From Arthrobacter sp. YN (GTDB taxonomy: Bacteria > Actinomycetota > Actinomycetes > Actinomycetales > Micrococcaceae), in assembly GCF_002224285.1 (NCBI RefSeq), contig NZ_CP022436.1:682001-746000 (forward strand): DNA of 64,000 nucleotides, read 5' to 3'. This document shows, piece after piece, positions 1-64,000 of this stretch (position 1 is its first letter; every line of letters begins with the position of its first letter). The notes under the pieces are model-generated. The model saw only the letters and a program-made list of their open reading frames with translations. It made no database searches and was not told the DNA's origin. The position numbers and the translations under genes are program-made.

Positions 1-1745
1 TCGCGGTCTCGGGGAAGCCTGAGGGTACGGTCCGGGCAACGGTCAACGGCCGGGTCATCCTCGAAGCGAACGCAGCAGCCACCGTTCCCCTGGACGAAGC
101 GGTCAGCAATGCCGACGTTCTTGGCCAGCAGCTCACGGTGGGGCTTCAGTTCATCCCGGTAACCCACACCATGTGCGTGGTCTCCAACTCCACGGCAACC
201 CTGAACAACATGATGGTCGACTTCAGCGGGACCGCCAAGGCTCCCACCACGGTGGGTGAGTTCTTCCCGGCGTCCGTGCCCGCCGTCGTGCTTCCCGTCC
301 CGGCGGATCCCGGCGCGGATGTTTCCGCCGCCATCATGACCGCCTCGGCCGCCATGGCCCAGCGCTATCCGGACGCCGCCGTCGCAGTGGTTCCGGAAGC
401 CGAGCTGGTGGCGCGCGTTGCCACCCTCCCGACCGGCAGCCGGATCCTCAGCGTCATCGCAGACCAGGGTGAAACCGCCACCAAACTGGCCACGGCGGCC
501 GGGCTCCCGCAGCTCATCCTCAGCGGCCACGACGAACAACTCCGCACCGCAGCTCGGGCGCTTGCCAGCGACAAAACCGCACTGGCCGTGACCTCCTCCG
601 TGACCGGCCTGACCTCGGCGCTGCCTGCCGCACCGGGCCTGGTCCAGAGCCTCAAGGACCTGGGCAGCACCACCTTGAAACTCTCCGGCTACGGCACCCC
701 GGAATCCTTTGTTGGCGTCACCCAGTCGCAGTTCGGCGGCCCGGTTTCCTCGGTGAAAGTCCAGCTCAAGGGCACGCACACGGCTGTCCCGGACAACGCC
801 CAGGCGCAGCTCTCGGTCTTCTGGAATGACTACCTGCTCAGTTCCAAGAACCTCGACGGCGGTGACACCTTCACGGTGGATGCTGAGGTTCCAGCGGGCC
901 AGCTACAGGCGAAGAATGGCCTCCGGATCCGTCTGGCCGCCCTCCCGGCAGGCGGCGATTGCACCGGGCCCGCAGGTGTCATGCCCATGGAAGTCACCCT
1001 GGATACCTCTGGCAGCACCCTCACGGCGGTCCGTGGCGGATCCACGAAAGCCGGCTTCGAACGGTTCCCCCAGGCTTTCGGACAGAGCGTTCAGGTAGCG
1101 TTCGGCGATGGCAACGCCCAAGCCAACACCGTCAACGCAGCGACGCTGCTGGCTTCCCTGCAGCGTGACAGTGCCTCCCTGCTGGATACCCGTGTGGTGG
1201 GCCTCGACGCCCTGGCCGGTTCCAGCGAGTCCGGGCTGGTGGTGGGTGCCACCGCCGACGTCGCCAATAAGCTGTCCGCACCACTGCGGTTGGCGGAGTT
1301 CCGCACCATCTCGCCTGACGACGTCGAATACGGCGTTGGCGCCTCGGCTCCGTACGGCGTGTTGGAGGCTTTTGAGCAAGGCGGCCGGAATCTGCTGCTC
1401 CTTGGTGCTTGGGCACCGGAAAATGACGCTGCCGCCGCGTCCACGCTCCAGTCCTCGTTGGCCTCCCATGTGGGTGCTGTTGAAGGTGGCTGGGCATCGC
1501 TGTCCCGGAACCTCCTGGTGACCCAGCCGTCGGGGACTCCCGTGCTGCTGGAGAGCAATGTGGTGGTTCCGCAGAAGGCTGTGACTGATGACTACCGTCC
1601 GTATGCCTGGTGGATCGGCGGGGCAGTGGTGGTGCTGGGCCTGGCGTTCGCAGCCCGGACAGTGCTCCTGCGGCGTCGTGCCCGGGCGGCGCAGGCCTAC
1701 GTGGATGCTGAACAGGCGGCGACCAATCCGGATCATGGCAACTAA
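1..1745 (+). CDS. BcsB-like glycan synthase accessory protein (5' partial)
   Basis: The reading frame is open from base 3 of the window, so the gene starts upstream. The visible part is about 580 residues of beta-rich extracytoplasmic sequence followed near 1600-1665 by one hydrophobic helix and a basic Arg-rich tail, the layout of BcsB-type cellulose synthase subunits (large periplasmic or extracellular body, single C-terminal membrane anchor that contacts the synthase). Similarity to BcsB is by overall pattern and by context: two glycosyltransferases and c-di-GMP enzymes follow on the same strand. The stop overlaps the next start by 11 bases, which implies translational coupling. The polymer need not be cellulose. 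A generic secreted scaffold for another exopolysaccharide is the main alternative. Confidence 0.62.
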   Translation, partial: AVSGKPEGTVRATVNGRVILEANAAATVPLDEAVSNADVLGQQLTVGLQFIPVTHTMCVVSNSTATLNNMMVDFSGTAKAPTTVGEFFPASVPAVVLPVPADPGADVSAAIMTASAAMAQRYPDAAVAVVPEAELVARVATLPTGSRILSVIADQGETATKLATAAGLPQLILSGHDEQLRTAARALASDKTALAVTSSVTGLTSALPAAPGLVQSLKDLGSTTLKLSGYGTPESFVGVTQSQFGGPVSSVKVQLKGTHTAVPDNAQAQLSVFWNDYLLSSKNLDGGDTFTVDAEVPAGQLQAKNGLRIRLAALPAGGDCTGPAGVMPMEVTLDTSGSTLTAVRGGSTKAGFERFPQAFGQSVQVAFGDGNAQANTVNAATLLASLQRDSASLLDTRVVGLDALAGSSESGLVVGATADVANKLSAPLRLAEFRTISPDDVEYGVGASAPYGVLEAFEQGGRNLLLLGAWAPENDAAAASTLQSSLASHVGAVEGGWASLSRNLLVTQPSGTPVLLESNVVVPQKAVTDDYRPYAWWIGGAVVVLGLAFAARTVLLRRRARAAQAYVDAEQAATNPDHGN

Positions 1746-3441
1746 CGTAGTCACCCGGCCGCGGGCGGCCCACCGGCGTCCCGCTCCGACGCTGGCACTG
1801 CTGCGATCGCTGGCACCGTTGACACGGCAGGGCTGGGCGCGGCTCGGTGCCCCGGTGGTGGGGCGCAAGGTTCCCGGCACCAGGATCGTGGCGGTGGTTT
1901 CACTGGTGGTGGGGTACCTCGCCTGCCTGTACACGATCGGTCATGGCACCAACCTGGACTATTCGGATGCCCAGAGCCACCTGACCATCGCCCGGCGGAT
2001 CTTCGACAGCAAGGCACCCGGCTTTGAGCAGCTGGGCACCGTCTGGCTGCCCATGCCGCACCTGTTGCTGGCTCCGTTCGTGCTGAATATGTGGCTATTC
2101 AGCACGGGCTGGGCTGCCGGAATCCTGGGGATCCTGGCGTTGTCCGCCACCTCCACCGGCCTGTACTTGATCGCAGCCCGCCTCGGATTGGGCAGGGCCG
2201 GACGTCTCGCCACGACCCTGGTGGTCCTGGCCAACCCGGCGGTTTTGTACGTCTACACCACAGCGCTGACCGAGCCGGTGCTCATCATGTGCATCGTGGG
2301 CGGTATGGCCGGATTGGCGCATTGGGCCACCAGCCGCCGTCGAATGAGTGCCGGAGAGCTGGCCGTCTTCGCCGGTATTCCGTCCGCCGCCGCAGTACTG
2401 TCCCGTTACGAAGGCTGGGCGCTGGTGATGACCGGAACTCTGTTGGTGTTGATCGTCGCCAAGCGCCGCACCGGTGCGTGGCGGGAGGCATTCATCATGG
2501 CCGGTGGCTACGTGATGATCCCGGCCGCGGCGGTCCTCTGGTGGATTTCCTACAACTGGGCCATTTACGGCAACCCGCTGGAGTTCATGTTCGGGCAGTA
2601 CTCCGCCTACGCGCAGCAGAAGAACATCACCGACGGCGGCCTGTTGCCCACCAAGGGCAACCTGGGACTCACGCTGACTACTTTCCATTGGTCCCTGCTG
2701 GAGACAGTTGGCGTGGTGGTCCTCGCGCTGGCGGCATGCGGCGCCGTCGTGCTGGTCTTCAGGCGGGGCTTTGCCAACAGCACCCTGCTGGTGGCGGTGA
2801 CCGGCAGTGCGTATGCTTTTGCGGTGCTGAGCCTCTTCCTGGGACAGACGGCCATTAACAACGACCATTCGCTGCCGTCAACGTGGTGGAACAACCGCTT
2901 CGCACTGACGGCGCTGCCCCTGGTGGCCATTCTGGTAGCCGTGGTGGTGGAGGAACTCGCCCGCCCGGCCCGCATCAAGCCCGTGGTGGTCGGCGCGTTG
3001 CTGGCTGGACTCGTGGTGCAGAACCTCTGGTGGAGCGAGGATCCCACGGGTCGGCTCGCCGTCCTGGCGGAGGGGCGGATGTCAGCGGAGTCCACCACCA
3101 ATTCCACGGCCGCGGCGCGCTGGCTCCACGAGCACTACGAGTCCGGCGGAATACTCATGGATGAGAGCGCCCGGGGCAACGCCGTGCTTCCTGTCATGGG
3201 CATTCCCCTCAAAGAGATCTACAACCGTGCCTCCGGAGACTACTTTGGTCCGGCACTGAAGGACCCTGCAAAGTACGCGCAGTGGGTGTTCGTCAACGTT
3301 GAAGCCGGAACGGGAGCGCGGGACTCGGGGCCCACGGACCTGGTGTACCAGGCGATCGTGGCGAACCCGTCGTTCACTGTCCGCTACTCCGTGGCCTTCT
3401 CGACTCCAACCCACCGGATCTATGAAAGGTCCTCCCACTGA
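1735..3441 (+). CDS. polytopic membrane glycosyltransferase-like protein
   Basis: This 568-residue integral membrane protein has many hydrophobic segments and resembles the lipid-linked-sugar-dependent dolichyl-phosphate-mannose/ArnT-type (GT39/GT87-like) mannosyltransferases. After the first helix comes an acidic loop (HGTNLDYSDAQSHLTIARRI, about 65-85); Asp residues in this loop act in catalysis in that superfamily. The start is set at the ATG at 1735, inside the end of the preceding gene, because an upstream in-frame opening only extends antisense-like sequence into the BcsB-like gene. The stop TGA overlaps the next ATG (TGATG). The position between a BcsB-like subunit and a processive glycosyltransferase suggests that it decorates or assembles the same glycan. 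The sugar donor cannot be told from sequence. Confidence 0.65.
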   Translation: MATNVVTRPRAAHRRPAPTLALLRSLAPLTRQGWARLGAPVVGRKVPGTRIVAVVSLVVGYLACLYTIGHGTNLDYSDAQSHLTIARRIFDSKAPGFEQLGTVWLPMPHLLLAPFVLNMWLFSTGWAAGILGILALSATSTGLYLIAARLGLGRAGRLATTLVVLANPAVLYVYTTALTEPVLIMCIVGGMAGLAHWATSRRRMSAGELAVFAGIPSAAAVLSRYEGWALVMTGTLLVLIVAKRRTGAWREAFIMAGGYVMIPAAAVLWWISYNWAIYGNPLEFMFGQYSAYAQQKNITDGGLLPTKGNLGLTLTTFHWSLLETVGVVVLALAACGAVVLVFRRGFANSTLLVAVTGSAYAFAVLSLFLGQTAINNDHSLPSTWWNNRFALTALPLVAILVAVVVEELARPARIKPVVVGALLAGLVVQNLWWSEDPTGRLAVLAEGRMSAESTTNSTAAARWLHEHYESGGILMDESARGNAVLPVMGIPLKEIYNRASGDYFGPALKDPAKYAQWVFVNVEAGTGARDSGPTDLVYQAIVANPSFTVRYSVAFSTPTHRIYERSSH

Positions 3442-5399
3442 TGACCTCCCCTTCACGCTTGGCGGACTCCACGCTCAACCGGCAATCGATCGGCCAGACA
3501 CTGCTTGCGGCGGGGCTCGTCACCCCGGAACAGCTGCAGCGTGCGCTGGATCGCGCGGCGAGCGAAGGCGGGCTGCTGGGCCGGCACCTGATCCTGGAAG
3601 CCGGGCTGGACCGTCGTCGGATTTATGAAGTCCTGGCACAGCATTGGGACGCGCCGCTGGTGGACCTGGTGGCTGATCCGGTGGATGACCAGCTGATGGA
3701 GGTGCTCGGGTACAGCGACGTGGGCGAGCCGCAGTGGCTGCCATGGAAGATGGACGGTGACGTGCTGACGGTGGCCACTGCGGTGGCTCCGTCCACAGCC
3801 ATCGCCGAGGAAGCGGCGCGTCTTTTCGACGCCGCATCTGTTGAATTTCGCACCACCACCGACTGGGACATCAACCAGTCCATCCAGCGTTCCTTCCGGC
3901 GCCACCTCCTCTACGAATCCGCCGAGCGCCTTGCCGAAGAGCGTCCGGGCGAATCCGCACGCACCGCCCTGACCCCATGGCAGCGATACCTCCCGGTGGT
4001 CCTGCTCACGGGACTAATCACTGCGTTCGTGCTCTCTCCGCTGACGGCTTTGATCGTGCTGCTGGCAGCAGCAAACGTCGTCTTCCTGGTGAGCATCGGC
4101 TTCAAGACGCTCGCGAGTCTCCGCAGCCCCTTCGACAGGATGCATGATGCTGCGGTGGCCAAAGCCAGGGATAAGGAGAGGGCCACCCGCGGCCTGGCAC
4201 CCCTGGCGGAGGAACGGGTCCCCGACGGCGACTTGCCTGTCTACACGATCCTGGTTCCGGTGTTCCGGGAAGCGAACATCATCGACAAATTGTTGACCAA
4301 CCTGGGCCAACTGGACTACCCACGGTCCAAGCTGGATGTCCTGGTCCTTCTGGAAGAAGACGACGCCGAGACCATCGCCGCCGCGAAGGCTTCGCGGCCA
4401 CCGGAATACGTCCGAATCCTCATCGTGCCCAAGGGCGATCCGCAGACCAAGCCAAGGGCCTGCAACTACGGGCTGACGTTCGCCCGCGGCGAGTACGTGG
4501 TCATTTACGATGCCGAGGACCGCCCCGAGCCCGGCCAGCTGCGTGCCTCCATCGCCGCGTTCAAGCAGGACGCCTTTGAACGGGAACACCTCAACCCGGA
4601 CCGCAAACCGCTGATCTGCGTCCAGGCTGCGCTCAACTACTTCAACGCGGACCAGAACGTCCTCACCCGGATGTTCACCATCGAATACACGCACTGGTTC
4701 GACTCGATGCTCCCTGGCCTGGACAACTCAGGGATCCCGCTGCCGCTGGGTGGGACCTCCAACCACTTTGTGACCTCGCTGCTGAAGGAAGTCGGCGCGT
4801 GGGACCCATGGAACGTGACCGAGGACGCCGACCTGGGGCTCCGGGCCGCCGTGGACGGGTACCGTGTGGGCGTCATCAACTCCACCACGTGGGAAGAAGC
4901 GTGCTCGCAGGTGCCGGCGTGGATCAAGCAACGCACCCGCTGGATCAAGGGCTACATGGTCACCTCGGCCGTCAACACCCGGAACACGGTGCGCTACATC
5001 AAGAGCACTGGGATTGCCGGCGCCGTTGGGTTCCTCGGCCTGATCCTGGGCACCCCGTTGGCGTTCCTGGCCTACCCGCTGGTGGTGGGCTTCACCGTGG
5101 TCACGTACATCGGCTATGACGTTGTTGGCCTGGTCCTGCCCGAATGGCTGTTGGTGGGCGGCATGGTGTCCATGCTCTTCGGTAACGCCATGATGATCAT
5201 CGTTTCCGGTGTGGCCACCCTCCGCCGGCACGGATGGAGGATCGCGATCTTCGCCCTGCTCAACCCGTTCTATTGGGTGCTGCACTCGGTGGCTGCCTGG
5301 CGGGCGGCCTGGCAGATGCTCACCAGCCCGCACAAGTGGGAGAAGACTCCGCACGGACTGGAAGCCGAATACCACGACGACGGCCACTGGGTTGGTTGA
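3441..5399 (+). CDS. family 2 glycosyltransferase with N-terminal MshEN-type domain
   Basis: This 652-residue protein has three parts. Residues 15-155 look like a GspE/MshE N-terminal domain: two tandem half-motifs (IGQTLLAAGLVTPEQLQRAL near 17 and LLGRHLILEAGLDRRRIYEV near 45) match the MshEN pattern, a known c-di-GMP receptor fold. Residues 183-226 form a membrane hairpin. Residues 266-510 form a GT2 catalytic domain with DAED (357-360), TEDAD (about 460) and QRTRW (497-501), the signature of processive synthases such as BcsA and hyaluronan synthase; more membrane helices follow. There is no C-terminal PilZ domain, so the MshEN-like domain would be the nucleotide sensor. E. coli NfrB also pairs a GT2 domain with MshEN, though at the other end. 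This is the likely polymerase of the cluster. Confidence 0.85.
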   Translation: MTSPSRLADSTLNRQSIGQTLLAAGLVTPEQLQRALDRAASEGGLLGRHLILEAGLDRRRIYEVLAQHWDAPLVDLVADPVDDQLMEVLGYSDVGEPQWLPWKMDGDVLTVATAVAPSTAIAEEAARLFDAASVEFRTTTDWDINQSIQRSFRRHLLYESAERLAEERPGESARTALTPWQRYLPVVLLTGLITAFVLSPLTALIVLLAAANVVFLVSIGFKTLASLRSPFDRMHDAAVAKARDKERATRGLAPLAEERVPDGDLPVYTILVPVFREANIIDKLLTNLGQLDYPRSKLDVLVLLEEDDAETIAAAKASRPPEYVRILIVPKGDPQTKPRACNYGLTFARGEYVVIYDAEDRPEPGQLRASIAAFKQDAFEREHLNPDRKPLICVQAALNYFNADQNVLTRMFTIEYTHWFDSMLPGLDNSGIPLPLGGTSNHFVTSLLKEVGAWDPWNVTEDADLGLRAAVDGYRVGVINSTTWEEACSQVPAWIKQRTRWIKGYMVTSAVNTRNTVRYIKSTGIAGAVGFLGLILGTPLAFLAYPLVVGFTVVTYIGYDVVGLVLPEWLLVGGMVSMLFGNAMMIIVSGVATLRRHGWRIAIFALLNPFYWVLHSVAAWRAAWQMLTSPHKWEKTPHGLEAEYHDDGHWVG

Positions 5400-5516
5400 A
5401 GCGGGGCCGGTTGGAACCACCCCTGATCTTGAGCAAATCCTGAGCAAATGCCGCAGTGGGGTTGAGTAAGCCTCGCCACACTGAACTCAAAGCCGCAGGA
5501 TGACCAGCTGAGGGGG

Positions 5517-6701
5517 TTGGACACGGTGCTCGATGCTTTCTCGGTACGGGTTGGTTTAGGCGTGGTCACGGTGACGCTGTTGGTGCTGTTCTGTATCTCC
5601 TTTCAGCGCACCCGCTCACCCTATGCAGGCTGGTGGAGCGTGGCCCTGCTGGAATTCATGATGGGCAACGCAGCATTCCTGCTGAACGGCACCCCTCACC
5701 AGCAATGGGCCAACCCCGTGGGCAACATCCTGGTGGTGGCCGGAGCGTTCAGCGTTTGGGCAGGCGCAAAGACCCTTCGGGACCGTAACGCGGCACCATG
5801 GCAGTTGGCCATCGGTCCCGCCGTCACCGCCGTCGCGTCCTGCCTGGATAGTCCCGGGTCCAATGTGTGGTCCGGCGGATTTGTCTATCTGGCGATGATG
5901 GCCGTGGGCATTGCCTTGGCCGCCTACGACCTGTGGTTCATCAAGTCCTCGCACTCCCAGGTCCACAAAGCACTGTCCGTCGCGGCAGGTCTGCTGGCCG
6001 GCTATTACCTGGGCAGGTGGTTGGTTTTTGCGCTTGAAGGCCCGTCAAGCCACACGTTCACCACCTACTTTGGACCTGCACCTTCGGCCCTGATATCCAT
6101 GGTGCTCCTGGTCACCGTGTCCTTCAGCATGACGGCCCTCACCAGCGACCAACTCATCAAGGGACTCAAGGAACGGGCCGACCGCGACCACCTGACCGGC
6201 CTCCTCAACCGGGGAACCTTCCTGGACATGGCCACCACGGAACTCCACCGCCTGCAGTCCGCAGGATCCGGCGCAGCCATAGTCCTTGCGGACCTTGACC
6301 ATTTCAAAGCCGTCAACGACGAATTCGGCCACGGGGCCGGGGACAAGGCACTCCAGGCCTTCGCCGAAGCCTGCGGTGCCTCGGTCAGGTCCACCGATCT
6401 GATCGGGCGTTACGGCGGTGAGGAATTTATCCTGTTCCTGCCCGGGGCCACGCAGGACCGGGCCGAGGACATCGCAGCCGAAATCAGCCGCCGGATGGCA
6501 GCCACCCCGGCGCCCCAGGGCGTCGCATTTCCCACTATCAGCTATGGAGTCACCTCCAGCATCCCCGCAGGTGCTGACGTGAAATTCATGATTGAGGTGG
6601 CGGACGCAGCCCTGTACAGCGCCAAAGCGCAAGGAAGAAACCGGATTGTAGGAGCTGACCGCCATCAGGCGGCCATTATCGCGGATGAGGCACGATCATG
6701 A
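5517..6701 (+). CDS. membrane-bound diguanylate cyclase (GGDEF)
   Basis: This is a 394-residue protein. The first about 200 residues contain six or so hydrophobic segments (an integral membrane sensor without a recognisable ligand motif). A cytoplasmic GGDEF domain follows: the DxD-type metal site DLDHFKAVND near 261, the active site GGEEF at 300-304, and an intact inhibitory I-site RSTD at 291-294, exactly five residues before GGEEF. It should make c-di-GMP from two GTP and be product-inhibited. The TTG at 5517 is chosen because AGCTGAGGGGG lies just upstream; the GTG at 5526 is an alternative. The stop overlaps the next start (ATGA). The obvious candidate target is the MshEN-glycosyltransferase immediately upstream. 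Confidence 0.9.
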   Translation: MDTVLDAFSVRVGLGVVTVTLLVLFCISFQRTRSPYAGWWSVALLEFMMGNAAFLLNGTPHQQWANPVGNILVVAGAFSVWAGAKTLRDRNAAPWQLAIGPAVTAVASCLDSPGSNVWSGGFVYLAMMAVGIALAAYDLWFIKSSHSQVHKALSVAAGLLAGYYLGRWLVFALEGPSSHTFTTYFGPAPSALISMVLLVTVSFSMTALTSDQLIKGLKERADRDHLTGLLNRGTFLDMATTELHRLQSAGSGAAIVLADLDHFKAVNDEFGHGAGDKALQAFAEACGASVRSTDLIGRYGGEEFILFLPGATQDRAEDIAAEISRRMAATPAPQGVAFPTISYGVTSSIPAGADVKFMIEVADAALYSAKAQGRNRIVGADRHQAAIIADEARS

Positions 6702-7201
6702 CCTTCAACGAACTCACCACCAGGATCCAGATCCAGCACACCCAGGAGCTGTCCGCCTTCCGGCAAAACATCACCAGCGCTCCCTACATGGCCGGAACAC
6801 CGACGTCCCTGAATGCGGACCGCCGGTCAGTCCGGATGGGTCCCGTCCAATCGGTGGAGGACGGGAACGCCAACCTGACCATCGTCGCCGACGTGGAAGG
6901 CCTGGCCTGGTTCACAGCTGACAAAGGCCTGCTGGGCAGTTGCATCACAGTGTCCATCGCCGGTCACCGCAGGAACACGGGGACCCGCGTCCACCTCCCG
7001 CTGGCAGAATGCGACGCCTGGATCGAGGCCATCCTCGGCGGCTCCTGGATCACCCACGTGTACCGCGCCGGCAAGAGGGTGGAGTCCGACGGCAGGATGG
7101 ACATCGCCTCCTACCGGCTGTTCCTGGACGAGCGCCGCAATCCCGTCGCCAAGCCGCAGGCCGTCGCCGATACGACGCTGCGACGCCTGGAAGAATCGTG
7201 A
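6698..7201 (+). CDS. uncharacterised protein between two c-di-GMP enzymes
   Basis: This 167-residue soluble protein has no signal peptide, membrane helix or motif that I recognise. The central part (about 45-150) is a mix of short beta-strand-like stretches, including a conserved-looking segment GLAWFTADKGLLGSCITVSI. It overlaps both neighbours by 4 bases (ATGA with the cyclase, GTGA with the GGDEF-EAL gene), so the three are almost certainly made together. That suggests a partner or adaptor in local c-di-GMP signalling, but there is no direct sequence evidence for a function. Confidence 0.75.
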   Translation: MTFNELTTRIQIQHTQELSAFRQNITSAPYMAGTPTSLNADRRSVRMGPVQSVEDGNANLTIVADVEGLAWFTADKGLLGSCITVSIAGHRRNTGTRVHLPLAECDAWIEAILGGSWITHVYRAGKRVESDGRMDIASYRLFLDERRNPVAKPQAVADTTLRRLEES

Positions 7202-8622
7202 CCAGCACAAAGCCCCGACGACTCGTCCCCGCTGACGCTGATTCCCGCATCGAAAAACTCGAGCGGCACGTCCAGTCGCTCATGGAAGAGCTCCACCACG
7301 TCCGGCATGAGCAGCGCCGCGAGGCGCTCACTGATGCACTCACCGGACTCGGCAACCGCTTGGCCTTGGTGGAGGCTTTCGCTGCGGCACGGAACGCCGC
7401 GGCCCACGGTTCCGCTCAACCTGCGCTCCTCCTCATGAACCTGGACGGTTTCAAGGCACTGAAAAACTCCGCCGGCCTTGCCGCGGCGGACCAGGTTCTG
7501 GTCACCGTGGCGATGCGCATCCGGTCGGCCGTACGGGAGAACGACGTCGTCACGCGCCTGGGTGCCGACGAATACGCGGTGCTGTTGCCCGCCACCCCGC
7601 AAAACCGGGCTACCGCCGTCGGCAACCGCATCCTGGCCGCGCTGGAACCGAACATCGATCTCGGGAACAACAGCGTCCGCTGCGGTGCAAGCATGGGGCT
7701 GCGGACAGCAGAGCCACACCACACCCTCGAGGACCTGCTCCAGGAAGCCGATATCGCTATGGAGGAATCCAAGAGCGAGGGCCGGAACAAGCTCAAGGTG
7801 TTCGATCCCGCCACGCTGCACGCCCGGCAGCTCCAGCGGCAGATTGTGGGTGAACTCCGCGAGGCCATCCGTGCAGATCAGTTGGTGCTGAACTACCAGC
7901 CGATCGTGGAGCTGGCCACGGGAAGGATCGAAGGCTGCGAAGCTCTGGTCCGCTGGAACCACCCTGTGCACGGCTTGATCATGCCGGACCAGTTCATTCC
8001 CGTGGCCGAGGCTACGGGGCTTATCGCGGAGCTGGGGAGGTGGGTCCTGCGCACCGCCGTGGGGCAGCTGCGGCAGTGGCGGGACAACCCGGCCACGGCC
8101 CAGCATGACTTCTCCATGCGCATCAATGTCTCCGCCGCGGACCTGCAGAGCCTGGAGTTCGTGGACGACGTCAGCGAAGCCCTTGCCGAGGAAAGCCTGC
8201 GTCCGGAATCGCTGGTCCTGGAGCTGACCGAGAGCGCCATCATCCAGAACAACGAGCTGGACCGCTACACCCTGGCGAGCCTGCACAGGCTGGGTGTGGG
8301 ACTTGAAATCGATGATTTTGGTGCCGGATATTCGTCCATGGGATACCTGCGGAAGCTGCCCGTGGACCGGGTGAAAGTGGACCGGCAATTTGTGAAGGAC
8401 CTCGGAAAAGATCCCTCCCAACTCGTGTTCCTGGCGGCCATCCAGGAAGTTATCCGGTCCTGCGGGCTGGAAGGTGTGTGGGAAGGCATTGAAACTGCCG
8501 AGGAAGCAGCGGCGCTCCGGAGTATCGGCTGCGCCAGCGGCCAAGGGTACTACTTTGGCAGGCCCTTGCCCGAGGTTGGGTTCACGGAGCAGTTGACCCG
8601 GCTGCGGACCTGGCCGGCTTGA
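7198..8622 (+). CDS. GGDEF-EAL protein, probable c-di-GMP phosphodiesterase
   Basis: This 474-residue cytosolic protein starts at a GTG overlapping the previous stop. After a short coiled-coil-like lead it has a degenerate GGDEF domain: GADEY at 122-126 instead of GGDEF, and NLDGFK where active cyclases have DLDxFK, so cyclase activity is unlikely. The EAL domain looks complete: EAL at 248-250 in CEALVRWNHP, metal and catalytic residues in ELTES (342-346), the DDFGAGYSS loop from 372, and Lys393 in VKVD. The predicted reaction is hydrolysis of c-di-GMP to pGpG. As last gene of the cluster it would counter the upstream cyclase. The degenerate GGDEF may serve as a GTP-binding regulatory domain, as known for other hybrids. 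Confidence 0.9.
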   Translation: MTSTKPRRLVPADADSRIEKLERHVQSLMEELHHVRHEQRREALTDALTGLGNRLALVEAFAAARNAAAHGSAQPALLLMNLDGFKALKNSAGLAAADQVLVTVAMRIRSAVRENDVVTRLGADEYAVLLPATPQNRATAVGNRILAALEPNIDLGNNSVRCGASMGLRTAEPHHTLEDLLQEADIAMEESKSEGRNKLKVFDPATLHARQLQRQIVGELREAIRADQLVLNYQPIVELATGRIEGCEALVRWNHPVHGLIMPDQFIPVAEATGLIAELGRWVLRTAVGQLRQWRDNPATAQHDFSMRINVSAADLQSLEFVDDVSEALAEESLRPESLVLELTESAIIQNNELDRYTLASLHRLGVGLEIDDFGAGYSSMGYLRKLPVDRVKVDRQFVKDLGKDPSQLVFLAAIQEVIRSCGLEGVWEGIETAEEAAALRSIGCASGQGYYFGRPLPEVGFTEQLTRLRTWPA

Positions 8623-8641
8623 TCTCCTTGTGAGACAGCAG

Positions 8642-8684
8642 AAGGCCCCTGCACCCGTCCTTGCGGACGCGTGCAGGGGCCTTT
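8642..8684. terminator. bidirectional terminator between glycan cluster and purL
   Basis: The arms AAGGCCCCTGCAC (8642-8654) and GTGCAGGGGCCTT (8671-8683) pair perfectly, with a short run of T at 8682-8685 on the plus strand and A residues on the other side. It lies between two convergent genes, so it can end both transcripts. Confidence 0.85.
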
Positions 8685-8698
8685 TGGCTGGCCGGTCT

Positions 8699-11008
8699 TT
8701 AGCCGAAGTACTTCGGCAGGGTGGCTTCGTGTGCTTCGCGGAGAGCGTCCAAGGAGAGCTCGTCCACGCCGTTGATCTCCAGCTTTCCACCGGCAGCGTC
8801 AACAACGCCGATCCGGAGGTGGGCGAAGCCGCGGGCTGTGCACATGTCCTTGAAGCGGACTTCCTCGGAGCGCGGCACAGACACGATCGCACGGGCCTGG
8901 GACTCGGAGAAGAGAGCCGTAAACAGGTCCACGCCGTCGCGCTCCATGAGTTCTTCAAGGGCGATCCGGGCGCCTACACCGTAGCGCAGCGAGGACTCAA
9001 CCAAGGCAGCCGCGAGGCCACCTTCGGAGAGGTCGTGGGCTGCGTCAACCATGCCGTCGCGGGAAGCGTTGATCAGGATCTCGCCCAAAGCACGCTCTGC
9101 TGCGAGGTCGACCTTCGGGGGCAGGCCACCGAGGTGTCCGCGGAGGTTTGACCATTCCGAACCGTCCAACTCTGCTGCGGTGGTGCCCAGCAGGTAGATG
9201 GCCTGGCCGTCCTCGCGCCAGCCCGACGGCGTGCGGCGGGCAACGTCGTCGAGCTTGCCCAGGACTGCCACTACGGGGGAGGGGTGGATGGGTGTGGTGC
9301 CGGTCTGGTTGTACAGGGAGACGTTGCCGCCCGTGACCGGGATGCCGAGCTCCATACAGGCGTCCGACAGGCCGCGGATGGCCTCGGCGAGCTGCCACAT
9401 GACATCCGGGTCCTCAGGGGAACCGAAGTTCAGGCAGTCGCTGACGGCCATCGGAACAGCACCGGAGGTGGCGACGTTGCGGTAGGCCTCGGCCAACGCA
9501 AGCTGTGCACCCTGGTACGGCTCCAGGTAGGTGTAGCGGCCGTTGGCGTCGGTGGCCAGGGCAACGCCCAGGCCGGTTTCCTCGTCAACGCGGACCACGC
9601 CGGCGTCATCCGGGAAGGCCATGGCCGTGTTGCCGCCAACGTAGCGGTCGTACTGGTTGGTGATCCAGGCCTTGCTGCACATGTTCGGCGATGCCACGAG
9701 TTCGGTGACGGCTGCTGCCAGCTCGGACGGAGCTGCCGGACGGCCGGCATCCTCAACGGAACCGGTGAAGGCGTTGGCCTGCACCGAGTCCTGCCACTCC
9801 GGGCGGGCGAACGGACGGTCGTAGACCGGGCCGTCGTGCGCAACGGTGCGGGGATCGACGTCGACGATTACTTCGCCTTCCCAGGTGATGATGAGGCGAC
9901 CGGTGTCGGTGACCTCACCCAACCAGGAGTACTCCACGGCCCACTTGTCCATCACAGCTTCGAAAGCGGCGATGTTCTCCGGGGTGACCACGGCCATCAT
10001 GCGTTCCTGCGACTCGGACATGAGGATCTCGCCCGGGGTCAGCGTGGGATCACGCAGCAGGACGGAGGTCAGTTCCACTTCCATGCCGCCGTCGCCGTTG
10101 GAGGCGAGCTCAGACGTGGCGCAGGAAATGCCTGCAGCGCCGAGGTCCTGGATACCTTCAACCAGCGAGCCCTTGAAGAGCTCCAGGCAGCACTCGATCA
10201 GGACCTTCTCAGCGAAGGGGTCGCCCACCTGGACGGCCGGACGCTTGGACGGCTTGGTGTCGTCGAAGGACTCCGAGGCCAGCACCGAAGCGCCGCCGAT
10301 GCCGTCGCCACCCGTGCGGGCACCGAACAGGACAACCTTGTTGCCCTTGCCGGAGGCATTGGCAAGACGGATATCCTCGTGGCGCATGACGCCCACAGCC
10401 AGTGCGTTCACCAGCGGGTTGCCCTGGTAGACGGAGTCGAAGACCATTTCGCCGCCGATGTTCGGCAGGCCAAGGCAGTTGCCATAGCCGCCGATGCCGG
10501 CAACGGCACCATGCATGACGCGGGCGGTGTCCGGGTGGTCGATCGCACCGAAGCGCAACGGGTCCATCACGGCAACCGGGCGGGCGCCCATGGAGATGAT
10601 GTCGCGGACAATGCCGCCGATGCCGGTAGCGGCACCCTGGTACGGCTCAACGAACGACGGCGAGTTGTGGGACTCGATCTTGAACGTCACGGCCCAGCCG
10701 TCGCCAAGGTTGGTGACGCCGGCGTTCTCGCCGATGCCCACCAGCATGTCCTTCTTCATTTCCTCGGTGACCTTCTCGCCGAACTGGCGGAGGTGGTTCT
10801 TGGAGGACTTGTAGGAGCAGTGCTCGCTCCACATGACGGAGTACATGGCCAGCTCGGCGCCGGTGGGGCGGCGGCCAAGGACCTTGACGATCTCGTCGAA
10901 TTCGTTCTGCTTCAGGCCCAGCTCGGCCCACGGGAGTTCCGTGTCCGGGGTCTTGGCAGCGTGCTCAACGGTGTCGATGTTGAACTTTTTGGTGGTTTCC
11001 GTGGTCAC
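8699..11008 (-). CDS. purL: phosphoribosylformylglycinamidine synthase subunit PurL
   Basis: This 769-residue small-form PurL acts in step 4 of purine synthesis: it converts FGAR to FGAM using ATP and ammonia delivered by PurQ. Family signatures visible include [15 protein letters not shown] near 60-75, GEN(A)[31 protein letters not shown] around the nucleotide site, and the two repeated AIRS-like halves with GGNVSLYNQ in the second. The length is normal for the actinobacterial enzyme that works with separate PurQ and PurS. The ATG overlaps the purQ stop by 4 bases, and it is the last gene of the purS-purQ-purL operon. Confidence 0.97.
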
Positions 11009-11775
11009 TTGTCGCCTCCCACAATCTTGGTCAAAACGGAGGTGAAGAAACCGAGGCCGTCGGTGTCGCGGGGTGCTCCATCAAGCGACTCCGGACCAAA
11101 ACCGGTCTCCACAGCGTGCTCAGGGTGCGGCATGAGGCCCACCACGTTGCCGGCTGCGTTGGAGATGCCGGCGATGTCGCGGCGGGAGCCGTTCGGGTTG
11201 AAGCCCACGTAGCGGAACACCACGCGGCCCTCAGCCTCAAGGGCATCCAGGGTCTTCTCGTCGGCGATGTACTGGCCGTCCTGGTTCTTCAACGGCACAA
11301 TGATTTCCTGGCCGTCCGTGTAGTCCACGGTCCAGGCGGTGTTGGCGTTCTCCACGCGCAGCGTCTGGTCGCGGCAGATGAACTTCAGGTGGTCGTTCTT
11401 GATCATGGACCCGGGCAGCAGGTGCGACTCGGTGAGGATCTGGAAACCGTTGCAAATACCCAACACGGGCAGCTTGGCGTCCGAGTTCGCGGCGTCGATG
11501 ATCTTGGACATCAACGGAGCGAAGCGAGAAATGGCGCCGGCGCGGAGGTAGTCACCGTAGGAGAAGCCGCCGGGGATGATGACGGCGTCAACATCGCCGA
11601 GTTCACTGTCGGCGTGCCAGAGCGGCACCGCGGTGGCGCCTGCAAGCCGGACTGCACGGGCGGCGTCGCGGTCGTCAAGGGTGCCGGGGAAGGTCACGAC
11701 GCCGATCTTGGCGCCAGCCAAGCGGGGTTCTGCGGCGACGGCTACAGCCTCGCCAATCAGGGGGATCGACGTCAT
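11005..11775 (-). CDS. purQ: phosphoribosylformylglycinamidine synthase subunit PurQ
   Basis: PurQ is the glutaminase subunit (about 256 residues, class I amidotransferase) that feeds ammonia to PurL. Visible marks are the N-terminal [19 protein letters not shown], the oxyanion region [16 protein letters not shown], the nucleophile Cys in [11 protein letters not shown] and the His/Glu pair in [11 protein letters not shown]. The start is set at the ATG at 11775, one base after the purS stop; an upstream in-frame opening would overlap purS and is not needed. It is coupled to purL by a 4-base overlap. Confidence 0.96.
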
Positions 11776-11776
11776 A

Positions 11777-12028
11777 TCAGGCCTCGACGACCTCGACGTT
11801 GACAACATCCTCGATCACCGGGTTGGACAGGAGGGTCTCGGCAGCTTCGCGGGCCTGGGCCAGGATAGCGTCGGTCACCTCGCCGTCGACGGTCAGTTCA
11901 AAACGCTTGCCCTGGCGGACTGCGCTGAAGCTGTTGAAGCCGAGGCGGGGCAATGCACCCACAATGGCCTTCCCCTGGGGGTCCAGAATCTCGGGCTTGG
12001 GCATGACGTCAACGACGATCCGGGGCAT
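11777..12028 (-). CDS. purS: phosphoribosylformylglycinamidine synthase subunit PurS
   Basis: PurS is an 83-residue protein that bridges PurL and PurQ. The sequence fits the family in length and in core segments ([20 protein letters not shown] and [10 protein letters not shown]). The start is set by a clear AGGAGT Shine-Dalgarno about seven bases upstream of the ATG at 12028; the much longer upstream opening is rejected because it has no such site. It is the first gene of the operon. Confidence 0.95.
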
Positions 12029-12333
12029 CCGGTAACTCCTGTGCGTGAGTTGGGTGAACCTTAAATAAGGCTGCCGCGGAGGTGCCGTCTCACGCCATTC
12101 AGCCGCATTCAAACAGCGTCTTGAACACAGGGTTAAACACGGTGGTGAACTGCAATGTTTGAACGGCATGGGGGGCGCTCCGCGAGCTTGCACACCTATT
12201 CTACCGGGAGTGGCGCACATACCCTATTCAGCCGGATTGCGCGAGGACACCCCGCCGCGGCGGTGCAAAAGACCCAACTGAAGGCTCGACGGCGGCACTT
12301 TCCCCGGGTGTCCGGCGTCACTAGGATTGCGGC
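12029..12333. other. divergent intergenic region upstream of purS
   Basis: These 305 bases lie between purS (minus) and a small plus-strand gene. They must hold the purSQL promoter, and the purS Shine-Dalgarno is at the left edge. I see no convincing riboswitch, PurR-type box or RNA gene, and the open frames inside lack ribosome-binding sites. Confidence 0.4.
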
Positions 12334-12519
12334 ATGGCTGAGAAACCGAAATCCATGGTGCTGGGTGTTGTGGCCGCTGCAGTTTTTGCTGGTTTGGGCC
12401 GCATGGTCATCCAGAAAATCCTGGCGGACCGGGCTGGGCGGAGCAGCCGTGTGACCGCTCCGTTGGACGCCGAAACGCGGGCCAAAATCAGTGACGCATT
12501 GCGTACTCCAAGTAAGTGA
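12334..12519 (+). CDS. small hypothetical membrane-anchored protein
   Basis: This 61-residue protein starts MAEKPKSM and has one hydrophobic helix (about 8-30) followed by a charged tail rich in Arg and Lys. It has no recognised domain. The size, one-helix layout and codon usage fit a small actinobacterial membrane protein; the ribosome site (TAGGATTG) is only moderate. It stands alone between purS and a DUF1540 gene. Confidence 0.55.
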   Translation: MAEKPKSMVLGVVAAAVFAGLGRMVIQKILADRAGRSSRVTAPLDAETRAKISDALRTPSK

Positions 12520-12680
12520 AACCTTACCTTGGAAGTGCCGTTTTTCGGCGGAATGGCGCGGATTAGGGCACATACAAATGCGCTATTCAACCGGGTCAAC
12601 CGGCGTGAATTCGGCGTAGTTTGGAAAGTACACGCGGGGTTCAGCCCCAGTACTATTCAGGATCCAAACCAGGAGGAACA

Positions 12681-12971
12681 ATGACCGAACACATTGCCGA
12701 AGTATCCGCCTGTAGCGTTGGCAGTTGCGGATTCAACCATGATGGCTGCACCGCCTTTGGAATCACTATCGGTGGAAGCCAGGATCATGCTTCCTGCGCC
12801 ACCTTCATTGACACCAATGCCATGGGCGGCCTTCCCAAGGTCCTCGCCCACGTAGGTGCCTGCCAGCGCTCGGAGTGCGTCCACAACAACAACCTCATGT
12901 GCGAGGCACACGATGTCAAGGTAGGCCCCGGCCGCGAAGCCGCCGATTGCCTGACGTACGAGCACGCCTGA
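12681..12971 (+). CDS. DUF1540 domain protein (two Cys-rich repeats)
   Basis: This 96-residue protein is preceded by a strong AGGAGGA Shine-Dalgarno six bases before the ATG, which excludes the longer upstream opening. It has two copies of the DUF1540 pattern: CSVGSCGFNHDGCTAFGITI (10-29) and CQRSECVHNNNLMCEAHDVKV (61-81), with further Cys at 39 and 90. DUF1540 modules are small Cys-rich units thought to bind metal. The function is unknown. A redox or metal-storage role is inference, made slightly more attractive by the convergent manganese catalase next door. Confidence 0.85.
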   Translation: MTEHIAEVSACSVGSCGFNHDGCTAFGITIGGSQDHASCATFIDTNAMGGLPKVLAHVGACQRSECVHNNNLMCEAHDVKVGPGREAADCLTYEHA

Positions 12972-12987
12972 TATTTCCTGACGACTT

Positions 12988-13024
12988 AAAGGGTCCCCGC
13001 CTCGGTTGAGGTGGGGACCCTTTT
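12988..13024. terminator. terminator between DUF1540 gene and Mn catalase
   Basis: GGGTCCCCGCCTC (12991-13003) pairs with GAGGTGGGGACCC (13008-13020) with one G-T pair, followed by TTTT. It lies between convergent genes, with A residues on the left flank, so it is probably bidirectional. Confidence 0.85.
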
Positions 13025-13031
13025 GTCGGTG

Positions 13032-14003
13032 CTACTTCTTCTTGGCCGTCTTGGGCTTGGTGGCTTCCTCGGGGCTGTCTGCGTCCTTGAGTTCCTGCTC
13101 GGCCGTGGCCTGGATCAGCGCCAGCAGTTCTGGATCCAGCCCTGGTGCGAACTCTTCCTTGCGTTCCGGTGACATGGTCATCGGGAAGCCGTCCGGGATG
13201 GTGGCGGTGCTCAGCTCGGTGCCGTCGTTGGAGGGGGAGGCTCCGCGGTAAAGCTTGCCTGCCTCGCTGAGGTTGTCGGCTCTGAAGGTGTACTGGATGC
13301 TCTGCAAGCCCTTGTCCAACAGCTTCTTCACTTCGGGGAACTGCTCGGCGTTGGTCTTCGGAATGGGGAGGACCTTGCCCCAGTTCACGCCCAAGCTCTC
13401 CAAAGCCTTGGCGAAAGCGTTCTCGTGGGCCTGGTCGCGAACGATGAGGTACGCGATGGTGGAGCGTGCCGTCTTGTTCTCCGTCATTTCGTAGATACGG
13501 CACTTCTGGAGCCTGCCCGTTGACTCGAGCATCAGGTTGTAGAGCAGGTCCAGCACCAGGTTGCCACTGTTGTAGACATAGGATCCGCTCCAGGGGTTAC
13601 CCGCCGCATCTACTGGCAGGGCGCCTTGGGCGCCCACCAGATAGTGGTGGATGTTGCTGGTGTCCAGGGCGATCTTCAGCGGCGTAGCTCCTGCAGCGCC
13701 GGGCTGGTCCACAGGATCGGACTTTTTTCCTTGGTATCGCGGAGAACCATCGAGGAGCTGGGAGATGGTGGTGCCGATGAGCTCCACGTGGCTGATCTCT
13801 TCGGTGCCGATTCCTTGCAGGAGGTCCTTGTAGGGCTTGGAGGCCGGGTCGCCACGGAAATTCATGCTCTGGAAGAGGTACTGCATCATGGTCCGCATTT
13901 CACCGAACTGACCCCCCAGTCCCTCCTGGAGGGCGTTGGCTGCAGCGGGATCAGGTTCGTCTACGGCAATTTCGTTGATGAGAAGTTGGGTGTGCAGATA
14001 CAT
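13032..14003 (-). CDS. manganese catalase
   Basis: This 323-residue protein is of the dimanganese (non-haem) catalase family, which disproportionates hydrogen peroxide in the cytosol. Ligand residues are visible: Glu35 in GGQFGEMRTMMQYLFQS, the ExxH pair Glu69/His72 in GTEEISHVEL, a Glu in the LMLEST segment and the His in RDQAHENAF. The C-terminal tail ends in a Lys-rich stretch, which is common in actinobacterial members. It has its own promoter region (14004-14131) and is convergent with the DUF1540 gene. Confidence 0.93.
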   Translation of the reverse strand: MYLHTQLLINEIAVDEPDPAAANALQEGLGGQFGEMRTMMQYLFQSMNFRGDPASKPYKDLLQGIGTEEISHVELIGTTISQLLDGSPRYQGKKSDPVDQPGAAGATPLKIALDTSNIHHYLVGAQGALPVDAAGNPWSGSYVYNSGNLVLDLLYNLMLESTGRLQKCRIYEMTENKTARSTIAYLIVRDQAHENAFAKALESLGVNWGKVLPIPKTNAEQFPEVKKLLDKGLQSIQYTFRADNLSEAGKLYRGASPSNDGTELSTATIPDGFPMTMSPERKEEFAPGLDPELLALIQATAEQELKDADSPEEATKPKTAKKK

Positions 14004-14131
14004 TGCGATTCCTCACGTTGTTCATGCTGCGTCCGCGGGATGGAAACCCACTGCTGGCCACCCCGGAAACCTCACCATAAGCATGCTTATTATTTTCACG
14101 CAAGGAAATCACACAAGAAAGTGGGGAGGTG

Positions 14132-15079
14132 TCAGCCGGCCACCTGATTGGTCAACGGTTGGCCTTCCTTGAGTGCCGTGACGTTTGCGGTGACCAGTTG
14201 CGCCGAGCCCTTCGGTCGGTTGCCGGCAACGTGGGGTGTGATGATCAGGTTCGGCGCACCCCACAACTTCGAGTCCGAAGGCAAAGGTTCCTCTTTGGTG
14301 ACATCAAGGGCCGCCGCCCGCAGCCGGCCCTCCTGCAGCGCCGCAAGGAGGGCGTCTTCGTCAACCGTGGCACCGCGGCCCACGTTCACGAAAACTGCCG
14401 TATCCGGGAGGGCCCGCAGGATCGAGTCGTTGAGGGAGTCCGCGGTTTCTGATGTGGCGGGCAGGATGGAGATCAGGACGTCGGTGGTGCCCAGGACTTC
14501 CGGCAGCTCCTGGGTTGACACCACCGGGAAACCGTAGCGTTCGCCCTTCGAGTTGGCCACTCCGGTGACCGTGGCACCCAAGGCTGCCAACAGGGGAGCC
14601 AGGCGTCCGGCGATCGAACCGAAGCCCCAAATGGTGACCTTGGCGCCGTCGAGCGTGTAGAGCTGTTCGGTTTTCGGATCGGACTGAGCCGCGTTGTAAG
14701 GCGCGTTCCAGACGGCATCCTTCTGGGATTCGAGCAGGACATCCAGCCGGCGGATGGTGGCCAGGACCAAGGCCAAGGCGTGTTCAGCCACGGGTCCGTC
14801 ATGAAGTGAGCGGCCGGATGCGATGGCCACGGTGTCCACAAAGCCGGCCGACAGGACCGAATCGGGGCCGGCGGCCAGTGTCTGGACGAGCTTGAGCGAG
14901 GGCATCGCCTGGGCCGCGTTGGCCAGGTTCTCCGACGTGTTACGCCACGCCACCAGCACCTCGGCGTCGCGGTGTTCGCTGGGAATGGGCTTGTCCACTG
15001 CGTAGACCACTATGTGGTCCCCTGAGGCGGAGAGGTGGGCGAGGTCCAGATCGATGGTGTCCGGGACGAGGATTTTCAC
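14132..15079 (-). CDS. D-2-hydroxyacid dehydrogenase, NAD(P)-binding
   Basis: This 315-residue protein belongs to the D-isomer-specific 2-hydroxyacid dehydrogenase superfamily (phosphoglycerate/glyoxylate reductase type). The Rossmann motif GFGSIAGRLAP sits near 172-182. The catalytic region NVGRGATVDEDALLAALQEG is followed by the Glu in LDVTKEEPLP and the His in IITPHVAGNRP. It should reduce a 2-oxoacid or oxidise a D-2-hydroxyacid with NAD(P). The substrate cannot be read from sequence. The ATG at 15079 is preceded by a modest Shine-Dalgarno. It appears to be a single-gene unit. Confidence 0.88.
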   Translation of the reverse strand: MKILVPDTIDLDLAHLSASGDHIVVYAVDKPIPSEHRDAEVLVAWRNTSENLANAAQAMPSLKLVQTLAAGPDSVLSAGFVDTVAIASGRSLHDGPVAEHALALVLATIRRLDVLLESQKDAVWNAPYNAAQSDPKTEQLYTLDGAKVTIWGFGSIAGRLAPLLAALGATVTGVANSKGERYGFPVVSTQELPEVLGTTDVLISILPATSETADSLNDSILRALPDTAVFVNVGRGATVDEDALLAALQEGRLRAAALDVTKEEPLPSDSKLWGAPNLIITPHVAGNRPKGSAQLVTANVTALKEGQPLTNQVAG

Positions 15080-15259
15080 GGCAACTCCAGGTTCAAAAGC
15101 GGTAGGCGGTGTGCCCTTGAGGCTACCGCTTCAGCGCGGGGGGAGGTGCGCCCGAAAGTCATCCCTAGCAATGTGACGGCGAACACCCTATGGTTGTAGG
15201 ACGTTCGACGTAGCACGTAACACGAACGTCCCTCGCGCCGATTCGAAAGGACCTTGGAT

Positions 15260-18201
15260 TTGAAATCCATACCCCTGCACCATCGCTCGCCCGCATCGCA
15301 GCCGCCGGCGCACTGAGCCTTGGCCTCCTTGGAGGCCTCGCTCTTCCGGCCACCGCCGCCCCCATCCCACCCAACAACCCTGCGGCAGCGCCGGGTACCT
15401 TCACTGAGGCCAACATCGCGGCTGACCGCACGGCCGCCAACTTCTTCTACCGGATCCCCGCCCTGACGTATCTGGGCAAAAACGTGGTGCTCGCATCATG
15501 GGACGGTCGTCCGGGCTCAGCCGCGGATGCTCCGAACCCCAACTCGATAGTCCAACGCCGCAGTACTGACGGCGGACAGACCTGGGGACCTGTCACCGTT
15601 ATAGCCGCCGGGCACGTGGGCGACGCCAGCGGTCCCAAATACGGCTACAGCGACCCCTCCTACGTCTACGACGCCGAGGCCGGCAAGGTCTTCAATTTCT
15701 TTGTGTACTCCAAGGACCAGGGCTTCGGCGGCAGCCAGTTCGGTAACAACGATGCCGACAGGTCAGTGATTTCCTCGGCGGTCATCGAGTCCTCGGACGG
15801 CGGCGTCACCTGGAGCCAGCCGCGGCTTATTACGAATGTCACCAAACCCGGAACCAGCAAAACCAGCCCGGTGGCCGGCGACGTGCGCTCCAACTTCGCA
15901 TCCTCGGGCGAGGGCATCCAGCTCAAGTACGGCCCGTACAAGGGCCGCCTCATCCAGCAGTACGCCGGTGATATCCGCCAGGCAGACGGCACCAACAAGA
16001 TCCAGGCCTACAGTGTCTACTCCGACGACCATGGGGTGACGTGGAAGAAGGGCGCCAACGTCGGTGACCGGATGGACGAGAACAAGACCGTGGAACTCTC
16101 CGATGGCCGGGTGCTGCTGAATTCCCGGGACAACGCCAACCAGGGCTACCGTAAAGTGGCCATTTCCACGGACGGCGGCGCTACCTACGGGCCGGTCACG
16201 CAGGACACGGAACTCCCGGATCCCGCCAACAACGGGGCCATTGCACGCATGTTCCCCAACGCGGCGCAGGGCTCGGCCGACGCGAAAAAACTCATCTTCA
16301 CCAACGCGAACTCCAAGACCGGACGTGAAAATGTCTCGGCCCGTGTCTCCTGCGACGACGGTGCCACCTGGCCGGGCGTCCGCACCATCCGCTCCGGCTT
16401 CTCCGCGTACTCCACGGTCACCCGCTTGGAAGAGGGCAAGTTCGGGGTGCTTTACGAAGGCAATTACACGGACAACATGCCGTTCGCGAAGTTCGACGAC
16501 GCCTGGCTGAATTACGCCTGCGCTCCGCTCTCCGTCCAGGCCGTCACCACCGCGCCGGGGGCCACCCAGCAGGTGCCCGTGACAGTGACCAACCAGGAAG
16601 CCGCCACACTGTCCGGCGCAACAGCCACCGTCTACACACCCAGCGGATGGTCGGCCACCACGGTGCCGGTTCCCGACGTCGCCCCCGGAGCCTCGGTGAC
16701 CGTCAACGTTGCCCTGACGGCACCGGCCAACGCCAGTGGCCCGCAGAATCTCAACGCAGCATTTACGACGGCGAATGGCCGGGTTTCGCAATTCACCTTC
16801 ACCGCCACCGTGCCGGTTGCGCCGCAGGTGGGCCTGACGATCACGGGAACGGCACCCACCCGGGATGTCGTGGCCAGCCCCTATCAGGTGGGCGACGTCC
16901 TCAGCTACTCGCTTAACGTCAAGAGCACCGCGAACGTCACGGCCAATTCAGTACCGGTTTCCGGGACATTCGACTCCGGCTTCCTGCCACCGTCTGCCCC
17001 GAATTGCCGGTTCAACAACCTGGCCCCAGGTGCCAGCTACGCCTGCACCACCGCCAAACATGTGATCACGGCAGCCGACATCGAGCGTGGCTACTTCGTG
17101 CCGGAAGCCAGCTTCAGCATCACAGCCAGCTCGACGCCGTCGCTCACTAAGACGGTGCCGTTCACCGGCGCTGCCGTCGCTTTGCGCGACGGCCTGCTGA
17201 CGGCCGGGATCAGCGGGGCGCGTGCCGACGTCGGGCGTGACCTTGCGACCCAGCCGTACGCGGCAGGGGACCTGGTCCCGTACACCTTCACGGTGAAGAA
17301 CACGAGCCCGCTGGTTGAGAAGGTGGTCCCGACCGCCGGTAACTTCAGCCCCTTCCTTCCGGAGGGGCCGGGCAACTGCCGCTACAGCGTGCTGCCGACC
17401 GGCCAGAGCTACCAGTGCACCACCCCTCGCCACACGGTGACTGCACAGGAAGCTGAGCAGGGGTTCTTCGTTCCGACAAGCACGTGGGAAGTCAGCTCGG
17501 CCGGCCAAACCACCAAGACCATCACGGTGAACGGCGGCGAAGTGGACCTGAAAGTCCGCGAGCCCAAGCTTGAGGGAACCGTTTCTGCCCAGTGGATCGA
17601 CACCGACGGTGACCGCTTCGCCAGCGTCGGCGATCCGGTGACGTACACGTACACCGTGGGCAACGCCGGAAACGTTGCAGTGACCGGACTGGAAGCCCCC
17701 GATGCCGGCATCTCTGCAGCCACCCTTGCTGCCGGTGAGACTGTTACCGCCACCCGGGACTACGTCTTGACGGCCGTGGATGTTGCTGCAGGCAGCCTGG
17801 GCGCAGTCTCTTTTGAGGCGACGGCCCGCAACGGAGCGCTGGAGGCGGCAACGTCGGCATCGGGTGATCCCATCGAGCTGAAGGTCCAGCCGGAAAAGCC
17901 CGAAAGCGCTCCCGAACTCAAGGTCCAGGAGCTGGGTACGCCGCCGACCGACTTGGGCACCGCAGATAAATACCGCACGGGCCAAAAGGTAGTGCTTCAG
18001 GGTTTGGACCACGGCCAGTGGTACTACGTGTACCTGAACAAGACGGGGCATCGCCTGGGATGGATCTTCCCCACGACAGGCAACACCGTTGAGTTCATCC
18101 TTCCCTCCGATGTGCAAAACGGCCGGGACGACGTCGTAGTCCTGGATCAGGATGGCCTTCAGGTGTCCTTTGACCGGCTTCAGGTGACGCCGAAGGGCTG
18201 A
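15260..18201 (+). CDS. secreted exo-alpha-sialidase (NedA-like), signal peptide frameshifted
   Basis: This is a GH33 sialidase of about 980 residues. The catalytic propeller carries FYRIP (first triad Arg, about 15450), the acid/base Asp in LASWDGRPG, the Glu in MDENKTVELSDG, an Arg in LNSRDN, the Tyr in GVLYEG, and five Asp boxes (STDGGQTW, SSDGGVTW, SDDHGVTW, STDGGATY, SCDDGATW). These match the Micromonospora NedA enzyme. A NEW3-like domain, three immunoglobulin-like repeats and a C-terminal extension follow. The catalytic frame has no ATG, GTG or TTG upstream of the catalytic domain. A TTG at 15260 with GAAAGGA eight bases upstream opens a different frame. Adding one C to the run at 15272-15275 would join it to a good signal peptide. 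The gene is therefore frameshifted here, by mutation or base-calling error. The first in-frame GTG, 15484, lies after FYRIP. Confidence 0.8.
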
Positions 18202-18219
18202 TCTTTCCCGGCAGGCTCA

Positions 18220-18256
18220 CACAACGGACCGCAGGACATTCCTGCGGTCCGTTGTG
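18220..18256 (+). terminator. terminator after sialidase
   Basis: A perfect 16-base stem, CACAACGGACCGCAGG with CCTGCGGTCCGTTGTG, has a five-base loop ACATT. There is no T tract after it, which is frequent for high-GC actinobacteria. Confidence 0.8.
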
Positions 18257-18368
18257 GGTAGTTGCATGACGAATCGCCGCCGACGTGACAAGACAAAATT
18301 CCTGAAATGTGCTCTATGTCATATTCCGCTCTCACTAGGTACTCTGTGACTCGGCTGGTTGCGCGGCT

Positions 18369-18410
18369 TTGACAAGAACTGTCAAAGGTTCAACCAACTA
18401 AAAGTTGACA
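18369..18410. promoter_or_regulatory. TTGACA/TGTCAA inverted repeat upstream of subtilase
   Basis: TTGACA at 18369-18374 and TGTCAA at 18380-18385 form a perfect inverted repeat with a five-base spacer. A third TTGACA sits at 18405-18410, about 50 bases before the subtilase start. TTGACA is also a -35 box, so this could be promoter plus operator. No good -10 is obvious. Confidence 0.45.
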
Positions 18411-18460
18411 GGTCCAGGCGATGGAGCCTGGTCCTCCCTCAGTGAAAGGTGCAACCACTC

Positions 18461-21400
18461 GTGAAATCACAAGGAAAGAGCTTCGTCAGAAGCGGGGGGC
18501 TTCGAAAGGCCGCGGCACTGGCCGTGGGCCTGCCGTTGCTTCTCTCTTCGATGGCGATGCCGGCCCAGGCCGCTCCCACGCCGGAGACGCCCGGGAACGT
18601 TGCGGGCGTGGCCAAGAAGAACCTTGACCCCAGTGCCTACAAGGACGGCCGCTACATGGTTGTCCTGGCGGAAAAGCCTGCAGCAACCTACGACGGCGGC
18701 ACGGCGGGCCTCGCGCCCACCAAGCCGGAAGAGGGCAAGAAGCTCGACGCCGACAGCGCCGAGGTGAAGGAATACCAGCAGCACCTGCAGACGCAGCAGC
18801 AGGACATTGCCACCCAGGAAAACATCACCATCGAGCGTGACTTCACTACCGCCGTCAACGGCTTCAGCGCCAACCTGACGGCAGACCAGGCCATTAACCT
18901 GGCCAAGGATCCCAAGGTCCTCATGGTGGCACCGGACACCCAGTATGCCCCTGACTACTCCACCACGGACTTCCTGAAGCTCAGCGGCCCCAACGGCACC
19001 TGGGCCACCCAGTACGGTGGCCAGGACAACGCCGGCAAGGGCACCGTTGTTGGCGTGATCGACACCGGCTACACCCCCTCCAACCCGTTCTTCGCCGGCG
19101 AGCCCGTCGGCCCGCTGGTGGGCAACCCGCAGGTCGGCGTTCCCTACCGCACGGCAGATGGCAAGATCGCCATGCTCAAGGCCGACGGCGATACTTTCGT
19201 CGGCGAATGCCAGCCCGGAACTGACACCGGCGCGGACTACGACGGCAGCGCCTGCAACTCGAAGGTCCTCAGCACGCACTACTTCGCAGACGCCTTCCTG
19301 GAGACCGTTCCCCCGGAAAACCGTGCTTCGGAAGAAGTCATCTCTCCCGTGGACGTGGACAGCCACGGCACCCACACGGCCAGCACCGCGGCGGGCAACG
19401 CCAATGTGGACGCCGTAGTGGATGGCCGCAGCTTCGGAACCACCAGCGGGATCGCACCGGCCGCCAAGCTGGCCGTCTACAAGGTCTGCTGGGAAGACAC
19501 CGATCCCGCTACGGGTGGTTGCTATGGCTCCGCTTCCGTGGACGCGATCGAGCAGGCCATCCTGGACGGTGTGGACGTGCTGAATTACTCCATCTCCGGT
19601 TCCACCACGACCACCACGGATCCTGTTTCCTTGGCGTTCCTGTCGGCAGCTTCGGCGGGTATCTTCGTGGCCACCTCGGCCGGCAACTCCGGTCCGACTG
19701 CCAGCACCGTGAACCACGGAGCCCCTTGGCTGACCACGGTTGCCGCGACCTCGTTCTCGCAGGAGCTCCAGGGCACTGTTGAGTTCTCCGACGGCAGCAA
19801 GTTCCGCGGAGCGTCCATCATGAACCGCGAGGTGAGCGGGGCCGGCGTCGTGCTGTCCACCAACGCTGCAAGCGGTGAAGGCAACGCGGCTCTGTGTGCT
19901 CCGGGCTCGCTGGACCCGGCCAAGGTAGCCGGCAAGGTTGTTGTCTGCGACCGCGGCGTGGTTGACCGCACCGCCAAGAGCGCTGAAGTACTGCGCGGCG
20001 GTGGCGTCGGCATGATCCTGGTGAACCTGACGGATTCGTCGCTGGACACGGACAAGCACATCATTCCCACGGTCCACGTGAACCCGCCGGCAACGCAGAC
20101 CATCAAGGACAAGGTCACAGCCAACCCGGCCATCACCGTCTCCCTGCTGAACCGCGACACCACGGGCCTGCCCGCCGAAGCGCAGCCGCAGATCGCCGGC
20201 TTCTCGTCACGCGGTCCGTTGCTCGCAACCGACTCGGACCTGTTGAAGCCTGACGTGTCCGCTCCCGGCGTCGCGATCCTCGCTGGTGTTTCGCCGATCG
20301 GAACCGGTGGAGACAACTTCGGCTTCCTCTCCGGAACGTCCATGGCCTCACCGCACGTTGCCGGTTTCGGCGCACTGATCCTGGGCAAGAACCCGCAGTG
20401 GTCCCCGGCCACCGTGAAGTCCGCCATGATGACCACCGCCGGACCGGTCAAGCTGGCCAACGGCGCCGTCAACAAGGACGTCTTCGCCACCGGCGCCGGA
20501 CAGGTTGACCCCGCAAAGGTGCTCTCACCCGGCCTCGTGTACGACGCCACCACCGAGGATTACCTCAAGTTCATCCAAGGCACGGGCATGGACCTGGGCA
20601 TGGAAGGGCTTGGCACCACTGCACCTCGCGACATGAACGTTCCTTCGTTCGCCCTCGGTAACCTCGCAGGCAAGATCGAGGTCACCCGCACGCTCACCGC
20701 CCTGACCGCGGGAACCTACCGGGCATCGGTCAACGTTCCAGGTGTCAACGTCAAGGTCACGCCGTCCGTGCTGACCTTCGGAGCTCCTGGTGAGAAGAAG
20801 ACCTTCAAGGTCCAGTTCGAAAACAAGAACGCGGAACTGGGCAAGTTCGCCATGGGTTCGCTGAGCTGGCAGGGTGCCAACAAGACCGTCACCTCGCCGA
20901 TCGCCGTCCGGCCGCAGTCCGTCATCGCGGACAAGGCCCTGGCCTTCACGGGAACGGGCCCCAACGGCTCCGCCACCATCAACATCACCTCCGGCACCAA
21001 CCTCCCGGTGGGCTTGACCATTGACGGACTGTCCAAGGCTGATTCCTCGGCTGTTGAGCTGGTTCCCGGCCCGTTCGCGGGCGAGACCAATGCCTCCAAC
21101 TTCGTGAAGAAAGTGACCGTTGGCCAAGGCAGTGCACTGGCCAAGTTCTCGGTGATCTCCTCCAACGATGCCGCGGACTTCGACATGCTGGTGCTCACCC
21201 CGTCCGGTCAGCAGTTGCCTGCCGCAACGGCGTCCGCCAGCGAAACCCTGTCCGTGCCCAACCCGGCACCCGGCGACTACTACGTCTTCGCCAACCTCTA
21301 CGCGAGCCCCAACAACCAGGCCACCAAGGCCACTGTTGATGCTGCGGTCCTCGGTGCCAACCAGGGCAACGCCACCGTGACGCCGAATCCGATTCGCCTC

Positions 21401-21637
21401 GCCAACGGCAAGACGGGCCAGATTTCGCTGAACTGGAAGAACCTGGAACCAGGCTCCTACATCGGCCGCCTCACCTTCGCAGGCACCAGCGAGCCGAGCT
21501 TCGTCACCGTCCTGGTCAACCCCGGCGGCACCGTAGTGGTCCCGGACGAGGAGGACCCGAAGAAGGACAAGAAGGACAAGAAGAAGGGCGGCAAGATCCG
21601 CGCTGACGAGCCGACGCAGAGCAACAACGCCGGCTAA
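18461..21637 (+). CDS. secreted subtilisin-like serine protease (S8) with PA insert
   Basis: This protein of about 1058 residues has a signal peptide (SFVRSGGLRKAAALAVGLPL then SSMAMPAQA). An inhibitor-I9-like propeptide runs about 50-165. The catalytic domain carries Asp201 in GVIDTGYTP, His302 in DSHGTHTAS and Ser627 in GTSMASPHVAG. A PA domain is inserted between His and Ser (about 470-540, CAPGSLDPAKVAGKVVVCDRG). Fn3-like domains and a Lys-rich tail (KKDKKDKK) close the protein. It should be an extracellular broad protease. The start is taken at the GTG at 18461, which has GAAAGG upstream; an in-frame GTG at 18449 is the alternative. Two SSI-type inhibitor homologues are encoded just downstream on the opposite strand. 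Confidence 0.93.
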   Translation: MKSQGKSFVRSGGLRKAAALAVGLPLLLSSMAMPAQAAPTPETPGNVAGVAKKNLDPSAYKDGRYMVVLAEKPAATYDGGTAGLAPTKPEEGKKLDADSAEVKEYQQHLQTQQQDIATQENITIERDFTTAVNGFSANLTADQAINLAKDPKVLMVAPDTQYAPDYSTTDFLKLSGPNGTWATQYGGQDNAGKGTVVGVIDTGYTPSNPFFAGEPVGPLVGNPQVGVPYRTADGKIAMLKADGDTFVGECQPGTDTGADYDGSACNSKVLSTHYFADAFLETVPPENRASEEVISPVDVDSHGTHTASTAAGNANVDAVVDGRSFGTTSGIAPAAKLAVYKVCWEDTDPATGGCYGSASVDAIEQAILDGVDVLNYSISGSTTTTTDPVSLAFLSAASAGIFVATSAGNSGPTASTVNHGAPWLTTVAATSFSQELQGTVEFSDGSKFRGASIMNREVSGAGVVLSTNAASGEGNAALCAPGSLDPAKVAGKVVVCDRGVVDRTAKSAEVLRGGGVGMILVNLTDSSLDTDKHIIPTVHVNPPATQTIKDKVTANPAITVSLLNRDTTGLPAEAQPQIAGFSSRGPLLATDSDLLKPDVSAPGVAILAGVSPIGTGGDNFGFLSGTSMASPHVAGFGALILGKNPQWSPATVKSAMMTTAGPVKLANGAVNKDVFATGAGQVDPAKVLSPGLVYDATTEDYLKFIQGTGMDLGMEGLGTTAPRDMNVPSFALGNLAGKIEVTRTLTALTAGTYRASVNVPGVNVKVTPSVLTFGAPGEKKTFKVQFENKNAELGKFAMGSLSWQGANKTVTSPIAVRPQSVIADKALAFTGTGPNGSATINITSGTNLPVGLTIDGLSKADSSAVELVPGPFAGETNASNFVKKVTVGQGSALAKFSVISSNDAADFDMLVLTPSGQQLPAATASASETLSVPNPAPGDYYVFANLYASPNNQATKATVDAAVLGANQGNATVTPNPIRLANGKTGQISLNWKNLEPGSYIGRLTFAGTSEPSFVTVLVNPGGTVVVPDEEDPKKDKKDKKKGGKIRADEPTQSNNAG

Positions 21638-21647
21638 ACCTCTGCGG

Positions 21648-21705
21648 GACACGCAAATGGGCTGAGGACTCCCGAATTCGGGCGTCCCCAGCCCATTTGC
21701 GTGTC
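21648..21705. terminator. long bidirectional stem-loop between subtilase and SSI operon
   Basis: A perfect 17-base stem, GACACGCAAATGGGCTG with CAGCCCATTTGCGTGTC, encloses a second inner hairpin built on CCCGAATTCGGG. It lies between convergent genes 11 bases after the subtilase stop. Confidence 0.85.
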
Positions 21706-21724
21706 GTAAACCGGAAAGGGTGTC

Positions 21725-22126
21725 CTAGACAGCTCCCGTCGAGCCGCCGGTGTTCCCCAGCAGCGATGCCAGGGTCTTCCAGCGTGCGATCTCGCAGCCG
21801 TCGGTCCTGCTGAACTGGCTGTTAACCTCCCGACCACGGAACCAGCCCGTGACGACGGCTACCTGCGGGCCGCCGTATTGCTGCGTGCAGATCCGGTCCG
21901 GCCGGGGTTCCGGGAAGAAGATCTCCTCGCCAAACTGCTCGACGGCGGCAAGCGCCGCCCGTGCGTCCGGCAAGTTTGACTCCAGTGAGTCGGGGTCCGG
22001 GGAGAGGACACCGGCCAGGGATCGGAGGTGGAATTCGTGGCTCTCAGCGCCAGGTGCCTCAGTCAGCGTGACTGTGAGGTCGACGTCGTACTCGCTGGTG
22101 GGTGACTCGCTCGTGGGGGAAACCAT
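21725..22126 (-). CDS. SSI-family inhibitor homologue without signal peptide
   Basis: This 133-residue protein is homologous to the subtilisin-inhibitor-like (SSI) protein encoded at 23081-23599: the C-terminal halves share CTxQYGGPxxAxVTGxxxGxEV and FSRTDGCxIAxW. The Cys pair of the reactive-site disulfide is kept (Cys80, Cys111). The first disulfide pair of SSI is gone (Ser36 in place of the first Cys, Ala in place of the second), there is no signal peptide, and the P1 position is Gln82 where SSI has Met73. It is therefore probably cytosolic and not a classical subtilisin inhibitor. It is last in a three-gene minus-strand run, 29 bases after the preceding gene. Confidence 0.75.
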   Translation of the reverse strand: MVSPTSESPTSEYDVDLTVTLTEAPGAESHEFHLRSLAGVLSPDPDSLESNLPDARAALAAVEQFGEEIFFPEPRPDRICTQQYGGPQVAVVTGWFRGREVNSQFSRTDGCEIARWKTLASLLGNTGGSTGAV

Positions 22127-22155
22127 AGTGACCTTTCGCTGGTGGCGGCGGGTGC

Positions 22156-23094
22156 TCAGGCGGCCAATCCACTCAGCTCATGGAGGAGCGGATCTACTGC
22201 CTGGAGCACGCGGGTCCGCAGCTCCTGGGATTCGGCCGCGAAAGCCCGCTGGTATTCAACGTACTCGGCCTTGCCCTGCGGTGTCTCGATCCTGATGGGT
22301 GGGTAGCCCCATTCTTCGAGATCGTAAGGCGAGGCCTTCATGTCCATGGCGCGGATCCGCCACGAGAGTTCGAAGCAGTCCATCACCAGCCCGCTGGGCA
22401 GCGCCGGGGTCAGCTTGTATGCCCACTTGTAGAGGTCCATGTTGGCGTGCAGGCAGCCCGGCTGCTCCATGGTCCGCTGGTTTTCGCGGGTGGGTTCGAG
22501 CTCGTTCAAGGGAATGGCGTCCGGAGTGTAGAACCGGAACGCGTCGAAATGCGAACAGCGGATACGGTTCTCCTCCACCACAGTGTCCGTGCCCTCGCCG
22601 CCGAGCCGCAGCTTCAGGTATTCGTGCCGCAGCTCGAACTTCTCCTGCCGGTACACCATGGCCCACTCGTGCAGGCCAAAGCAGCCGAACTGGGCCGGGC
22701 GCTTCGCCGTGCCCGCGAGGATGATTCCCGCGAAGCGGACAGCTTCGGCTCGGTCGGCCAGGAAGCCGCGGCGGTCAAAGGTGACCGCCGGCGTTCCCGC
22801 CGGCAGCCCGAGCGAGGTGACTTCGCCGTCGTCGAGCGTTCGGTAGAACTTCCACGTGGCGCGCTCAAGGGCGCGTGGACCGCTGAGGACAGTGCCGTCG
22901 CCCGGATGCCAGCGCAGCAATTGGCCGGGCTTCTGCGTGTAGTAGGTGAACAGGAAATCCTCAACAGGATGCTTCCGGCCGGCAGAACGCCTGGCCAGGT
23001 ACGGGTCCGCGTAGCGCGCCACCCGGGCGTGATGGGCTGCCTCCAGCCCGAGCCATTGCTCCTGGGGGAGGTGCTGCAGCCTAGAGGCCGCCAT
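22156..23094 (-). CDS. conserved actinobacterial family annotated as 3-methyladenine DNA glycosylase
   Basis: This 312-residue soluble protein has highly conserved-looking blocks: HPVEDFLFTYY and GQLLRWHPG near 42-63, FGCFGLHEWAMVYR near 136-149, RIRCSHFDAFRFYTP near 177-191, EQPGCLHANMDLYKWAYKL near 210-228 and IRIETPQGKAEYVEYQ near 274. I recall this family carrying the name 3-methyladenine DNA glycosylase in actinobacterial genomes, but it shows none of the HhH-GPD or AAG motifs that I know, so that name may be unfounded. Its start overlaps the end of the upstream SSI-like gene by 14 bases, so it is co-expressed with the inhibitors. Confidence 0.7.
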   Translation of the reverse strand: MAASRLQHLPQEQWLGLEAAHHARVARYADPYLARRSAGRKHPVEDFLFTYYTQKPGQLLRWHPGDGTVLSGPRALERATWKFYRTLDDGEVTSLGLPAGTPAVTFDRRGFLADRAEAVRFAGIILAGTAKRPAQFGCFGLHEWAMVYRQEKFELRHEYLKLRLGGEGTDTVVEENRIRCSHFDAFRFYTPDAIPLNELEPTRENQRTMEQPGCLHANMDLYKWAYKLTPALPSGLVMDCFELSWRIRAMDMKASPYDLEEWGYPPIRIETPQGKAEYVEYQRAFAAESQELRTRVLQAVDPLLHELSGLAA

Positions 23095-23599
23095 CTGATC
23101 CGAGGATGCTCTTCGCGGCGTCCCACAGTGCGATCTGGCAGCCGTCCGTGCGGCTGAAGGCGGCAGTAACTTCCTTGCCGTCCACGGCGCCGGTTACCTT
23201 GGCCGTTGCCGGGCCGCCGTACTGCATAGTGCAGGCTTGGTCCGTTTTGGTGGGGGCGGGACTGAGGATGGCGGGGCTGTTCTTGATGGACGTGCAGGCC
23301 TCGGCGGCTGTTGGGTGGTTGCTTTCAGCGGCCGGGACGCCGTCTGCGCAGACGAGCGTGAAGGTCTGGGGCGCGGCCTCGGGGGATTCCACCAGCGTGA
23401 TGGAGAGTTCGGCGCTGCCGGCGCCGGTTGCTGCTGACGCGCTGGGAGTTGCGCTGCTGCCTGCGCTGCTGCTTGAAGGGGACGACGACGGGGCTTGGCT
23501 TGCGCTGCCTGTGGAACCTGGGCTGGGGGTGCCTGAGCATGCGGCCAGGCCGGCGACGGCCAGGACTGCCAACAGGGGCCGAACAAATCGCATGCGCAT
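23081..23599 (-). CDS. SSI-family protease inhibitor, predicted lipoprotein
   Basis: This is a 172-residue protein. A signal peptide (RPLLAVLAVAGLAAC) ends in a lipobox with Cys21, followed by a Ser/Pro-rich linker to about 60, then an SSI domain. Four Cys match the two disulfides of Streptomyces subtilisin inhibitor: Cys84-Cys102 and Cys123-Cys154. The reactive-site region CTMQYGGP keeps Met125 at the P1 position, as in SSI. It should be an extracellular, membrane-tethered inhibitor of subtilisin-like proteases. It is first in the run that also encodes the glycosylase-annotated gene and a second SSI homologue, and it faces a secreted subtilase, which is a plausible partner. Confidence 0.8.
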   Translation of the reverse strand: MRMRFVRPLLAVLAVAGLAACSGTPSPGSTGSASQAPSSSPSSSSAGSSATPSASAATGAGSAELSITLVESPEAAPQTFTLVCADGVPAAESNHPTAAEACTSIKNSPAILSPAPTKTDQACTMQYGGPATAKVTGAVDGKEVTAAFSRTDGCQIALWDAAKSILGSDGGL

Positions 23600-23735
23600 G
23601 GAATCTCCTAGGTTGCGTCCATTTTACGTGGCAGTTGTGGTGCCCGTTTCTCTGTTCGCTTCCAGAACACCACCGGGGCCGTGCCCTTGGCTAGGGGGCG
23701 CGCGGGTGGTCTGCCTGGATTGCCGGGTTGGTCCG

Positions 23736-24203
23736 TTAGTGGGAGGTGTTCCGCTGGGTTGCCGCGATCAGGCCCGTCATGGCTTGGTGCAGCTCGGCCA
23801 CCTCTTCCCGACTGAGTTGAAGGCGCTCGCGGATTTCGCCGGGGACGGCTGTGGCCTGTTCGCGGAGGGCGGCGCCTTTTTCCGTCAGTGTGATGGCCAG
23901 GGCTCGTTCGTTGCCCGGCACTCGCTCGCGGGTGATGAGCTCCGCTTCTTCAAGGCGCTTCAGCAGGGGGGAGAGTGTTGCGGGCTCGTGGAGGAGGCTG
24001 TCGCTGATGTCCTTCAACGTGCGGGGGCTCCGCTCCCAGAGGGCCAGCATCACCAAGTATTGAGGGTGCGTGAGTCCGAGGCGTTCCAGCACGGGCTTGT
24101 AAACGCCCACCACGCTGCGGGAAGCAACGGTGAGGGCAAAGCACAGTTGGCGCTCCAAGAGGAGGTCGTCCACTTCCTGGGTGCTCTGGTCTGTGGCCGT
24201 CAT
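23736..24203 (-). CDS. OhrR-type MarR-family peroxide sensor
   Basis: This 155-residue winged-helix repressor has the OhrR signature near the N-terminus, LERQLCFALTVASRSVVGVY, including the redox-sensing Cys, followed by LGLTHPQYLVMLALWE and the recognition region LSPLLKRLEEAELITRER. OhrR proteins are inactivated by organic hydroperoxides and normally control ohr. The start at 24203 is fixed by AGGAGG six bases upstream; an in-frame ATG seven codons earlier is less likely. No ohr gene is adjacent. A small divergent gene and a pair of intergenic repeats are. Confidence 0.87.
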   Translation of the reverse strand: MTATDQSTQEVDDLLLERQLCFALTVASRSVVGVYKPVLERLGLTHPQYLVMLALWERSPRTLKDISDSLLHEPATLSPLLKRLEEAELITRERVPGNERALAITLTEKGAALREQATAVPGEIRERLQLSREEVAELHQAMTGLIAATQRNTSH

Positions 24204-24245
24204 GGCTGCCTCCTGTGCTTGCATCCGCTCACGCCGATCAATTGG

Positions 24246-24272
24246 TTAGTGTACTAATGATTAGCGTACTAT
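24246..24272. promoter_or_regulatory. probable OhrR operator (two direct repeats)
   Basis: TTAGTGTACTAA (24246-24257) and TTAGCGTACTAT (24261-24272) are near-identical, near-palindromic 12-mers spaced 15 bases start to start. They lie between the OhrR-type regulator and the divergent small gene, where an autoregulatory operator is expected. Confidence 0.6.
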
Positions 24273-24308
24273 GGACTCATTGAACCGTCTAAAAAGGAGT
24301 CGATCCGA

Positions 24309-24533
24309 GTGGCCAAGGAATCCCTCACCCGGAAGTTCATGCGCGCCACAGGCAAGTTCAGGGTTGTTTTCGGCCCCGCGCACAGCAGTTCCCTCGACCA
24401 TGAAATGACCGAAGCCAACCGGAAGCTGCTCGCCCAGCGCCAGGCCGAGACCCAGCAGTGGGAAACGCTCCGCCGCCCCGACGGCAGCACCTACGTGGTG
24501 CCCCGCAACCCGGACGACAAATCCCTGCGGTAA
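24309..24533 (+). CDS. small hypothetical protein divergent from ohrR
   Basis: This is a 74-residue, charged, soluble protein with a GTG start preceded by AAAAAGGAG ten bases upstream. It starts VAKESLTRKFMRATGKFRVV and has a Gln/Glu-rich helix in the middle (about 36-60). I recognise no domain. Because the OhrR-type operator-like repeats lie between it and the regulator, it is a candidate member of that regulon. Confidence 0.7.
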   Translation: MAKESLTRKFMRATGKFRVVFGPAHSSSLDHEMTEANRKLLAQRQAETQQWETLRRPDGSTYVVPRNPDDKSLR

Positions 24534-24551
24534 CCCCCCGCGAGGTGGCAG

Positions 24552-25487
24552 CTAATGCCCATGTTTTCGCGGAACATTGCCATTAACTGGCAATTCGACG
24601 TTGGGCGACGCGCCCAGAGTCACGGAGAAGTCGCGGGCAACCTTCGCCGCCAGCACTCCAGCCTGATCCAAGTGCCGTCCAAAACGCTGCTTGGGCGCGC
24701 TGACATTGAATGCTGCCACTACACGTTGCTTGAAGTCATAGACGGGTGCTGAGACGCCCACGACGCCCAGCTCGAATTCTTCGTCCACCACGGCGTAGCC
24801 TTGCCGGCGGATGAGATTGATCTCTGCGCGAAGGTCCTCGAATGTCTGGATCTTGGACTTGAGGTCCCCTGTTGACGGGCTTTGGCCCGCTTGAAGCGCC
24901 AAGGGCGAGAGTTCCTGGCGATCGGGCCGAACTCCCGCCTTGGCTTCGGCTGTGTGAGTGTCGTACCAATCCCTCAGCGCGGCGTCGTCCCAGTCGCTGA
25001 CCAGTACCCTCCCGGCGGACGTGCTCCACGCGTTAACGCTGACCCCTTCCCAGCCCAACGCCCTGTAGGTGTGGTTGGACATCTCGCTCTTGAGGGTCAG
25101 GACTGTGCCGCCGCGCAGCACGCAAAGGTGCGTGGTTTCGTGCGTCGCCGCTGACACGCGCTTGAGGTATTGCGCCGAAGCGCTGACCATCCGTGCCTCC
25201 GTGGTGCGGGCGGCCAAGGCATATAGTCCATGGCCGAGCGTGTACAAGAGGCTTTCCGGGTCCCTGCTGACCAGTCCTGCCTCGGCGAGGGTGGCCAAGG
25301 TTCGTGACACTTGCGCCTTGTCCCGGCCGGTGATCTCCGAGACCTTGCTGACGCCCAGGCCATTTCCGGCAACAGCCTCCGGTGACCCAAGGATTTCCAG
25401 CAACTCCAAGTCCCGGCGCAAGCCGGAGGAATTGCGCCGGGGTGCGGCTGCTTCTTTCACTGCGGTCTCCTTGATTGTTCTGGTCAC
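24552..25487 (-). CDS. IclR-family transcriptional regulator
   Basis: This protein of about 311 residues has an N-terminal winged helix (LELLEILGSP through VSKVSEITGRDKAQVSRTLATLAEAGLVSRD) and a C-terminal IclR effector domain with VNAWSTSAGRVLVSDW and GYAVVDEEFELGVVGVSAPV. It is divergent from the transporter and dehydrogenase run starting at 25630 and is its obvious regulator. The start is uncertain: the GTG at 25487 is preferred because an earlier GTG (25529) would overlap the palindrome that looks like its operator; neither has a strong Shine-Dalgarno. Confidence 0.88.
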   Translation of the reverse strand: MTRTIKETAVKEAAAPRRNSSGLRRDLELLEILGSPEAVAGNGLGVSKVSEITGRDKAQVSRTLATLAEAGLVSRDPESLLYTLGHGLYALAARTTEARMVSASAQYLKRVSAATHETTHLCVLRGGTVLTLKSEMSNHTYRALGWEGVSVNAWSTSAGRVLVSDWDDAALRDWYDTHTAEAKAGVRPDRQELSPLALQAGQSPSTGDLKSKIQTFEDLRAEINLIRRQGYAVVDEEFELGVVGVSAPVYDFKQRVVAAFNVSAPKQRFGRHLDQAGVLAAKVARDFSVTLGASPNVELPVNGNVPRKHGH

Positions 25488-25510
25488 GAGTCGATAGTAA
25501 CCATCTTTGC

Positions 25511-25524
25511 GTTGACATATCAAC
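25511..25524. promoter_or_regulatory. GTTGACATATCAAC palindrome, probable IclR operator
   Basis: GTTGA and TCAAC arms flank a four-base centre, and the site contains a TTGACA -35-like hexamer. It lies between the IclR gene and the divergent catabolic run, the usual place for an IclR-family binding site. Confidence 0.5.
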
Positions 25525-25629
25525 AACACTCATTGCGCAAAAGGGAATTCGACTTTTATGGTTGTGTCATGGCTCACGGAGATGTGGGCCCCGATCCTTA
25601 CCCCCAATGAAGTGAAAAGGAGGATCACG

Positions 25630-26295
25630 TTGAACGACACTTTCCTGTCCGATCTTGGACAGTTCCTCGTCAAGAGATCGGCAGACATTGCCGAATCCGC
25701 CGCCCAGCACCTGGCGGTTGTCTTGGTTTCCCTGCTGATAGCAACGGTCATCGGTGTGGGGGTCGGTGTCCTTGTATGGAACAGGCCCATCAGCCGCTCG
25801 ATGGCGATCGCCGGCGCCGGTGTTGGCCTGACCATCCCGTCGATGGCGCTCCTTGCACTCCTTATCCCCGTGCTGGGACTCGGCTGGACTCCCACCGTTG
25901 TGGGTCTTGCCTTCTACGCACTGCTCCCCATCATCCGGAACACGGTGGTGGGGCTGCGCGAAGTACCGCCGGCCGTCTCCGAATCCGCACTTGGCATGGG
26001 GATGGGCACAGTGAAGACGCTGTTTCGCGTGCAACTGCCCATGGCTTGGCCAGTGGTGCTCACCGGTGTCCGTGTTTCGGCCCAACTGTCCATGGGTATC
26101 GCAGCGATCGCTGCTTACGTGGGTGGTCCCGGGCTGGGCGAAATGATCTTCAAGGGCCTCTCGAGCTTGGGGTCCAAGAACGCCCTGAACTTCGCCGTCG
26201 TCGGAACCGTCGGTGTCATTGTCCTTGCCCTGCTGTTGGATGGCGCGTTCGTGCTCATCCGCCGCGTTACTACCTCAAGGGGACTTCGTGTCTGA
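25630..26295 (+). CDS. ABC transporter permease, OpuC/ProU (betaine-type) family
   Basis: This is a 221-residue inner-membrane subunit with five or six helices and the BPD-transport motif EVPPAVSESALGMGMGTVKTLF in the cytoplasmic coupling region. Members of this family usually import glycine betaine, choline or proline. The TTG at 25630 is chosen because AAAGGAGG lies seven bases upstream; the longer upstream opening lacks a site. The last codons overlap the ATPase start. It forms one importer with the next three genes. Confidence 0.88.
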   Translation: MNDTFLSDLGQFLVKRSADIAESAAQHLAVVLVSLLIATVIGVGVGVLVWNRPISRSMAIAGAGVGLTIPSMALLALLIPVLGLGWTPTVVGLAFYALLPIIRNTVVGLREVPPAVSESALGMGMGTVKTLFRVQLPMAWPVVLTGVRVSAQLSMGIAAIAAYVGGPGLGEMIFKGLSSLGSKNALNFAVVGTVGVIVLALLLDGAFVLIRRVTTSRGLRV

Positions 26296-27307
26296 AACAA
26301 CCACCCGCCCCGCCGCCGGCGCCCGGATCGTCCTCAAAGACGTCACCAAAACCTACCCCGGCCAGGTGATTCCCGCCGTCGAATCCTTCTCCATGGACAT
26401 CGCACCAGGCGAGCTGATCATGTTCGTGGGTCCTTCCGGTTGTGGCAAGACCACCACCATGAAGATGATCAACCGGATCATCGAACCGAGCTCGGGCTCC
26501 ATCACCATCGACGGTGAGGACGTCCTGTCCCTCAACCCCAACGAGCTCCGCCGCCGGATCGGCTACGTCATCCAGCAGATCGGCCTGTTCCCGCATATGA
26601 CCATCGCGGAGAACATCTCCGTGGTCCCCAAGCTCCTCGGCTGGGACAAGAAGCGCACGCAAAACCGCGTCGAAGAGCTGCTGGCCGTCGTCGAACTTGA
26701 TCCCAAGATGTTCGCGTCCCGCTACCCCCGCCAACTCTCCGGTGGGCAGCAGCAGCGCGTTGGGGTTGCGCGGGCCTTGGCCGCCGACCCGCCCGTGATG
26801 CTCATGGATGAGCCCTTCGGAGCCACAGACCCCATCACGCGCGAAAAGCTGCAGAGCGAATTCCTGCGCCTGCAGGAGAAGCTGAGCAAGACGATCGTCT
26901 TCGTCACCCACGATTTCGACGAAGCCGTGCGCCTCGGAGACCGGATCGCCGTGCTGTCCGAGCGCTCGCAGATCGAGCAGTTCGACACTCCGGCGAACAT
27001 CCTGGCCAACCCTGCCAATGACTACGTGTCGCAGTTCGTTGGGCACGGTGCCGCCCTCAAGCGCCTGGGGCTCATTCCTGTGGGCCACGCGACGCTGGGC
27101 CCGGCAGGTGGACGAAGCGCCCTGACCGTTGGTGTTGAAGACTCCCTCCGTGATGCCCTGGATGCCTTGGTGCTCTCGGGTGGCCTGCCCGTCGGCGTCG
27201 TGGACCAGAGCGGAAGGACCGTGGGCTCCATAGATATCGAACGAATCGCCGCTGTCCTGGGCGCCGAAATCCTGCCGCCGGCCCTTGCCGGGGGAGTGCG
27301 GCCATGA
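26288..27307 (+). CDS. ABC transporter ATPase, OpuCA/ProV family
   Basis: This 339-residue ATPase has Walker A (GPSGCGKTT), the Q-loop in YVIQQIGLFPHMT, the signature LSGGQQQRVGVARAL and Walker B (VMLMDEPFGA) with the switch His in VTHDFDEA. A C-terminal CBS-like segment (about 275-330, SLRDALDALVLSGGLPVGVV) is typical of OpuCA, where it senses ionic strength or c-di-AMP. The GTG at 26288 has AAGGGGAC just upstream and overlaps the permease stop by 8 bases; its stop overlaps the next ATG. Confidence 0.92.
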   Translation: MSETTTRPAAGARIVLKDVTKTYPGQVIPAVESFSMDIAPGELIMFVGPSGCGKTTTMKMINRIIEPSSGSITIDGEDVLSLNPNELRRRIGYVIQQIGLFPHMTIAENISVVPKLLGWDKKRTQNRVEELLAVVELDPKMFASRYPRQLSGGQQQRVGVARALAADPPVMLMDEPFGATDPITREKLQSEFLRLQEKLSKTIVFVTHDFDEAVRLGDRIAVLSERSQIEQFDTPANILANPANDYVSQFVGHGAALKRLGLIPVGHATLGPAGGRSALTVGVEDSLRDALDALVLSGGLPVGVVDQSGRTVGSIDIERIAAVLGAEILPPALAGGVRP

Positions 27308-28089
27308 CTGCGCAGGCAACGCGGGACCTGGCAACGTCCTTCGGCACGGCCTCCAACCGCAAGGGAAAGTACTTCTCCTTCAAGCGGTTCGGAACGCCAC
27401 TGATCATCATCGTGGCGCTGCTGGCACTGTTCCTCTGGATCTCCTCGCTCACCCTCGATTCGATCGAGCTGCGCACCCTCAACTGGGACTACCTTGCTGA
27501 TCGGACCAGGGAACACCTTCTGCTGACGGTCACAGCATCCGCGATTGTGTCCCTGATTGCCATCCCGGCCGGCATTGCACTGAGCCGCGTGCATTCCAAG
27601 GCAGTTCACGCAGTGGTCTTCGGGATTGCCAACATAGGGCAGGCAACTCCGGCCATTGGCCTGGTGATTCTGCTGGCCATTGTGTGGAAGACAGGCTTTG
27701 AGGTGGCGCTGGTGGGCCTGGTGGCGTACTCGGTCCTGCCTGTACTGCGGAACACCTTGGTGGGACTCCAACAGGTTGATTCCAGCCTGACGGAGGCTGC
27801 CAAGGGTATGGGCATGCGTCCGCTGGAAGTGCTCACCCGGATCGAACTCCCCTTGGCCGTTCCGGTGATCGTTGCTGGTCTGCGGACGGCCCTGGTCTTC
27901 TGTGTCGGCGTCGCCACAGTGGCCACCTTCATCAACGCAGGCGGCCTGGGCGACATGATCGTCAACGGCTTGAAGCTCCAGCGCTGGCCCGTCCTCATCA
28001 CCGGAGCCGTTGTCGTCTCCTGCATTGCCCTCACCATCGACTGGCTGGCAGGCCTCGCTGAAGATCTGCTCAAGCCCAAAGGCATCTGA
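27304..28089 (+). CDS. second ABC permease of the OpuC-type importer
   Basis: This is a 261-residue membrane protein with the coupling motif QVDSSLTEAAKGMGMRPLEVL, homologous to the permease two genes upstream but longer at the N-terminus. OpuB/OpuC systems of Gram-positives also have two different permeases, so the set is complete. The ATG overlaps the ATPase stop (ATGA). Confidence 0.9.
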   Translation: MTAQATRDLATSFGTASNRKGKYFSFKRFGTPLIIIVALLALFLWISSLTLDSIELRTLNWDYLADRTREHLLLTVTASAIVSLIAIPAGIALSRVHSKAVHAVVFGIANIGQATPAIGLVILLAIVWKTGFEVALVGLVAYSVLPVLRNTLVGLQQVDSSLTEAAKGMGMRPLEVLTRIELPLAVPVIVAGLRTALVFCVGVATVATFINAGGLGDMIVNGLKLQRWPVLITGAVVVSCIALTIDWLAGLAEDLLKPKGI

Positions 28090-28119
28090 CTTTTTCCTAC
28101 TTCCCCAAGGACAAACACC

Positions 28120-29055
28120 ATGAAGAAACCTGCAATGACCCTGCTGGCCACCGGCGTGGCCGTGGCCCTGAGCCTCACGGCATGCGGCGGCTCAGCTTCC
28201 TCCAGTTCAAGCGGAGCCGGAAGCAACGAACTCGAAGGCCTCACCGGCGTTTTCGGCGCCAAGGACTTCTCCGAGCAGTTCATCCTCTCCCACATCACCA
28301 GCCAGGTCCTGAACGCCCACGGCGCAGACACCACTACCAACACCAGCGTGGTGGGCTCCGCCAACGTCCGCACGGCCTTCGAGACCGGCCAATTCGCCGG
28401 CTACTGGGAGTACACCGGGACGTCCTGGATCACGTACAACAAGCAGACCACTCCCATCAAGGACAAAGCGGAGATGTTCAACGCCGTCAAGGACGCCGAT
28501 GCCAAGAAGGGCATCGCCTGGCTGGACCCTGCACCCCTTAACAACACCTATGCCTTCGCCATTCGCGAGGACAAAGCCAAGGAACTCGGCATCAAGAGCC
28601 TCTCGGACGTGGCCAAGCTTCCAGCCAGCGAGCAGACATTCTGCGTGGAAAGTGAGTTCTCAACCCGTGACGACGGCTGGCCGGGTCTGAGCAAGGAATA
28701 CGGTTTGAGCCCGGACGCCAAGGTTTCCATGCTGGACACCGGTGTCATCTACACCGCAACGCAGAAGGGCCAGGACTGTAACTTCGGCGAGGTCTTCGAA
28801 ACGGATGGCCGCATTCCCGCGCTGAAGCTGCAGGTCATGGAGGACGACAAGAACTTTTTCCCGATCTACCAGGGCGCCCTCACCATCAAAGCCGACATCC
28901 TCGCCAAGTACCCGGCCATCGCGGACATCATGGCCAAGGTTTCGCCAAAGCTCACCACCGAGGTCATGCAGCAACTGAACGCGAAGGCTGATGTTGATGG
29001 CGAAGACCCGGAAGACATTGCCAAGGAATGGCTCGAATCCGAAGGACTGATCTGA
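28120..29055 (+). CDS. ABC substrate-binding lipoprotein, OpuAC/OpuCC family
   Basis: This 311-residue lipoprotein has a signal peptide ending in LTACGG and a Ser-rich linker. It is homologous to quaternary-amine binding proteins: GVFGAKDFSEQFILSHITSQ corresponds to the GSKNFTEQ start of that fold, and FAGYWEYTGTSW to the YxxYTGT hinge segment. The Tyr- and Trp-rich cage of betaine binders is not obvious outside the YWEYTGTSW segment, so the ligand may not be a betaine. AAGGA precedes the ATG. Confidence 0.88.
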   Translation: MKKPAMTLLATGVAVALSLTACGGSASSSSSGAGSNELEGLTGVFGAKDFSEQFILSHITSQVLNAHGADTTTNTSVVGSANVRTAFETGQFAGYWEYTGTSWITYNKQTTPIKDKAEMFNAVKDADAKKGIAWLDPAPLNNTYAFAIREDKAKELGIKSLSDVAKLPASEQTFCVESEFSTRDDGWPGLSKEYGLSPDAKVSMLDTGVIYTATQKGQDCNFGEVFETDGRIPALKLQVMEDDKNFFPIYQGALTIKADILAKYPAIADIMAKVSPKLTTEVMQQLNAKADVDGEDPEDIAKEWLESEGLI

Positions 29056-29057
29056 GA

Positions 29058-29567
29058 ATGACTGAACAGATCCAGATCGGTGAGTCCTTCATCGGGAACG
29101 GCGTCAACGCAGCGCACGTGAACACTGTCCTCGGACATCGGAACGGCCCCGCCGGAACCGCCTGGGCCACGGCCTTGGGATCACCGAGTGCCGGCCACGT
29201 TCCCTTCGTGGCTGTCCTGCGGCCCTCACTCCCGGTGAAGCCTCTAACGCTCTTTGTTACCAAAGCTGCCCCGGCAAATGACCAGCACGGCAACCTCATC
29301 TGGGGCGCAGCGCAGGCTGGAATCGCCGCGGGCGTGGCAGATGCTGTAGCCGACGGCATCCTCACTGATCAACAGGCCGATTCGCACGCACTGATCGCCG
29401 CGGTGTGGGTGAACCCCAACGCCGACGACGACGACGCCGTCTACCGCAATAACCGTGAGTCGGTCCGGACTGCTTTGGAGAACGGGGCCAAGAACCTCCC
29501 GTCCACCGCAGAAGTGATCGAGGCACGCAACTCCCCGTCCAATCCCTTCTTCACTCCGCGAGGCTGA
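29058..29567 (+). CDS. formaldehyde-activating enzyme (Fae) homologue
   Basis: This 169-residue protein is homologous along its whole length to Fae, which condenses formaldehyde with tetrahydromethanopterin. Shared features: IGESFIGNGVNAAHVNTVLG with the His that corresponds to the catalytic His17, SAGHVPFVAVLRPSLPVKPLTLFVTK, and the Gln-containing helix WGAAQAGIAAGVADAVADGI. It begins two bases after the binding-protein stop, inside a run with an importer and dehydrogenases. Arthrobacter relatives are not known to me for a tetrahydromethanopterin pathway, and none of its other genes is in this window, so the true substrate may be another cofactor or a different carbonyl adduct. The family call is firm; the reaction is open. 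Confidence 0.85.
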   Translation: MTEQIQIGESFIGNGVNAAHVNTVLGHRNGPAGTAWATALGSPSAGHVPFVAVLRPSLPVKPLTLFVTKAAPANDQHGNLIWGAAQAGIAAGVADAVADGILTDQQADSHALIAAVWVNPNADDDDAVYRNNRESVRTALENGAKNLPSTAEVIEARNSPSNPFFTPRG

Positions 29568-29572
29568 CAGCA

Positions 29573-30676
29573 ATGAAGATCACCGCAATCCGGCTGACCC
29601 GCATGGTCCTGCCGCTGGACCCGCCGTTCAACGCCGCCTGGGATCCTGAACCCCGCACCTCCTTCCCGGCAACACTGGTGGAGGTGGAAACCGACGAAGG
29701 CATCACCGGCGTAGGCTCCGGCGACACTATGGACGGTTTCGAAGCCTACGAACACCTGTTCATCGGGACCGACCCCATGGCCATCCTCAACCAGGTCCGC
29801 CGGATCGAGACCATCAACTTCCACGGCGGCCGGTACTGGCCCCTCGAAGCGGCCCTCTGGGACATCATCGGCAAAGTTGCCGGACTCCCGGTAGCCACAC
29901 TCTTCGGCGGAGCACAGGATCGTCTGGTGGCCTATGCCTCCTCCGGCGAATTGAAGGCCCCCGCGGCCCGGGCTGAGTCAGCGCTTGCTGCCAAGGACCG
30001 TGGCTTCAAGGCCATGAAGATCCGTATTTCCCGCGACCACCTGGAAGAAGGCGTGGAGTCCGTCCGCGCTGCCAGGGAAGCCGTGGGCAAGGACTTCGAC
30101 CTGATGGTGGACCTTAACCAGATGTGGCGCATGAGCGGGGACATCGAACCAGCGTTGGAACTCGCCAAGGTCCACCGCCTCGCGGCGCAGTTGGCTGAAC
30201 TGGATGTCCGCTGGCTCGAGGAGCCACTTCCGCAGGCCGACGTCAAGGGCGCACAGCGTGTCCGCGAACAGACCGGCATACAGGTCTCAGGCGGTGAAAT
30301 GGTCCGCAGCATGCCGGAAATGATGGCCCTCATCGAAGCCGACGCTTACGACATCTACCAGCCTGACGTCGCCTTGGCCGTGGGCATGTACCGCGCCCGG
30401 CAGGTGGCCGAAACGGCAAACCTCAAGCACCGCTTCTTCACACCGCACACGTGGAGCAACGGCTTGGGCTTGCTGGCTAACCTGCACGTGGCCGCAGGCG
30501 TGGACGCAGGACCATACTTGGAATTCCCCTATGACCCGCCGGGCTGGACCCCGGAGCGCCGCGACTTCTTCATGGAGCCGCTGGACATCGACGACGACGG
30601 TGCGCTCCGCGTGCCCGACCTGCCGGGCCTGGGTGCAGTCATCGATTACGACGCCGTCAAGAAGTACTCGGTCTAA
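29573..30676 (+). CDS. enolase-superfamily enzyme (mandelate racemase/acid sugar dehydratase type)
   Basis: This 367-residue protein has the MR/MLE layout. A capping domain is followed by the barrel with catalytic Lys149 in a KIR (KxR) motif, metal ligands Asp180 (MVDLNQMW), Glu216 (WLEEPLPQ) and Glu242 (SGGE), and the His292-Asp265 dyad (TPHTWSNG and YQPDV). This arrangement abstracts a proton alpha to a carboxylate, so the substrate is a carboxylic acid, often a hydroxy or sugar acid that is dehydrated or epimerised. Five bases separate it from the Fae homologue. Confidence 0.9.
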   Translation: MKITAIRLTRMVLPLDPPFNAAWDPEPRTSFPATLVEVETDEGITGVGSGDTMDGFEAYEHLFIGTDPMAILNQVRRIETINFHGGRYWPLEAALWDIIGKVAGLPVATLFGGAQDRLVAYASSGELKAPAARAESALAAKDRGFKAMKIRISRDHLEEGVESVRAAREAVGKDFDLMVDLNQMWRMSGDIEPALELAKVHRLAAQLAELDVRWLEEPLPQADVKGAQRVREQTGIQVSGGEMVRSMPEMMALIEADAYDIYQPDVALAVGMYRARQVAETANLKHRFFTPHTWSNGLGLLANLHVAAGVDAGPYLEFPYDPPGWTPERRDFFMEPLDIDDDGALRVPDLPGLGAVIDYDAVKKYSV

Positions 30677-30687
30677 GGAACACTGCC

Positions 30688-32205
30688 ATGGCAACAACCA
30701 AGAACGACTGGATCCAAGGGGCGGCAGTCCAGCAGCCGGCCACGGGACTGTATATCGACGGCGGTTTCCGCGCCGCACACAGCGAGGCAACGTTTCCCAC
30801 GGTCTCTCCGAGGGACGGTTCCGTCACGGCCCACGTAGCGGCAGCGGGGGAACAGGACGTAGACGACGCCGTCCAGGCAGCTCATCGTGCTTTCGAAAGC
30901 GGAGTATGGTCGCGAACGGACCGACGCCACCGGCAAGCCGTCCTGACCCGACTGTCGGACCTCATCCTTGAAAACCTCGAGGAACTCGCACTCCTGGAGT
31001 CCACGGATGCCGGCCACCCGATCAGCGACGCGCTCGCCGTCGATGTCCCCAGCTGTGCACGGACCTTCCGCTGGTACGCGGAGGCCTTGGACAAGGTCTA
31101 CGACGACGTCGCACCCACCCCACGCAACGCCCTAGCAGTCATTTCCCGTGAACCGCTCGGCGTGATCGGCGCCGTCGTGCCGTGGAACTATCCACTGATC
31201 ATCACGGCCTGGAAGGTGGCTCCTGCGCTCGCGGCCGGGAACTCCGTGGTCCTCAAGCCTTCGGAACAGACCAGCCTGAGCGCGTTGCGCCTGGCCGAAC
31301 TGGCCACTGAGGCGGGCGTGCCGGATGGCGTATTCAACGTTGTCCCCGGCCTCGGTCACGTTGCCGGGGCTGCCTTGGGGCGGCATGATCTCGTGGACAA
31401 GATCACCTTCACGGGCTCACCGGAGGTTGGCCGGTACTTCCAGCGCTACGCCTCCGAATCGAATGGCAAGCAGGTGGCGCTGGAGCTCGGCGGAAAGTCG
31501 CCGCAGGTGGTTCTGCACGACGTCGGAGACATCGCCGCGTGCGCGTCGGCCGTGGCCTGGGGGATCTTCTACAACGCCGGGCAGACCTGCCACGGAGGTT
31601 CACGGCTCCTCGTGGACGAACGTGTCCACGACGAATTGATCGAAGAAGTCATCAAGGTGGGGCGGTCGTTGCAGCTTGGCGACCCGCTGGATCCTGCCAC
31701 CCAGATCGGCGCGATCATCGATGACCGTCAGCTTGAGAGCATCCTCGGCTACTACGCCATCGCAGATGGCGAGGGCATCGCAGTGGCCAGCGGCGGCACC
31801 CAGGTCCACCCTGCCGGCGTTGAAAATGGCTACTACCTGGAACCCACGGTCCTGGACCGGGTCAATAACGCCGGCCGCATCGGCCAGGAAGAGATCTTCG
31901 GCCCGGTCCTGGCAGTGAGCACATTCCGTGGCGCCGCCGAGGGCATCCGGATGGCTAACGAATCCAAGTACGGGCTGGCCGCCAGCGTGTGGACGCAGGA
32001 CGTCACCAAGGCGCACACCGCTGCCCGAGAGCTGCGCGCCGGCACCGTGTGGGTGAACACTTTCGACGTCGCGGACATCATCACGCCCTTTGGCGGATTC
32101 AAGGAATCGGGGTTCGGCAGGGACCGTTCCCTGCACGCACTGGACGCCTACTCCGCACTGAAAACAACTTGGATCAACTTGGGCGACGCCGCCCTGGACG
32201 ACTGA
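30688..32205 (+). CDS. NAD(P)-dependent aldehyde dehydrogenase
   Basis: This 505-residue ALDH has the catalytic Cys in NAGQTCHGGSR, the general-base Glu in VALELGGKSPQVV and the nucleotide-binding segment FTGSPEVGRYF. The closest pattern is the gamma-aminobutyraldehyde/betaine-aldehyde/PuuC class (EPLGVIGAVVPWNYPL). It would oxidise an aldehyde made in the pathway to the acid. AAGGAAC lies upstream of the ATG. A second, distinct ALDH is encoded three genes later. Confidence 0.92.
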   Translation: MATTKNDWIQGAAVQQPATGLYIDGGFRAAHSEATFPTVSPRDGSVTAHVAAAGEQDVDDAVQAAHRAFESGVWSRTDRRHRQAVLTRLSDLILENLEELALLESTDAGHPISDALAVDVPSCARTFRWYAEALDKVYDDVAPTPRNALAVISREPLGVIGAVVPWNYPLIITAWKVAPALAAGNSVVLKPSEQTSLSALRLAELATEAGVPDGVFNVVPGLGHVAGAALGRHDLVDKITFTGSPEVGRYFQRYASESNGKQVALELGGKSPQVVLHDVGDIAACASAVAWGIFYNAGQTCHGGSRLLVDERVHDELIEEVIKVGRSLQLGDPLDPATQIGAIIDDRQLESILGYYAIADGEGIAVASGGTQVHPAGVENGYYLEPTVLDRVNNAGRIGQEEIFGPVLAVSTFRGAAEGIRMANESKYGLAASVWTQDVTKAHTAARELRAGTVWVNTFDVADIITPFGGFKESGFGRDRSLHALDAYSALKTTWINLGDAALDD

Positions 32206-32232
32206 ACCACCCAGCCTGAATTGAGACTCGAT

Positions 32233-33219
32233 ATGACTGCAACAACGCACGCTTCCGCTACGGAAACACAACCTTTCACGCCCGGCACCGTCCGCATCGG
32301 ATTCATCGGCCTCGGCAACATGGGCTCGGGCATGACGCGCAACCTCCAAGCCGCAGGCTTCCACTTGGTGGTGAACGATGTCCGCAAGGAATCCGCCGCC
32401 GGACTCCTCGCTAACGGAGCCGAATGGGCGGAGGACGCCGCGGCTGTAGCCGCTGGATCCGACGTCGTCATCACCATGCTCCCCACGCCCAAGCACGTGG
32501 AAACAGTCGCCATGGGACCCGGCGGCATCCTTGCCGGACTGCCCGACGGCGGCACGTGGGTGGACATGTCCACCTCGGTTCCGGAGGTCGCTAACAGGGT
32601 CCGCGAAGCGGGCTCGGTCCGCGGAATCCGCGTCCTGGATGCACCCGTCAGCGGCATGTCCGTGGGCGCCGCGAACGGAATGCTGCAGATCTTCATTGGC
32701 GGCGACGCGGCCGACGTCCACCGTCTTCGTCCCGTGTTCGAAGCGATGGGTGATTCCGAACGGATCCTGCACGTGGGCGGCCACGGTGCCGGCTACGCGG
32801 TGAAGCTTATGATCAACCAGTTGTGGTTCTCGCATCTGGTGGCCACCGCAGAGGTCCTGAGCACTGGCGTCAAGGCAGGAGTGGACCTGGAAGTCCTGCG
32901 GCAGGCACTCATCGCAAGCCCGGCGAACTCCAACTTTGTGGAGAACGACGTCCTGTCCATCCTCAACCACGGCGACTACGACGAAGGCTTCGCGATCGCG
33001 TTGGCCTGCAAGGACCTTGGCTTGTCCATCGACCTGGCCCGCTCGGTGGGTGTGCCCATGGAGTTGTCTGGTCTGGTGGAGCAGCTCTACCGCAGGGCCA
33101 AGGCGCTCTACGGCGACAAAGCCGGGGAGATGACCCCCGTGAAACTTTACGAAGACGCCATTGGAGTGCAGTTGCGGACGCCCGTGCAGGCCGCCGGCAT
33201 CGCAGCAGAAGGAGCTTGA
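32233..33219 (+). CDS. NAD(P)-dependent beta-hydroxyacid dehydrogenase
   Basis: This 328-residue member of the 3-hydroxyisobutyrate/tartronate-semialdehyde reductase family has a Rossmann start IGFIGLGNMGSGMTRNLQAAG, the substrate motif DAPVSGMSVGA and the catalytic Lys in GHGAGYAVKLMINQL. It interconverts a beta-hydroxyacid and the semialdehyde. The ATG at 32233 is chosen; a TTG at 32221 in frame is possible. Presence with an enolase-superfamily acid dehydratase and an aldehyde dehydrogenase suggests a short acid intermediate. Confidence 0.9.
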   Translation: MTATTHASATETQPFTPGTVRIGFIGLGNMGSGMTRNLQAAGFHLVVNDVRKESAAGLLANGAEWAEDAAAVAAGSDVVITMLPTPKHVETVAMGPGGILAGLPDGGTWVDMSTSVPEVANRVREAGSVRGIRVLDAPVSGMSVGAANGMLQIFIGGDAADVHRLRPVFEAMGDSERILHVGGHGAGYAVKLMINQLWFSHLVATAEVLSTGVKAGVDLEVLRQALIASPANSNFVENDVLSILNHGDYDEGFAIALACKDLGLSIDLARSVGVPMELSGLVEQLYRRAKALYGDKAGEMTPVKLYEDAIGVQLRTPVQAAGIAAEGA

Positions 33220-33224
33220 CCATC

Positions 33225-34412
33225 ATGCAGACACGTATGCAGATCCACGCCGAGCTGGCCTCCACGGAGCTGACTCTCGATCCGAAGCCCGCCGCTTACT
33301 TCGGCCGTGGGAAGGTGGCAGAGGTAGGCGGGATTGTCGCTGACCTCGGAGCCAAGTCGGCACTGATTGTCACTGACCCGTTCCTTGCCACCACGGACGT
33401 TGTGGCGGCCGTCAGGACCTCCTTGGAAGCCGCCGGGCTCGCCGTCAGCGTGTTTGATGGCGTGACCCCGAACCCCACCACCACGTGCGTCGACGCCGGG
33501 TCGGACCAGGCCGCCGCCTCCGGAGTTGATGTCCTGGTCCCTGTGGGCGGAGGATCGTCCATGGACGCAGCGAAAGGAATTTCGCTGGGTGCCGTGAATC
33601 CGGCCAGGGGAGCGGGGCTGGACTACAGCAACCACTTCGAGAACCCGGCGCTGCCCATTGTTGCCGTGCCCACCACCGCCGGCACCGGTGCCGAGGTCAA
33701 CGCCTTCGGTGTGGTTACGGACGTTGATGCGCACCGGAAGTTCTATGTAGGCCACGAATCGGCACTGCCCAAGGCAGCTGTGCTTGACCCCGAACTGACC
33801 CTTGGGCTTCCGCCGAAGGCCACCGCGGCCACCGGCATGGACGCGCTCACGCACGCCGTGGAGTCCTACTCATCCATCCGGCAGAACCCGTACTCCGACG
33901 GCATTGCCCTCCAAGTGGTCGCCATGGTTGCCGAGTTCCTGCCGCGCGCTGTGGCCGACGGCTCCGACATCGAAGCCCGATCACAGCTCCTCCTGGCCTC
34001 GCACATTGCGGGTGTTGGCTTCTCCCACACCGGCCTGGGCCTGGTGCACGCGATCGCCCATCCGCTGGGCGGCCGCTTCAACATCCCGCATGGCCTTGCG
34101 CTGTGCCTGGTGATTGAGGATGTCCTCCGCCTCAACCTCCGCAACCGGCTGGACCGGACCGCGCGGCTCGCCTTCGCACTCGGGGTGGGAGACACCGCGG
34201 CGACTGTCGAGCAGAACGCGGACGCCGCCGTCGAGGCTGTTGCCACGCTGGCACGGGATGTGGGCATGACAGCCCGGCTGACCGACTTCGGTGTGACGGA
34301 AGCCGACCTCGACTCCCTGGTGGAGGACACCCTGGCGGATTCGGTCATCAACAACACCCCTGTGCCGCCCACCCCCGTCGAAATCCGCACGATCCTCGAG
34401 AAAGCGCTCTAA
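33225..34412 (+). CDS. iron-containing alcohol dehydrogenase
   Basis: This 395-residue group III (Fe-dependent) alcohol dehydrogenase has the NAD-binding PVGGGSSMDAAKG, TAGTGAEVNAFGVVTD, DALTHAVESY and metal-ligand His residues in HIAGVGFSHTGLGLVHAIAHPLGG and FNIPHG. The ATG at 33225 is preceded by AAGGAGC. It would oxidise a primary or hydroxy-acid-type alcohol to the aldehyde used by the ALDH that follows directly. Confidence 0.92.
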   Translation: MQTRMQIHAELASTELTLDPKPAAYFGRGKVAEVGGIVADLGAKSALIVTDPFLATTDVVAAVRTSLEAAGLAVSVFDGVTPNPTTTCVDAGSDQAAASGVDVLVPVGGGSSMDAAKGISLGAVNPARGAGLDYSNHFENPALPIVAVPTTAGTGAEVNAFGVVTDVDAHRKFYVGHESALPKAAVLDPELTLGLPPKATAATGMDALTHAVESYSSIRQNPYSDGIALQVVAMVAEFLPRAVADGSDIEARSQLLLASHIAGVGFSHTGLGLVHAIAHPLGGRFNIPHGLALCLVIEDVLRLNLRNRLDRTARLAFALGVGDTAATVEQNADAAVEAVATLARDVGMTARLTDFGVTEADLDSLVEDTLADSVINNTPVPPTPVEIRTILEKAL

Positions 34413-35909
34413 GTGGAAAACACCCTGACTTTTGATTCGGCTCTGACACGCGCCGAGCGGGCGTTCGTTGAGTCCCTGCCCACGCAGCTTTACATCGACG
34501 GCCAGTGGACAGACGCGTCCGACGGCGGGACATCGGCTGTGGAGGACCCTTCCACTGGCGCTGTCCTCACCAAGATCGCTGACGCGTCTCCCGCTGACGG
34601 CGATCGGGCCTTGGCCGCGGCGGCCCGAGTCCAAGAGTCCTGGGCGGCGACCCCGCCGCGCGAGCGTGGCGAAATCCTGCGCCGCGCCTTCGAGCTCGTT
34701 ACTGCACGGGCCGAGGATTTCGCCCTTGTGATGACCCTGGAGATGGGCAAGCCGGTGGCCGAATCCCGCGGCGAAGTTGCCTATGGGGCCGAGTTCCTGC
34801 GCTGGTTCTCTGAGGAAGCCGTGCGGGTTTCGGGACGCTACTCCACGGCACCGGACGGCAAGTCCAGGCTGCTCGTGACCAAGCGGCCCGTGGGTCCGTG
34901 CCTGTTCATCACGCCATGGAACTTCCCCTTGGCCATGGCCACGCGCAAGATCGCCCCGGCTATCGCCGCCGGCTGCACCATGGTCCTCAAACCGGCCAAC
35001 CTGACCCCGCTGACGGCCTTGCTGTTCACGCAGGTCCTGCAGGAAGCAGGCCTTCCTGCGGGTGTCCTGAACGTCATTCCCACTACCCGCCCGGGGGACG
35101 TCACGGGGCCGCTCATCCGGGACAGCCGCCTGCGCAAGCTCTCGTTCACGGGATCCACCGGCGTGGGGCAGCAGCTCATCGCGGACTCGGCGCACCAAGT
35201 ACTGCGGACCTCCATGGAACTGGGCGGCAACGCGCCGTTCCTGGTCTTTGAGGACGCGGACCTTGAGGCAGCGATTGACGGCGCCATGGTGGCCAAGCTC
35301 CGGAACATGGGGGAGGCCTGCACAGCGGCCAACCGGTTCATCGTGCACGAATCCTTGGCTTCGGAGTTCAGCCGTCGGTTGGCCGAACGGATGTCTTCTT
35401 TGGTGCTGGGGCGCGGCTCCGCTGAAGGCACCAGCATCGGGCCGCTCATTGATGCCAAGAGCCGGGCGAAGGTGGACGAACTGGTCAGGGATGCCGTTGA
35501 TGGTGGCGCGACTGTCCTGACCGGCGGTTCCATGGCCGACGGGCGGGGCCATTTCTATCCGCCCACGGTCCTGACGAACGTGGCCTCTTCGGCCCGGATC
35601 CTCCGTGAAGAGGTCTTCGGTCCCGTAGCGCCCGTGGTCAGCTTCTCCACCGAGGACGAAGCGATCGCCTTGGCGAACGACACCGAGTACGGCCTGGTGG
35701 CCTACGCCTACACGAGGGACCTCAACCGCGGTATCCGTCTGTTCGAAAAGGTGGATGTAGGTATGTTCGGGCTCAACACCGGCATCGTGTCCAACCCCGC
35801 GGCGCCGTTTGGCGGCGTGAAGCAATCCGGTCTGGGCCGCGAGGGTGGAACCGAGGGCATCGAGGAGTTCCTGGAAACCCGCTACATCGGCATTGCGGAC
35901 CCCTCCTGA
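34413..35909 (+). CDS. aldehyde dehydrogenase, succinate-semialdehyde (GabD-like) class
   Basis: This 498-residue ALDH starts at a GTG immediately after the previous stop. The catalytic Cys is in GEACTAANRFIVH and the Glu in MELGGNAPFLVFEDADL. ETLAMGKP-like TLEMGKPVAESRGEVAYGAEFLRWFSEEAVR is the usual GabD signature (here near 110-140). It oxidises a semialdehyde to a dicarboxylate or similar acid. TGATG overlap with the next gene. Confidence 0.9.
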   Translation: MENTLTFDSALTRAERAFVESLPTQLYIDGQWTDASDGGTSAVEDPSTGAVLTKIADASPADGDRALAAAARVQESWAATPPRERGEILRRAFELVTARAEDFALVMTLEMGKPVAESRGEVAYGAEFLRWFSEEAVRVSGRYSTAPDGKSRLLVTKRPVGPCLFITPWNFPLAMATRKIAPAIAAGCTMVLKPANLTPLTALLFTQVLQEAGLPAGVLNVIPTTRPGDVTGPLIRDSRLRKLSFTGSTGVGQQLIADSAHQVLRTSMELGGNAPFLVFEDADLEAAIDGAMVAKLRNMGEACTAANRFIVHESLASEFSRRLAERMSSLVLGRGSAEGTSIGPLIDAKSRAKVDELVRDAVDGGATVLTGGSMADGRGHFYPPTVLTNVASSARILREEVFGPVAPVVSFSTEDEAIALANDTEYGLVAYAYTRDLNRGIRLFEKVDVGMFGLNTGIVSNPAAPFGGVKQSGLGREGGTEGIEEFLETRYIGIADPS

Positions 35910-36589
35910 TGCTTCGTGTGCTCGTCACGGGCGGCACCAGCGGAATCGGTGCCGCCCTGGTAAGGGAGTCCCTGCGGGCAGGCCACTCCGTCTTCACCAC
36001 CGGGCGTCATCCAGGGAAGCTCGCGGCGTTCGTCGAATCGTGCTCCAGTCTGGGTCATGTTGCTGGCATCGTGGCGGATGCCGGTGACTGGGAGCAAACC
36101 CGTGATGCCGTGTCCGAAGCGCACGAGTTCCTTGGCGGGATCGACGTTGCGGTGGCAAACGCCGGGTTCTCCGCGGCTGGCGACCTGGCCGGCGGCGACC
36201 CTGACCGTTGGCGTGACATGGTGCTCACCAACGTTTATGGCCCGGCGATCCTGGCCAAGGCCGCGCTGCCGCAACTCCTGGAGAACCGTGGCCACATGGT
36301 CTTGATCGGCAGTACAGCGGGGAGGAAGGTCTACCCGGGCAATCTCTACACAGCCACCAAATGGGCCGTGACCGGCTACGCAGAGTCGCTCCGGCAGCAA
36401 CTCGTGGGGACCGGAGTGCGGGTGCTGCACATTGCGCCGGGCCACGTGGATACGCCGCTGTGGAAGGAGGCTCCGGATGCCTTCATTCCGCCCGAGTCCG
36501 TGGCTGCGACCATGCTGTGGGCACTGACCCAGCCACCCGGCGTCGACGTTTCAGAAGTCATGGTCCGGGCAACCGGCCAGGCGTTCTAG
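35909..36589 (+). CDS. short-chain dehydrogenase/reductase
   Basis: This 226-residue SDR has the TGGTSGIG cofactor loop at 7-14, NAG near 84, the catalytic Ser in LIGSTAG and YTATK (YxxxK) further on. Arg/His-containing sequence after the first strand (TTGRHPGKL) suggests NADP preference. It is the last gene of the IclR-linked run, coupled by overlap to the upstream ALDH. The substrate is unknown. Confidence 0.9.
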   Translation: MLRVLVTGGTSGIGAALVRESLRAGHSVFTTGRHPGKLAAFVESCSSLGHVAGIVADAGDWEQTRDAVSEAHEFLGGIDVAVANAGFSAAGDLAGGDPDRWRDMVLTNVYGPAILAKAALPQLLENRGHMVLIGSTAGRKVYPGNLYTATKWAVTGYAESLRQQLVGTGVRVLHIAPGHVDTPLWKEAPDAFIPPESVAATMLWALTQPPGVDVSEVMVRATGQAF

Positions 36590-36701
36590 GGTTAGGCGCC
36601 GTCAGAGCCTTTTCCCGTGTCCGGGCGTAAAATTGCCTCACTGAACGGCACGCACTGACCCTGCCGCTCTTTCTCTCCCGTAAGAGAGGAGGTGGAAGAA
36701 C

Positions 36702-36938
36702 ATGGGACGCAGAATGGAAGGCTTCGTCCATGTGACCGAGCGGCTGCAGTCCGTTTTTGGACCGGCAACCCACGGCGACACGGATAGCCCCGTGGTGCAT
36801 CGGCACGACGATTTTGAGACGGCCTCCGAGGCGGATCTGAAGAACTTCGACGTCGAGACCGACTCTGAAGGCCATCACTACGCGGTCCGGAACAACGATC
36901 CAGGCCCTACCTCAACTGACTACTCTGTGCGTCACTGA
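36702..36938 (+). CDS. small hypothetical protein
   Basis: This is a 78-residue, acidic and His-rich soluble protein with a strong AGAGGAGGTGG Shine-Dalgarno upstream. It starts MGRRMEGFVHVTERLQSVFG and contains HRHDDFETASEADL near 48-61. I recognise no domain. It stands between the catabolic run and a LapA-like gene and appears to be independently transcribed. Confidence 0.75.
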   Translation: MGRRMEGFVHVTERLQSVFGPATHGDTDSPVVHRHDDFETASEADLKNFDVETDSEGHHYAVRNNDPGPTSTDYSVRH

Positions 36939-37008
36939 CTATCGCCTAACTCATCAGCATGCTTAGTATGTATGAGCAGGGTGATGTCGGGACAAGAGGG
37001 GGTCGTCA

Positions 37009-37368
37009 ATGAGTTTCCAGGATGATGCAGCAGGGGTTCCCAGTGGGGCTCCCCGTCAGGAACGTGCCGTCCCACCTCCGGTGGCCAGTGCGTCCAGGCC
37101 AACCCGCACGGCCGCCCTGTGGGTGGCTGTCGCCGTTGGCTTGGTGGTCCTGGTGATGCTGATCGTGTTCTTCGTCCAGAACCAGGACATGATCACAGTC
37201 CGTTTCTTCGGGCTGCAGGGAACCCTCGCGCTGGGCACCACCCTCTTCATCGCAGCCGTGGGCGGAGGCGTGCTGGTAGCCCTTGCCGGAGGTGCGCGGA
37301 TCCTCCAGCTCAGAATGGTCAACCACCGCCGCAAGAAGACCGTGGGCGGCCCGGGAGCGGCGCCTTAG
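37009..37368 (+). CDS. LapA-like (DUF1049) membrane protein
   Basis: This 119-residue protein has a Pro/Ala-rich N-terminus and two hydrophobic helices (about 35-58 and 75-98). The conserved core FFVQNQDMITVRFFGLQGTLALG and GGARILQLRM are the marks of the LapA_dom family, whose Gram-negative members act in lipopolysaccharide assembly. The actinobacterial role is unknown. Confidence 0.85.
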   Translation: MSFQDDAAGVPSGAPRQERAVPPPVASASRPTRTAALWVAVAVGLVVLVMLIVFFVQNQDMITVRFFGLQGTLALGTTLFIAAVGGGVLVALAGGARILQLRMVNHRRKKTVGGPGAAP

Positions 37369-37394
37369 GGACTCGTGGCTGCCGGCTGTTAACT

Positions 37395-37430
37395 GCGGAA
37401 GGACCGGAGCGCTTGCTCCGGTCCTTCCGC
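37395..37430. terminator. terminator between LapA-like and DUF4193 genes
   Basis: A perfect 16-base stem, GCGGAAGGACCGGAGC with GCTCCGGTCCTTCCGC, has a four-base loop GCTT and is followed by AATTT. It sits between convergent genes. Confidence 0.85.
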
Positions 37431-37491
37431 AATTTAATCCCGACGGCGGCACTCCCTGACGATGTTGATTCCGCCGGGGTGGTGGGCTGTC

Positions 37492-37791
37492 TTAGCCTTC
37501 GCAGTCGGTGCAGTAGGCGACGCCGTCTTTTTCGCGTGCGATCTGCGAGCGGTGGCGTACCAGGAAGCAGGAGTGACAAGTGAACTCGTCGTTTGCCTGC
37601 GGAATGACCTGGATAACCAGTTCTTCGGCGACGATTTCGCCACCGGGGCCGTTGGCGTCGAGGCCATCGGTTTCGTCCAGTTCAAGCACGACACTCTTGG
37701 CCGTGGGAGCGCTGGCGGATTGAAGAGCCTGGAGGGACTGCTCCTGGTTCTCTTTTACATCGGTACGGAGTTCGTCGTAATCGGCTGCCAC
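37492..37791 (-). CDS. DUF4193 zinc-ribbon-like protein
   Basis: This is a 99-residue acidic protein typical of actinobacteria. The C-terminus has FTCHSCFLVRHRSQIA followed by YCTDCEG, a CxxC...CxxC pair that probably binds zinc. The function is not established; family members are often conserved near cell-cycle or housekeeping genes. A promoter must lie in 37792-37897. Confidence 0.85.
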   Translation of the reverse strand: MAADYDELRTDVKENQEQSLQALQSASAPTAKSVVLELDETDGLDANGPGGEIVAEELVIQVIPQANDEFTCHSCFLVRHRSQIAREKDGVAYCTDCEG

Positions 37792-37897
37792 TTTTTAATG
37801 CCTCTTCGTGTTAGGGGGTTACCGGGTATGCAACGTACAGCATGCCACGAAAATTCCATACCATACCCCAGTTCTCCCGCTTGTGGCGAAAACCACG

Positions 37898-37927
37898 TGG
37901 GTGACGGGCAAAAAAACCCGCCACCCA
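37898..37927 (-). terminator. probable terminator of the GH3 operon
   Basis: TGGGTGACGGG (37898-37908) pairs with CCCGCCACCCA (37917-37927) with one mismatch around an A-rich loop, just after the beta-glucosidase stop on the minus strand. Confidence 0.55.
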
Positions 37928-37946
37928 GCGTGATTTCGCCCATGTG

Positions 37947-40442
37947 TTACCGGAGTTCGATGTCCAATGATTGGAAGTGATCGGCCGCGTGGCGACCCAC
38001 CAGCAGGCGGAACGTGCCCTGCTCAAACTGCCAGCCGCCGTCGTAGTGTGCAAACGCCTTGGCGGGGATATGTATTTCCACGCTTTCGGTTCCGTTCGCG
38101 GCGAGGTGCGTTCCGGCGTAGCCGGCAAGCCAGCGGACGGGACGTTCGACGGCGGAATCGGCGCGGGCCAGATAGACCTGGACCACTTCCCGTCCGGTGC
38201 GCGTGCCCGTGTTCTTGACGGGCACGTGCACCACGACGTCGTTCCCGGCGGTCACTGCCTGCGGGGCGTGGGCTGTGCCGAGCTCGAACGTTGTGTACCC
38301 GAGGCCATAACCGAACGGGAGGGCCGGCGCTGCGCGGCCGGCGGCTTCCTGCTTGAGCCAGGCGCGGTAGCCGATGTGGATTCCTTCGGCGTAGACCACC
38401 TTGCCCTCAACGGGCGTGGTGCTCAACACCGGGACGTCTTCCAGCGCGGCGGGCCAGGTGGTGGGCAGGCGTCCGCCAGGCTCTTCGATGCCCAGCAGGA
38501 TGTCTGCGATGGCGCTGCCGAACTCCTGGCCGCCGAACCAGCCCAGCAGGACCGCATCCACGGTGTCCAGCCATGGCATGAGCACGGGTGAGCCTGAGTT
38601 CACCACCACTACTGTGCGCGGGTTGGCAGCTGCCACGGCCTCCACCAACTGGTTCTGGTAGCCGGGGAGGTCCAGGTCCTTGCGGTCGAAGCCTTCGGAC
38701 TCAATGGCGGCGTTGGTGCCCACCACAACCACAGCGACGTCGGAAGTCCGGGCAGCTTCCACCGCGGCGTCAATCTCGGCTTGCGGGTCCGTGACCACGG
38801 TTTCCTCGCCCAGCAGGATGGCCGTGAACGGGATGACCTGTTGTTTGGGCAGCTGGTACTCGGCCTCGATTCGGACAGTCTGCCCGGCCGTGGTCTCCAG
38901 GGCGTGGACGGTCTTGGGGGGATCGAAGAGGGCGGCGCCCAGGACGTCGGTGTCGTCCTTGATCTCGCCGTTGAAGACTTCCGACCCGTCCAAGGCAAAG
39001 CGGATCTGCCCAACGGTCCCTACGCCCAGGTGGTGGACGCCTGCTGTTTCGGCTGTCCAGTCCGCTTCCATGCGGATGGAGGCGGCGCCGTCGGGAATTC
39101 CTACGCCGAACCAGATCAGGTGCGAGGCCAGGCGGTCTTCTCCGGAGATTTCCGTGCCGTCGTCGGCGAGGAAGGTCACGCGGATTCCGGGGACGTTGGA
39201 GACCGGGTTGTGGAGTGAGGTGCGGGGGAAGGCCTGGATGCCTTCTGCCACCTTGGCGCCGCGGGCGTAGGTGACTGTGACGTCGTCGGGCAGTGCTTTC
39301 TGCAGGCCTTCCAGCGGCGAGACGGTGTACTTGGGCATCACGGTGGCGCTGCCGCCGCCTTGGGTGCGGGCTTCGTCGGCGTTGTGGCCGATCACCGCGA
39401 CGCTGCTGAGCGCCTTGGCATCAAGCGGAAGCAGGCCCTTGTTGCGGACCAGCACGGCGCCGCGGACGGCGACTTCACGCGCGACGGCGGCCCCGTCCAG
39501 TGACGCAGGGAGCTGGGTGACTGCAGCTTCGAATCCTTCCAAAGAGCCGACGCGGGCTGCAAGGCGCAGGATCCGGGTGGCCTTTTCCAGGATCGCCTCC
39601 CGGCTGACGCGGCCATCGTTGACGGCGGCGAGGAGCTTGGGTCCCCAGTGGCCTACCGGGCCGGGCATTTCAAGGTCCTGGTGGGCGTTGGCGGCGTCCA
39701 CTGAGCGGACACCGGTCCAGTCGGAGACGACGACGCCGTCGAAGCCCCACTCGGTGGACAGCGGCGTTTCAAGGAGCGTGTTCTCGCTGGCGGTGGTGCC
39801 GTTGATGGAGTTGTACGAGCTCATGACCAGCCAGGCGCGGGCTTCGGTGATGGCGTCCTCGAAGGCTGCCAGATAGAGCTCCCGCAGGGGTCGTTCGTCG
39901 ACCACGGAATCGGCGGTGAAACGCTCGGTTTCGGCCTCGTTGGCCAAGTAGTGCTTGGGCGTGGCGCCGACTCCCATGGACTGGACGCCGGCCACGTACC
40001 CGGCGGCCATGGTGGCGGTGAGCCGTGGGTCCTCGCTCATGCATTCGAAGTGGCGGCCGCCCAGCGGGGAGCGGTGCAGGTTGATGGTGGGGCCCAGAAC
40101 GGCGTGGACGCCTTTACGGCGGGCCTCCTGGCCCAGGACCTGCCCGTACCGGCGCGCGGTTTCGACGCTCCAGGTCGCGGACAGAGCGGACGACGACGGC
40201 AAGGAGACGGAGTCGTGACGCTCGTCGAAGTCTTCACCCCGGACGCCTGCCGGTCCGTCGGACATGACCACACGGGACAGCCCGATCTCCGGGATGGCGT
40301 GCGTGGACCACACGTCTGCGCCCGTCAGCAGTTGCACCTGCTGCTCAAGCGTGAGGCTCCGGGCGAGTTCCTGGATCTTGGTTTCCGCATCCTGCGCTCC
40401 TGCTGCTGGTGCTGTGACGGCGGCCGAAAGTGTGGGATTCAT
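37947..40442 (-). CDS. beta-glucosidase, glycoside hydrolase family 3
   Basis: This 831-residue GH3 enzyme has the substrate-binding Asp in VMSDGPAGVRG (62), KHYLANEAE (163-171) and the nucleophile Asp241 in VVVSDWTG. The second domain is interrupted by a PA14-like module (about 400-520, VRVTFLADDGTEI), which in other GH3 enzymes sets specificity for oligosaccharides, and an Fn3-like domain ends the protein. There is no signal peptide, so it acts in the cytosol on imported glucosides. Its start abuts the stop of the upstream MFS gene, forming an operon divergent from a TetR regulator. Confidence 0.93.
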   Translation of the reverse strand: MNPTLSAAVTAPAAGAQDAETKIQELARSLTLEQQVQLLTGADVWSTHAIPEIGLSRVVMSDGPAGVRGEDFDERHDSVSLPSSSALSATWSVETARRYGQVLGQEARRKGVHAVLGPTINLHRSPLGGRHFECMSEDPRLTATMAAGYVAGVQSMGVGATPKHYLANEAETERFTADSVVDERPLRELYLAAFEDAITEARAWLVMSSYNSINGTTASENTLLETPLSTEWGFDGVVVSDWTGVRSVDAANAHQDLEMPGPVGHWGPKLLAAVNDGRVSREAILEKATRILRLAARVGSLEGFEAAVTQLPASLDGAAVAREVAVRGAVLVRNKGLLPLDAKALSSVAVIGHNADEARTQGGGSATVMPKYTVSPLEGLQKALPDDVTVTYARGAKVAEGIQAFPRTSLHNPVSNVPGIRVTFLADDGTEISGEDRLASHLIWFGVGIPDGAASIRMEADWTAETAGVHHLGVGTVGQIRFALDGSEVFNGEIKDDTDVLGAALFDPPKTVHALETTAGQTVRIEAEYQLPKQQVIPFTAILLGEETVVTDPQAEIDAAVEAARTSDVAVVVVGTNAAIESEGFDRKDLDLPGYQNQLVEAVAAANPRTVVVVNSGSPVLMPWLDTVDAVLLGWFGGQEFGSAIADILLGIEEPGGRLPTTWPAALEDVPVLSTTPVEGKVVYAEGIHIGYRAWLKQEAAGRAAPALPFGYGLGYTTFELGTAHAPQAVTAGNDVVVHVPVKNTGTRTGREVVQVYLARADSAVERPVRWLAGYAGTHLAANGTESVEIHIPAKAFAHYDGGWQFEQGTFRLLVGRHAADHFQSLDIELR

Positions 40443-41723
40443 TTACTTGACTCCTTTGATGCGGGTGACGAGAAGGGCACCGATGATGCCAACAACAGCA
40501 CCACCGAGGAACAATGCGGGGTAGCCGCCCAGTGCGATGACAGGGAAGGCGATGGCAGGCACCAGGGATTGGGGGAGGGCCTGGGCGATGTTGAACACGC
40601 CGAAGGTTTTGGCGTTCTCCGACTGGTCTTTGGGCAACAGGTCCGTGATGAGCGCGACGTCCACGGCGCTGAAGACACCGAGGCCCAAGCCCAGAATTCC
40701 TTGGCCCACCAAGACCTGGCCGGTGTCGGTGCTGGTGGCGATAACCACCAAACCGCCCATCATGATGAGGGCAGAGATGATGACCATGCTTTTGCGTTTG
40801 CCAAGGCGGTCGCTGATCCAGCCACCGGCGAGGCTGGTGATGACGGTTCCGGCAGAGCTCACCAGGGTTGCTTGGAACACCAAACTGGTGACTTGGGTTT
40901 CGGCGACGTGGAGGTGGTCCGTGAAGAAGTACGGCAGGTAGAGCAGGCCGGCGCAGTAGCCAACATACACCAAGAACTTGGTGACCCAAGCCCACCCAAG
41001 GCCGGGGTGATCCTTGGGGTTGAAGTAGAAGGAACCGAGGATTTCCTTGAAATTCAGCGGTGCCGGTTTTTCGGTGAGGACGCGGTCCTTGAAGGTGAAG
41101 GCGAAGGCAATGGCTATCGCCGTGCCTACGATTCCGGGGACTACGGCCATCTGCAGGGCGGTCTCAAACATTTGTGCGAAGAAGGCCGCTGCCACGAGGC
41201 CGATGGGCAACGTCATGCCGATGAGGCCGGAAAGGCGTCCGCGCTCCGCAGGGCCCGCTTGATCGGGAAGGGTTGCTACCAGGGCGGCCAGGGCGGCGTT
41301 GAAGCCCAGCTGTGCTACAACCCAGGCAATGAGGACTGCGCCGACTTCCGTGGCTGAACCCAGTAGGAAGAGTGCTGCCAGGCCTATCAGGGAGCCTCCC
41401 ACGATCCAGGGTTTTCGCATGCCGAACCGGGACGTAGTGCGGTCGCTGAGGCGTCCGAAGAATGGGTTGGCGAGCAACGCGACGGCCGCCCCGACTCCAG
41501 CAACAAGGCTGAGTGCTCCGGCGCGCGTATCCGGGGTGGTGATCTCCGAAACCTTGATGGCGAGGACCACCAGTGCCGGGGCAAGAACGGCCATCCAGAG
41601 GCCGGCGCTGGCGATGGGCATGCCGATGACGTAGGCGCGGGAAGCGGATTGAGGCGGGGTGCTTACGGTCCCCGGGGCGGCGGTTTCCGCGCCTGCCATC
41701 TGCTGATTGATATTGAGGGCCAC
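40443..41723 (-). CDS. MFS transporter, probable glycoside importer
   Basis: This 426-residue protein has 12 predicted helices. The loop 2-3 motif is FFGRLSDRTTSRFGMRKPW, typical of the sugar-cation symporter (GPH/SweetTrehalose-like) and related MFS groups. It is directly followed by the GH3 gene with no gap, so it most likely imports a beta-glucoside or oligosaccharide for that enzyme. The specific sugar is not evident. Confidence 0.85.
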   Translation of the reverse strand: MALNINQQMAGAETAAPGTVSTPPQSASRAYVIGMPIASAGLWMAVLAPALVVLAIKVSEITTPDTRAGALSLVAGVGAAVALLANPFFGRLSDRTTSRFGMRKPWIVGGSLIGLAALFLLGSATEVGAVLIAWVVAQLGFNAALAALVATLPDQAGPAERGRLSGLIGMTLPIGLVAAAFFAQMFETALQMAVVPGIVGTAIAIAFAFTFKDRVLTEKPAPLNFKEILGSFYFNPKDHPGLGWAWVTKFLVYVGYCAGLLYLPYFFTDHLHVAETQVTSLVFQATLVSSAGTVITSLAGGWISDRLGKRKSMVIISALIMMGGLVVIATSTDTGQVLVGQGILGLGLGVFSAVDVALITDLLPKDQSENAKTFGVFNIAQALPQSLVPAIAFPVIALGGYPALFLGGAVVGIIGALLVTRIKGVK

Positions 41724-41786
41724 GTTGCCTCCTGATGAACGGGTGGCCCACCGTTGGGCCGCTGCAATGACTCTAGCCCCAAAAAT

Positions 41787-41830
41787 CTAGTGTGACTAGG
41801 TTTTGACCAAAAAAGTCGAGTGTCCCTCGA
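41787..41830. promoter_or_regulatory. two palindromes, probable TetR operators
   Basis: CTAGTGTGACTAG (41787-41799, five-base arms) lies within an A-run and a T-run, and TCGAGTGTCCCTCGA (41816-41830, five-base arms) is the second. Both lie between the MFS/GH3 operon and the divergent TetR gene, where the regulator should bind. Confidence 0.6.
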
Positions 41831-41858
41831 TATTTACGCTGTGAAATAGACTGAACGG

Positions 41859-42455
41859 ATGTCTACGACGAGGGCCCGGGGCCAATACGCCAAGGGGGCC
41901 GAACGCCGCGAACAGATCATCCAGACGGCAACCGATGTCTTCGCTACCGAAGGATTTGAGGGGACTGCGCTCAAGCGCGTCGCCGAATTGGTGGGCGTCA
42001 AGGAAGCCACGCTGTTCCATTACTTCAAGGGCAAGCAGGAACTGCTGACTGCAGTCCTTGCCGAACGGGATCGCCGCTCGCTTGCCGTTGGCGGCGAGGT
42101 GGAAGTGGGCCTCAACCTGATGCCGCCCATCGCCGAACGGAACGTGCGCGAGCCCGGACTGACCACGCTCTACGCGGTCGCCTCAGCTACTGCCAACGAT
42201 CCTGAGCATGCCTCACATGGCTACTTCAAAGAGCGGTACCAAACGGTGGTGCGGGACATCGCTGTCGACATCGAACGGCGCCAGTCTTCCGGCGAAGTAC
42301 GCACCGACGTCGACGCCGTGATGCTGGCACGGCTGACCGTGGCCGCCTTCGACGGGCTCCAGCTGCAGTGGCTGTACGACAAGAATGTGGACATGGCTGA
42401 CGGACTCCGGCAGCTCATTGACGTTTTGCTGGCACCGTCCCACCCAACTGAGTAA
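41859..42455 (+). CDS. TetR-family transcriptional regulator
   Basis: This 198-residue protein has an N-terminal TetR helix-turn-helix: RREQIIQTATDVFATEGFEG, then LKRVAELVGVKEATLFHYFKGKQELL. The ligand domain is unclassified. It is divergent from the MFS/GH3 genes with palindromes between, so it is probably their local repressor. Confidence 0.9.
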   Translation: MSTTRARGQYAKGAERREQIIQTATDVFATEGFEGTALKRVAELVGVKEATLFHYFKGKQELLTAVLAERDRRSLAVGGEVEVGLNLMPPIAERNVREPGLTTLYAVASATANDPEHASHGYFKERYQTVVRDIAVDIERRQSSGEVRTDVDAVMLARLTVAAFDGLQLQWLYDKNVDMADGLRQLIDVLLAPSHPTE

Positions 42456-42498
42456 CAGATAAGGCCGTTCTGAGCGCTCAGAACGGCCTTATCTGTTA
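42453..42498. terminator. 46-base perfect palindrome, bidirectional terminator
   Basis: The arms are 23 bases each with no loop (centre TGAGC|GCTCA at 42475/42476). The first three bases are the tetR stop codon TAA. It serves both tetR and the convergent lysC gene. Confidence 0.85.
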
Positions 42499-42525
42499 CT
42501 TACTTGGGCGTTGCCCGTGGTGATG

Positions 42526-43872
42526 CTAGCGGCCGGTGCCGCCGTAGACGGTAGCCTCAGCGTCGCCGTCGAGCTCGAACGCATTGTGGATGGCGCGAAC
42601 GGCGTCATCCAAGGCGTCCGCACTGGTGACCACGGAGATGCGGATTTCCGAAGTGGAGATCATGTCAATGTTGATCCCGGCGTCGGAAAGGGCCTTGAAG
42701 AACGTGGCAGAAACACCCGGGTGTGAACGCATGCCCGCGCCGATCAGGGAGAGCTTGCCGACGTGCTCGTTGTATTCAATGCTTTCGAAGCCGATCTGGC
42801 CTTCGGCAGCACGCAGGGCGGCCAGGGCGTCGGCACCCTCAACGATGGGCAGCGTGAAGGAGATGTCCGTGCGGCCGGTGCCGTGGGTGGAGACGTTCTG
42901 GACAATCATGTCGATGTTCGAGTGCGCATCGGCAATCACCTGGAAAATCGCCGCAGCTTTGCCGGGGATATCCGGGACGCCTACTACGGTGACCTTGGCT
43001 TCGGACCGGTCGTGTGCAACGCCGGAGATGATTGGCTGCTCCAAGGCAACTCCCTCTTGAATGTTGAACTTTTCGTCGGCGCCCGGGATGACCCACGTGC
43101 CTTCGTGCTGGCTGAATGAGGAACGGACGTGCAGCGGCACACCGAAACGGCGGGCGTACTCGACGCAGCGCAAGTGCAGGATCTTGGCGCCGGAAGCGGC
43201 CAATTCCAGCATTTCCTCGCTGGAGATTCGGTCGATCTTCTGGGCGGACGTCACCACGCGCGGGTCAGCGGTATAGATGCCGTCCACGTCCGTGTAGATC
43301 TCGCAGACATCGGCTTCCAGCGCTGCGGCCAAAGCGACGGCGGTAGTGTCCGAGCCGCCGCGGCCAAGCGTGGTGATCTCGTTGGTGCTGCGGCTCATGC
43401 CCTGGAAACCGGCCACGATTGCGATGTGGCCCTTGTCCAGTGCGGTGCGGATGCGGTGGGGGTCGACGTCGATAATTCGCGCCTTGCCGTGGATGCCGTC
43501 GGTAATCATGCCGGCCTGGGATCCCGTGAAGGACTGCGCGGAAGCGCCGAACTTGTTGATGGCCATGGCAAGGAGGGCCATGGAAATTCGTTCGCCGGCG
43601 GACAACAACATGTCCATTTCGCGGGCGGGAGCGGAGTCAGTGACCTGACCCGCGAGGTCCAGGAGTTCATCGGTGGTGTCACCCATTGCGGAGACAACAA
43701 CCACAACCTCGTTGCCGGCCTTCTGCGCATCCACGACGCGCTGTGCGACCCGCTTGATGCCATCGGCATCGGCAACCGAGGAACCGCCGAACTTCTGAAC
43801 GATCAGCTGCTTGGTAATGGCAGCCTCGTTGGAGAGCTCTTCGATCTTCACTTCGGTAGTGGGCATAGTCAT
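42526..43872 (-). CDS. lysC: aspartate kinase
   Basis: This 448-residue enzyme phosphorylates aspartate, the first step to lysine, threonine and methionine. The kinase motif [15 protein letters not shown], the [12 protein letters not shown] and [16 protein letters not shown] segments and two C-terminal ACT domains (about 290-440, [17 protein letters not shown] and the second around [14 protein letters not shown]) are clear. The ACT domains give feedback control, usually by lysine plus threonine in actinobacteria. asd is not adjacent on this strand. Confidence 0.96.
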
Positions 43873-44020
43873 GCGCGCACCCTCACTGCATCAATAGGGT
43901 TCGAACGCGGCATGCCAAATTCCAAATTTGAGCACGCCAGCGTAGCTTATTTGCCCAGTTTATCGCCGCGCACTGTCCCTGCAGGAATTGTGACCACATG
44001 GCGGCGGCTACCTGCGATGA

Positions 44021-44548
44021 CTACCACCCGGCAGTGCCCGGACCACCCTTGAACGGGCCGACGATCTGCTGTGTGATCCACCCTCCATAGAAGTTGCCTT
44101 CCTGGAACGTCACGCGCTCGCCATCCACCTCGCACGAGTCCATGTGCTCCGGGTAAAGCGCCACTCTGCTGCCCAGCGCTTCGAAGCCCCGTGCGGGGCT
44201 TGGGTAGGTCCACCCCGCCCGCTCAACCACCGTCCCGCCGGCGGTGATGGTGAAGTAACTGGCCTCGCCCTTGAACTCGCAGAAAGTGGTTCCCCCAACA
44301 GGGACCAGCGCACCGTCCGGGAAGGCGTCCAACGGCACGTAGTAGACAGGAGGATGGCTGGTCTCCAGGACCCTGACGGAGTCAGTGGTATCAACAATCA
44401 CCTGACCGCCAAGCCGCACCACAATCCGCTCGGATCGAGGCTCCACTCTGGGCGGCCGCGGGTAATCCCATACCGATTCCTGGCCGGGGGCCGGCTTGAT
44501 GGGACGGGGACGCCGAAAGACACCGGAAACACTGCGATGGGAGACCAT
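44021..44548 (-). CDS. DUF427 domain protein
   Basis: This protein of about 175 residues is chosen from the ATG at 44548; an upstream opening is not supported. The DUF427 fold is visible in VRVLETSHPPVYYVPLDAFP, TFCEFKGEASYFTI and ALYPEHMDSCEVDGERV. The Trp in VWDYPRPPRVEP begins a second part typical of longer members. The function is unknown. Confidence 0.85.
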   Translation of the reverse strand: MVSHRSVSGVFRRPRPIKPAPGQESVWDYPRPPRVEPRSERIVVRLGGQVIVDTTDSVRVLETSHPPVYYVPLDAFPDGALVPVGGTTFCEFKGEASYFTITAGGTVVERAGWTYPSPARGFEALGSRVALYPEHMDSCEVDGERVTFQEGNFYGGWITQQIVGPFKGGPGTAGW

Positions 44549-44652
44549 GCACCCATGGTGGCACCCTCGGCTGGGATCTCCCCGTGAAGTTTCGGCGTAT
44601 CGGTGATGGCGTGCCCGGCGTACCATCCACTTCATGAGGACTTCGGCAGGCG

Positions 44653-45738
44653 ATGGCCGGCCTATCTGACCACACGGGCGCATCGGGTCCGGCGGACAAC
44701 GAGCCCGAATACGAAGTGATCGGCGGTGTGATCGACGATCAGCCCTCAGGCTTGGCCCGCCCTAAGCCAGGCGCCGGGTCCCCGCCCCGAACCGCCGGAA
44801 ACTTTGGGGCTGCCGCAGCGGAGGCATGGCGGAGTGCCCGGACATCCTTCACCTCGTGGTGGTTCTGGCTTGGCTGCGCCCTGGGGATTGCCGCCGCCTG
44901 GGGCTTGGCCGCGGCCGTGGTTTCTTTTGCAGAAGCCAACGGATGGTTCGCTACCAGGGTTGCAAGTGCCATCTACCTGATCACGGCGGTCTTCCTTGCG
45001 CTCGCTGCCGCTGTGCTGGGAGCGGTGTGGGGCTTCCGACATTCCCAAGGGCGCCTTCTTGTCCTGTTGCTGGCCGGAGGTATTCGAGGAGTCGCTTTGG
45101 GAGCGCTCGCGGGTGGTGTTTTGCTCGTGGTGGGCGCCAGCGTCGGCGGGCCGACGGCACTGGCCGTTGCCGCCGTCGTCGTGATGGTCCTGGAAGTGGC
45201 CTTGTTCGGGCTGATCGGTGCGGGTGCGCGGGCATGCTTTGCGGCAGCGGCGCCAGGGGCGGCATTGAACGCTGTGGTGGTCGCGTTCCTGTGCGTGGGA
45301 AATGTGGCGGCCACCCTCCTGCTGCTTCCTGGGACCACCATGATGGACCAGGCTTCCGTCCCGGTGAACGTGGAACGGGACGATTCCGGCAGGATCCTTT
45401 CCTACGAGTGCGTGGGCAATTTCCGCCCGGTTCAAGTGGTCCACACAGAACGGGTTGCCTGGATTGCGGCAGCCAACCCGGCCCTGCTTTTAGGGAGCGT
45501 GGGCGCCGACGTGGTGCCTACGGACAATGAACTTGGCTGGTTGCTGGCCGGCCTGCAGTGGGCCGCCGATGGGCCCTCACGGGAAGTGCCGTGCCTCGGT
45601 GGCGAATCCAGTGACGGGCTGGCACCGTCGGTTCCTGTCTTCGTGACCGGCCTCGCGCTGCAGTCCTTGGTGGCCGCCCTGGTGCTGGTACCTGGCCGGC
45701 GGCTGAGGGCTCGGCGACTGGCGACGGGCTTTGGCTAG
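44653..45738 (+). CDS. hypothetical polytopic membrane protein
   Basis: This 361-residue protein has a Pro-rich cytoplasmic N-terminus (about 60 residues) and six or so helices beginning FWLGCALGIAAAWGL, with a large extracytoplasmic loop near 225-310 that carries two Cys. I recognise no family. Its stop overlaps the end of the convergent DHFR-like gene by four bases. Confidence 0.75.
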   Translation: MAGLSDHTGASGPADNEPEYEVIGGVIDDQPSGLARPKPGAGSPPRTAGNFGAAAAEAWRSARTSFTSWWFWLGCALGIAAAWGLAAAVVSFAEANGWFATRVASAIYLITAVFLALAAAVLGAVWGFRHSQGRLLVLLLAGGIRGVALGALAGGVLLVVGASVGGPTALAVAAVVVMVLEVALFGLIGAGARACFAAAAPGAALNAVVVAFLCVGNVAATLLLLPGTTMMDQASVPVNVERDDSGRILSYECVGNFRPVQVVHTERVAWIAAANPALLLGSVGADVVPTDNELGWLLAGLQWAADGPSREVPCLGGESSDGLAPSVPVFVTGLALQSLVAALVLVPGRRLRARRLATGFG

Positions 45739-46325
45739 GCCCCTCGGCGCACGTACTCGGAAATCACGACGCCGGAGCCGAACGCCGTCGTCGTAACCTC
45801 TTCGAAGGCGCTTGGCTGGTAGGCACCCGGCGCGAAGAGCGGTATGCCATCGCCGAACAGGAGTGGGCTTCGTTTCAGAACCAGTCTGTCGATTTCACCG
45901 GAAAGCTGCGTAGCCAGATGGCCGCCTCCACACAGCCAGATCGACTTACCTGGCTCGGACTTCAATCTGCGGACTACGTCCACCGGGTTCTCGTGGGTCA
46001 GCTCCAGGTTTGGGTGCTCGCCCGGGATATCTTCCTCGGTCCGTTTCCGGGAAAAGACCACCTGCTGAAGATGCTGGTAGGGGCTGGTCATGCCGGCAGG
46101 CAGCCCCACCGCGTAAGTGTTCCAACCCATCACCACGGTGTCGAACATCGACCCGGTGCGGTCGATGCCCATGGCGTCGGCGATGACCGTGGGGATCGCG
46201 TCCGGGAAACGCTCGATTTGGGCGGCCATATGGTCGCCTTCCACCGGAAATGCGTCGAACTCGCCCCCGGGACCGGCAATGTACCCATCCAGGCTGACGG
46301 CGACGTAGTACACAAGCTCTCGCAC
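45735..46325 (-). CDS. dihydrofolate reductase-like (RibD_C) protein
   Basis: This protein of about 196 residues is of the RibD C-terminal/DHFR superfamily: YYVAVSLDGYIAGPGGEFDAF at the start, VVMGWNTYAVGLP in the middle and IWLCGGGHLATQLSGEIDRL near 135. It probably reduces a substrate with NAD(P)H, but most such small paralogues have no known reaction. The GTG at 46325 is chosen; the longer opening upstream overlaps recR territory without a ribosome site. Confidence 0.85.
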   Translation of the reverse strand: MRELVYYVAVSLDGYIAGPGGEFDAFPVEGDHMAAQIERFPDAIPTVIADAMGIDRTGSMFDTVVMGWNTYAVGLPAGMTSPYQHLQQVVFSRKRTEEDIPGEHPNLELTHENPVDVVRRLKSEPGKSIWLCGGGHLATQLSGEIDRLVLKRSPLLFGDGIPLFAPGAYQPSAFEEVTTTAFGSGVVISEYVRRGA

Positions 46326-46362
46326 GGGACCCCCATCACGGTTGTTGTTGGTGATTGCGAGA

Positions 46363-46962
46363 CTACAACAGGGCGTTGCGCCTGCCCTCGAAAGCCCTGC
46401 CGAGGGTAACTTCGTCGGCGTACTCCAGGTCTCCACCTACCGGCAGGCCGGAAGCCAACCGGGTCACCGTGATGCCGATCGACTTGAGCATGCGGGCCAA
46501 GTACGTTGCAGTCGCTTCGCCCTCAAGGTTGGGGTCGGTAGCGATGATGATTTCCTGGATGGCGCCGTCGTTGAGGCGTGTAAGGAGTTCCCGGATACGC
46601 AACTGCTCCGGACCGATGCCGGCGATGGGGTTAATGGCTCCGCCCAGCACGTGATAACGGCCGCGGAAGGACCGGGTGCGCTCCACGGCCAGGACGTCCT
46701 TGGACTCCTCAACCACACAGATGACCGACGGGTCACGGCGCTGGTCGCGGCAGATGTTGCACTTTTCCTGCTCGGTCACGTTGAAGCACACGGAGCAGAA
46801 CTTCACGCGCTCTTTGACCGTGGTGATGGCTGTGACCAGGCGCTTCATATCCTCAGGGTCGGCCTCAAGAATGTGGAACGCCAGGCGCTGCGCTGATTTG
46901 GGGCCCACACCGGGAAGTCGGCCGAGCTCATCAATCAGCTCTTGAACTGCACCTTCGTACAC
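46363..46962 (-). CDS. recR: recombination mediator RecR
   Basis: This 199-residue RecR acts in RecFOR repair: an N-terminal HhH ([18 protein letters not shown]), a Cys4 zinc finger (CSVCFNV...CNIC), a Toprim domain ([19 protein letters not shown]) and a C-terminal Walker-like end. It lies 33 bases after dnaX on the same strand. The ybaB/ebfC gene that commonly sits between the two is absent here. Confidence 0.96.
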
Positions 46963-46995
46963 AATGTCCTCGTTAGTTTGAAATCAATGCTGGTG

Positions 46996-49900
46996 TCAGC
47001 GGGGTTGCAGGGGAGAACCGTCCAAGGCGCGCTCTTCAATCAGCTTTCCGCCCAGAATACGCTCCACCGCAGCCCGCCCAAAGACGCGGGACTCCTCGAT
47101 GGTTTCATCTTCCGGGCTGGGAATGTCGTCCGCGACCGACTCCGGCTTCGCCTGCGTCCTCACCGGCGCCTGGACACGACCCGCTTGGGCTTCGGGGCTG
47201 TTGGTCAACCGCTGGTAAAGGCTCTGACGGCCATTCGGATTGCCCGACGGCGCGGCCTCCTCCAGCGTCGCAACCGAACCATGCGCTTCCTCTGGTTGGG
47301 TCGCCAAGGAGGGCCAGGCAGGCGGTGCGCTGCTGCTTCCGGCGGGGGCGCTGCCGCTGACGGGCTCGGGCATCGATTGCGTTGCGGGCCAGCTTGACGC
47401 CGGTGCGACGTCCCAGCTGGAGCTTGGGTTCTGCTCCGCGTTGGTTGGATGGCCGTAGGCGCCCGTGGTTGCTTCCGGAACCTGGGCTGCGGCTGGCTCG
47501 TAGTCGGGGGCGTCCGGTGCGGCCGCAGTTACTTCGGCTGCTTCGGCGGGTTTCTTGCCCACGTTGGACTCCGTGCCGACAACCCAAGTACCCGGCGCCT
47601 GCTCGACTGCCCTGGACCAGGGGTCGTTGGACGCCGCCGCCTTCGCGGTGCTGGCCGGCGGGGAAGGTACAGCCGCTGATGCGCCGCTTGCTGGGGCCGA
47701 AGAGGTGGCCGCTGAAGGCGCCGAGGCATTCGACGTTGGAACACTGGTCGCCGGTGCCGCGGATGCCGTACTGGGTTGGCCGTACCCCGAGGGGGGTTCC
47801 CAATCCGCAGGTGGCTCTTCGTCCAGGGGCGGCGCGTCCTCGTCGAGCGGCGGACCCCAGTCGTCGTCAGGGTACGAGTAGTCGCCGGAGGGCTCGGGAG
47901 TCGGAGGAGCGGCCGGGGCTTCTTGGATTTCCGCTGCTGCCGGGGTGGCCGCTGGGGTGGGACTTGTTGAGGCCGCGTCATGGGTGGGCGCAGGAGCCGG
48001 AGGCGCAGCCACAGGAGTGGGCGCCGGCGATGCAGCAAGCGGAGTTGATGCCACCGGAGCGGCGGTTACAGGTGCAGCTGGGGCCAGGCCCCACGCCGAA
48101 TCGACCGCCGACACAGGTGCCGGCGGGGACATCGGCGTCGAGTCCACCGGTCCTGCCTGGCTGGCCGACGCGGCTCCACCTGTCGACTGGGCACCGCCCG
48201 CCGCCGGAGTTTCCCGGCTAGTAGGTGCTTTTGGGTTTGGCTCAGAGCTCGCTGAACTGTTGCCGCCGGCGATGGCCACGATCTGGCAGTCGATGCCGAT
48301 GGTCTTATGAATCGCCTGCCGAAGGTTCTCGGAGTGATCCGCACGTCCGAACGCACCCGCAAGGCCGCCCGTGGTAAATGCCAAAGTCAGGACCTGGCCG
48401 TCGAACTGGGCAACCTGGGCATTCGGTTCCACCAGTGCCCAGGTGCTGCGCTTGATCTTGGTCAACGTCTGCAGGACATCCGGCCATGCACGGCGCAGAG
48501 CCTCTACGTCTCCGGTTCCGCCGGATGCAGGCGCTCCTGCGGCCGCAGGCGCTCCGCCGGCCGCGTTCGACTGCGGTGCCGGTGCTTGAGGTGCAACCTG
48601 AGCTGGTGCGGACTGCACTGACTCGGACTGTGCCGGTTGCACCGGTTCAGGGCGCACTGGGGCTGGCTGGGCAGGTGCCGCCTGCTGTGCCTGTGGCATT
48701 GCTTGGGCTGGAGGAGGTGTCGGTGCCTGGGCGGGTTCGGTTTGCTGTACCGGTGCCGAGGCAGCAACCGGGGCTGCGGCCCCCTGCGCAGGAGCGGACT
48801 GTGAGGGGCGACCGGAGGTTTGCCGCTCCTCCACTGGCCAATCATTGGTGGATACCCGCGGTGCCGTCAGGGCATCCCTTGACGCAGGCTCAGCGGTCGG
48901 CTCGGACACAGTCGGCGCGGAGTGGGTAGCGGGTGCGGGAGGGGATACCGGCGCGGTTTGCGAAGCCGGCGCGGCTTCCCGCGCAGCAGCCGCAGCAACC
49001 GGCGGGCCAGCAGCAACAGCAGGCGCACCGCCGTCGCCCGTGTAATTCAGGCGACGTTCCACGCGGTCGATGCGGGCAGCGATGCCTCGCTCGGTCTGCT
49101 CAGCGCTGGGCAGCAGGATTCGGGCGCACAGCAGTTCAAGGTGCAGCCGGGGCGAGGTGGCACCGGTCATCTCGGTGAGGGCGGTGTTGGTGACGTCCGC
49201 TGCCCGGGACAGCTCGGCAGCGCCAAGGTTGGTTGCCTGGTTGCGCATGCGGGCGATCTGGTCCGCCGGCATGCCGCGAAGAATGGCCTGGGCGCTCTCG
49301 GGCATTGCTTGGACGATGATCAGGTCGCGGAATCGTTCCAAGAGATCCTCGACGAAACGCCGGGGGTCGTGACCGGTTTGGATAACGCGGTCCACGGCCT
49401 TGAAGACCACCGCGGCGTCGGAGGCTGCAACAGCATCCACGATGTCGTCCAGCAAGGAAGCGTGCGTGTAGCCGAGCAGGGCCACAGCGAGTTCATAGTC
49501 CAGGCCATGGGGGCCGGCGCCTGCCATGAGCTGGTCAAGGACGGACAGAGTGTCGCGAACAGAGCCGCCGCCTGCGCGGATGACGAGTGAGAGCACACCG
49601 GGGGCGACCGGAACGTTCTCCTGCTGGCAGAGGAGCTCGAGGTACTGCATCAGGGGCTCGGGTGGCACCAGCCGGAAGGGGTAGTGGTGCGTGCGGGAGC
49701 GGATAGTCCCGATGACCTTGTCAGGCTCCGTGGTGGCGAAGATGAACTTGATGTGTTCCGGCGGCTCTTCGACGATCTTCAGGAGCGCGTTGAAGCCGGC
49801 CGACGTGACCATGTGGGCCTCGTCAATGATGAAGATCTTGTAGCGGTCGCGGACCGGGGCGAAGGTCGCGCGTTCACGGAGATCCCGGGCGTCGTCAACG

Positions 49901-50208
49901 CCACCGTGGCTGGCGGCGTCGATCTCGATGACGTCCAGCGAGCCGGAGCCGCCGCGGGCAAGCTCGATGCAACTGGGGCATTTGCCGCAGGGGGTGTCAG
50001 TGGGGCCCTCGGCGCAGTTCAGGCAGCGGGCCAGGATGCGGGCCGACGTGGTCTTGCCGCAGCCGCGGGGGCCGGAGAAGAGGTAGGCGTGGTTCACGCG
50101 GTTCTTGCGGAGCGCCGTCATCAGCGGCTCCGTGACGTGTTCCTGCCCGATAACGTCCGCGAAAGAGTCCGGACGGTACCTTCGATACAGGGCAGTTGTA
50201 ACAGTCAC
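46996..50208 (-). CDS. dnaX: DNA polymerase III subunit gamma/tau
   Basis: This 1070-residue clamp-loader subunit has Walker A (SGPRGCGKTTSARIL), a zinc module (CLNCAEGPTDTPCGKCPSC), Walker B (FIIDEAHM), the SRC-like VRDTLSVLDQL and domain III up to about 370. The remaining about 700 residues are largely Pro/Ala/Ser-rich low-complexity sequence with one ordered island (about 555-640, RAWPDVLQTLTKIKRSTWAL). No A-rich frameshift site is evident, so a separate gamma form is not predicted. It is followed by recR and preceded by the SRP RNA. Confidence 0.96.
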   Translation of the reverse strand: MTVTTALYRRYRPDSFADVIGQEHVTEPLMTALRKNRVNHAYLFSGPRGCGKTTSARILARCLNCAEGPTDTPCGKCPSCIELARGGSGSLDVIEIDAASHGGVDDARDLRERATFAPVRDRYKIFIIDEAHMVTSAGFNALLKIVEEPPEHIKFIFATTEPDKVIGTIRSRTHHYPFRLVPPEPLMQYLELLCQQENVPVAPGVLSLVIRAGGGSVRDTLSVLDQLMAGAGPHGLDYELAVALLGYTHASLLDDIVDAVAASDAAVVFKAVDRVIQTGHDPRRFVEDLLERFRDLIIVQAMPESAQAILRGMPADQIARMRNQATNLGAAELSRAADVTNTALTEMTGATSPRLHLELLCARILLPSAEQTERGIAARIDRVERRLNYTGDGGAPAVAAGPPVAAAAAREAAPASQTAPVSPPAPATHSAPTVSEPTAEPASRDALTAPRVSTNDWPVEERQTSGRPSQSAPAQGAAAPVAASAPVQQTEPAQAPTPPPAQAMPQAQQAAPAQPAPVRPEPVQPAQSESVQSAPAQVAPQAPAPQSNAAGGAPAAAGAPASGGTGDVEALRRAWPDVLQTLTKIKRSTWALVEPNAQVAQFDGQVLTLAFTTGGLAGAFGRADHSENLRQAIHKTIGIDCQIVAIAGGNSSASSEPNPKAPTSRETPAAGGAQSTGGAASASQAGPVDSTPMSPPAPVSAVDSAWGLAPAAPVTAAPVASTPLAASPAPTPVAAPPAPAPTHDAASTSPTPAATPAAAEIQEAPAAPPTPEPSGDYSYPDDDWGPPLDEDAPPLDEEPPADWEPPSGYGQPSTASAAPATSVPTSNASAPSAATSSAPASGASAAVPSPPASTAKAAASNDPWSRAVEQAPGTWVVGTESNVGKKPAEAAEVTAAAPDAPDYEPAAAQVPEATTGAYGHPTNAEQNPSSSWDVAPASSWPATQSMPEPVSGSAPAGSSSAPPAWPSLATQPEEAHGSVATLEEAAPSGNPNGRQSLYQRLTNSPEAQAGRVQAPVRTQAKPESVADDIPSPEDETIEESRVFGRAAVERILGGKLIEERALDGSPLQPR

Positions 50209-50249
50209 AAGTGAAACCTACCTATAGAGACTGACATTTAAATAAGTGA

Positions 50250-50333
50250 CCCCTCATGCACCCGCCAGAGCCCATCTACCCTTGCTACCTTCCGGTCCTG
50301 GGGGAGTTCAACAGGATGACGCCACATGAGGGG
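50250..50333 (-). ncRNA. ffs: signal recognition particle RNA (small, 4.5S type)
   Basis: Read on the minus strand, the end arms CCCCTCATG and CATGAGGGG pair. The SRP domain IV core is present as GAACTCCCCCAGG, then ACCGGAAGGTAGCAAGGGTA, then GGGCTCTGGCGGG, with the GGAA tetraloop and the conserved asymmetric loop that bind Ffh. The mature ends are approximate by a few bases. It lies just upstream of dnaX on the same strand, an arrangement that I recall from other actinobacteria. Confidence 0.9.
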
Positions 50334-50425
50334 CCGTCGACAAGCTTACCCGAACTTGGGTTGGGGTTCGAATCGGCTCGAAGGGCTGTGGATAAGGCTC
50401 GACGGCGGGTGGCTTGGTTCGCGAT

Positions 50426-50749
50426 TCATCGCCACCCACTCACTGGCCACGTCATGAAAGCCGGCTCCTCGTAAGGGTGCGCGGCCCGCAGGGCCTGCAC
50501 CACGCCGTCGAGCATGTCCTCCTCCACCACGCACTCGACCCGGGTTTCCGGCACCTGCTCCTCAATCCCCACCTCACCAACAGCGGGATGCGCTCCTGGC
50601 AGGGGCGTGAAGCGGCCAGTGCCTGGCGACGTAAAGGCACAGTGGGAGTAGTTGCCGATCCGCCCGGCGCCGGCGTCGCCAATGGCCAGGAGGACTTCTT
50701 CGATATGCGTCTCCGGAACGTAAACGACCAAGGCGTGGAGCTGCGTCAT
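50426..50749 (-). CDS. NIF3/YqfO C-terminal (CutA1-like) domain protein
   Basis: This 107-residue protein corresponds to the insert or CutA-like domain of NIF3/YqfO proteins: LVVYVPETHIEEVLLAIGDAGAGRIGNYSHC at the start and ALRAAHPYEEPAFMTWPV at the end. The dinuclear metal-binding core of NIF3 is missing, so it is a stand-alone form. The role is unknown; related stand-alone members exist in many bacteria. Confidence 0.82.
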   Translation of the reverse strand: MTQLHALVVYVPETHIEEVLLAIGDAGAGRIGNYSHCAFTSPGTGRFTPLPGAHPAVGEVGIEEQVPETRVECVVEEDMLDGVVQALRAAHPYEEPAFMTWPVSGWR

Positions 50750-51053
50750 GGGAACATCCTGTCAATAAACTTCGGCTACAAACAGGTCTCAACCATTGCA
50801 AAAGCCGGTATCACAGCGGACTATGGGTATGTACACCGATTGGGGCAATCTCAAGATTGTGAGCTGCGGGGCCTGGGGGCGAGGGGCCGGACCCGGCAGC
50901 TCAACGATGTACCGCAAGAATGGGCGCGTTGGGGGCGTCCATTTTTCCGTTAACGGGCGTGTTTCCAGGGCCTTCCAGGGGTGGTCATTCACCCCGATTA
51001 CACGTTGCCGAAATTCTCAGGTACAGTAGTATCTGCTTTCGAATCGGAAGCAA
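50750..51053. other. intergenic region before tRNA-Ser
   Basis: These 304 bases lie between the NIF3-like gene (minus) and tRNA-Ser (plus). Apart from the probable tRNA promoter at the right end I see no gene: the open frames on both strands start with weak codons and lack ribosome sites. Confidence 0.4.
51005..51032 (+). promoter_or_regulatory. probable tRNA-Ser promoter
   Basis: TTGCCG (51005-51010) and TAGTAT (51027-51032) are spaced 16 bases apart and end about 21 bases before the tRNA. Both hexamers are reasonable matches to housekeeping sigma boxes. Confidence 0.45.
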
Positions 51054-51138
51054 GGAGAATTCGCCTAGCGGCCTATGGCGCACGCCTGGAACGCGTGTTG
51101 GGTTAACGCCCTCGGGGGTTCAAATCCCCCATTCTCCG
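51054..51138 (+). tRNA. tRNA-Ser (anticodon GGA)
   Basis: The acceptor arms GGAGAAT and ATTCTCC pair. The anticodon loop is CTGGAAC, giving GGA, which reads UCC and UCU. A long variable arm (GTTGGGTTAACGCCCTC region) identifies a class II serine tRNA, and the T-arm GGGGGTTCAAATCCCCC is perfect. CCA is not encoded. Confidence 0.97.
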
Positions 51139-51143
51139 CGGTT

Positions 51144-51170
51144 GGCCCCAGTCCTTGGACTGGGGCCTTT
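51144..51170. terminator. terminator after tRNA-Ser
   Basis: GGCCCCAGTCC and GGACTGGGGCC form a perfect 11-base stem with a two-base centre, followed by TTTT. It also faces the end of the convergent LysR gene. Confidence 0.88.
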
Positions 51171-51184
51171 TGCGTTTCCTGAAG

Positions 51185-52114
51185 CTAGTCCGCGTCCGCC
51201 TGCTGCTCGGCGTCCTGCTGTTGCGCTGCTGCCACCCTTTCCAACACTTCGCGGCAGGCTGCGGTTGCGGGGTGGATGCGGCCGGCTGTCCTGGTGGAGG
51301 TGAACACGGTCCGCTTTGGCAGGGCCGGAAGATCCAGCAGTTGAACGGTACGCGAGCGCCCGGTCCAGACGAGGTCCGGCATGAGTGCCACGGCGTTCCC
51401 GGATTCGATGAGCCGGATCTGTGCTTGGAGATCGGCCGTCTCGTACCTGACGTCGGGCTCGAAGCCCGCAGACCGGCATGCCTGTTCGGCCCAGTGCCGT
51501 GAAGCTGCGCCGCGGGGTTCCATGACCCATGGCATCGATGCGGTGTCCGCGAGGGTCGACACCGTTTCGCCGCCGAGTCCCACCGGGGGAGTGGCCAGGC
51601 GGATGGCATCACTGGTGAGGGTGACGCGGTCCAGCCCGCTGTGGTGCGGGGCAGCGTGGCCGGGGTATTGCTCGGCCACCACAAGGTCGAAGTCCCGCGC
51701 CCACGTTTCGTACAGGGCGGTCTCGGGCTCGCGTTGGGTCATCTCCACGCGCACCTCCGGATACTCCTGCCGCATGATGGTGAGGAAATCCGGCAGCAGG
51801 GCCAAGGCCGCGGACTGGAAAACGGCCAAGCGGACCGTTCCTGTGACCATGGAGAGCGAGGCGGCGAGCTCGGTTTCCGCACGCTCCAGGGTTTCCAACA
51901 GCGCCGCGGTGTGTGCCACGAGGATCTCTGCCTGGGGCGTCAGCTGCACGCGACGCCCCGCTTTGCGCAGCAATTCCACGCCGGCTTCCTTTTCCAGGAG
52001 AGTCAACTGTTGGGAGACCGAAGATGGGCTGTACTGCATGGCATCGGCCACCTCCGCGAGGGTTCCGCGGATCTTCAACTCGTGCAGCAAACGCAGCCTG
52101 CGGACGTCCAGCAC
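51185..52114 (-). CDS. LysR-family regulator divergent from putA
   Basis: This protein of about 309 residues has an N-terminal HTH beginning VLDVRRLRLLHELKIRGTLA and continuing through YSPSSVSQQLTLLEKEAGVELL, and a typical effector domain (TVRLAVFQSAALALLPDFL). The GTG at 52114 is preferred because GGAGG lies five bases upstream; an ATG 11 codons earlier is the alternative. It is divergent from putA with a perfect palindrome between, so it is the likely proline-catabolism regulator. Confidence 0.88.
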   Translation of the reverse strand: MLDVRRLRLLHELKIRGTLAEVADAMQYSPSSVSQQLTLLEKEAGVELLRKAGRRVQLTPQAEILVAHTAALLETLERAETELAASLSMVTGTVRLAVFQSAALALLPDFLTIMRQEYPEVRVEMTQREPETALYETWARDFDLVVAEQYPGHAAPHHSGLDRVTLTSDAIRLATPPVGLGGETVSTLADTASMPWVMEPRGAASRHWAEQACRSAGFEPDVRYETADLQAQIRLIESGNAVALMPDLVWTGRSRTVQLLDLPALPKRTVFTSTRTAGRIHPATAACREVLERVAAAQQQDAEQQADAD

Positions 52115-52156
52115 GGGAGCCTCCAAAAGATCGGGATGGATAATCAATATTCGTCA

Positions 52157-52172
52157 GAAAAGATCGCTTTTC
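52157..52172. promoter_or_regulatory. GAAAAG-ATCG-CTTTTC inverted repeat, probable LysR site
   Basis: This is a perfect six-base inverted repeat with a four-base centre in the short interval between the LysR gene and putA. LysR proteins commonly bind such dyads upstream of a divergent target. Confidence 0.55.
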
Positions 52173-52237
52173 CTAACGTGATTGTAGATCCATACTGATG
52201 GAAACAAACAAACTTCTCCGTCCCAGAAGGAGCCCCC

Positions 52238-55200
52238 ATGACCAGCACCATCCCGGATGCCACCGCCCCGAGCAGCCAGGATTCCGGGCAGTTCGACGCT
52301 TTGGCGCAGGAAGCCATCGCCTTGGTCCGCCATTGGCTCACAGAAGCCGGCAAGATCCCCGTGGACGTGTCCGCCCAGCGCCTGGCCGGCGTCTTGAAAG
52401 ACCCCAACGGCCTGGATTTCACGGTTGGATTCGTCGACGGCGTCATCCGCCCCGAGGATCTGTCGGTCGCCGGCCGTAAACTCGCAGAGTTGGCACCCAA
52501 GGTGCCGAAGTTCCTCCCGTGGTACATGCGCAGCGCTGTCCGCGTGGGTGGCGTTATGGCTCCGATCGTCCCGCAGGTAGTTATCCCGATCGCCCGCCGC
52601 GTGCTCCGCGAAATGGTGGGCCACCTGATCGTGGACGCCACTGACGCCAAGCTCGGCCCGGCCATCGCCAAGATCCGCCAGGACGGCGTTCACTTGAACG
52701 TGAACCTCCTCGGCGAAGCCGTTCTGGGGGAGCACGAAGCGCAGCGTCGCCTGGAAGGCACCCTGAAACTCCTGGCCCGCGATGACGTGGACTACGTTTC
52801 CATCAAGGAGTCCTCCACCGTGGCACCGCACTCCCCGTGGGCCTTCGACGAAGCCGTCGATCACGTCGTGGAGAAGCTCACCCCGCTGTACCGCCTTGCC
52901 GCGTCCTTCCCCAAGCCCAAGTTCATCAACCTGGACATGGAGGAATACAAGGACCTCAGCATGACCATCGCGGTGTTCAAGCGCATCCTTGACATGCCGG
53001 AGTTCAAGAACCTGGAAGCTGGCATCGTCCTCCAGGCATACCTCCCCGACGCACTCGGCGCTATGCAGGAACTGCAGGAGTGGGCCACGGCTCGTCGTGC
53101 ACAGGGCGGCGCTCCCATCAAGGTACGCGTGGTCAAGGGCGCCAACCTTCCCATGGAGCAGGTTGAAGCTTCCCTTCACGACTGGCCGCTGGCCACCTGG
53201 GGGACCAAGCAGGACTCGGACACCAGCTACAAGAACGTCATCAACTACGCCCTCACTCCGGAACGCATTGACGCGGTCCGCATCGGCGTGGCCGGCCACA
53301 ACCTGTTCGACGTCGCCTTTGCCTGGTTGCTGGCCAAGGAGCGCGGCGTAACGAAGGGCATTGAATTCGAGATGCTGCTGGGCATGGCAACCGGTCAGGC
53401 CACCGCAGTCCGCAAGGATGTCGGCAGCCTCCTGCTTTACACGCCCGTGGTCCACCCGGGCGAGTTCGACGTCGCCATCGCCTACCTGATCCGCCGCCTT
53501 GAAGAAGGCGCCAGCCAGGAAAACTTCATGAGCGCAGTTTTTGAACTGAGCGACAATGAAGCCCTGTTCAAGCGCGAACAGCAGCGCTTCCTGGACTCCC
53601 TGGCCCGCATGACGGACGAAGTTCCTGGCCCCAGCCGCCAGCAGGACCGCCGTCTCCCCGCCGAGCCCGCACCGCTCGAGGGCTTCAGCAACACCCCGGA
53701 CACCGACCCGGCACTCCCTGCCAACCGCTCCTGGGGCCGTGACATCCTCAAGCGCATTCCGGGTTCCACTGCGGGCAACAAGATCGTCGAGTCCACCAAG
53801 GTCTCCGACGCCGCCGAGCTGGATCGCATCATCGCTACCGCCGTGGATCACGGCAAGGCCTGGGGCGCCCGTCCGGCCGCCGAACGCGCAGCGATCCTGC
53901 ACCGCGCCGGCGAGGTCCTTGAGGCCCGTCGTGCGGAGCTTCTTGAGGTCATGGCGTCCGAAACGGGCAAGACCATCGACCAAGGCGACCCCGAAGTCAG
54001 CGAAGCAATCGACTTCGCGCACTACTACGCCGAGCGCGCCAAGGACCTGGAAACGGTCGACGGCGCCACGTTCGTCCCAGCCAACCTCACCGTGGTGACC
54101 CCGCCGTGGAACTTCCCGGTGGCGATCCCCGCAGGTTCGACGCTCGCAGCGCTCGCCTCGGGCTCCGCCGTCGTGATCAAGCCTGCAAAGCAGGCCCGCC
54201 GCTCCGGTTCCGTCATGGTGGATGCCCTCTGGGAAGCCGGCGTGCCTCGCGAAGTGCTGGCACTCGTGCAGCTCGAAGAGCGCGAGCTTGGCACCCAGTT
54301 GGTCTCGCACCCCAGCGTTGACCGCGTGATCCTCACTGGTGGCTACGAAACCGCTGAGCTGTTCCGTTCCTTCCGTCAGGACCTGCCGCTGCTCGCGGAG
54401 ACCTCGGGTAAGAACGCCATCATCGTCACCCCGAGCGCTGACCTGGACCTCGCTGCCAAGGACGTCGTGTACTCGGCGTTCGGCCACGCAGGCCAGAAGT
54501 GCTCGGCTGCCTCACTGGTGATCCTGGTGGGTTCGGTCGCCAAGAGTGCCCGCTTCCACAACCAGCTGATCGACGCCGCCCGCTCCCTGACCGTGGGCTA
54601 CCCGGAGGACGCCACCACGCAGATGGGGCCGATCATCGAACCGGCCAACGGCAAGCTCCTCAACGCCCTCACCACCCTGGGCGACGGCGAAAGCTGGGCG
54701 ATTAAGCCCGAGCGCCTCGACGAAACCGGCCGTTTGTGGTCCCCGGGCATCCGCTCCGGCGTCAAGCGTGGCTCCTACTTCCACCTCACCGAGTTCTTCG
54801 GCCCGGTCTTGGGTGTCATGACCGCCGAGACCCTCGAGGAAGCCATCGCCATCCAGAACGAGATCGAGTACGGCCTCACCGCCGGCCTGCACTCCCTGGA
54901 CTCTGCTGAAATGGGCGTCTGGCTGGACACCATCCAGGCCGGAAACCTGTACGTCAACCGCGGCATCACCGGTGCGATCGTGCAGCGCCAGCCGTTCGGT
55001 GGATGGAAGAAGTCGGCAGTCGGTGCCGGAACCAAGGCCGGTGGACCGAACTACCTGATCGGCCTGGGCAGCTGGCTCCCCGCCGAAGCCAACGCCAAGC
55101 GCGGCACGGTGCTCCAGGGTGCAGCCGCTCAGCTCCTCGCTGCTGCAAAGTCCGCCGACGTTACCGCTGAAGAACTCCAGACCCTGCAGCAGTCGCTCTT

Positions 55201-55699
55201 CAGCGACGCCGCAGCCTGGGAATCCGAGTTCGGCACCCGCAAGGACGTCTCCGCCCTCTCCGCAGAGCGCAACGTCTTCCGGTACCGCTCCCTCCCTGTC
55301 ACCATCCGCCTCTCCGAAGGCAAGCGAATTGCTGAGCTGCTCCGTGTAGTAGCAGCCGGCGCAGTGGCGGGTTCGAAGCTGACGGTAAGCTCCGCCGTCG
55401 TACTTCCTGACGCCGTGGTGACGGTCTTCGCGAACCTGGGCGTCAGCGTCCGGATCGAGGACGACGCCGCGTGGCTGGGCCGTGCGGCCAACTTCGACGC
55501 CGGCCGGATCCGCCTGATCGGTGGCGACTTCGCTGCGCTGAGCGCAGCCATGGGTGGCCGTCCGGACGTCGCGGTGTACCACGGTGCTGTAACCCAGGCC
55601 GGTCGGATCGAGATGCTGCCGTTCCTCCGCGAGCAGGCCGTGTCCATCACCGCCCACCGCTTCGGCACCCCGAACCACCTGTCGGATCACCTGATCTAG
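52238..55699 (+). CDS. putA: bifunctional proline dehydrogenase/P5C dehydrogenase PutA
   Basis: This 1153-residue enzyme oxidises proline to glutamate. An FAD-binding proline dehydrogenase barrel occupies roughly 80-480 (LNVNLLGEAVLGEHEAQRRL, IRRLEEGASQENFMSAVFEL). A P5C dehydrogenase of ALDH type occupies roughly 530-1010, with Glu721 (AETSGKNAII) and the catalytic Cys755 (GHAGQKCSAASLV). There is no N-terminal ribbon-helix-helix, so unlike E. coli PutA it is not its own repressor. A C-terminal extension of about 140 residues has no recognised motif. AAGGAG lies upstream of the ATG. Confidence 0.96.
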   Translation: MTSTIPDATAPSSQDSGQFDALAQEAIALVRHWLTEAGKIPVDVSAQRLAGVLKDPNGLDFTVGFVDGVIRPEDLSVAGRKLAELAPKVPKFLPWYMRSAVRVGGVMAPIVPQVVIPIARRVLREMVGHLIVDATDAKLGPAIAKIRQDGVHLNVNLLGEAVLGEHEAQRRLEGTLKLLARDDVDYVSIKESSTVAPHSPWAFDEAVDHVVEKLTPLYRLAASFPKPKFINLDMEEYKDLSMTIAVFKRILDMPEFKNLEAGIVLQAYLPDALGAMQELQEWATARRAQGGAPIKVRVVKGANLPMEQVEASLHDWPLATWGTKQDSDTSYKNVINYALTPERIDAVRIGVAGHNLFDVAFAWLLAKERGVTKGIEFEMLLGMATGQATAVRKDVGSLLLYTPVVHPGEFDVAIAYLIRRLEEGASQENFMSAVFELSDNEALFKREQQRFLDSLARMTDEVPGPSRQQDRRLPAEPAPLEGFSNTPDTDPALPANRSWGRDILKRIPGSTAGNKIVESTKVSDAAELDRIIATAVDHGKAWGARPAAERAAILHRAGEVLEARRAELLEVMASETGKTIDQGDPEVSEAIDFAHYYAERAKDLETVDGATFVPANLTVVTPPWNFPVAIPAGSTLAALASGSAVVIKPAKQARRSGSVMVDALWEAGVPREVLALVQLEERELGTQLVSHPSVDRVILTGGYETAELFRSFRQDLPLLAETSGKNAIIVTPSADLDLAAKDVVYSAFGHAGQKCSAASLVILVGSVAKSARFHNQLIDAARSLTVGYPEDATTQMGPIIEPANGKLLNALTTLGDGESWAIKPERLDETGRLWSPGIRSGVKRGSYFHLTEFFGPVLGVMTAETLEEAIAIQNEIEYGLTAGLHSLDSAEMGVWLDTIQAGNLYVNRGITGAIVQRQPFGGWKKSAVGAGTKAGGPNYLIGLGSWLPAEANAKRGTVLQGAAAQLLAAAKSADVTAEELQTLQQSLFSDAAAWESEFGTRKDVSALSAERNVFRYRSLPVTIRLSEGKRIAELLRVVAAGAVAGSKLTVSSAVVLPDAVVTVFANLGVSVRIEDDAAWLGRAANFDAGRIRLIGGDFAALSAAMGGRPDVAVYHGAVTQAGRIEMLPFLREQAVSITAHRFGTPNHLSDHLI

Positions 55700-55756
55700 G
55701 ACGCATCCACGGCGTGCGCCGAGGGGTGAGCTCTCGGCAGTAAGCACGCACCAAGA

Positions 55757-55865
55757 GGTTGAAAGCCAGCCCCTCGGCGATATCCACACCACGTGTGTCC
55801 CCGTCGAGGGGTTGGCTTTCGCCTTTTTGGGAGGCTCAAAGGGTTGAAAGCCAGCCCCTCGGCGA
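55757..55865. repeat. two direct copies plus one inverted copy of a REP-like unit
   Basis: A 24-base unit, GGTTGAAAGCCAGCC followed by CCTCGGCGA, occurs at 55757-55780 and again at 55842-55865. An inverted version (TCGAGGGGTTGGCTTTC, 55804-55820) lies between them and is followed by GCCTTTTT. The inverted arm can pair with either flanking copy. One pairing gives a putA terminator on the plus strand; the other is placed to act on the convergent minus-strand gene. Confidence 0.75.
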
Positions 55866-55873
55866 AAGGCACC

Positions 55874-56797
55874 TCAGGCCTCGGCGTAGCCCAGCCTTTG
55901 CAACCTGCGGCGCGCTGCTTGCTCGCTGGGACCGTGGGAGCCCAGGGCGAATCGGACCATCCCCAACACGCCACGCGCCGCCAGGATGGCCGGCAAGGGC
56001 ACGGGGCCAAGCCTGGCGGGCCGGAGGCCGAGCAAGTCCCGATACTTAGGCTCAAGGCTCGCGACGGCGGCCGCGAACAGGATGGTGTAACCGGGCTTGA
56101 GGAGTGGGCTCAGGGGAGGATAGCGAATAAACGACACCGTCTCGGCAAGCCGCTCATCGGCCCGGAGTACCCCGGAGGCGTACCACTGCTCCAGCTCGTC
56201 ACGGACCTGGGCTTCGGTGAGTGGCGGGTCTACAACTCCCATGAGTCGTCCGGCTGCTGCCCATTCGCGGACGTAGGCATCGGGCCCGCCAGGGATGGCC
56301 CTGCCCCAGATCCGGTTGGCAGTGAGGAAGGAGTCCGCGTAGGTGACGTGGACCCAGCGGAGGAGTTCGGGGTCGTTGGCGGCGTATTCGCGCTCCACAC
56401 CCAGCCCGTCAAGGTAGGTTCCCCGGACACGCTCATGGATCTTCCGGACCCGTGCGGTCGCGGCTTCGGCGGCCTCCGTGGAGCCGTACGTCACGGTGAA
56501 GATCCACCGCACGGTGTTCGCGAGACGGCCCAAGGGGTCCTTCTGGAAGCCGGAGTGTTCGTAGACACCCGCCAGCGCGCCGGGATGGAGGGCCTGCATC
56601 AGCAGGACGCGGATGCCCGCCACGATGGTGGCCACGTGGCCGTGCACCGTCCAGACGGCCGACCCGGGAAGGTGATATCCGGCGTCGTTCCCGTCTGCGA
56701 GCCGCGGCACCCACTCCGGAGGCGTGCCCGACGTTCCGGTGAAGGTGCGCTGCAGTTCGTGCCTGTACTCCGTGAGGTAATTCCTCATAGGTCCCAT
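55874..56797 (-). CDS. MpaB-family (DUF2236) oxygenase-like protein
   Basis: This 307-residue protein is of the DUF2236/MpaB family, which includes haem-binding oxygenases such as latex-clearing protein. Conserved blocks are VHGHVATIVAGIRVLLMQALHPGALAGV near 50-78, GRLANTVRWIFTVTYGST and WVHVTYADSFLTANRIW, with His residues that could bind haem. The substrate is unknown. It is convergent with putA across the repeat element. Confidence 0.85.
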   Translation of the reverse strand: MGPMRNYLTEYRHELQRTFTGTSGTPPEWVPRLADGNDAGYHLPGSAVWTVHGHVATIVAGIRVLLMQALHPGALAGVYEHSGFQKDPLGRLANTVRWIFTVTYGSTEAAEAATARVRKIHERVRGTYLDGLGVEREYAANDPELLRWVHVTYADSFLTANRIWGRAIPGGPDAYVREWAAAGRLMGVVDPPLTEAQVRDELEQWYASGVLRADERLAETVSFIRYPPLSPLLKPGYTILFAAAVASLEPKYRDLLGLRPARLGPVPLPAILAARGVLGMVRFALGSHGPSEQAARRRLQRLGYAEA

Positions 56798-56834
56798 GAG
56801 ACCTCCATTTGGCGGAGGTGTACAGAGCAGATTG

Positions 56835-56883
56835 TGTACAGGTAATGCCCTGATGACCGACGCATCAGGGCATTAGCTGTACA
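56835..56883. terminator. stem-loop between the MFS exporter and MpaB-like gene
   Basis: TAATGCCCTGATG and CATCAGGGCATTA form a perfect 13-base stem, extended outside by TGTACA on both sides. It follows the MFS stop on the minus strand. Confidence 0.7.
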
Positions 56884-56896
56884 AAAACTCCGGGCT

Positions 56897-58339
56897 TCAG
56901 GAGCGAACGCGGCGCCGGGAGGGTGCCGCTGCCACCAGCAGGGCGGCAATCGCGACGGCGGCACTCAGGATGAGTCCCGGCCGGTACTGTTCCAGCATGG
57001 CTTGGGCGCTGACGGTTCCGGCGGCTTGGCCGTGACCGCTGACCAACGCTGTGGTGACGGCCAGAACCAGTGCGGCTCCCACTTGTGTGCTGGTCTGGAT
57101 CAGGCCGGCTGCCAGTCCCTGTTCCGAATCCTTGATCCCGGCGGTCGCTTGTACGTTGATGGACGGGAAGGCCAGCGCAAACCCGACTCCGAGCAGGACC
57201 ACCGACGGCAGGATGTCCAGCACGTAGTTGGGCGTAGTGCCGACGCGGAGGAACAGGACGTAGCCCAACCCCATCGCAGTGAGGCCCGCCAGAATCAGCT
57301 GCGTGGCGCCGAACTTTTCGATGAGCTTGTCCGCGAACGGTGCGCTGGTCGCGACCAACAGGCCGGCGGGCAGCAAGGCCAACGCCATGCCCAGCGGGGT
57401 CCAACCGAGCACCGACTGCAGGTACATGGTGACGATGAACTGGAAGCTCAGGTAGGACCCGAACAGCCCTACCGCGCTGAGGTTGGCCCGAGCCACCCAG
57501 CCCTCCTTGAGGATGCTGAAGCGGATCAGCGGGTGCTTGACCTTGTTCTCGATCACCGCGAAGGCTGCCAGCACGGCAACGGAAACTGCGAATCCGGCGA
57601 TTGTTGCCACAGATCCCCAGCCCTGTTCCGGTGCTGAAACCAAGGTGTAGACGAGGCCAAGCATGCCCAGTGCCAGGGTCACGGCGCCCCAGACATCGTG
57701 CCCGCTGTCCTCAACGGATGGCTTGTCCTTGGGAATGAACTTCATGCCCAGGAGGACAACCACCACTGCGATCGGCACCGAGACCAGGAACGTCCAGCGC
57801 CAGCTGAGGCTGGTCATGAGGCCACCCACCACCAAGCCCAGCGAGAAGCCGCTGGCGCCGAACGTCGTGAAGATGGACAGCGCCTTGTTGCGCTCGCGTC
57901 CCTCCGCGAAGTTGGTGGTGATGATGGAGAAGCCGGTGGGCGCGGTGAAGGCGGCCGCGAGTCCCTTGATGAACCGGGTGGCGATCAGGATGGCGGGGTC
58001 GTCCACCAGTCCGCCCAGGAGCGACGCCGCGGCGAAAACGGTCAAAGCAATGAGGAAGATACGACGGCGGCCCAACAGGTCCGCGAGTCGGCCACCCAGG
58101 AGCAGCAGGCTTCCGTAGCCCAGGACGTAGGCGGAGACGATCCACTGCAGGGAATCGGTTCCGAGGTTGAGTTCCTGTCCGATGGACGGCAGGGCAACGC
58201 CGACCATGGAAACGTCCAGCCCGTCGAGGGCCAAGACGGTGCACACGACCATCAGCAGCAGCCACTGGGCGCGGGTCCAGTGAACGGCTGAAACCAAAGG
58301 CGGCTCAGTTGAGGATTTGAGGGCGGTGGGTGATGTCAT
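56897..58339 (-). CDS. MFS multidrug exporter (EmrB/QacA type)
   Basis: This protein of about 480 residues has 14 predicted helices. Motifs of the DHA2 drug/H+ antiporters are visible: LDVSMVGVALPSIGQEL in helix 1 and GGRLADLLGRRRIF in loop 2-3. The ATG at 58339 is chosen because an earlier in-frame TTG would place the start inside the operator palindromes. It is divergent from a MarR regulator, the common arrangement for inducible efflux. Confidence 0.9.
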   Translation of the reverse strand: MTSPTALKSSTEPPLVSAVHWTRAQWLLLMVVCTVLALDGLDVSMVGVALPSIGQELNLGTDSLQWIVSAYVLGYGSLLLLGGRLADLLGRRRIFLIALTVFAAASLLGGLVDDPAILIATRFIKGLAAAFTAPTGFSIITTNFAEGRERNKALSIFTTFGASGFSLGLVVGGLMTSLSWRWTFLVSVPIAVVVVLLGMKFIPKDKPSVEDSGHDVWGAVTLALGMLGLVYTLVSAPEQGWGSVATIAGFAVSVAVLAAFAVIENKVKHPLIRFSILKEGWVARANLSAVGLFGSYLSFQFIVTMYLQSVLGWTPLGMALALLPAGLLVATSAPFADKLIEKFGATQLILAGLTAMGLGYVLFLRVGTTPNYVLDILPSVVLLGVGFALAFPSINVQATAGIKDSEQGLAAGLIQTSTQVGAALVLAVTTALVSGHGQAAGTVSAQAMLEQYRPGLILSAAVAIAALLVAAAPSRRRVRS

Positions 58340-58353
58340 GCGCTTCAATCTAT

Positions 58354-58395
58354 ATGACGCGTCATTCAATGACAAGGACTACGATGACATGTCAT
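58354..58395. promoter_or_regulatory. two perfect palindromes, MarR operators
   Basis: ATGACGCGTCAT (58354-58365) and ATGACATGTCAT (58384-58395) are both perfect 12-base palindromes, centres 30 bases apart, in the interval between the MFS and MarR genes. Further ATGAC half-sites flank them. Each is about the length bound by one MarR dimer. Confidence 0.8.
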
Positions 58396-58454
58396 TGGAT
58401 GACGCAGAATTTTATGACATGGATTCAAATCGCGTTATGAACTAGAATCGGCAC

Positions 58455-58835
58455 ATGGCAACGACGCGTGACCGTCAACTGGTTGAGCAGTGGCGCAGCA
58501 TCCAGAACTCCTACTTCCGCACCGCAGGAGCGATCGACCGCGCGCTGGAAGCCAAGTTCGACATTGGCCTCAATGAGTTCGAAATCCTGGATCTCGTGGC
58601 TGAAAGCGAAGAATCAGCGTGCCGGATGAAGGCCTTGGGGGAGCGCACCCCCATGACGCAAAGTGCCGTCTCCAAGGTGGTGGACAGGCTCGAAAAAGCA
58701 GGCCTGGTCTCCCGCCAAACCTGTGTGGATGATCGCCGCTCCCTGTTCCTGGAGCTGACGGACGCCGGCCGCGCGCTCCACTCCACGGCCGCCGTCGAGC
58801 ACCGTGCGCTGCTCGAGGAAAACCTGGGCTCCTAA
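58455..58835 (+). CDS. MarR-family transcriptional regulator
   Basis: This 126-residue winged-helix regulator has GLNEFEILDLVAE, the recognition helix in MTQSAVSKVVDRLEKAGLVSRQTC and the wing VDDRRSLFLELTDAGRALH. It is short but complete for the family core. It is divergent from the drug exporter with two shared palindromes, so it is a likely drug-responsive repressor of that gene and of itself. Confidence 0.9.
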   Translation: MATTRDRQLVEQWRSIQNSYFRTAGAIDRALEAKFDIGLNEFEILDLVAESEESACRMKALGERTPMTQSAVSKVVDRLEKAGLVSRQTCVDDRRSLFLELTDAGRALHSTAAVEHRALLEENLGS

Positions 58836-58875
58836 CCGCCTGACCCGGCTGGCCAGGGTATACGTCTGAGTGGGA

Positions 58876-60177
58876 TTAGATGAGCGAACGGAAGATGTCC
58901 CAGCCCGTTCCAATGGTTTCGGACGTGGGCACGAACCCGGCGTACTTCAGGAGATCTCCCTCCGGGTTGATGGCGATGGTGTCGTTTCGGGTCACTGTGT
59001 GCCCCCAATGTATGGCCTCACCCAGGTTGTGGGTGTAGCTGCCAACACCGATGACATCGGTCATGACCTCCCATCCGGGGCCCCACGTGCCGGCGCCTTG
59101 CCAGTCTCCTTGGCCGTCAGAGCGGTAATGGTGCATATAACCGTCGTGGTCACGTCCCAGGATGTCGACGTTACCGTCGCCGCTGAGGTCGCCCGAGGCC
59201 ATGATCTTGTCAAAGACCTGCCACCCAGTGCCTACAACCTGTGGTTCCTTCCAGCCGCCGTCACCATCGCCGGGGTACAGGTGGAGGTCGCCCTCGGCAT
59301 CGCGGGCGAGCACGTCATTGATGGTGTCTCCGTCAAAGTCACCGGGGCCCACGATGGTGTCAAAAATGTTCCAGCCCGTGCCCACAACAGAACTGTCCAT
59401 CCAACCTCCGTGGCCATCGCCTGGATACAGGTGGAGGTCGCCCTCGGCATCGCGGGCAAGGATGTCGTTGTTTCCGTCCCCGTCGAAATCGCCGGGTGAG
59501 AACACGACGTCGAACATGTTCCATCCGGTGCCCACGAGCCTGGGTTCATCCCACTGCGCTGTCTCGTAACTGGGGCACAGTCCGGCGTTACAAGTCCCTA
59601 GGCCATAGGTGTACGTTCGCGGGTACAGGACCAGTTCGCCGTCGTCCGTGCGGCCCAAAAGCTCAAAGTTCCCCCGCCCGGTCCACCCCATGGCCCGGTT
59701 GGAGGCAGAGATGGGCGCCGTCTCCTTGCTGTGCAGGAGAGTGTTCTCGTCGCCTCGCAGGGCATCGCCGCACTGCTGCTTCTCCGGAGTGGTGGCGTAG
59801 ACGTTGAACGAAAGCCGGTTGCCCCGGTCCTCCGGCAAAACTTTGAGTGGTTCCACCTGGCGCTCTGGAGGGAGGGGGGTGCCGTTGCTGAGCCATTCGA
59901 TCGTGTAGCCATCAGGCGCTGCCTCAGTTTTATCGCAGCCCGAGAATTCCGCTGGAGCACCCATCCGCAACTCCGACCCGACGTATGGCATGCCCACCAT
60001 GGATACGATCCCGTCCATATCAATATGGTGGAGGGGCGCGGTCCCCGCCGCGGATGAAGGGGACACACCGGCACCCGCCAAGCCGGCCACGAGCAGGGCA
60101 ACCATTGCGCCGGCCCGGGTGAGTGACGAGTCCCGCACGGCGGCAAGAGTTCTCTGACGTAACGACGAGGTGTTCAT
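58876..60177 (-). CDS. secreted FG-GAP/VCBS repeat protein
   Basis: This 433-residue protein has a signal peptide (AMVALLVAGLAGAGVSPSSAA) and a C-terminal half of about four 50-residue beta-propeller-like repeats with the pattern VGTGWNxFDxxxxPGDFDGD and ILARDAEGDLHLYPGDGxGGW. The DxDGDxxxD loops are calcium-binding FG-GAP motifs. The N-terminal half (about 45-160) has paired Cys and is unrecognised. It is probably an extracellular binding or scaffold protein. AGGAATG precedes the ATG. Confidence 0.88.
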   Translation of the reverse strand: MNTSSLRQRTLAAVRDSSLTRAGAMVALLVAGLAGAGVSPSSAAGTAPLHHIDMDGIVSMVGMPYVGSELRMGAPAEFSGCDKTEAAPDGYTIEWLSNGTPLPPERQVEPLKVLPEDRGNRLSFNVYATTPEKQQCGDALRGDENTLLHSKETAPISASNRAMGWTGRGNFELLGRTDDGELVLYPRTYTYGLGTCNAGLCPSYETAQWDEPRLVGTGWNMFDVVFSPGDFDGDGNNDILARDAEGDLHLYPGDGHGGWMDSSVVGTGWNIFDTIVGPGDFDGDTINDVLARDAEGDLHLYPGDGDGGWKEPQVVGTGWQVFDKIMASGDLSGDGNVDILGRDHDGYMHHYRSDGQGDWQGAGTWGPGWEVMTDVIGVGSYTHNLGEAIHWGHTVTRNDTIAINPEGDLLKYAGFVPTSETIGTGWDIFRSLI

Positions 60178-60252
60178 TCAGGCTCATTCCTGGTGGTGTC
60201 CGGCGCATGACGTCAGATGGGGACCATCCGGTTCCGCTCTGTCCTAACCTAG

Positions 60253-60268
60253 CTCAAGACATCTTGAG
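60253..60268. promoter_or_regulatory. CTCAAGA-CA-TCTTGAG inverted repeat
   Basis: This is a perfect seven-base inverted repeat with a two-base centre in the 217-base divergent region between the FG-GAP gene and the M23 gene. It could be an operator for either gene. No riboswitch of the ydaO type, which often precedes actinobacterial cell-wall hydrolases, is recognisable here. Confidence 0.3.
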
Positions 60269-60394
60269 CAAAAACTGATGGAACCTTTCCGCCACAAGGA
60301 CCCGCGAAGCCTTTATTTCTGATGTGATTCCCGCAACAATGGTGCTTGCACGCCAGGCTGGGGTTTGGTGCCGCTGGCTTTTGGGGAGTGTTTT

Positions 60395-62095
60395 GTGGGC
60401 AAGCATCATGATTCAGACCGGGCAATAGACCTGATCCGTGCCGAAGGATTCCATCGCGTTCTCATCGCGGGAAGCCTCGCCGTTCTGGCCTTCTTCGCCT
60501 TCGGCTTCCAACCGCTCAATGCGGCCCCCACCAGCACGGTTGATATTTCCTTGGCGCAGGGCGTCGTCGGGCCCACGGCATTGGGCACCCTGGTGCCGCC
60601 GGAGGCCGAGACACTCGTCATCGATCCCATGCCCGAACCCCCGGAACAACTTCCCGGCACCCCCATGGTCTACTTTGACCGCGCCATGGTCCGAACCGTC
60701 AGCAAAGACGGTTCCACAGGGCTCACGGTAGCTTCCGCGGGGTTGTCCCGTCCGCCCACCGGTGCCCTGTACGCACCCCTTGAGGTCCTCAACCTGAGTT
60801 CCAACTATGGCTACCGCTACAGCCCCCTGACTGGCTTGGCCGGCGAGTTCCACTGGGGCCAGGATTACGCCGCCGCCTGCGGAACACGCGTTTACGCGGC
60901 CGACGCCGGTGTGGTCCGGGCCGTCGGCTGGCATTTGTGGGGTGGCGGAAACCGCGTGGAGATCGAACACGGCAACGGCTTGGTCACCACCTACAACCAC
61001 CTGCAGGCCATCGGCGTCACCAAGGGCCAATCCGTCCGGGTTGGCGAGGTCATCGCCCAGGTTGGCACTACCGGCTGGTCCACAGGTTGCCACCTCCACT
61101 TCGAGACGATCGTGAATGGCCTGCACACCAACCCCAACGGCTGGACCTACCTGCCCATGCGGCAGATTGATCCGCTGCAGACCATCTCCATGGTCAACTA
61201 CCAGCCCGGCGTTGGAACGGGAACGTCCGCGGCTCCGGTATGGGCCGTTCCGGTAGCCGACGGCACCAACCGCGCCGTCATCGGCGGAGAGCACGAAGAG
61301 CCCGAGCCACTGCCGGTGGTGGTTCCGCCTACCACCACGACGCCGGGCACCACGACGCCGGGCACCACGACGCCGGGCACCACGACGCCACCGGTTACGC
61401 AGACACCCGCTCCAACGCAGAGTCCGACGGCGACCGCCTCACCGTCCGCGACGGCGACGCCGACTCCAACCCCGACACAGACTGCAACCCCGACACAGAC
61501 TGCAACCCCGACACAGACTGCAACCCCGACACAGACTGCAACCCCGACGCCGACCGCCACGCAGACTGCTTCACCCACGGCCACGCCTACGCAGACAGCT
61601 ACCCCGACTCCGACGCCTACGCCGACCACCACGGCGCCGGCTACCACCACTGCGCCTGCTACGACCACGGCGCCGGCCGCGAAAACTGTGGCACCGCCAG
61701 TGACCTCGTCGGACGCTTCCGCGCCGACCGCCGTCGTACCTCCTGCGGCGCCGGCTCCGCCGGCTCCAGCGCCGGCGGCTCCGGCTCCGGCGGCGCCTGC
61801 GGTGGTTGCCCCGGCGGCTCCCGCTCCGGCAGCGCCGGCGGCAGTAGTCCCGGCTCCTGTAGTCGTCGCTCCAGCACCTGCTGCGCCGGCCGTGACGCAG
61901 GCCGTGGCTCCTGCTCCAGCTCCCGTTGCGCCGGTGGCTCCTGTGCCTGCTCCGGCACCCGTCGCGGTACTGCCGACGACGCTCCCAGCGGTGGTTCTTC
62001 CGCCTGGATATGTCCTGGTAGCACCGGACAAGGTCCGGCTGCCCAACGGCACGGTGGTCCTGTTGTCCACCCTGGTTCTTCCTCCGACGCCCTAG
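60395..62095 (+). CDS. secreted M23 metallopeptidase with long Thr/Pro/Ala tail
   Basis: This is a protein of about 566 residues. It has an N-terminal membrane or signal helix ([19 protein letters not shown]) and a peptidase M23 (lysostaphin-like) domain at about 140-270 with zinc ligands in [16 protein letters not shown] and [12 protein letters not shown] tail of roughly 250 residues is low complexity, first Thr/Pro/Gln, then Ala/Pro, ending in a short apolar segment ([20 protein letters not shown]). It should cleave peptidoglycan cross-bridges, with the tail spanning the wall. The GTG at 60395 is chosen because GGGGAG lies upstream; the earlier opening has no site. Confidence 0.88.
61334..61390 (+). 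repeat. 15-base tandem repeat in the M23 tail
   Basis: The unit ACCACGACGCCGGGC is present in three exact copies plus a partial fourth, coding Thr-Thr-Thr-Pro-Gly. In-frame length changes would alter tail length without breaking the protein. Confidence 0.85.
61469..61540 (+). repeat. 18-base tandem repeat in the M23 tail
   Basis: The unit ACCCCGACACAGACTGCA occurs in four exact copies, coding Thr-Pro-Thr-Gln-Thr-Ala. It is a likely variable-number locus. Confidence 0.88.
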
Positions 62096-62115
62096 AGGTC
62101 CCTACGCTGAGGGCA

Positions 62116-62145
62116 CGCGAAACGCCAACACGCCCGCGTTTCGCG
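62116..62145 (+). terminator. terminator after M23 gene
   Basis: CGCGAAACGC and GCGTTTCGCG pair perfectly with a ten-base loop, 20 bases after the stop codon. There is no T tract. Confidence 0.65.
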
Positions 62146-62215
62146 CCCCAAAGCCAGCTCCCGTAAGCTCGATGGCGGCAAGCCCGCCAGCCGACGTCGT
62201 CAGGAAGCGAACCCC

Positions 62216-62698
62216 ATGACCAGCCTGTACAGCATTCCCCTCACCTTCAACGATGGCTCAGAAGCGGACTTCGGCCGGTTCGAGGGGAAAGCGGTCCTGG
62301 TGGTCAACGTGGCTTCCGAGTGCGGCTTCACACGCCAGTACGCCGGGCTCGAAGAGCTGTACGGCAAATACCGCGAACAGGGCCTGGAGATCCTCGGCGT
62401 GCCCTGCAACCAGTTCGGTGGGCAGGAACCCGGCGCGGATGAGGAGATCGCGGAATTCTGTGAGCGGAATTTCGGCGTGACCTTCCCTCTGACCAGCAAA
62501 GCGAACGTCCTGGGAAAGCAGCAGCACCCCCTGTTCGCGGAGCTGACCCAGGATGAGGACGGCCAGCCTGCCAAGGTGAAGTGGAACTTCGAGAAGTTCG
62601 TCATAAACCGGGGCGGAGATCTCGTGGCAAGGTTCCCATCCACAGTGGAGCCTGACTCCGAAGACCTTGTGAAGGCAGTGGAAAAAGCGCTGGCGTAA
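62216..62698 (+). CDS. glutathione peroxidase family protein
   Basis: This 160-residue thiol peroxidase has the active-site region VLVVNVASECGFTRQYAG (Cys in place of selenocysteine), the second motif VPCNQFGGQEPG and KWNFEKFVINRGG. Bacterial members usually take electrons from thioredoxin; actinobacteria lack glutathione, so mycothiol or thioredoxin is the probable partner. It stands alone. Confidence 0.93.
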   Translation: MTSLYSIPLTFNDGSEADFGRFEGKAVLVVNVASECGFTRQYAGLEELYGKYREQGLEILGVPCNQFGGQEPGADEEIAEFCERNFGVTFPLTSKANVLGKQQHPLFAELTQDEDGQPAKVKWNFEKFVINRGGDLVARFPSTVEPDSEDLVKAVEKALA

Positions 62699-62839
62699 AG
62701 CCACCAATTTTGAAGGGAGGAAAGTAATTTTCCAACATTCCGCCGGATGTTAGCCAGTTGTTGGCTAGTTGTCTGGTTGGATTGGCCCTACTGGATTGAT
62801 ACGGGAGACGCCGTCTCCCACCAAACGCTAAGGCAAGCT

Positions 62840-63988
62840 ATGGAGCTCATCGAGGCCGAGTACCCCAAACCAGGTCATGTGCTTTTGCACCTGAGTGATC
62901 TGCACCTGGTGGGTGGTCCGGGCACGCTCTATGGCTCTGTGGACAGCGCCACCAGGCTCCAGGAGATCTGCGACCAGATCGTCGCCTCCCGGATCAGGCC
63001 GGAAGCCATCATCTTCACCGGAGACCTCGCGGACAAAGGTGAGCTGGAAGCCTACAAGCGGCTCCGCGACATGATCGAACCTGTCTGCGACGCTCTCGGG
63101 TCCAAAGCCATCTGGGCCATGGGCAACCACGACAACCGTGCCAACTTCCGTTCCGCCTTCGTGGATGCCTCCGAGGCCAGCAAGCCCCACGACCCCGTGG
63201 ACCGCAGCTACTTCGTGAACGGGCTCCGCATCATCACGTTGGACACCACCGTCCCTGGCCACCACTACGGTGAACTGTCGGAGTCCCAGCTCGAATGGCT
63301 GGCTGCCGAACTGGCCACCCCGGCTCCCGACGGCACCATCCTTGCCCTGCACCATCCGCCTGTCCCGTGCGTCCAGGACCTCGCCGTGTTGGTGGAGCTC
63401 CGCGGCCAAGCCGCACTGGCCGCCGTCGTGCGTAATACGGACGTCCGCACCATCCTGGGTGGCCACCTGCATTACTCCACGACGGCGGGCTTCGCCGGCA
63501 TCCCGGTATCGGTGGCCTCGGCCACGTGCTACACGCAGGACCTTGGCGTCCGCGCAGGCGCGCAGCGGGGCAGGGACGGTGCGCAGTCGTACAACATGAT
63601 CCACGTGTACGAGCACACGATTGTGCATTCGGTGGTGCCAATGTCCGGCGGCGTCACCGTGGGCGAGCCCGTGGACGCTGACGAGGTTCAGCGTCGGCTG
63701 GCTGAAGCCGGCATCCGCATCCCCACGAATCGCGGGTGGGTGCCCACACATCGCCGGGCACGCACACCTCGTCGATGCCGCTTGTTGCTCCCGGTGGTTT
63801 TACTTCTCCCAAGGCGCCTTAACCGGGAAGTACTTCTCCAGGAAGTCCGTCACCAGGTCGGCACGCTCGTTGGCTTCAACCTCCGGGAAGCTGCCGTCGT
63901 TCAGGCAGAAGAAGTCCATGTGGCGCTTCGCCAGGAGCTTGGGCAGGTAATGCAGGCCAGCCCACATGGTGGAGTCCACGTACCTGAC
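62840..63988 (+). CDS. metallophosphoesterase, 3' end doubtful
   Basis: The frame opens at the ATG at 62840 and runs without a stop to TGA at 63986-63988 (382 codons). The calcineurin-like metal motifs are all present: [33 protein letters not shown] and GGHLH. That matches the CpdA/Rv0805 class of cyclic-nucleotide or related phosphodiesterases. After about residue 290 (near 63720) the sequence no longer looks like coding sequence and lies antisense to the 3' end of the Stealth gene, so the true C-terminus is probably near 63720-63820 in another frame, or the stop has been lost. The start has only a weak AAGG site; an ATG at 62747 in the same frame is possible but less likely. Confidence 0.8.
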
Positions 63989-64000
63989 CTTGGCGTTGGT
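63800..64000 (-). CDS. Stealth-family protein, C-terminal fragment (partial)
   Basis: The last 66 codons of a minus-strand gene are visible, entering from the right edge. The translation carries [34 protein letters not shown] and the ending [14 protein letters not shown], which match the CR4 region and terminus of Stealth proteins. These are capsule or exopolysaccharide hexose-1-phosphate transferases. The FCLND motif and the YFP...P(W/F)EK end are characteristic. The catalytic CR1-CR3 regions lie outside the window. Confidence 0.8.

Follow-up and report, generated by a model that had tools for sequence, protein, structure and literature searches.

The operon described here lies at positions 24552..36589 of the window, by which we mean the whole 64,000-nucleotide stretch analysed, positions 682,001–746,000 of the forward strand of contig NZ_CP022436.1 from the soil bacterium Arthrobacter sp. 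YN (GCF_002224285.1). Based on Pfam and NCBIfam matches, an IclR-family regulator on the minus strand is followed by a permease, an ATPase, a second permease, an OpuAC binding protein, a Fae-family protein and an MR-type enolase-superfamily enzyme, and then by an aldehyde dehydrogenase (ALDH1), a beta-hydroxyacid dehydrogenase (HADH), an iron alcohol dehydrogenase (Fe-ADH), an aldehyde dehydrogenase resembling succinate-semialdehyde dehydrogenase (SSADH-like; ALDH2) and an SDR. A preliminary description of this DNA had listed an IclR gene plus eleven closely spaced genes sharing one strand, and all twelve were recovered with the coordinates and families given there:

24552..25529 (longest ORF), minus strand: divergent IclR-family regulator (PF01614/PF09339)
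25630..26295, plus strand: OpuC-type permease 1 (PF00528, bases around the start), TTG start after AAGGAGG; longest ORF from 25558
26288..27307, plus strand: importer ATPase, GTG start (TIGR01186 proV, 331.7 bits, above the cut-off of 326.6)
27304..28089, plus strand: OpuC-type permease 2 (PF00528)
28120..29055, plus strand: OpuAC substrate-binding lipoprotein (PF04069, 6e-57; cage residues Y98, Y144, F226, Y250)
29058..29567, plus strand: Fae-family protein of a separate clade, ATG start, proposed trimethylamine lyase (PF08714/TIGR03126, clade residues, tree)
29573..30676, plus strand: MR-type enolase-superfamily enzyme, proposed to expel the ether oxygen by beta-elimination (PF13378/PF02746, catalytic residues)
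30688..32205, plus strand: ALDH1, PuuC/BADH-like but below cut-offs, proposed glyceraldehyde-ether oxidation (PF00171, NCBIfam)
32221..33219, plus strand: HADH, alternative ATG at 32233, proposed conversion of trimethylhomoserine to the semialdehyde (PF03446/PF14833)
33225..34412, plus strand: Fe-ADH, ATG start, lactaldehyde-reductase-like but below cut-off, proposed oxidation of the glycerol CH2OH (PF00465/PF25137, NCBIfam)
34413..35909, plus strand: ALDH2, SSADH-like, proposed fumarate-semialdehyde dehydrogenase (TIGR01780, 541.5 bits, below cut-off)
35909..36589, plus strand: SDR, accessory (PF00106; distribution)

The starts of permease 1 (TTG, 25630), the ATPase (GTG, 26288), Fae (ATG, 29058) and Fe-ADH (ATG, 33225) were chosen by eye from the bases. 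Intergenic gaps inside the operon, computed with provisional starts for some genes, are -2, -4, 30, 2, 5, 11, 15, -4, 0 and -1, a range of -4 to 30 with several overlaps that bears out the tight junctions noted earlier. The spacing between the IclR gene and the operon varies with the choice of start, and a promoter and terminator scan of the operon gave no signal above shuffles.

Forty-five loci were retrieved from the genome collection using Fae alone (counts are of loci, not de-duplicated by species). The gene-order search proposed in the preliminary description recovered the order of the window, terminal SDR apart and as far as the retrieved DNA extends, in 17/45 loci, hosted by Arthrobacter, Pseudarthrobacter, Subtercola, Actinomadura, Sphaerisporangium, Wenjunlia, Nonomuraea, Kibdelosporangium and MAGs; a second layout occurs in 23/45 and other layouts in 5/45, and the IclR gene adjoins the operon in both main layouts. 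The terminal SDR was found at the operon end only in Arthrobacter/Pseudarthrobacter loci (L001, L002, L007, L044; L003 is cut off) and is therefore considered accessory. Interpretation of the operon as one conserved, catabolic-looking unit is supported at the sequence level.

Betaine lipids, which contain no phosphorus, occur in the membranes of algae, mosses and fungi. They take the place of phospholipids in many green algae, lichens, mosses and ferns, as well as in some fungi and in bacteria starved of phosphate. We propose, giving it about an even chance, that the operon serves the uptake and breakdown of glyceryl-O-(N,N,N-trimethylhomoserine), the head group left when the betaine lipid DGTS is deacylated, and that the end products are pyruvate, fumarate and trimethylamine. 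Taken by its parts, the substrate is quite probably a quaternary-amine glycerol ether, a four-carbon, fumarate-forming half of the pathway appears rather likely, and glyceryl-trimethylhomoserine as the exact substrate is evenly balanced. We infer the substrate and each reaction as follows. The OpuC-type importer would use an aromatic cage to bind the trimethylammonium group; Fe-ADH and ALDH1 would oxidise the free glycerol CH2OH to give a 3-O-alkylglycerate; the enolase-type enzyme would abstract the C2 proton and expel the C3 ether oxygen, giving pyruvate and trimethylhomoserine; HADH would convert the CH2OH of trimethylhomoserine to the semialdehyde; Fae, acting as a trimethylamine lyase, would yield fumarate semialdehyde; and the SSADH-like ALDH2 would produce fumarate. 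In relatives, the ether may be cut instead by a kinase, an SDR and an alkyl-DHAP-synthase (AGPS)-like flavoenzyme, yielding DHAP, or by a 2OG dioxygenase. The head-group reading is favoured because of the binding-protein cage, the AGPS-like flavoenzyme and the neighbours of its gene trio, the mutually exclusive ether modules, the trio elsewhere in core-only genomes, the exchange of Fae and lyase beside shared importers and AKRs, the lyase loop, a CDS shared by lyase and BCCT transporter, and the succinate-semialdehyde-binding residues of ALDH2. More tentatively, and a little short of even, these features suggest a dedicated head-group pathway with three interchangeable ether cuts (enolase beta-elimination, reverse AGPS, 2OG dioxygenase) and a Fae-fold trimethylamine lyase, a new activity exchangeable with aspartase-like lyases.

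If true, candidate bacterial enzymes for DGTS ether cleavage would be named, as would a source of environmental trimethylamine; the available text of a 2023 review describes the enzymes breaking the DGTS ether bond as unidentified (PMC9892843). The preliminary description knew of no pathway with this gene set, and likewise none was found among the literature matches listed, a coverage outside which most subscription journals lie. BtaA (PF11899) was not found in the Arthrobacter genome, and there is therefore no sign of the host turning over DGTS of its own.

The OpuC/ProU-type importer set is complete on profile matches (two permeases, ATPase and OpuAC binding protein), and the aromatic cage is kept across the 45 aligned binding-protein sequences (Y98, F226 and Y250 in 45/45, Y144 in 44/45), in agreement with the earlier assignment of a quaternary-amine-type importer. 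Y144, F226 and Y250 align to aromatic residues of a sensor fragment, which we take to be cage-forming. Loci differ in their importer (OpuC, Dpp, MFS, SSS, GABA permease) and may therefore differ in substrate, which counts against the head-group reading.

The complete enolase active site described earlier is present and invariant in 27/27 aligned enolase-type enzymes, window included (K149/R151, D180, E216, E242, D265/H292), as are, in the same family, the loop residues F19, A22, W23, D24 and R28; the carboxylate substrate previously assigned to this enzyme is also supported. The catalytic set (Lys, three acidic metal ligands, His–Asp dyad) is shared with acid-sugar dehydratases of the mandelate racemase subgroup, but the window enzyme has its own loop residues and would, as proposed, expel an ether oxygen where those enzymes release hydroxide. 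Its top NCBIfam scores are with talarate/galactarate, arabinonate and galactonate dehydratases, far below every equivalog cut-off, and would suit an acid-sugar route in which erythritol or threitol is converted to a tetronate, then by the enolase-type dehydratase to 2-oxo-4-hydroxybutyrate and on towards oxaloacetate, the OpuC importer having been recruited to a neutral solute. This tetritol route is highly improbable in view of the conserved quaternary-amine cage and the BCCT, MttB-like and lyase associations described below, and it leaves the AGPS-like enzyme without a role.

Sorting 67 Fae-clade loci outside the window by the module beside Fae gave the enolase-type enzyme in 26, a trio of SDR, AGPS-like flavoenzyme and FGGY kinase in 24, a 2OG dioxygenase in 7 and none in 10; these last 10/67, with no ether module at hand, weigh against the head-group reading. 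The modules are mutually exclusive (two together in 0/67), though enolase-labelled and AGPS-labelled loci intermix on the Fae tree, and all three would make sense as glycerol-ether-cutting routes. For the flavoenzyme of the trio (type B), the best PDB match of the one copy searched is AGPS (170 bits, E 7.5e-49; best non-AGPS match 97.7). The HHHG(I/V)G motif of AGPS occurs in 19/23 type-B copies, loci L006 and L008–L010 ending before that region, and the HHH motif also in 4/4 AGPS-like copies outside Fae loci. While AGPS is thus its nearest solved relative, the type-B enzyme is shorter and is presumed to run in the ether-cleaving direction; the window itself has no such gene. The 2OG-dioxygenase-like partner keeps its HxD...H and Arg positions unchanged in 6/6 aligned copies (the seventh, L077, was left out), and has no NCBIfam match and weak PDB matches only (E 0.03 or worse).

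In two Enterococcus species the trio has an OpuC importer and a glycerol-3-P antiterminator as neighbours; in Vibrio it stands next to a BCCT transporter, and in two further genomes next to genes encoding MttB-like and DMGDH-like proteins (families scanned in one). Two core-only actinobacterial genomes, of Leucobacter (60%) and S. clavuligerus (70%), carry the trio at another place, against a base rate of close AGPS in 3/297 genomes of the order. An AGPS search in 12 genomes or records, however, gave none in 7 and only 30–33% matches in 2 (for Burkholderiaceae and Ensifer, plasmid only), a point against the head-group reading. Also against that reading, the trio has neither Fae nor a lyase close by in E. 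coli and Enterococcus, where it is accompanied by Etf-like genes that would suit oxidation, not redox-neutral ether cleavage. The E. coli genes ygcW-ygcU-ygcE, found with ygcP (a G3P-responsive antiterminator), form the same trio as the type-B relatives (identity to the L031 trio: ygcU 61%, ygcW 63%, ygcE 43%), whereas the window has the enolase module, and the E. coli stretch examined has no Fae, HADH or OpuC importer. No function for ygcW, ygcU or ygcE was found in the literature listed, where two of them are named in a promoter catalogue; the head-group reading, if true, would suggest a role for these genes and their relatives.

The Fae protein of the window matches PF08714 (5.6e-51) and exceeds the TIGR03126 cut-off (150.7 against 118 bits). 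It belongs to the same sequence family as Fae of H4MPT methylotrophs and archaea and keeps the His, Lys, Gln, Thr and Gly positions, but its clade has changes at many positions that are otherwise fixed in the reference proteins, including Trp for Phe twice and HxN for HxD (N in 63/64 near and 4/4 far members; Asp in 5/6 reference Fae, the sixth, L108, being aberrant). Fae of the operon may equally well be an amine (trimethylamine) lyase as not, judging by these changes and its exchange partners; to our knowledge no lyase activity is known in Fae, a point against the head-group reading. If true, many Actinomycetota proteins annotated as formaldehyde-activating enzyme would function otherwise.

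One Ensifer, Vibrio and Priestia carry an aspartase-like lyase and another ALDH where relatives carry Fae and the SSADH-like ALDH, and this replacement, by a family different from Fae but with similar AKRs or the same importer as neighbours, points to amine elimination. One Ensifer strain has the order AKR-Fae-SSADH-like ALDH and another lyase-ALDH-AKR, with orthologous Dpp importers (73–76% identical), and the AKR of a Caballeronia Fae cluster shares 74% identity with the AKR of the Ensifer lyase cluster and 73% with that of the Vibrio lyase cluster. Against the head-group reading, the AKRs of the Ensifer Fae and lyase clusters are only 46% identical, the Priestia lyase cluster has a Zn-ADH and MFS transporters instead, 8/17 records listed in the lyase search are annotated aspartate ammonia-lyase, and four aspartase/fumarase-superfamily genes elsewhere in the Arthrobacter genome (35–37% identity) could in principle perform the elimination. 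The loop GSSxxPGKVNP is present in 3/3 lyases, and in Peribacillus a lyase and a BCCT transporter lie in one CDS; counting against the head-group reading, the Shinella plasmid match of the lyase search was not accompanied by AKR, ALDH or ether genes. As their partner ALDH is BADH-like, the cluster lyases probably act after, not before, aldehyde oxidation.

These observations bear on the possibility that Fae functions as annotated, or nearly so, capturing formaldehyde from an N-methyl or methoxy group during betaine catabolism. Its TIGR03126 score, the probable N-methylation of the substrates and Zn-ADHs adjoining Fae in some loci, with formaldehyde-dehydrogenase models as second-best match, are consistent with such a role. 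We nevertheless consider it unlikely, and the one-carbon reading of the preliminary description is not borne out: the H4MPT cyclohydrolase MCH (PF02289) had no match in the Arthrobacter genome (control positive in 3 genomes), so no H4MPT route was found there, no demethylase was recognised among the operon genes by Pfam or NCBIfam, the clade is altered at positions fixed in reference Fae, and a lyase, not a formaldehyde enzyme, takes its place in other clusters. Trimethylamine elimination would also occur in homocholine/beta-alanine betaine catabolism, in which Fe-ADH and ALDH1 would form the acid, and HADH and ALDH2 would act after elimination via 3-hydroxypropionate and malonate semialdehyde. 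The cage and the gene classes fit the steps of this pathway, but it is very unlikely here, as it explains neither the swap of the enolase-type enzyme for the AGPS-like/FGGY-kinase trio, found with G3P antiterminators elsewhere, nor the aspartase-like lyase replacing Fae. Also set aside were choline to betaine oxidation (no demethylation or trimethylamine step; Fae and enolase-type enzyme unused), (2,3-dihydroxypropyl)trimethylammonium, which suits the ether modules but gives the conserved core of HADH/AKR, Fae/lyase and ALDH nothing to do, and nicotine/trigonelline routes (no flavin monooxygenase recognised).

ALDH2 misses the NCBIfam SSADH cut-off (TIGR01780, 541.5 against 646.35 bits), and keeps the succinate-semialdehyde-binding R178, R297 and S460 and the catalytic C303 in 49/49 aligned sequences; the reference binding residues are those in the available text of PMC2823781, which prints R283 where our alignment gives 282. 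Three loci (L068, L069, L071) lie in a GABA operon, a setting that by itself could account for SSADH there, and this counts against the head-group reading, as does the failure of the PDB matches of HADH to separate gamma- from beta-hydroxyacids. The nearest of these are 2-hydroxymethylglutarate dehydrogenase (162.9 bits) and TSR (162.5 bits), which would suit the DGTA head group, an ether of 2-hydroxymethyl-3-trimethylammoniopropanoate degraded by the same architecture with HADH acting on a true beta-hydroxyacid. The glycerol-ether and amine evidence fits DGTA equally; the conserved ALDH2 triad, the aspartase-like lyase of other clusters and a methylenemalonate-like product for which the operon has no gene make it improbable, and DGTA is chiefly a marine lipid. 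The stepwise oxidation by dehydrogenases proposed earlier is supported, and the short hydroxy acid is refined to two implied fragments, one from glycerol and the other a four-carbon amino-acid betaine.

The operon is best read as serving the uptake and breakdown of glyceryl-N,N,N-trimethylhomoserine, the head group of the betaine lipid DGTS, with Fae as the proposed trimethylamine lyase. A minus-strand IclR gene diverges from eleven plus-strand genes, in the order permease, ATPase, permease, OpuAC binding protein, Fae, enolase-superfamily enzyme (ENO), aldehyde dehydrogenase ALDH1, beta-hydroxyacid dehydrogenase (HADH), iron alcohol dehydrogenase (Fe-ADH), SSADH-like aldehyde dehydrogenase ALDH2 and SDR; no intergenic gap or overlap among the eleven exceeds 30 bases. 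Neighbours outside this unit are a large subtilase-like secreted protein, recognised by eye (18449-21637), and a GH3 beta-glucosidase accompanied by an MFS transporter (37947-41723). The genome is Paenarthrobacter-like, its Fae being 96% identical to a Fae of Paenarthrobacter sp. UW852. The trait is patchy in distribution: with the strain's own genome counted, 2 of the 297 genomes surveyed in the order and 17 of 396 in the phylum carry Fae, which is present in none of seven other listed genomes of the genus.

Retrieval with Fae as the sole query gave 45 loci with two main layouts. Type A (17 loci, to the limit of the fetched DNA) repeats the layout importer-Fae-ENO-ALDH1-HADH-FeADH-ALDH2, and type B (23 loci, some of which stop short of the last genes) comprises importer-Fae-HADH-ALDH2 plus a trio of KduD-like SDR, AGPS-like flavoenzyme and FGGY kinase; in type-B loci L006 and L008-L011, HADH, ALDH2 and SDR lie on the far side of IclR. 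Five loci (L012, L020, L036, L043 and L045) follow neither layout. Across 67 loci outside the window (these 45, 16 from the phylum survey, five plasmid loci and one from the order survey, species redundancy kept), ENO was found in 26, at least one trio gene in 24, a PhyH-like 2OG dioxygenase in 7 and no module in 10, while two modules co-occurred in none of the 67; an OpuC-type importer was present in 43. When the module labels are placed on a tree built from 38 of the 74 aligned Fae, ENO needs 6 changes and AGPS 3, with starred branches forcing two each, so the modules appear to have been swapped around a common core. Counting against one shared reading, importers differ among loci, GABA-operon genes are merged into L068, L069 and L071, and in the L095 genome, which lacks Fae, ENO accompanies OpuC and IclR. 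The L095 stretch (5374-9938; ENO 61%) contains one TGA within the match.

In the DGTS head group, glycerol is ether-linked to N,N,N-trimethylhomoserine. The ether bond is noted in a passage of a 2023 review, which describes enzymes able to break it as not yet identified (PMC9892843). With this substrate every type-A enzyme would be given a step, the products would be pyruvate, fumarate and trimethylamine, and the terminal SDR is the sole gene left without a role.

The type-B flavoenzyme has a GlcD-like match (126 bits), and its best match among solved structures is alkyl-DHAP synthase (AGPS; 170 bits, next other match 97.7), the maker of the ether bond in ether lipids. Every type-B copy whose locus extends far enough, 19 in all, retains the AGPS HHH motif. 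E. coli ygcW-ygcU-ygcE is homologous to the trio and has a glycerol-3-phosphate-responsive antiterminator in the same stretch; the trio has such a gene beside it in S. clavuligerus as well as two species of Enterococcus, with none annotated there in the Vibrio and Priestia stretches. In type B, a kinase, oxidation at C2 and an AGPS-like reaction together would yield DHAP and an alcohol from a glycerol ether. The type-A module could serve the same end by different chemistry: Fe-ADH and ALDH1 would oxidise the free CH2OH to a carboxylate, and ENO, as an MR-type enzyme, would take the alpha proton and expel the beta substituent, giving pyruvate and the same alcohol. The 2OG dioxygenase could split the ether through hydroxylation. 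Counting against this, the trio in E. coli and Enterococcus occurs with Etf-like genes and with the core absent in the stretch read, so YgcU-type enzymes may be oxidising. The E. coli ygcW/ygcU/ygcE genes (strain KE47, ygcE to ygcO, L084:4858-14312) are close kin of the type-B trio, and we would guess a glycerol ether as their substrate. Enterococcus megaplasmids (L086:2264-13710, L102:1505-14565) carry the trio, an OpuC-type importer, EtfAB and the antiterminator, and no Fae was found on them.

Three core-only actinobacterial genomes have an AGPS-like gene elsewhere, namely Leucobacter (60%), S. clavuligerus (70%) and Microbacterium H83 (74%), the base rate in the order being 3 of 297 genomes; the H83 case appears to reflect a contig break and gives no independent support. 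Nine other records (plasmids only for Burkholderiaceae and Ensifer) gave no match in seven and 30-33% matches only in two; L045 and L081, both among the nine, have ENO.

Fae, an aldo-keto reductase (AKR) and an SSADH-like ALDH make up the core in Burkholderiaceae and one Ensifer, and in another Ensifer strain, Vibrio and Priestia a lyase is grouped with a different ALDH plus either an AKR or a Zn-ADH. In Priestia and Vibrio the lyases score as aspartase-like and their partner ALDHs best as betaine-aldehyde dehydrogenase, both under the cut-off; the Ensifer pair, compared by identity, is 41% and 69% identical to that of Vibrio, and the loop GSSxxPGKVNP is present in all three lyases. Dpp importers of the two Ensifer clusters are orthologous (75.6, 74.9, 75.8 and 73.4% identical). 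The AKRs of these two clusters share only 46% identity, but that of a Caballeronia Fae cluster matches the lyase-cluster AKRs of Ensifer and Vibrio at 74% and 73%. A lyase that yields fumarate calls for a four-carbon acid whose leaving group is an amine; this and the aromatic quaternary-amine cage of the binding protein (four positions kept in 45/45, 44/45, 45/45 and 45/45 sequences) suggest trimethylhomoserine in oxidised form. The ALDH partner switches in step, being SSADH-like beside Fae and BADH-like beside the lyase, which would fit amine loss ahead of aldehyde oxidation in the Fae version and following it in the lyase version; all three succinate-semialdehyde-binding residues are present in 49/49 Fae-type ALDH2. 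Points against are a Shinella plasmid lyase match with AKR, ALDH and ether genes absent nearby, a Peribacillus stretch in which an ALDH lies about 6 kb from a lyase-BCCT CDS and the annotation shows no AKR, and four aspartase/fumarase-superfamily genes (35-37%) elsewhere in the own genome. The Peribacillus CDS (L103:9998-12556, 852 aa) encodes both an aspartase-like lyase and a BCCT transporter as one protein.

Within the Fae clade (64 near and 4 far members compared with 6 reference Fae), N replaces D two residues past the conserved His in 63/64 near and 4/4 far members, D being found in five of the six references. W81 and W116 each replace F in 61/64 and 4/4, the latter W occurring also in one reference, N161 replaces H in 64/64 and 2/4, and further changes fall at positions otherwise fixed in reference Fae. 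Five references group together in the tree (support 100/99), the sixth, L108, being a long branch. No MCH was found in the own genome. We infer that Fae of this clade may be a lyase. Caballeronia grimmiae has a second, distant Fae (30%; L065:60-593) adjoining toxic-anion-resistance and TerD genes.

Amine evidence independent of the binding-protein cage comes from the company of the trio. In Enterococcus it lies next to an OpuC importer, in Vibrio next to a BCCT betaine-type transporter, and in two genomes (L093 and L094, one family-scanned) next to genes for MttB-like and DMGDH-like proteins; MFS transporters lie near it in E. coli and Priestia. In L093 and L094 (L093:7692-16919, L094:47-9300) the trio, MttB-like methyltransferase and DMGDH-like genes are accompanied by a Dpp-type importer, perhaps a demethylating variant.
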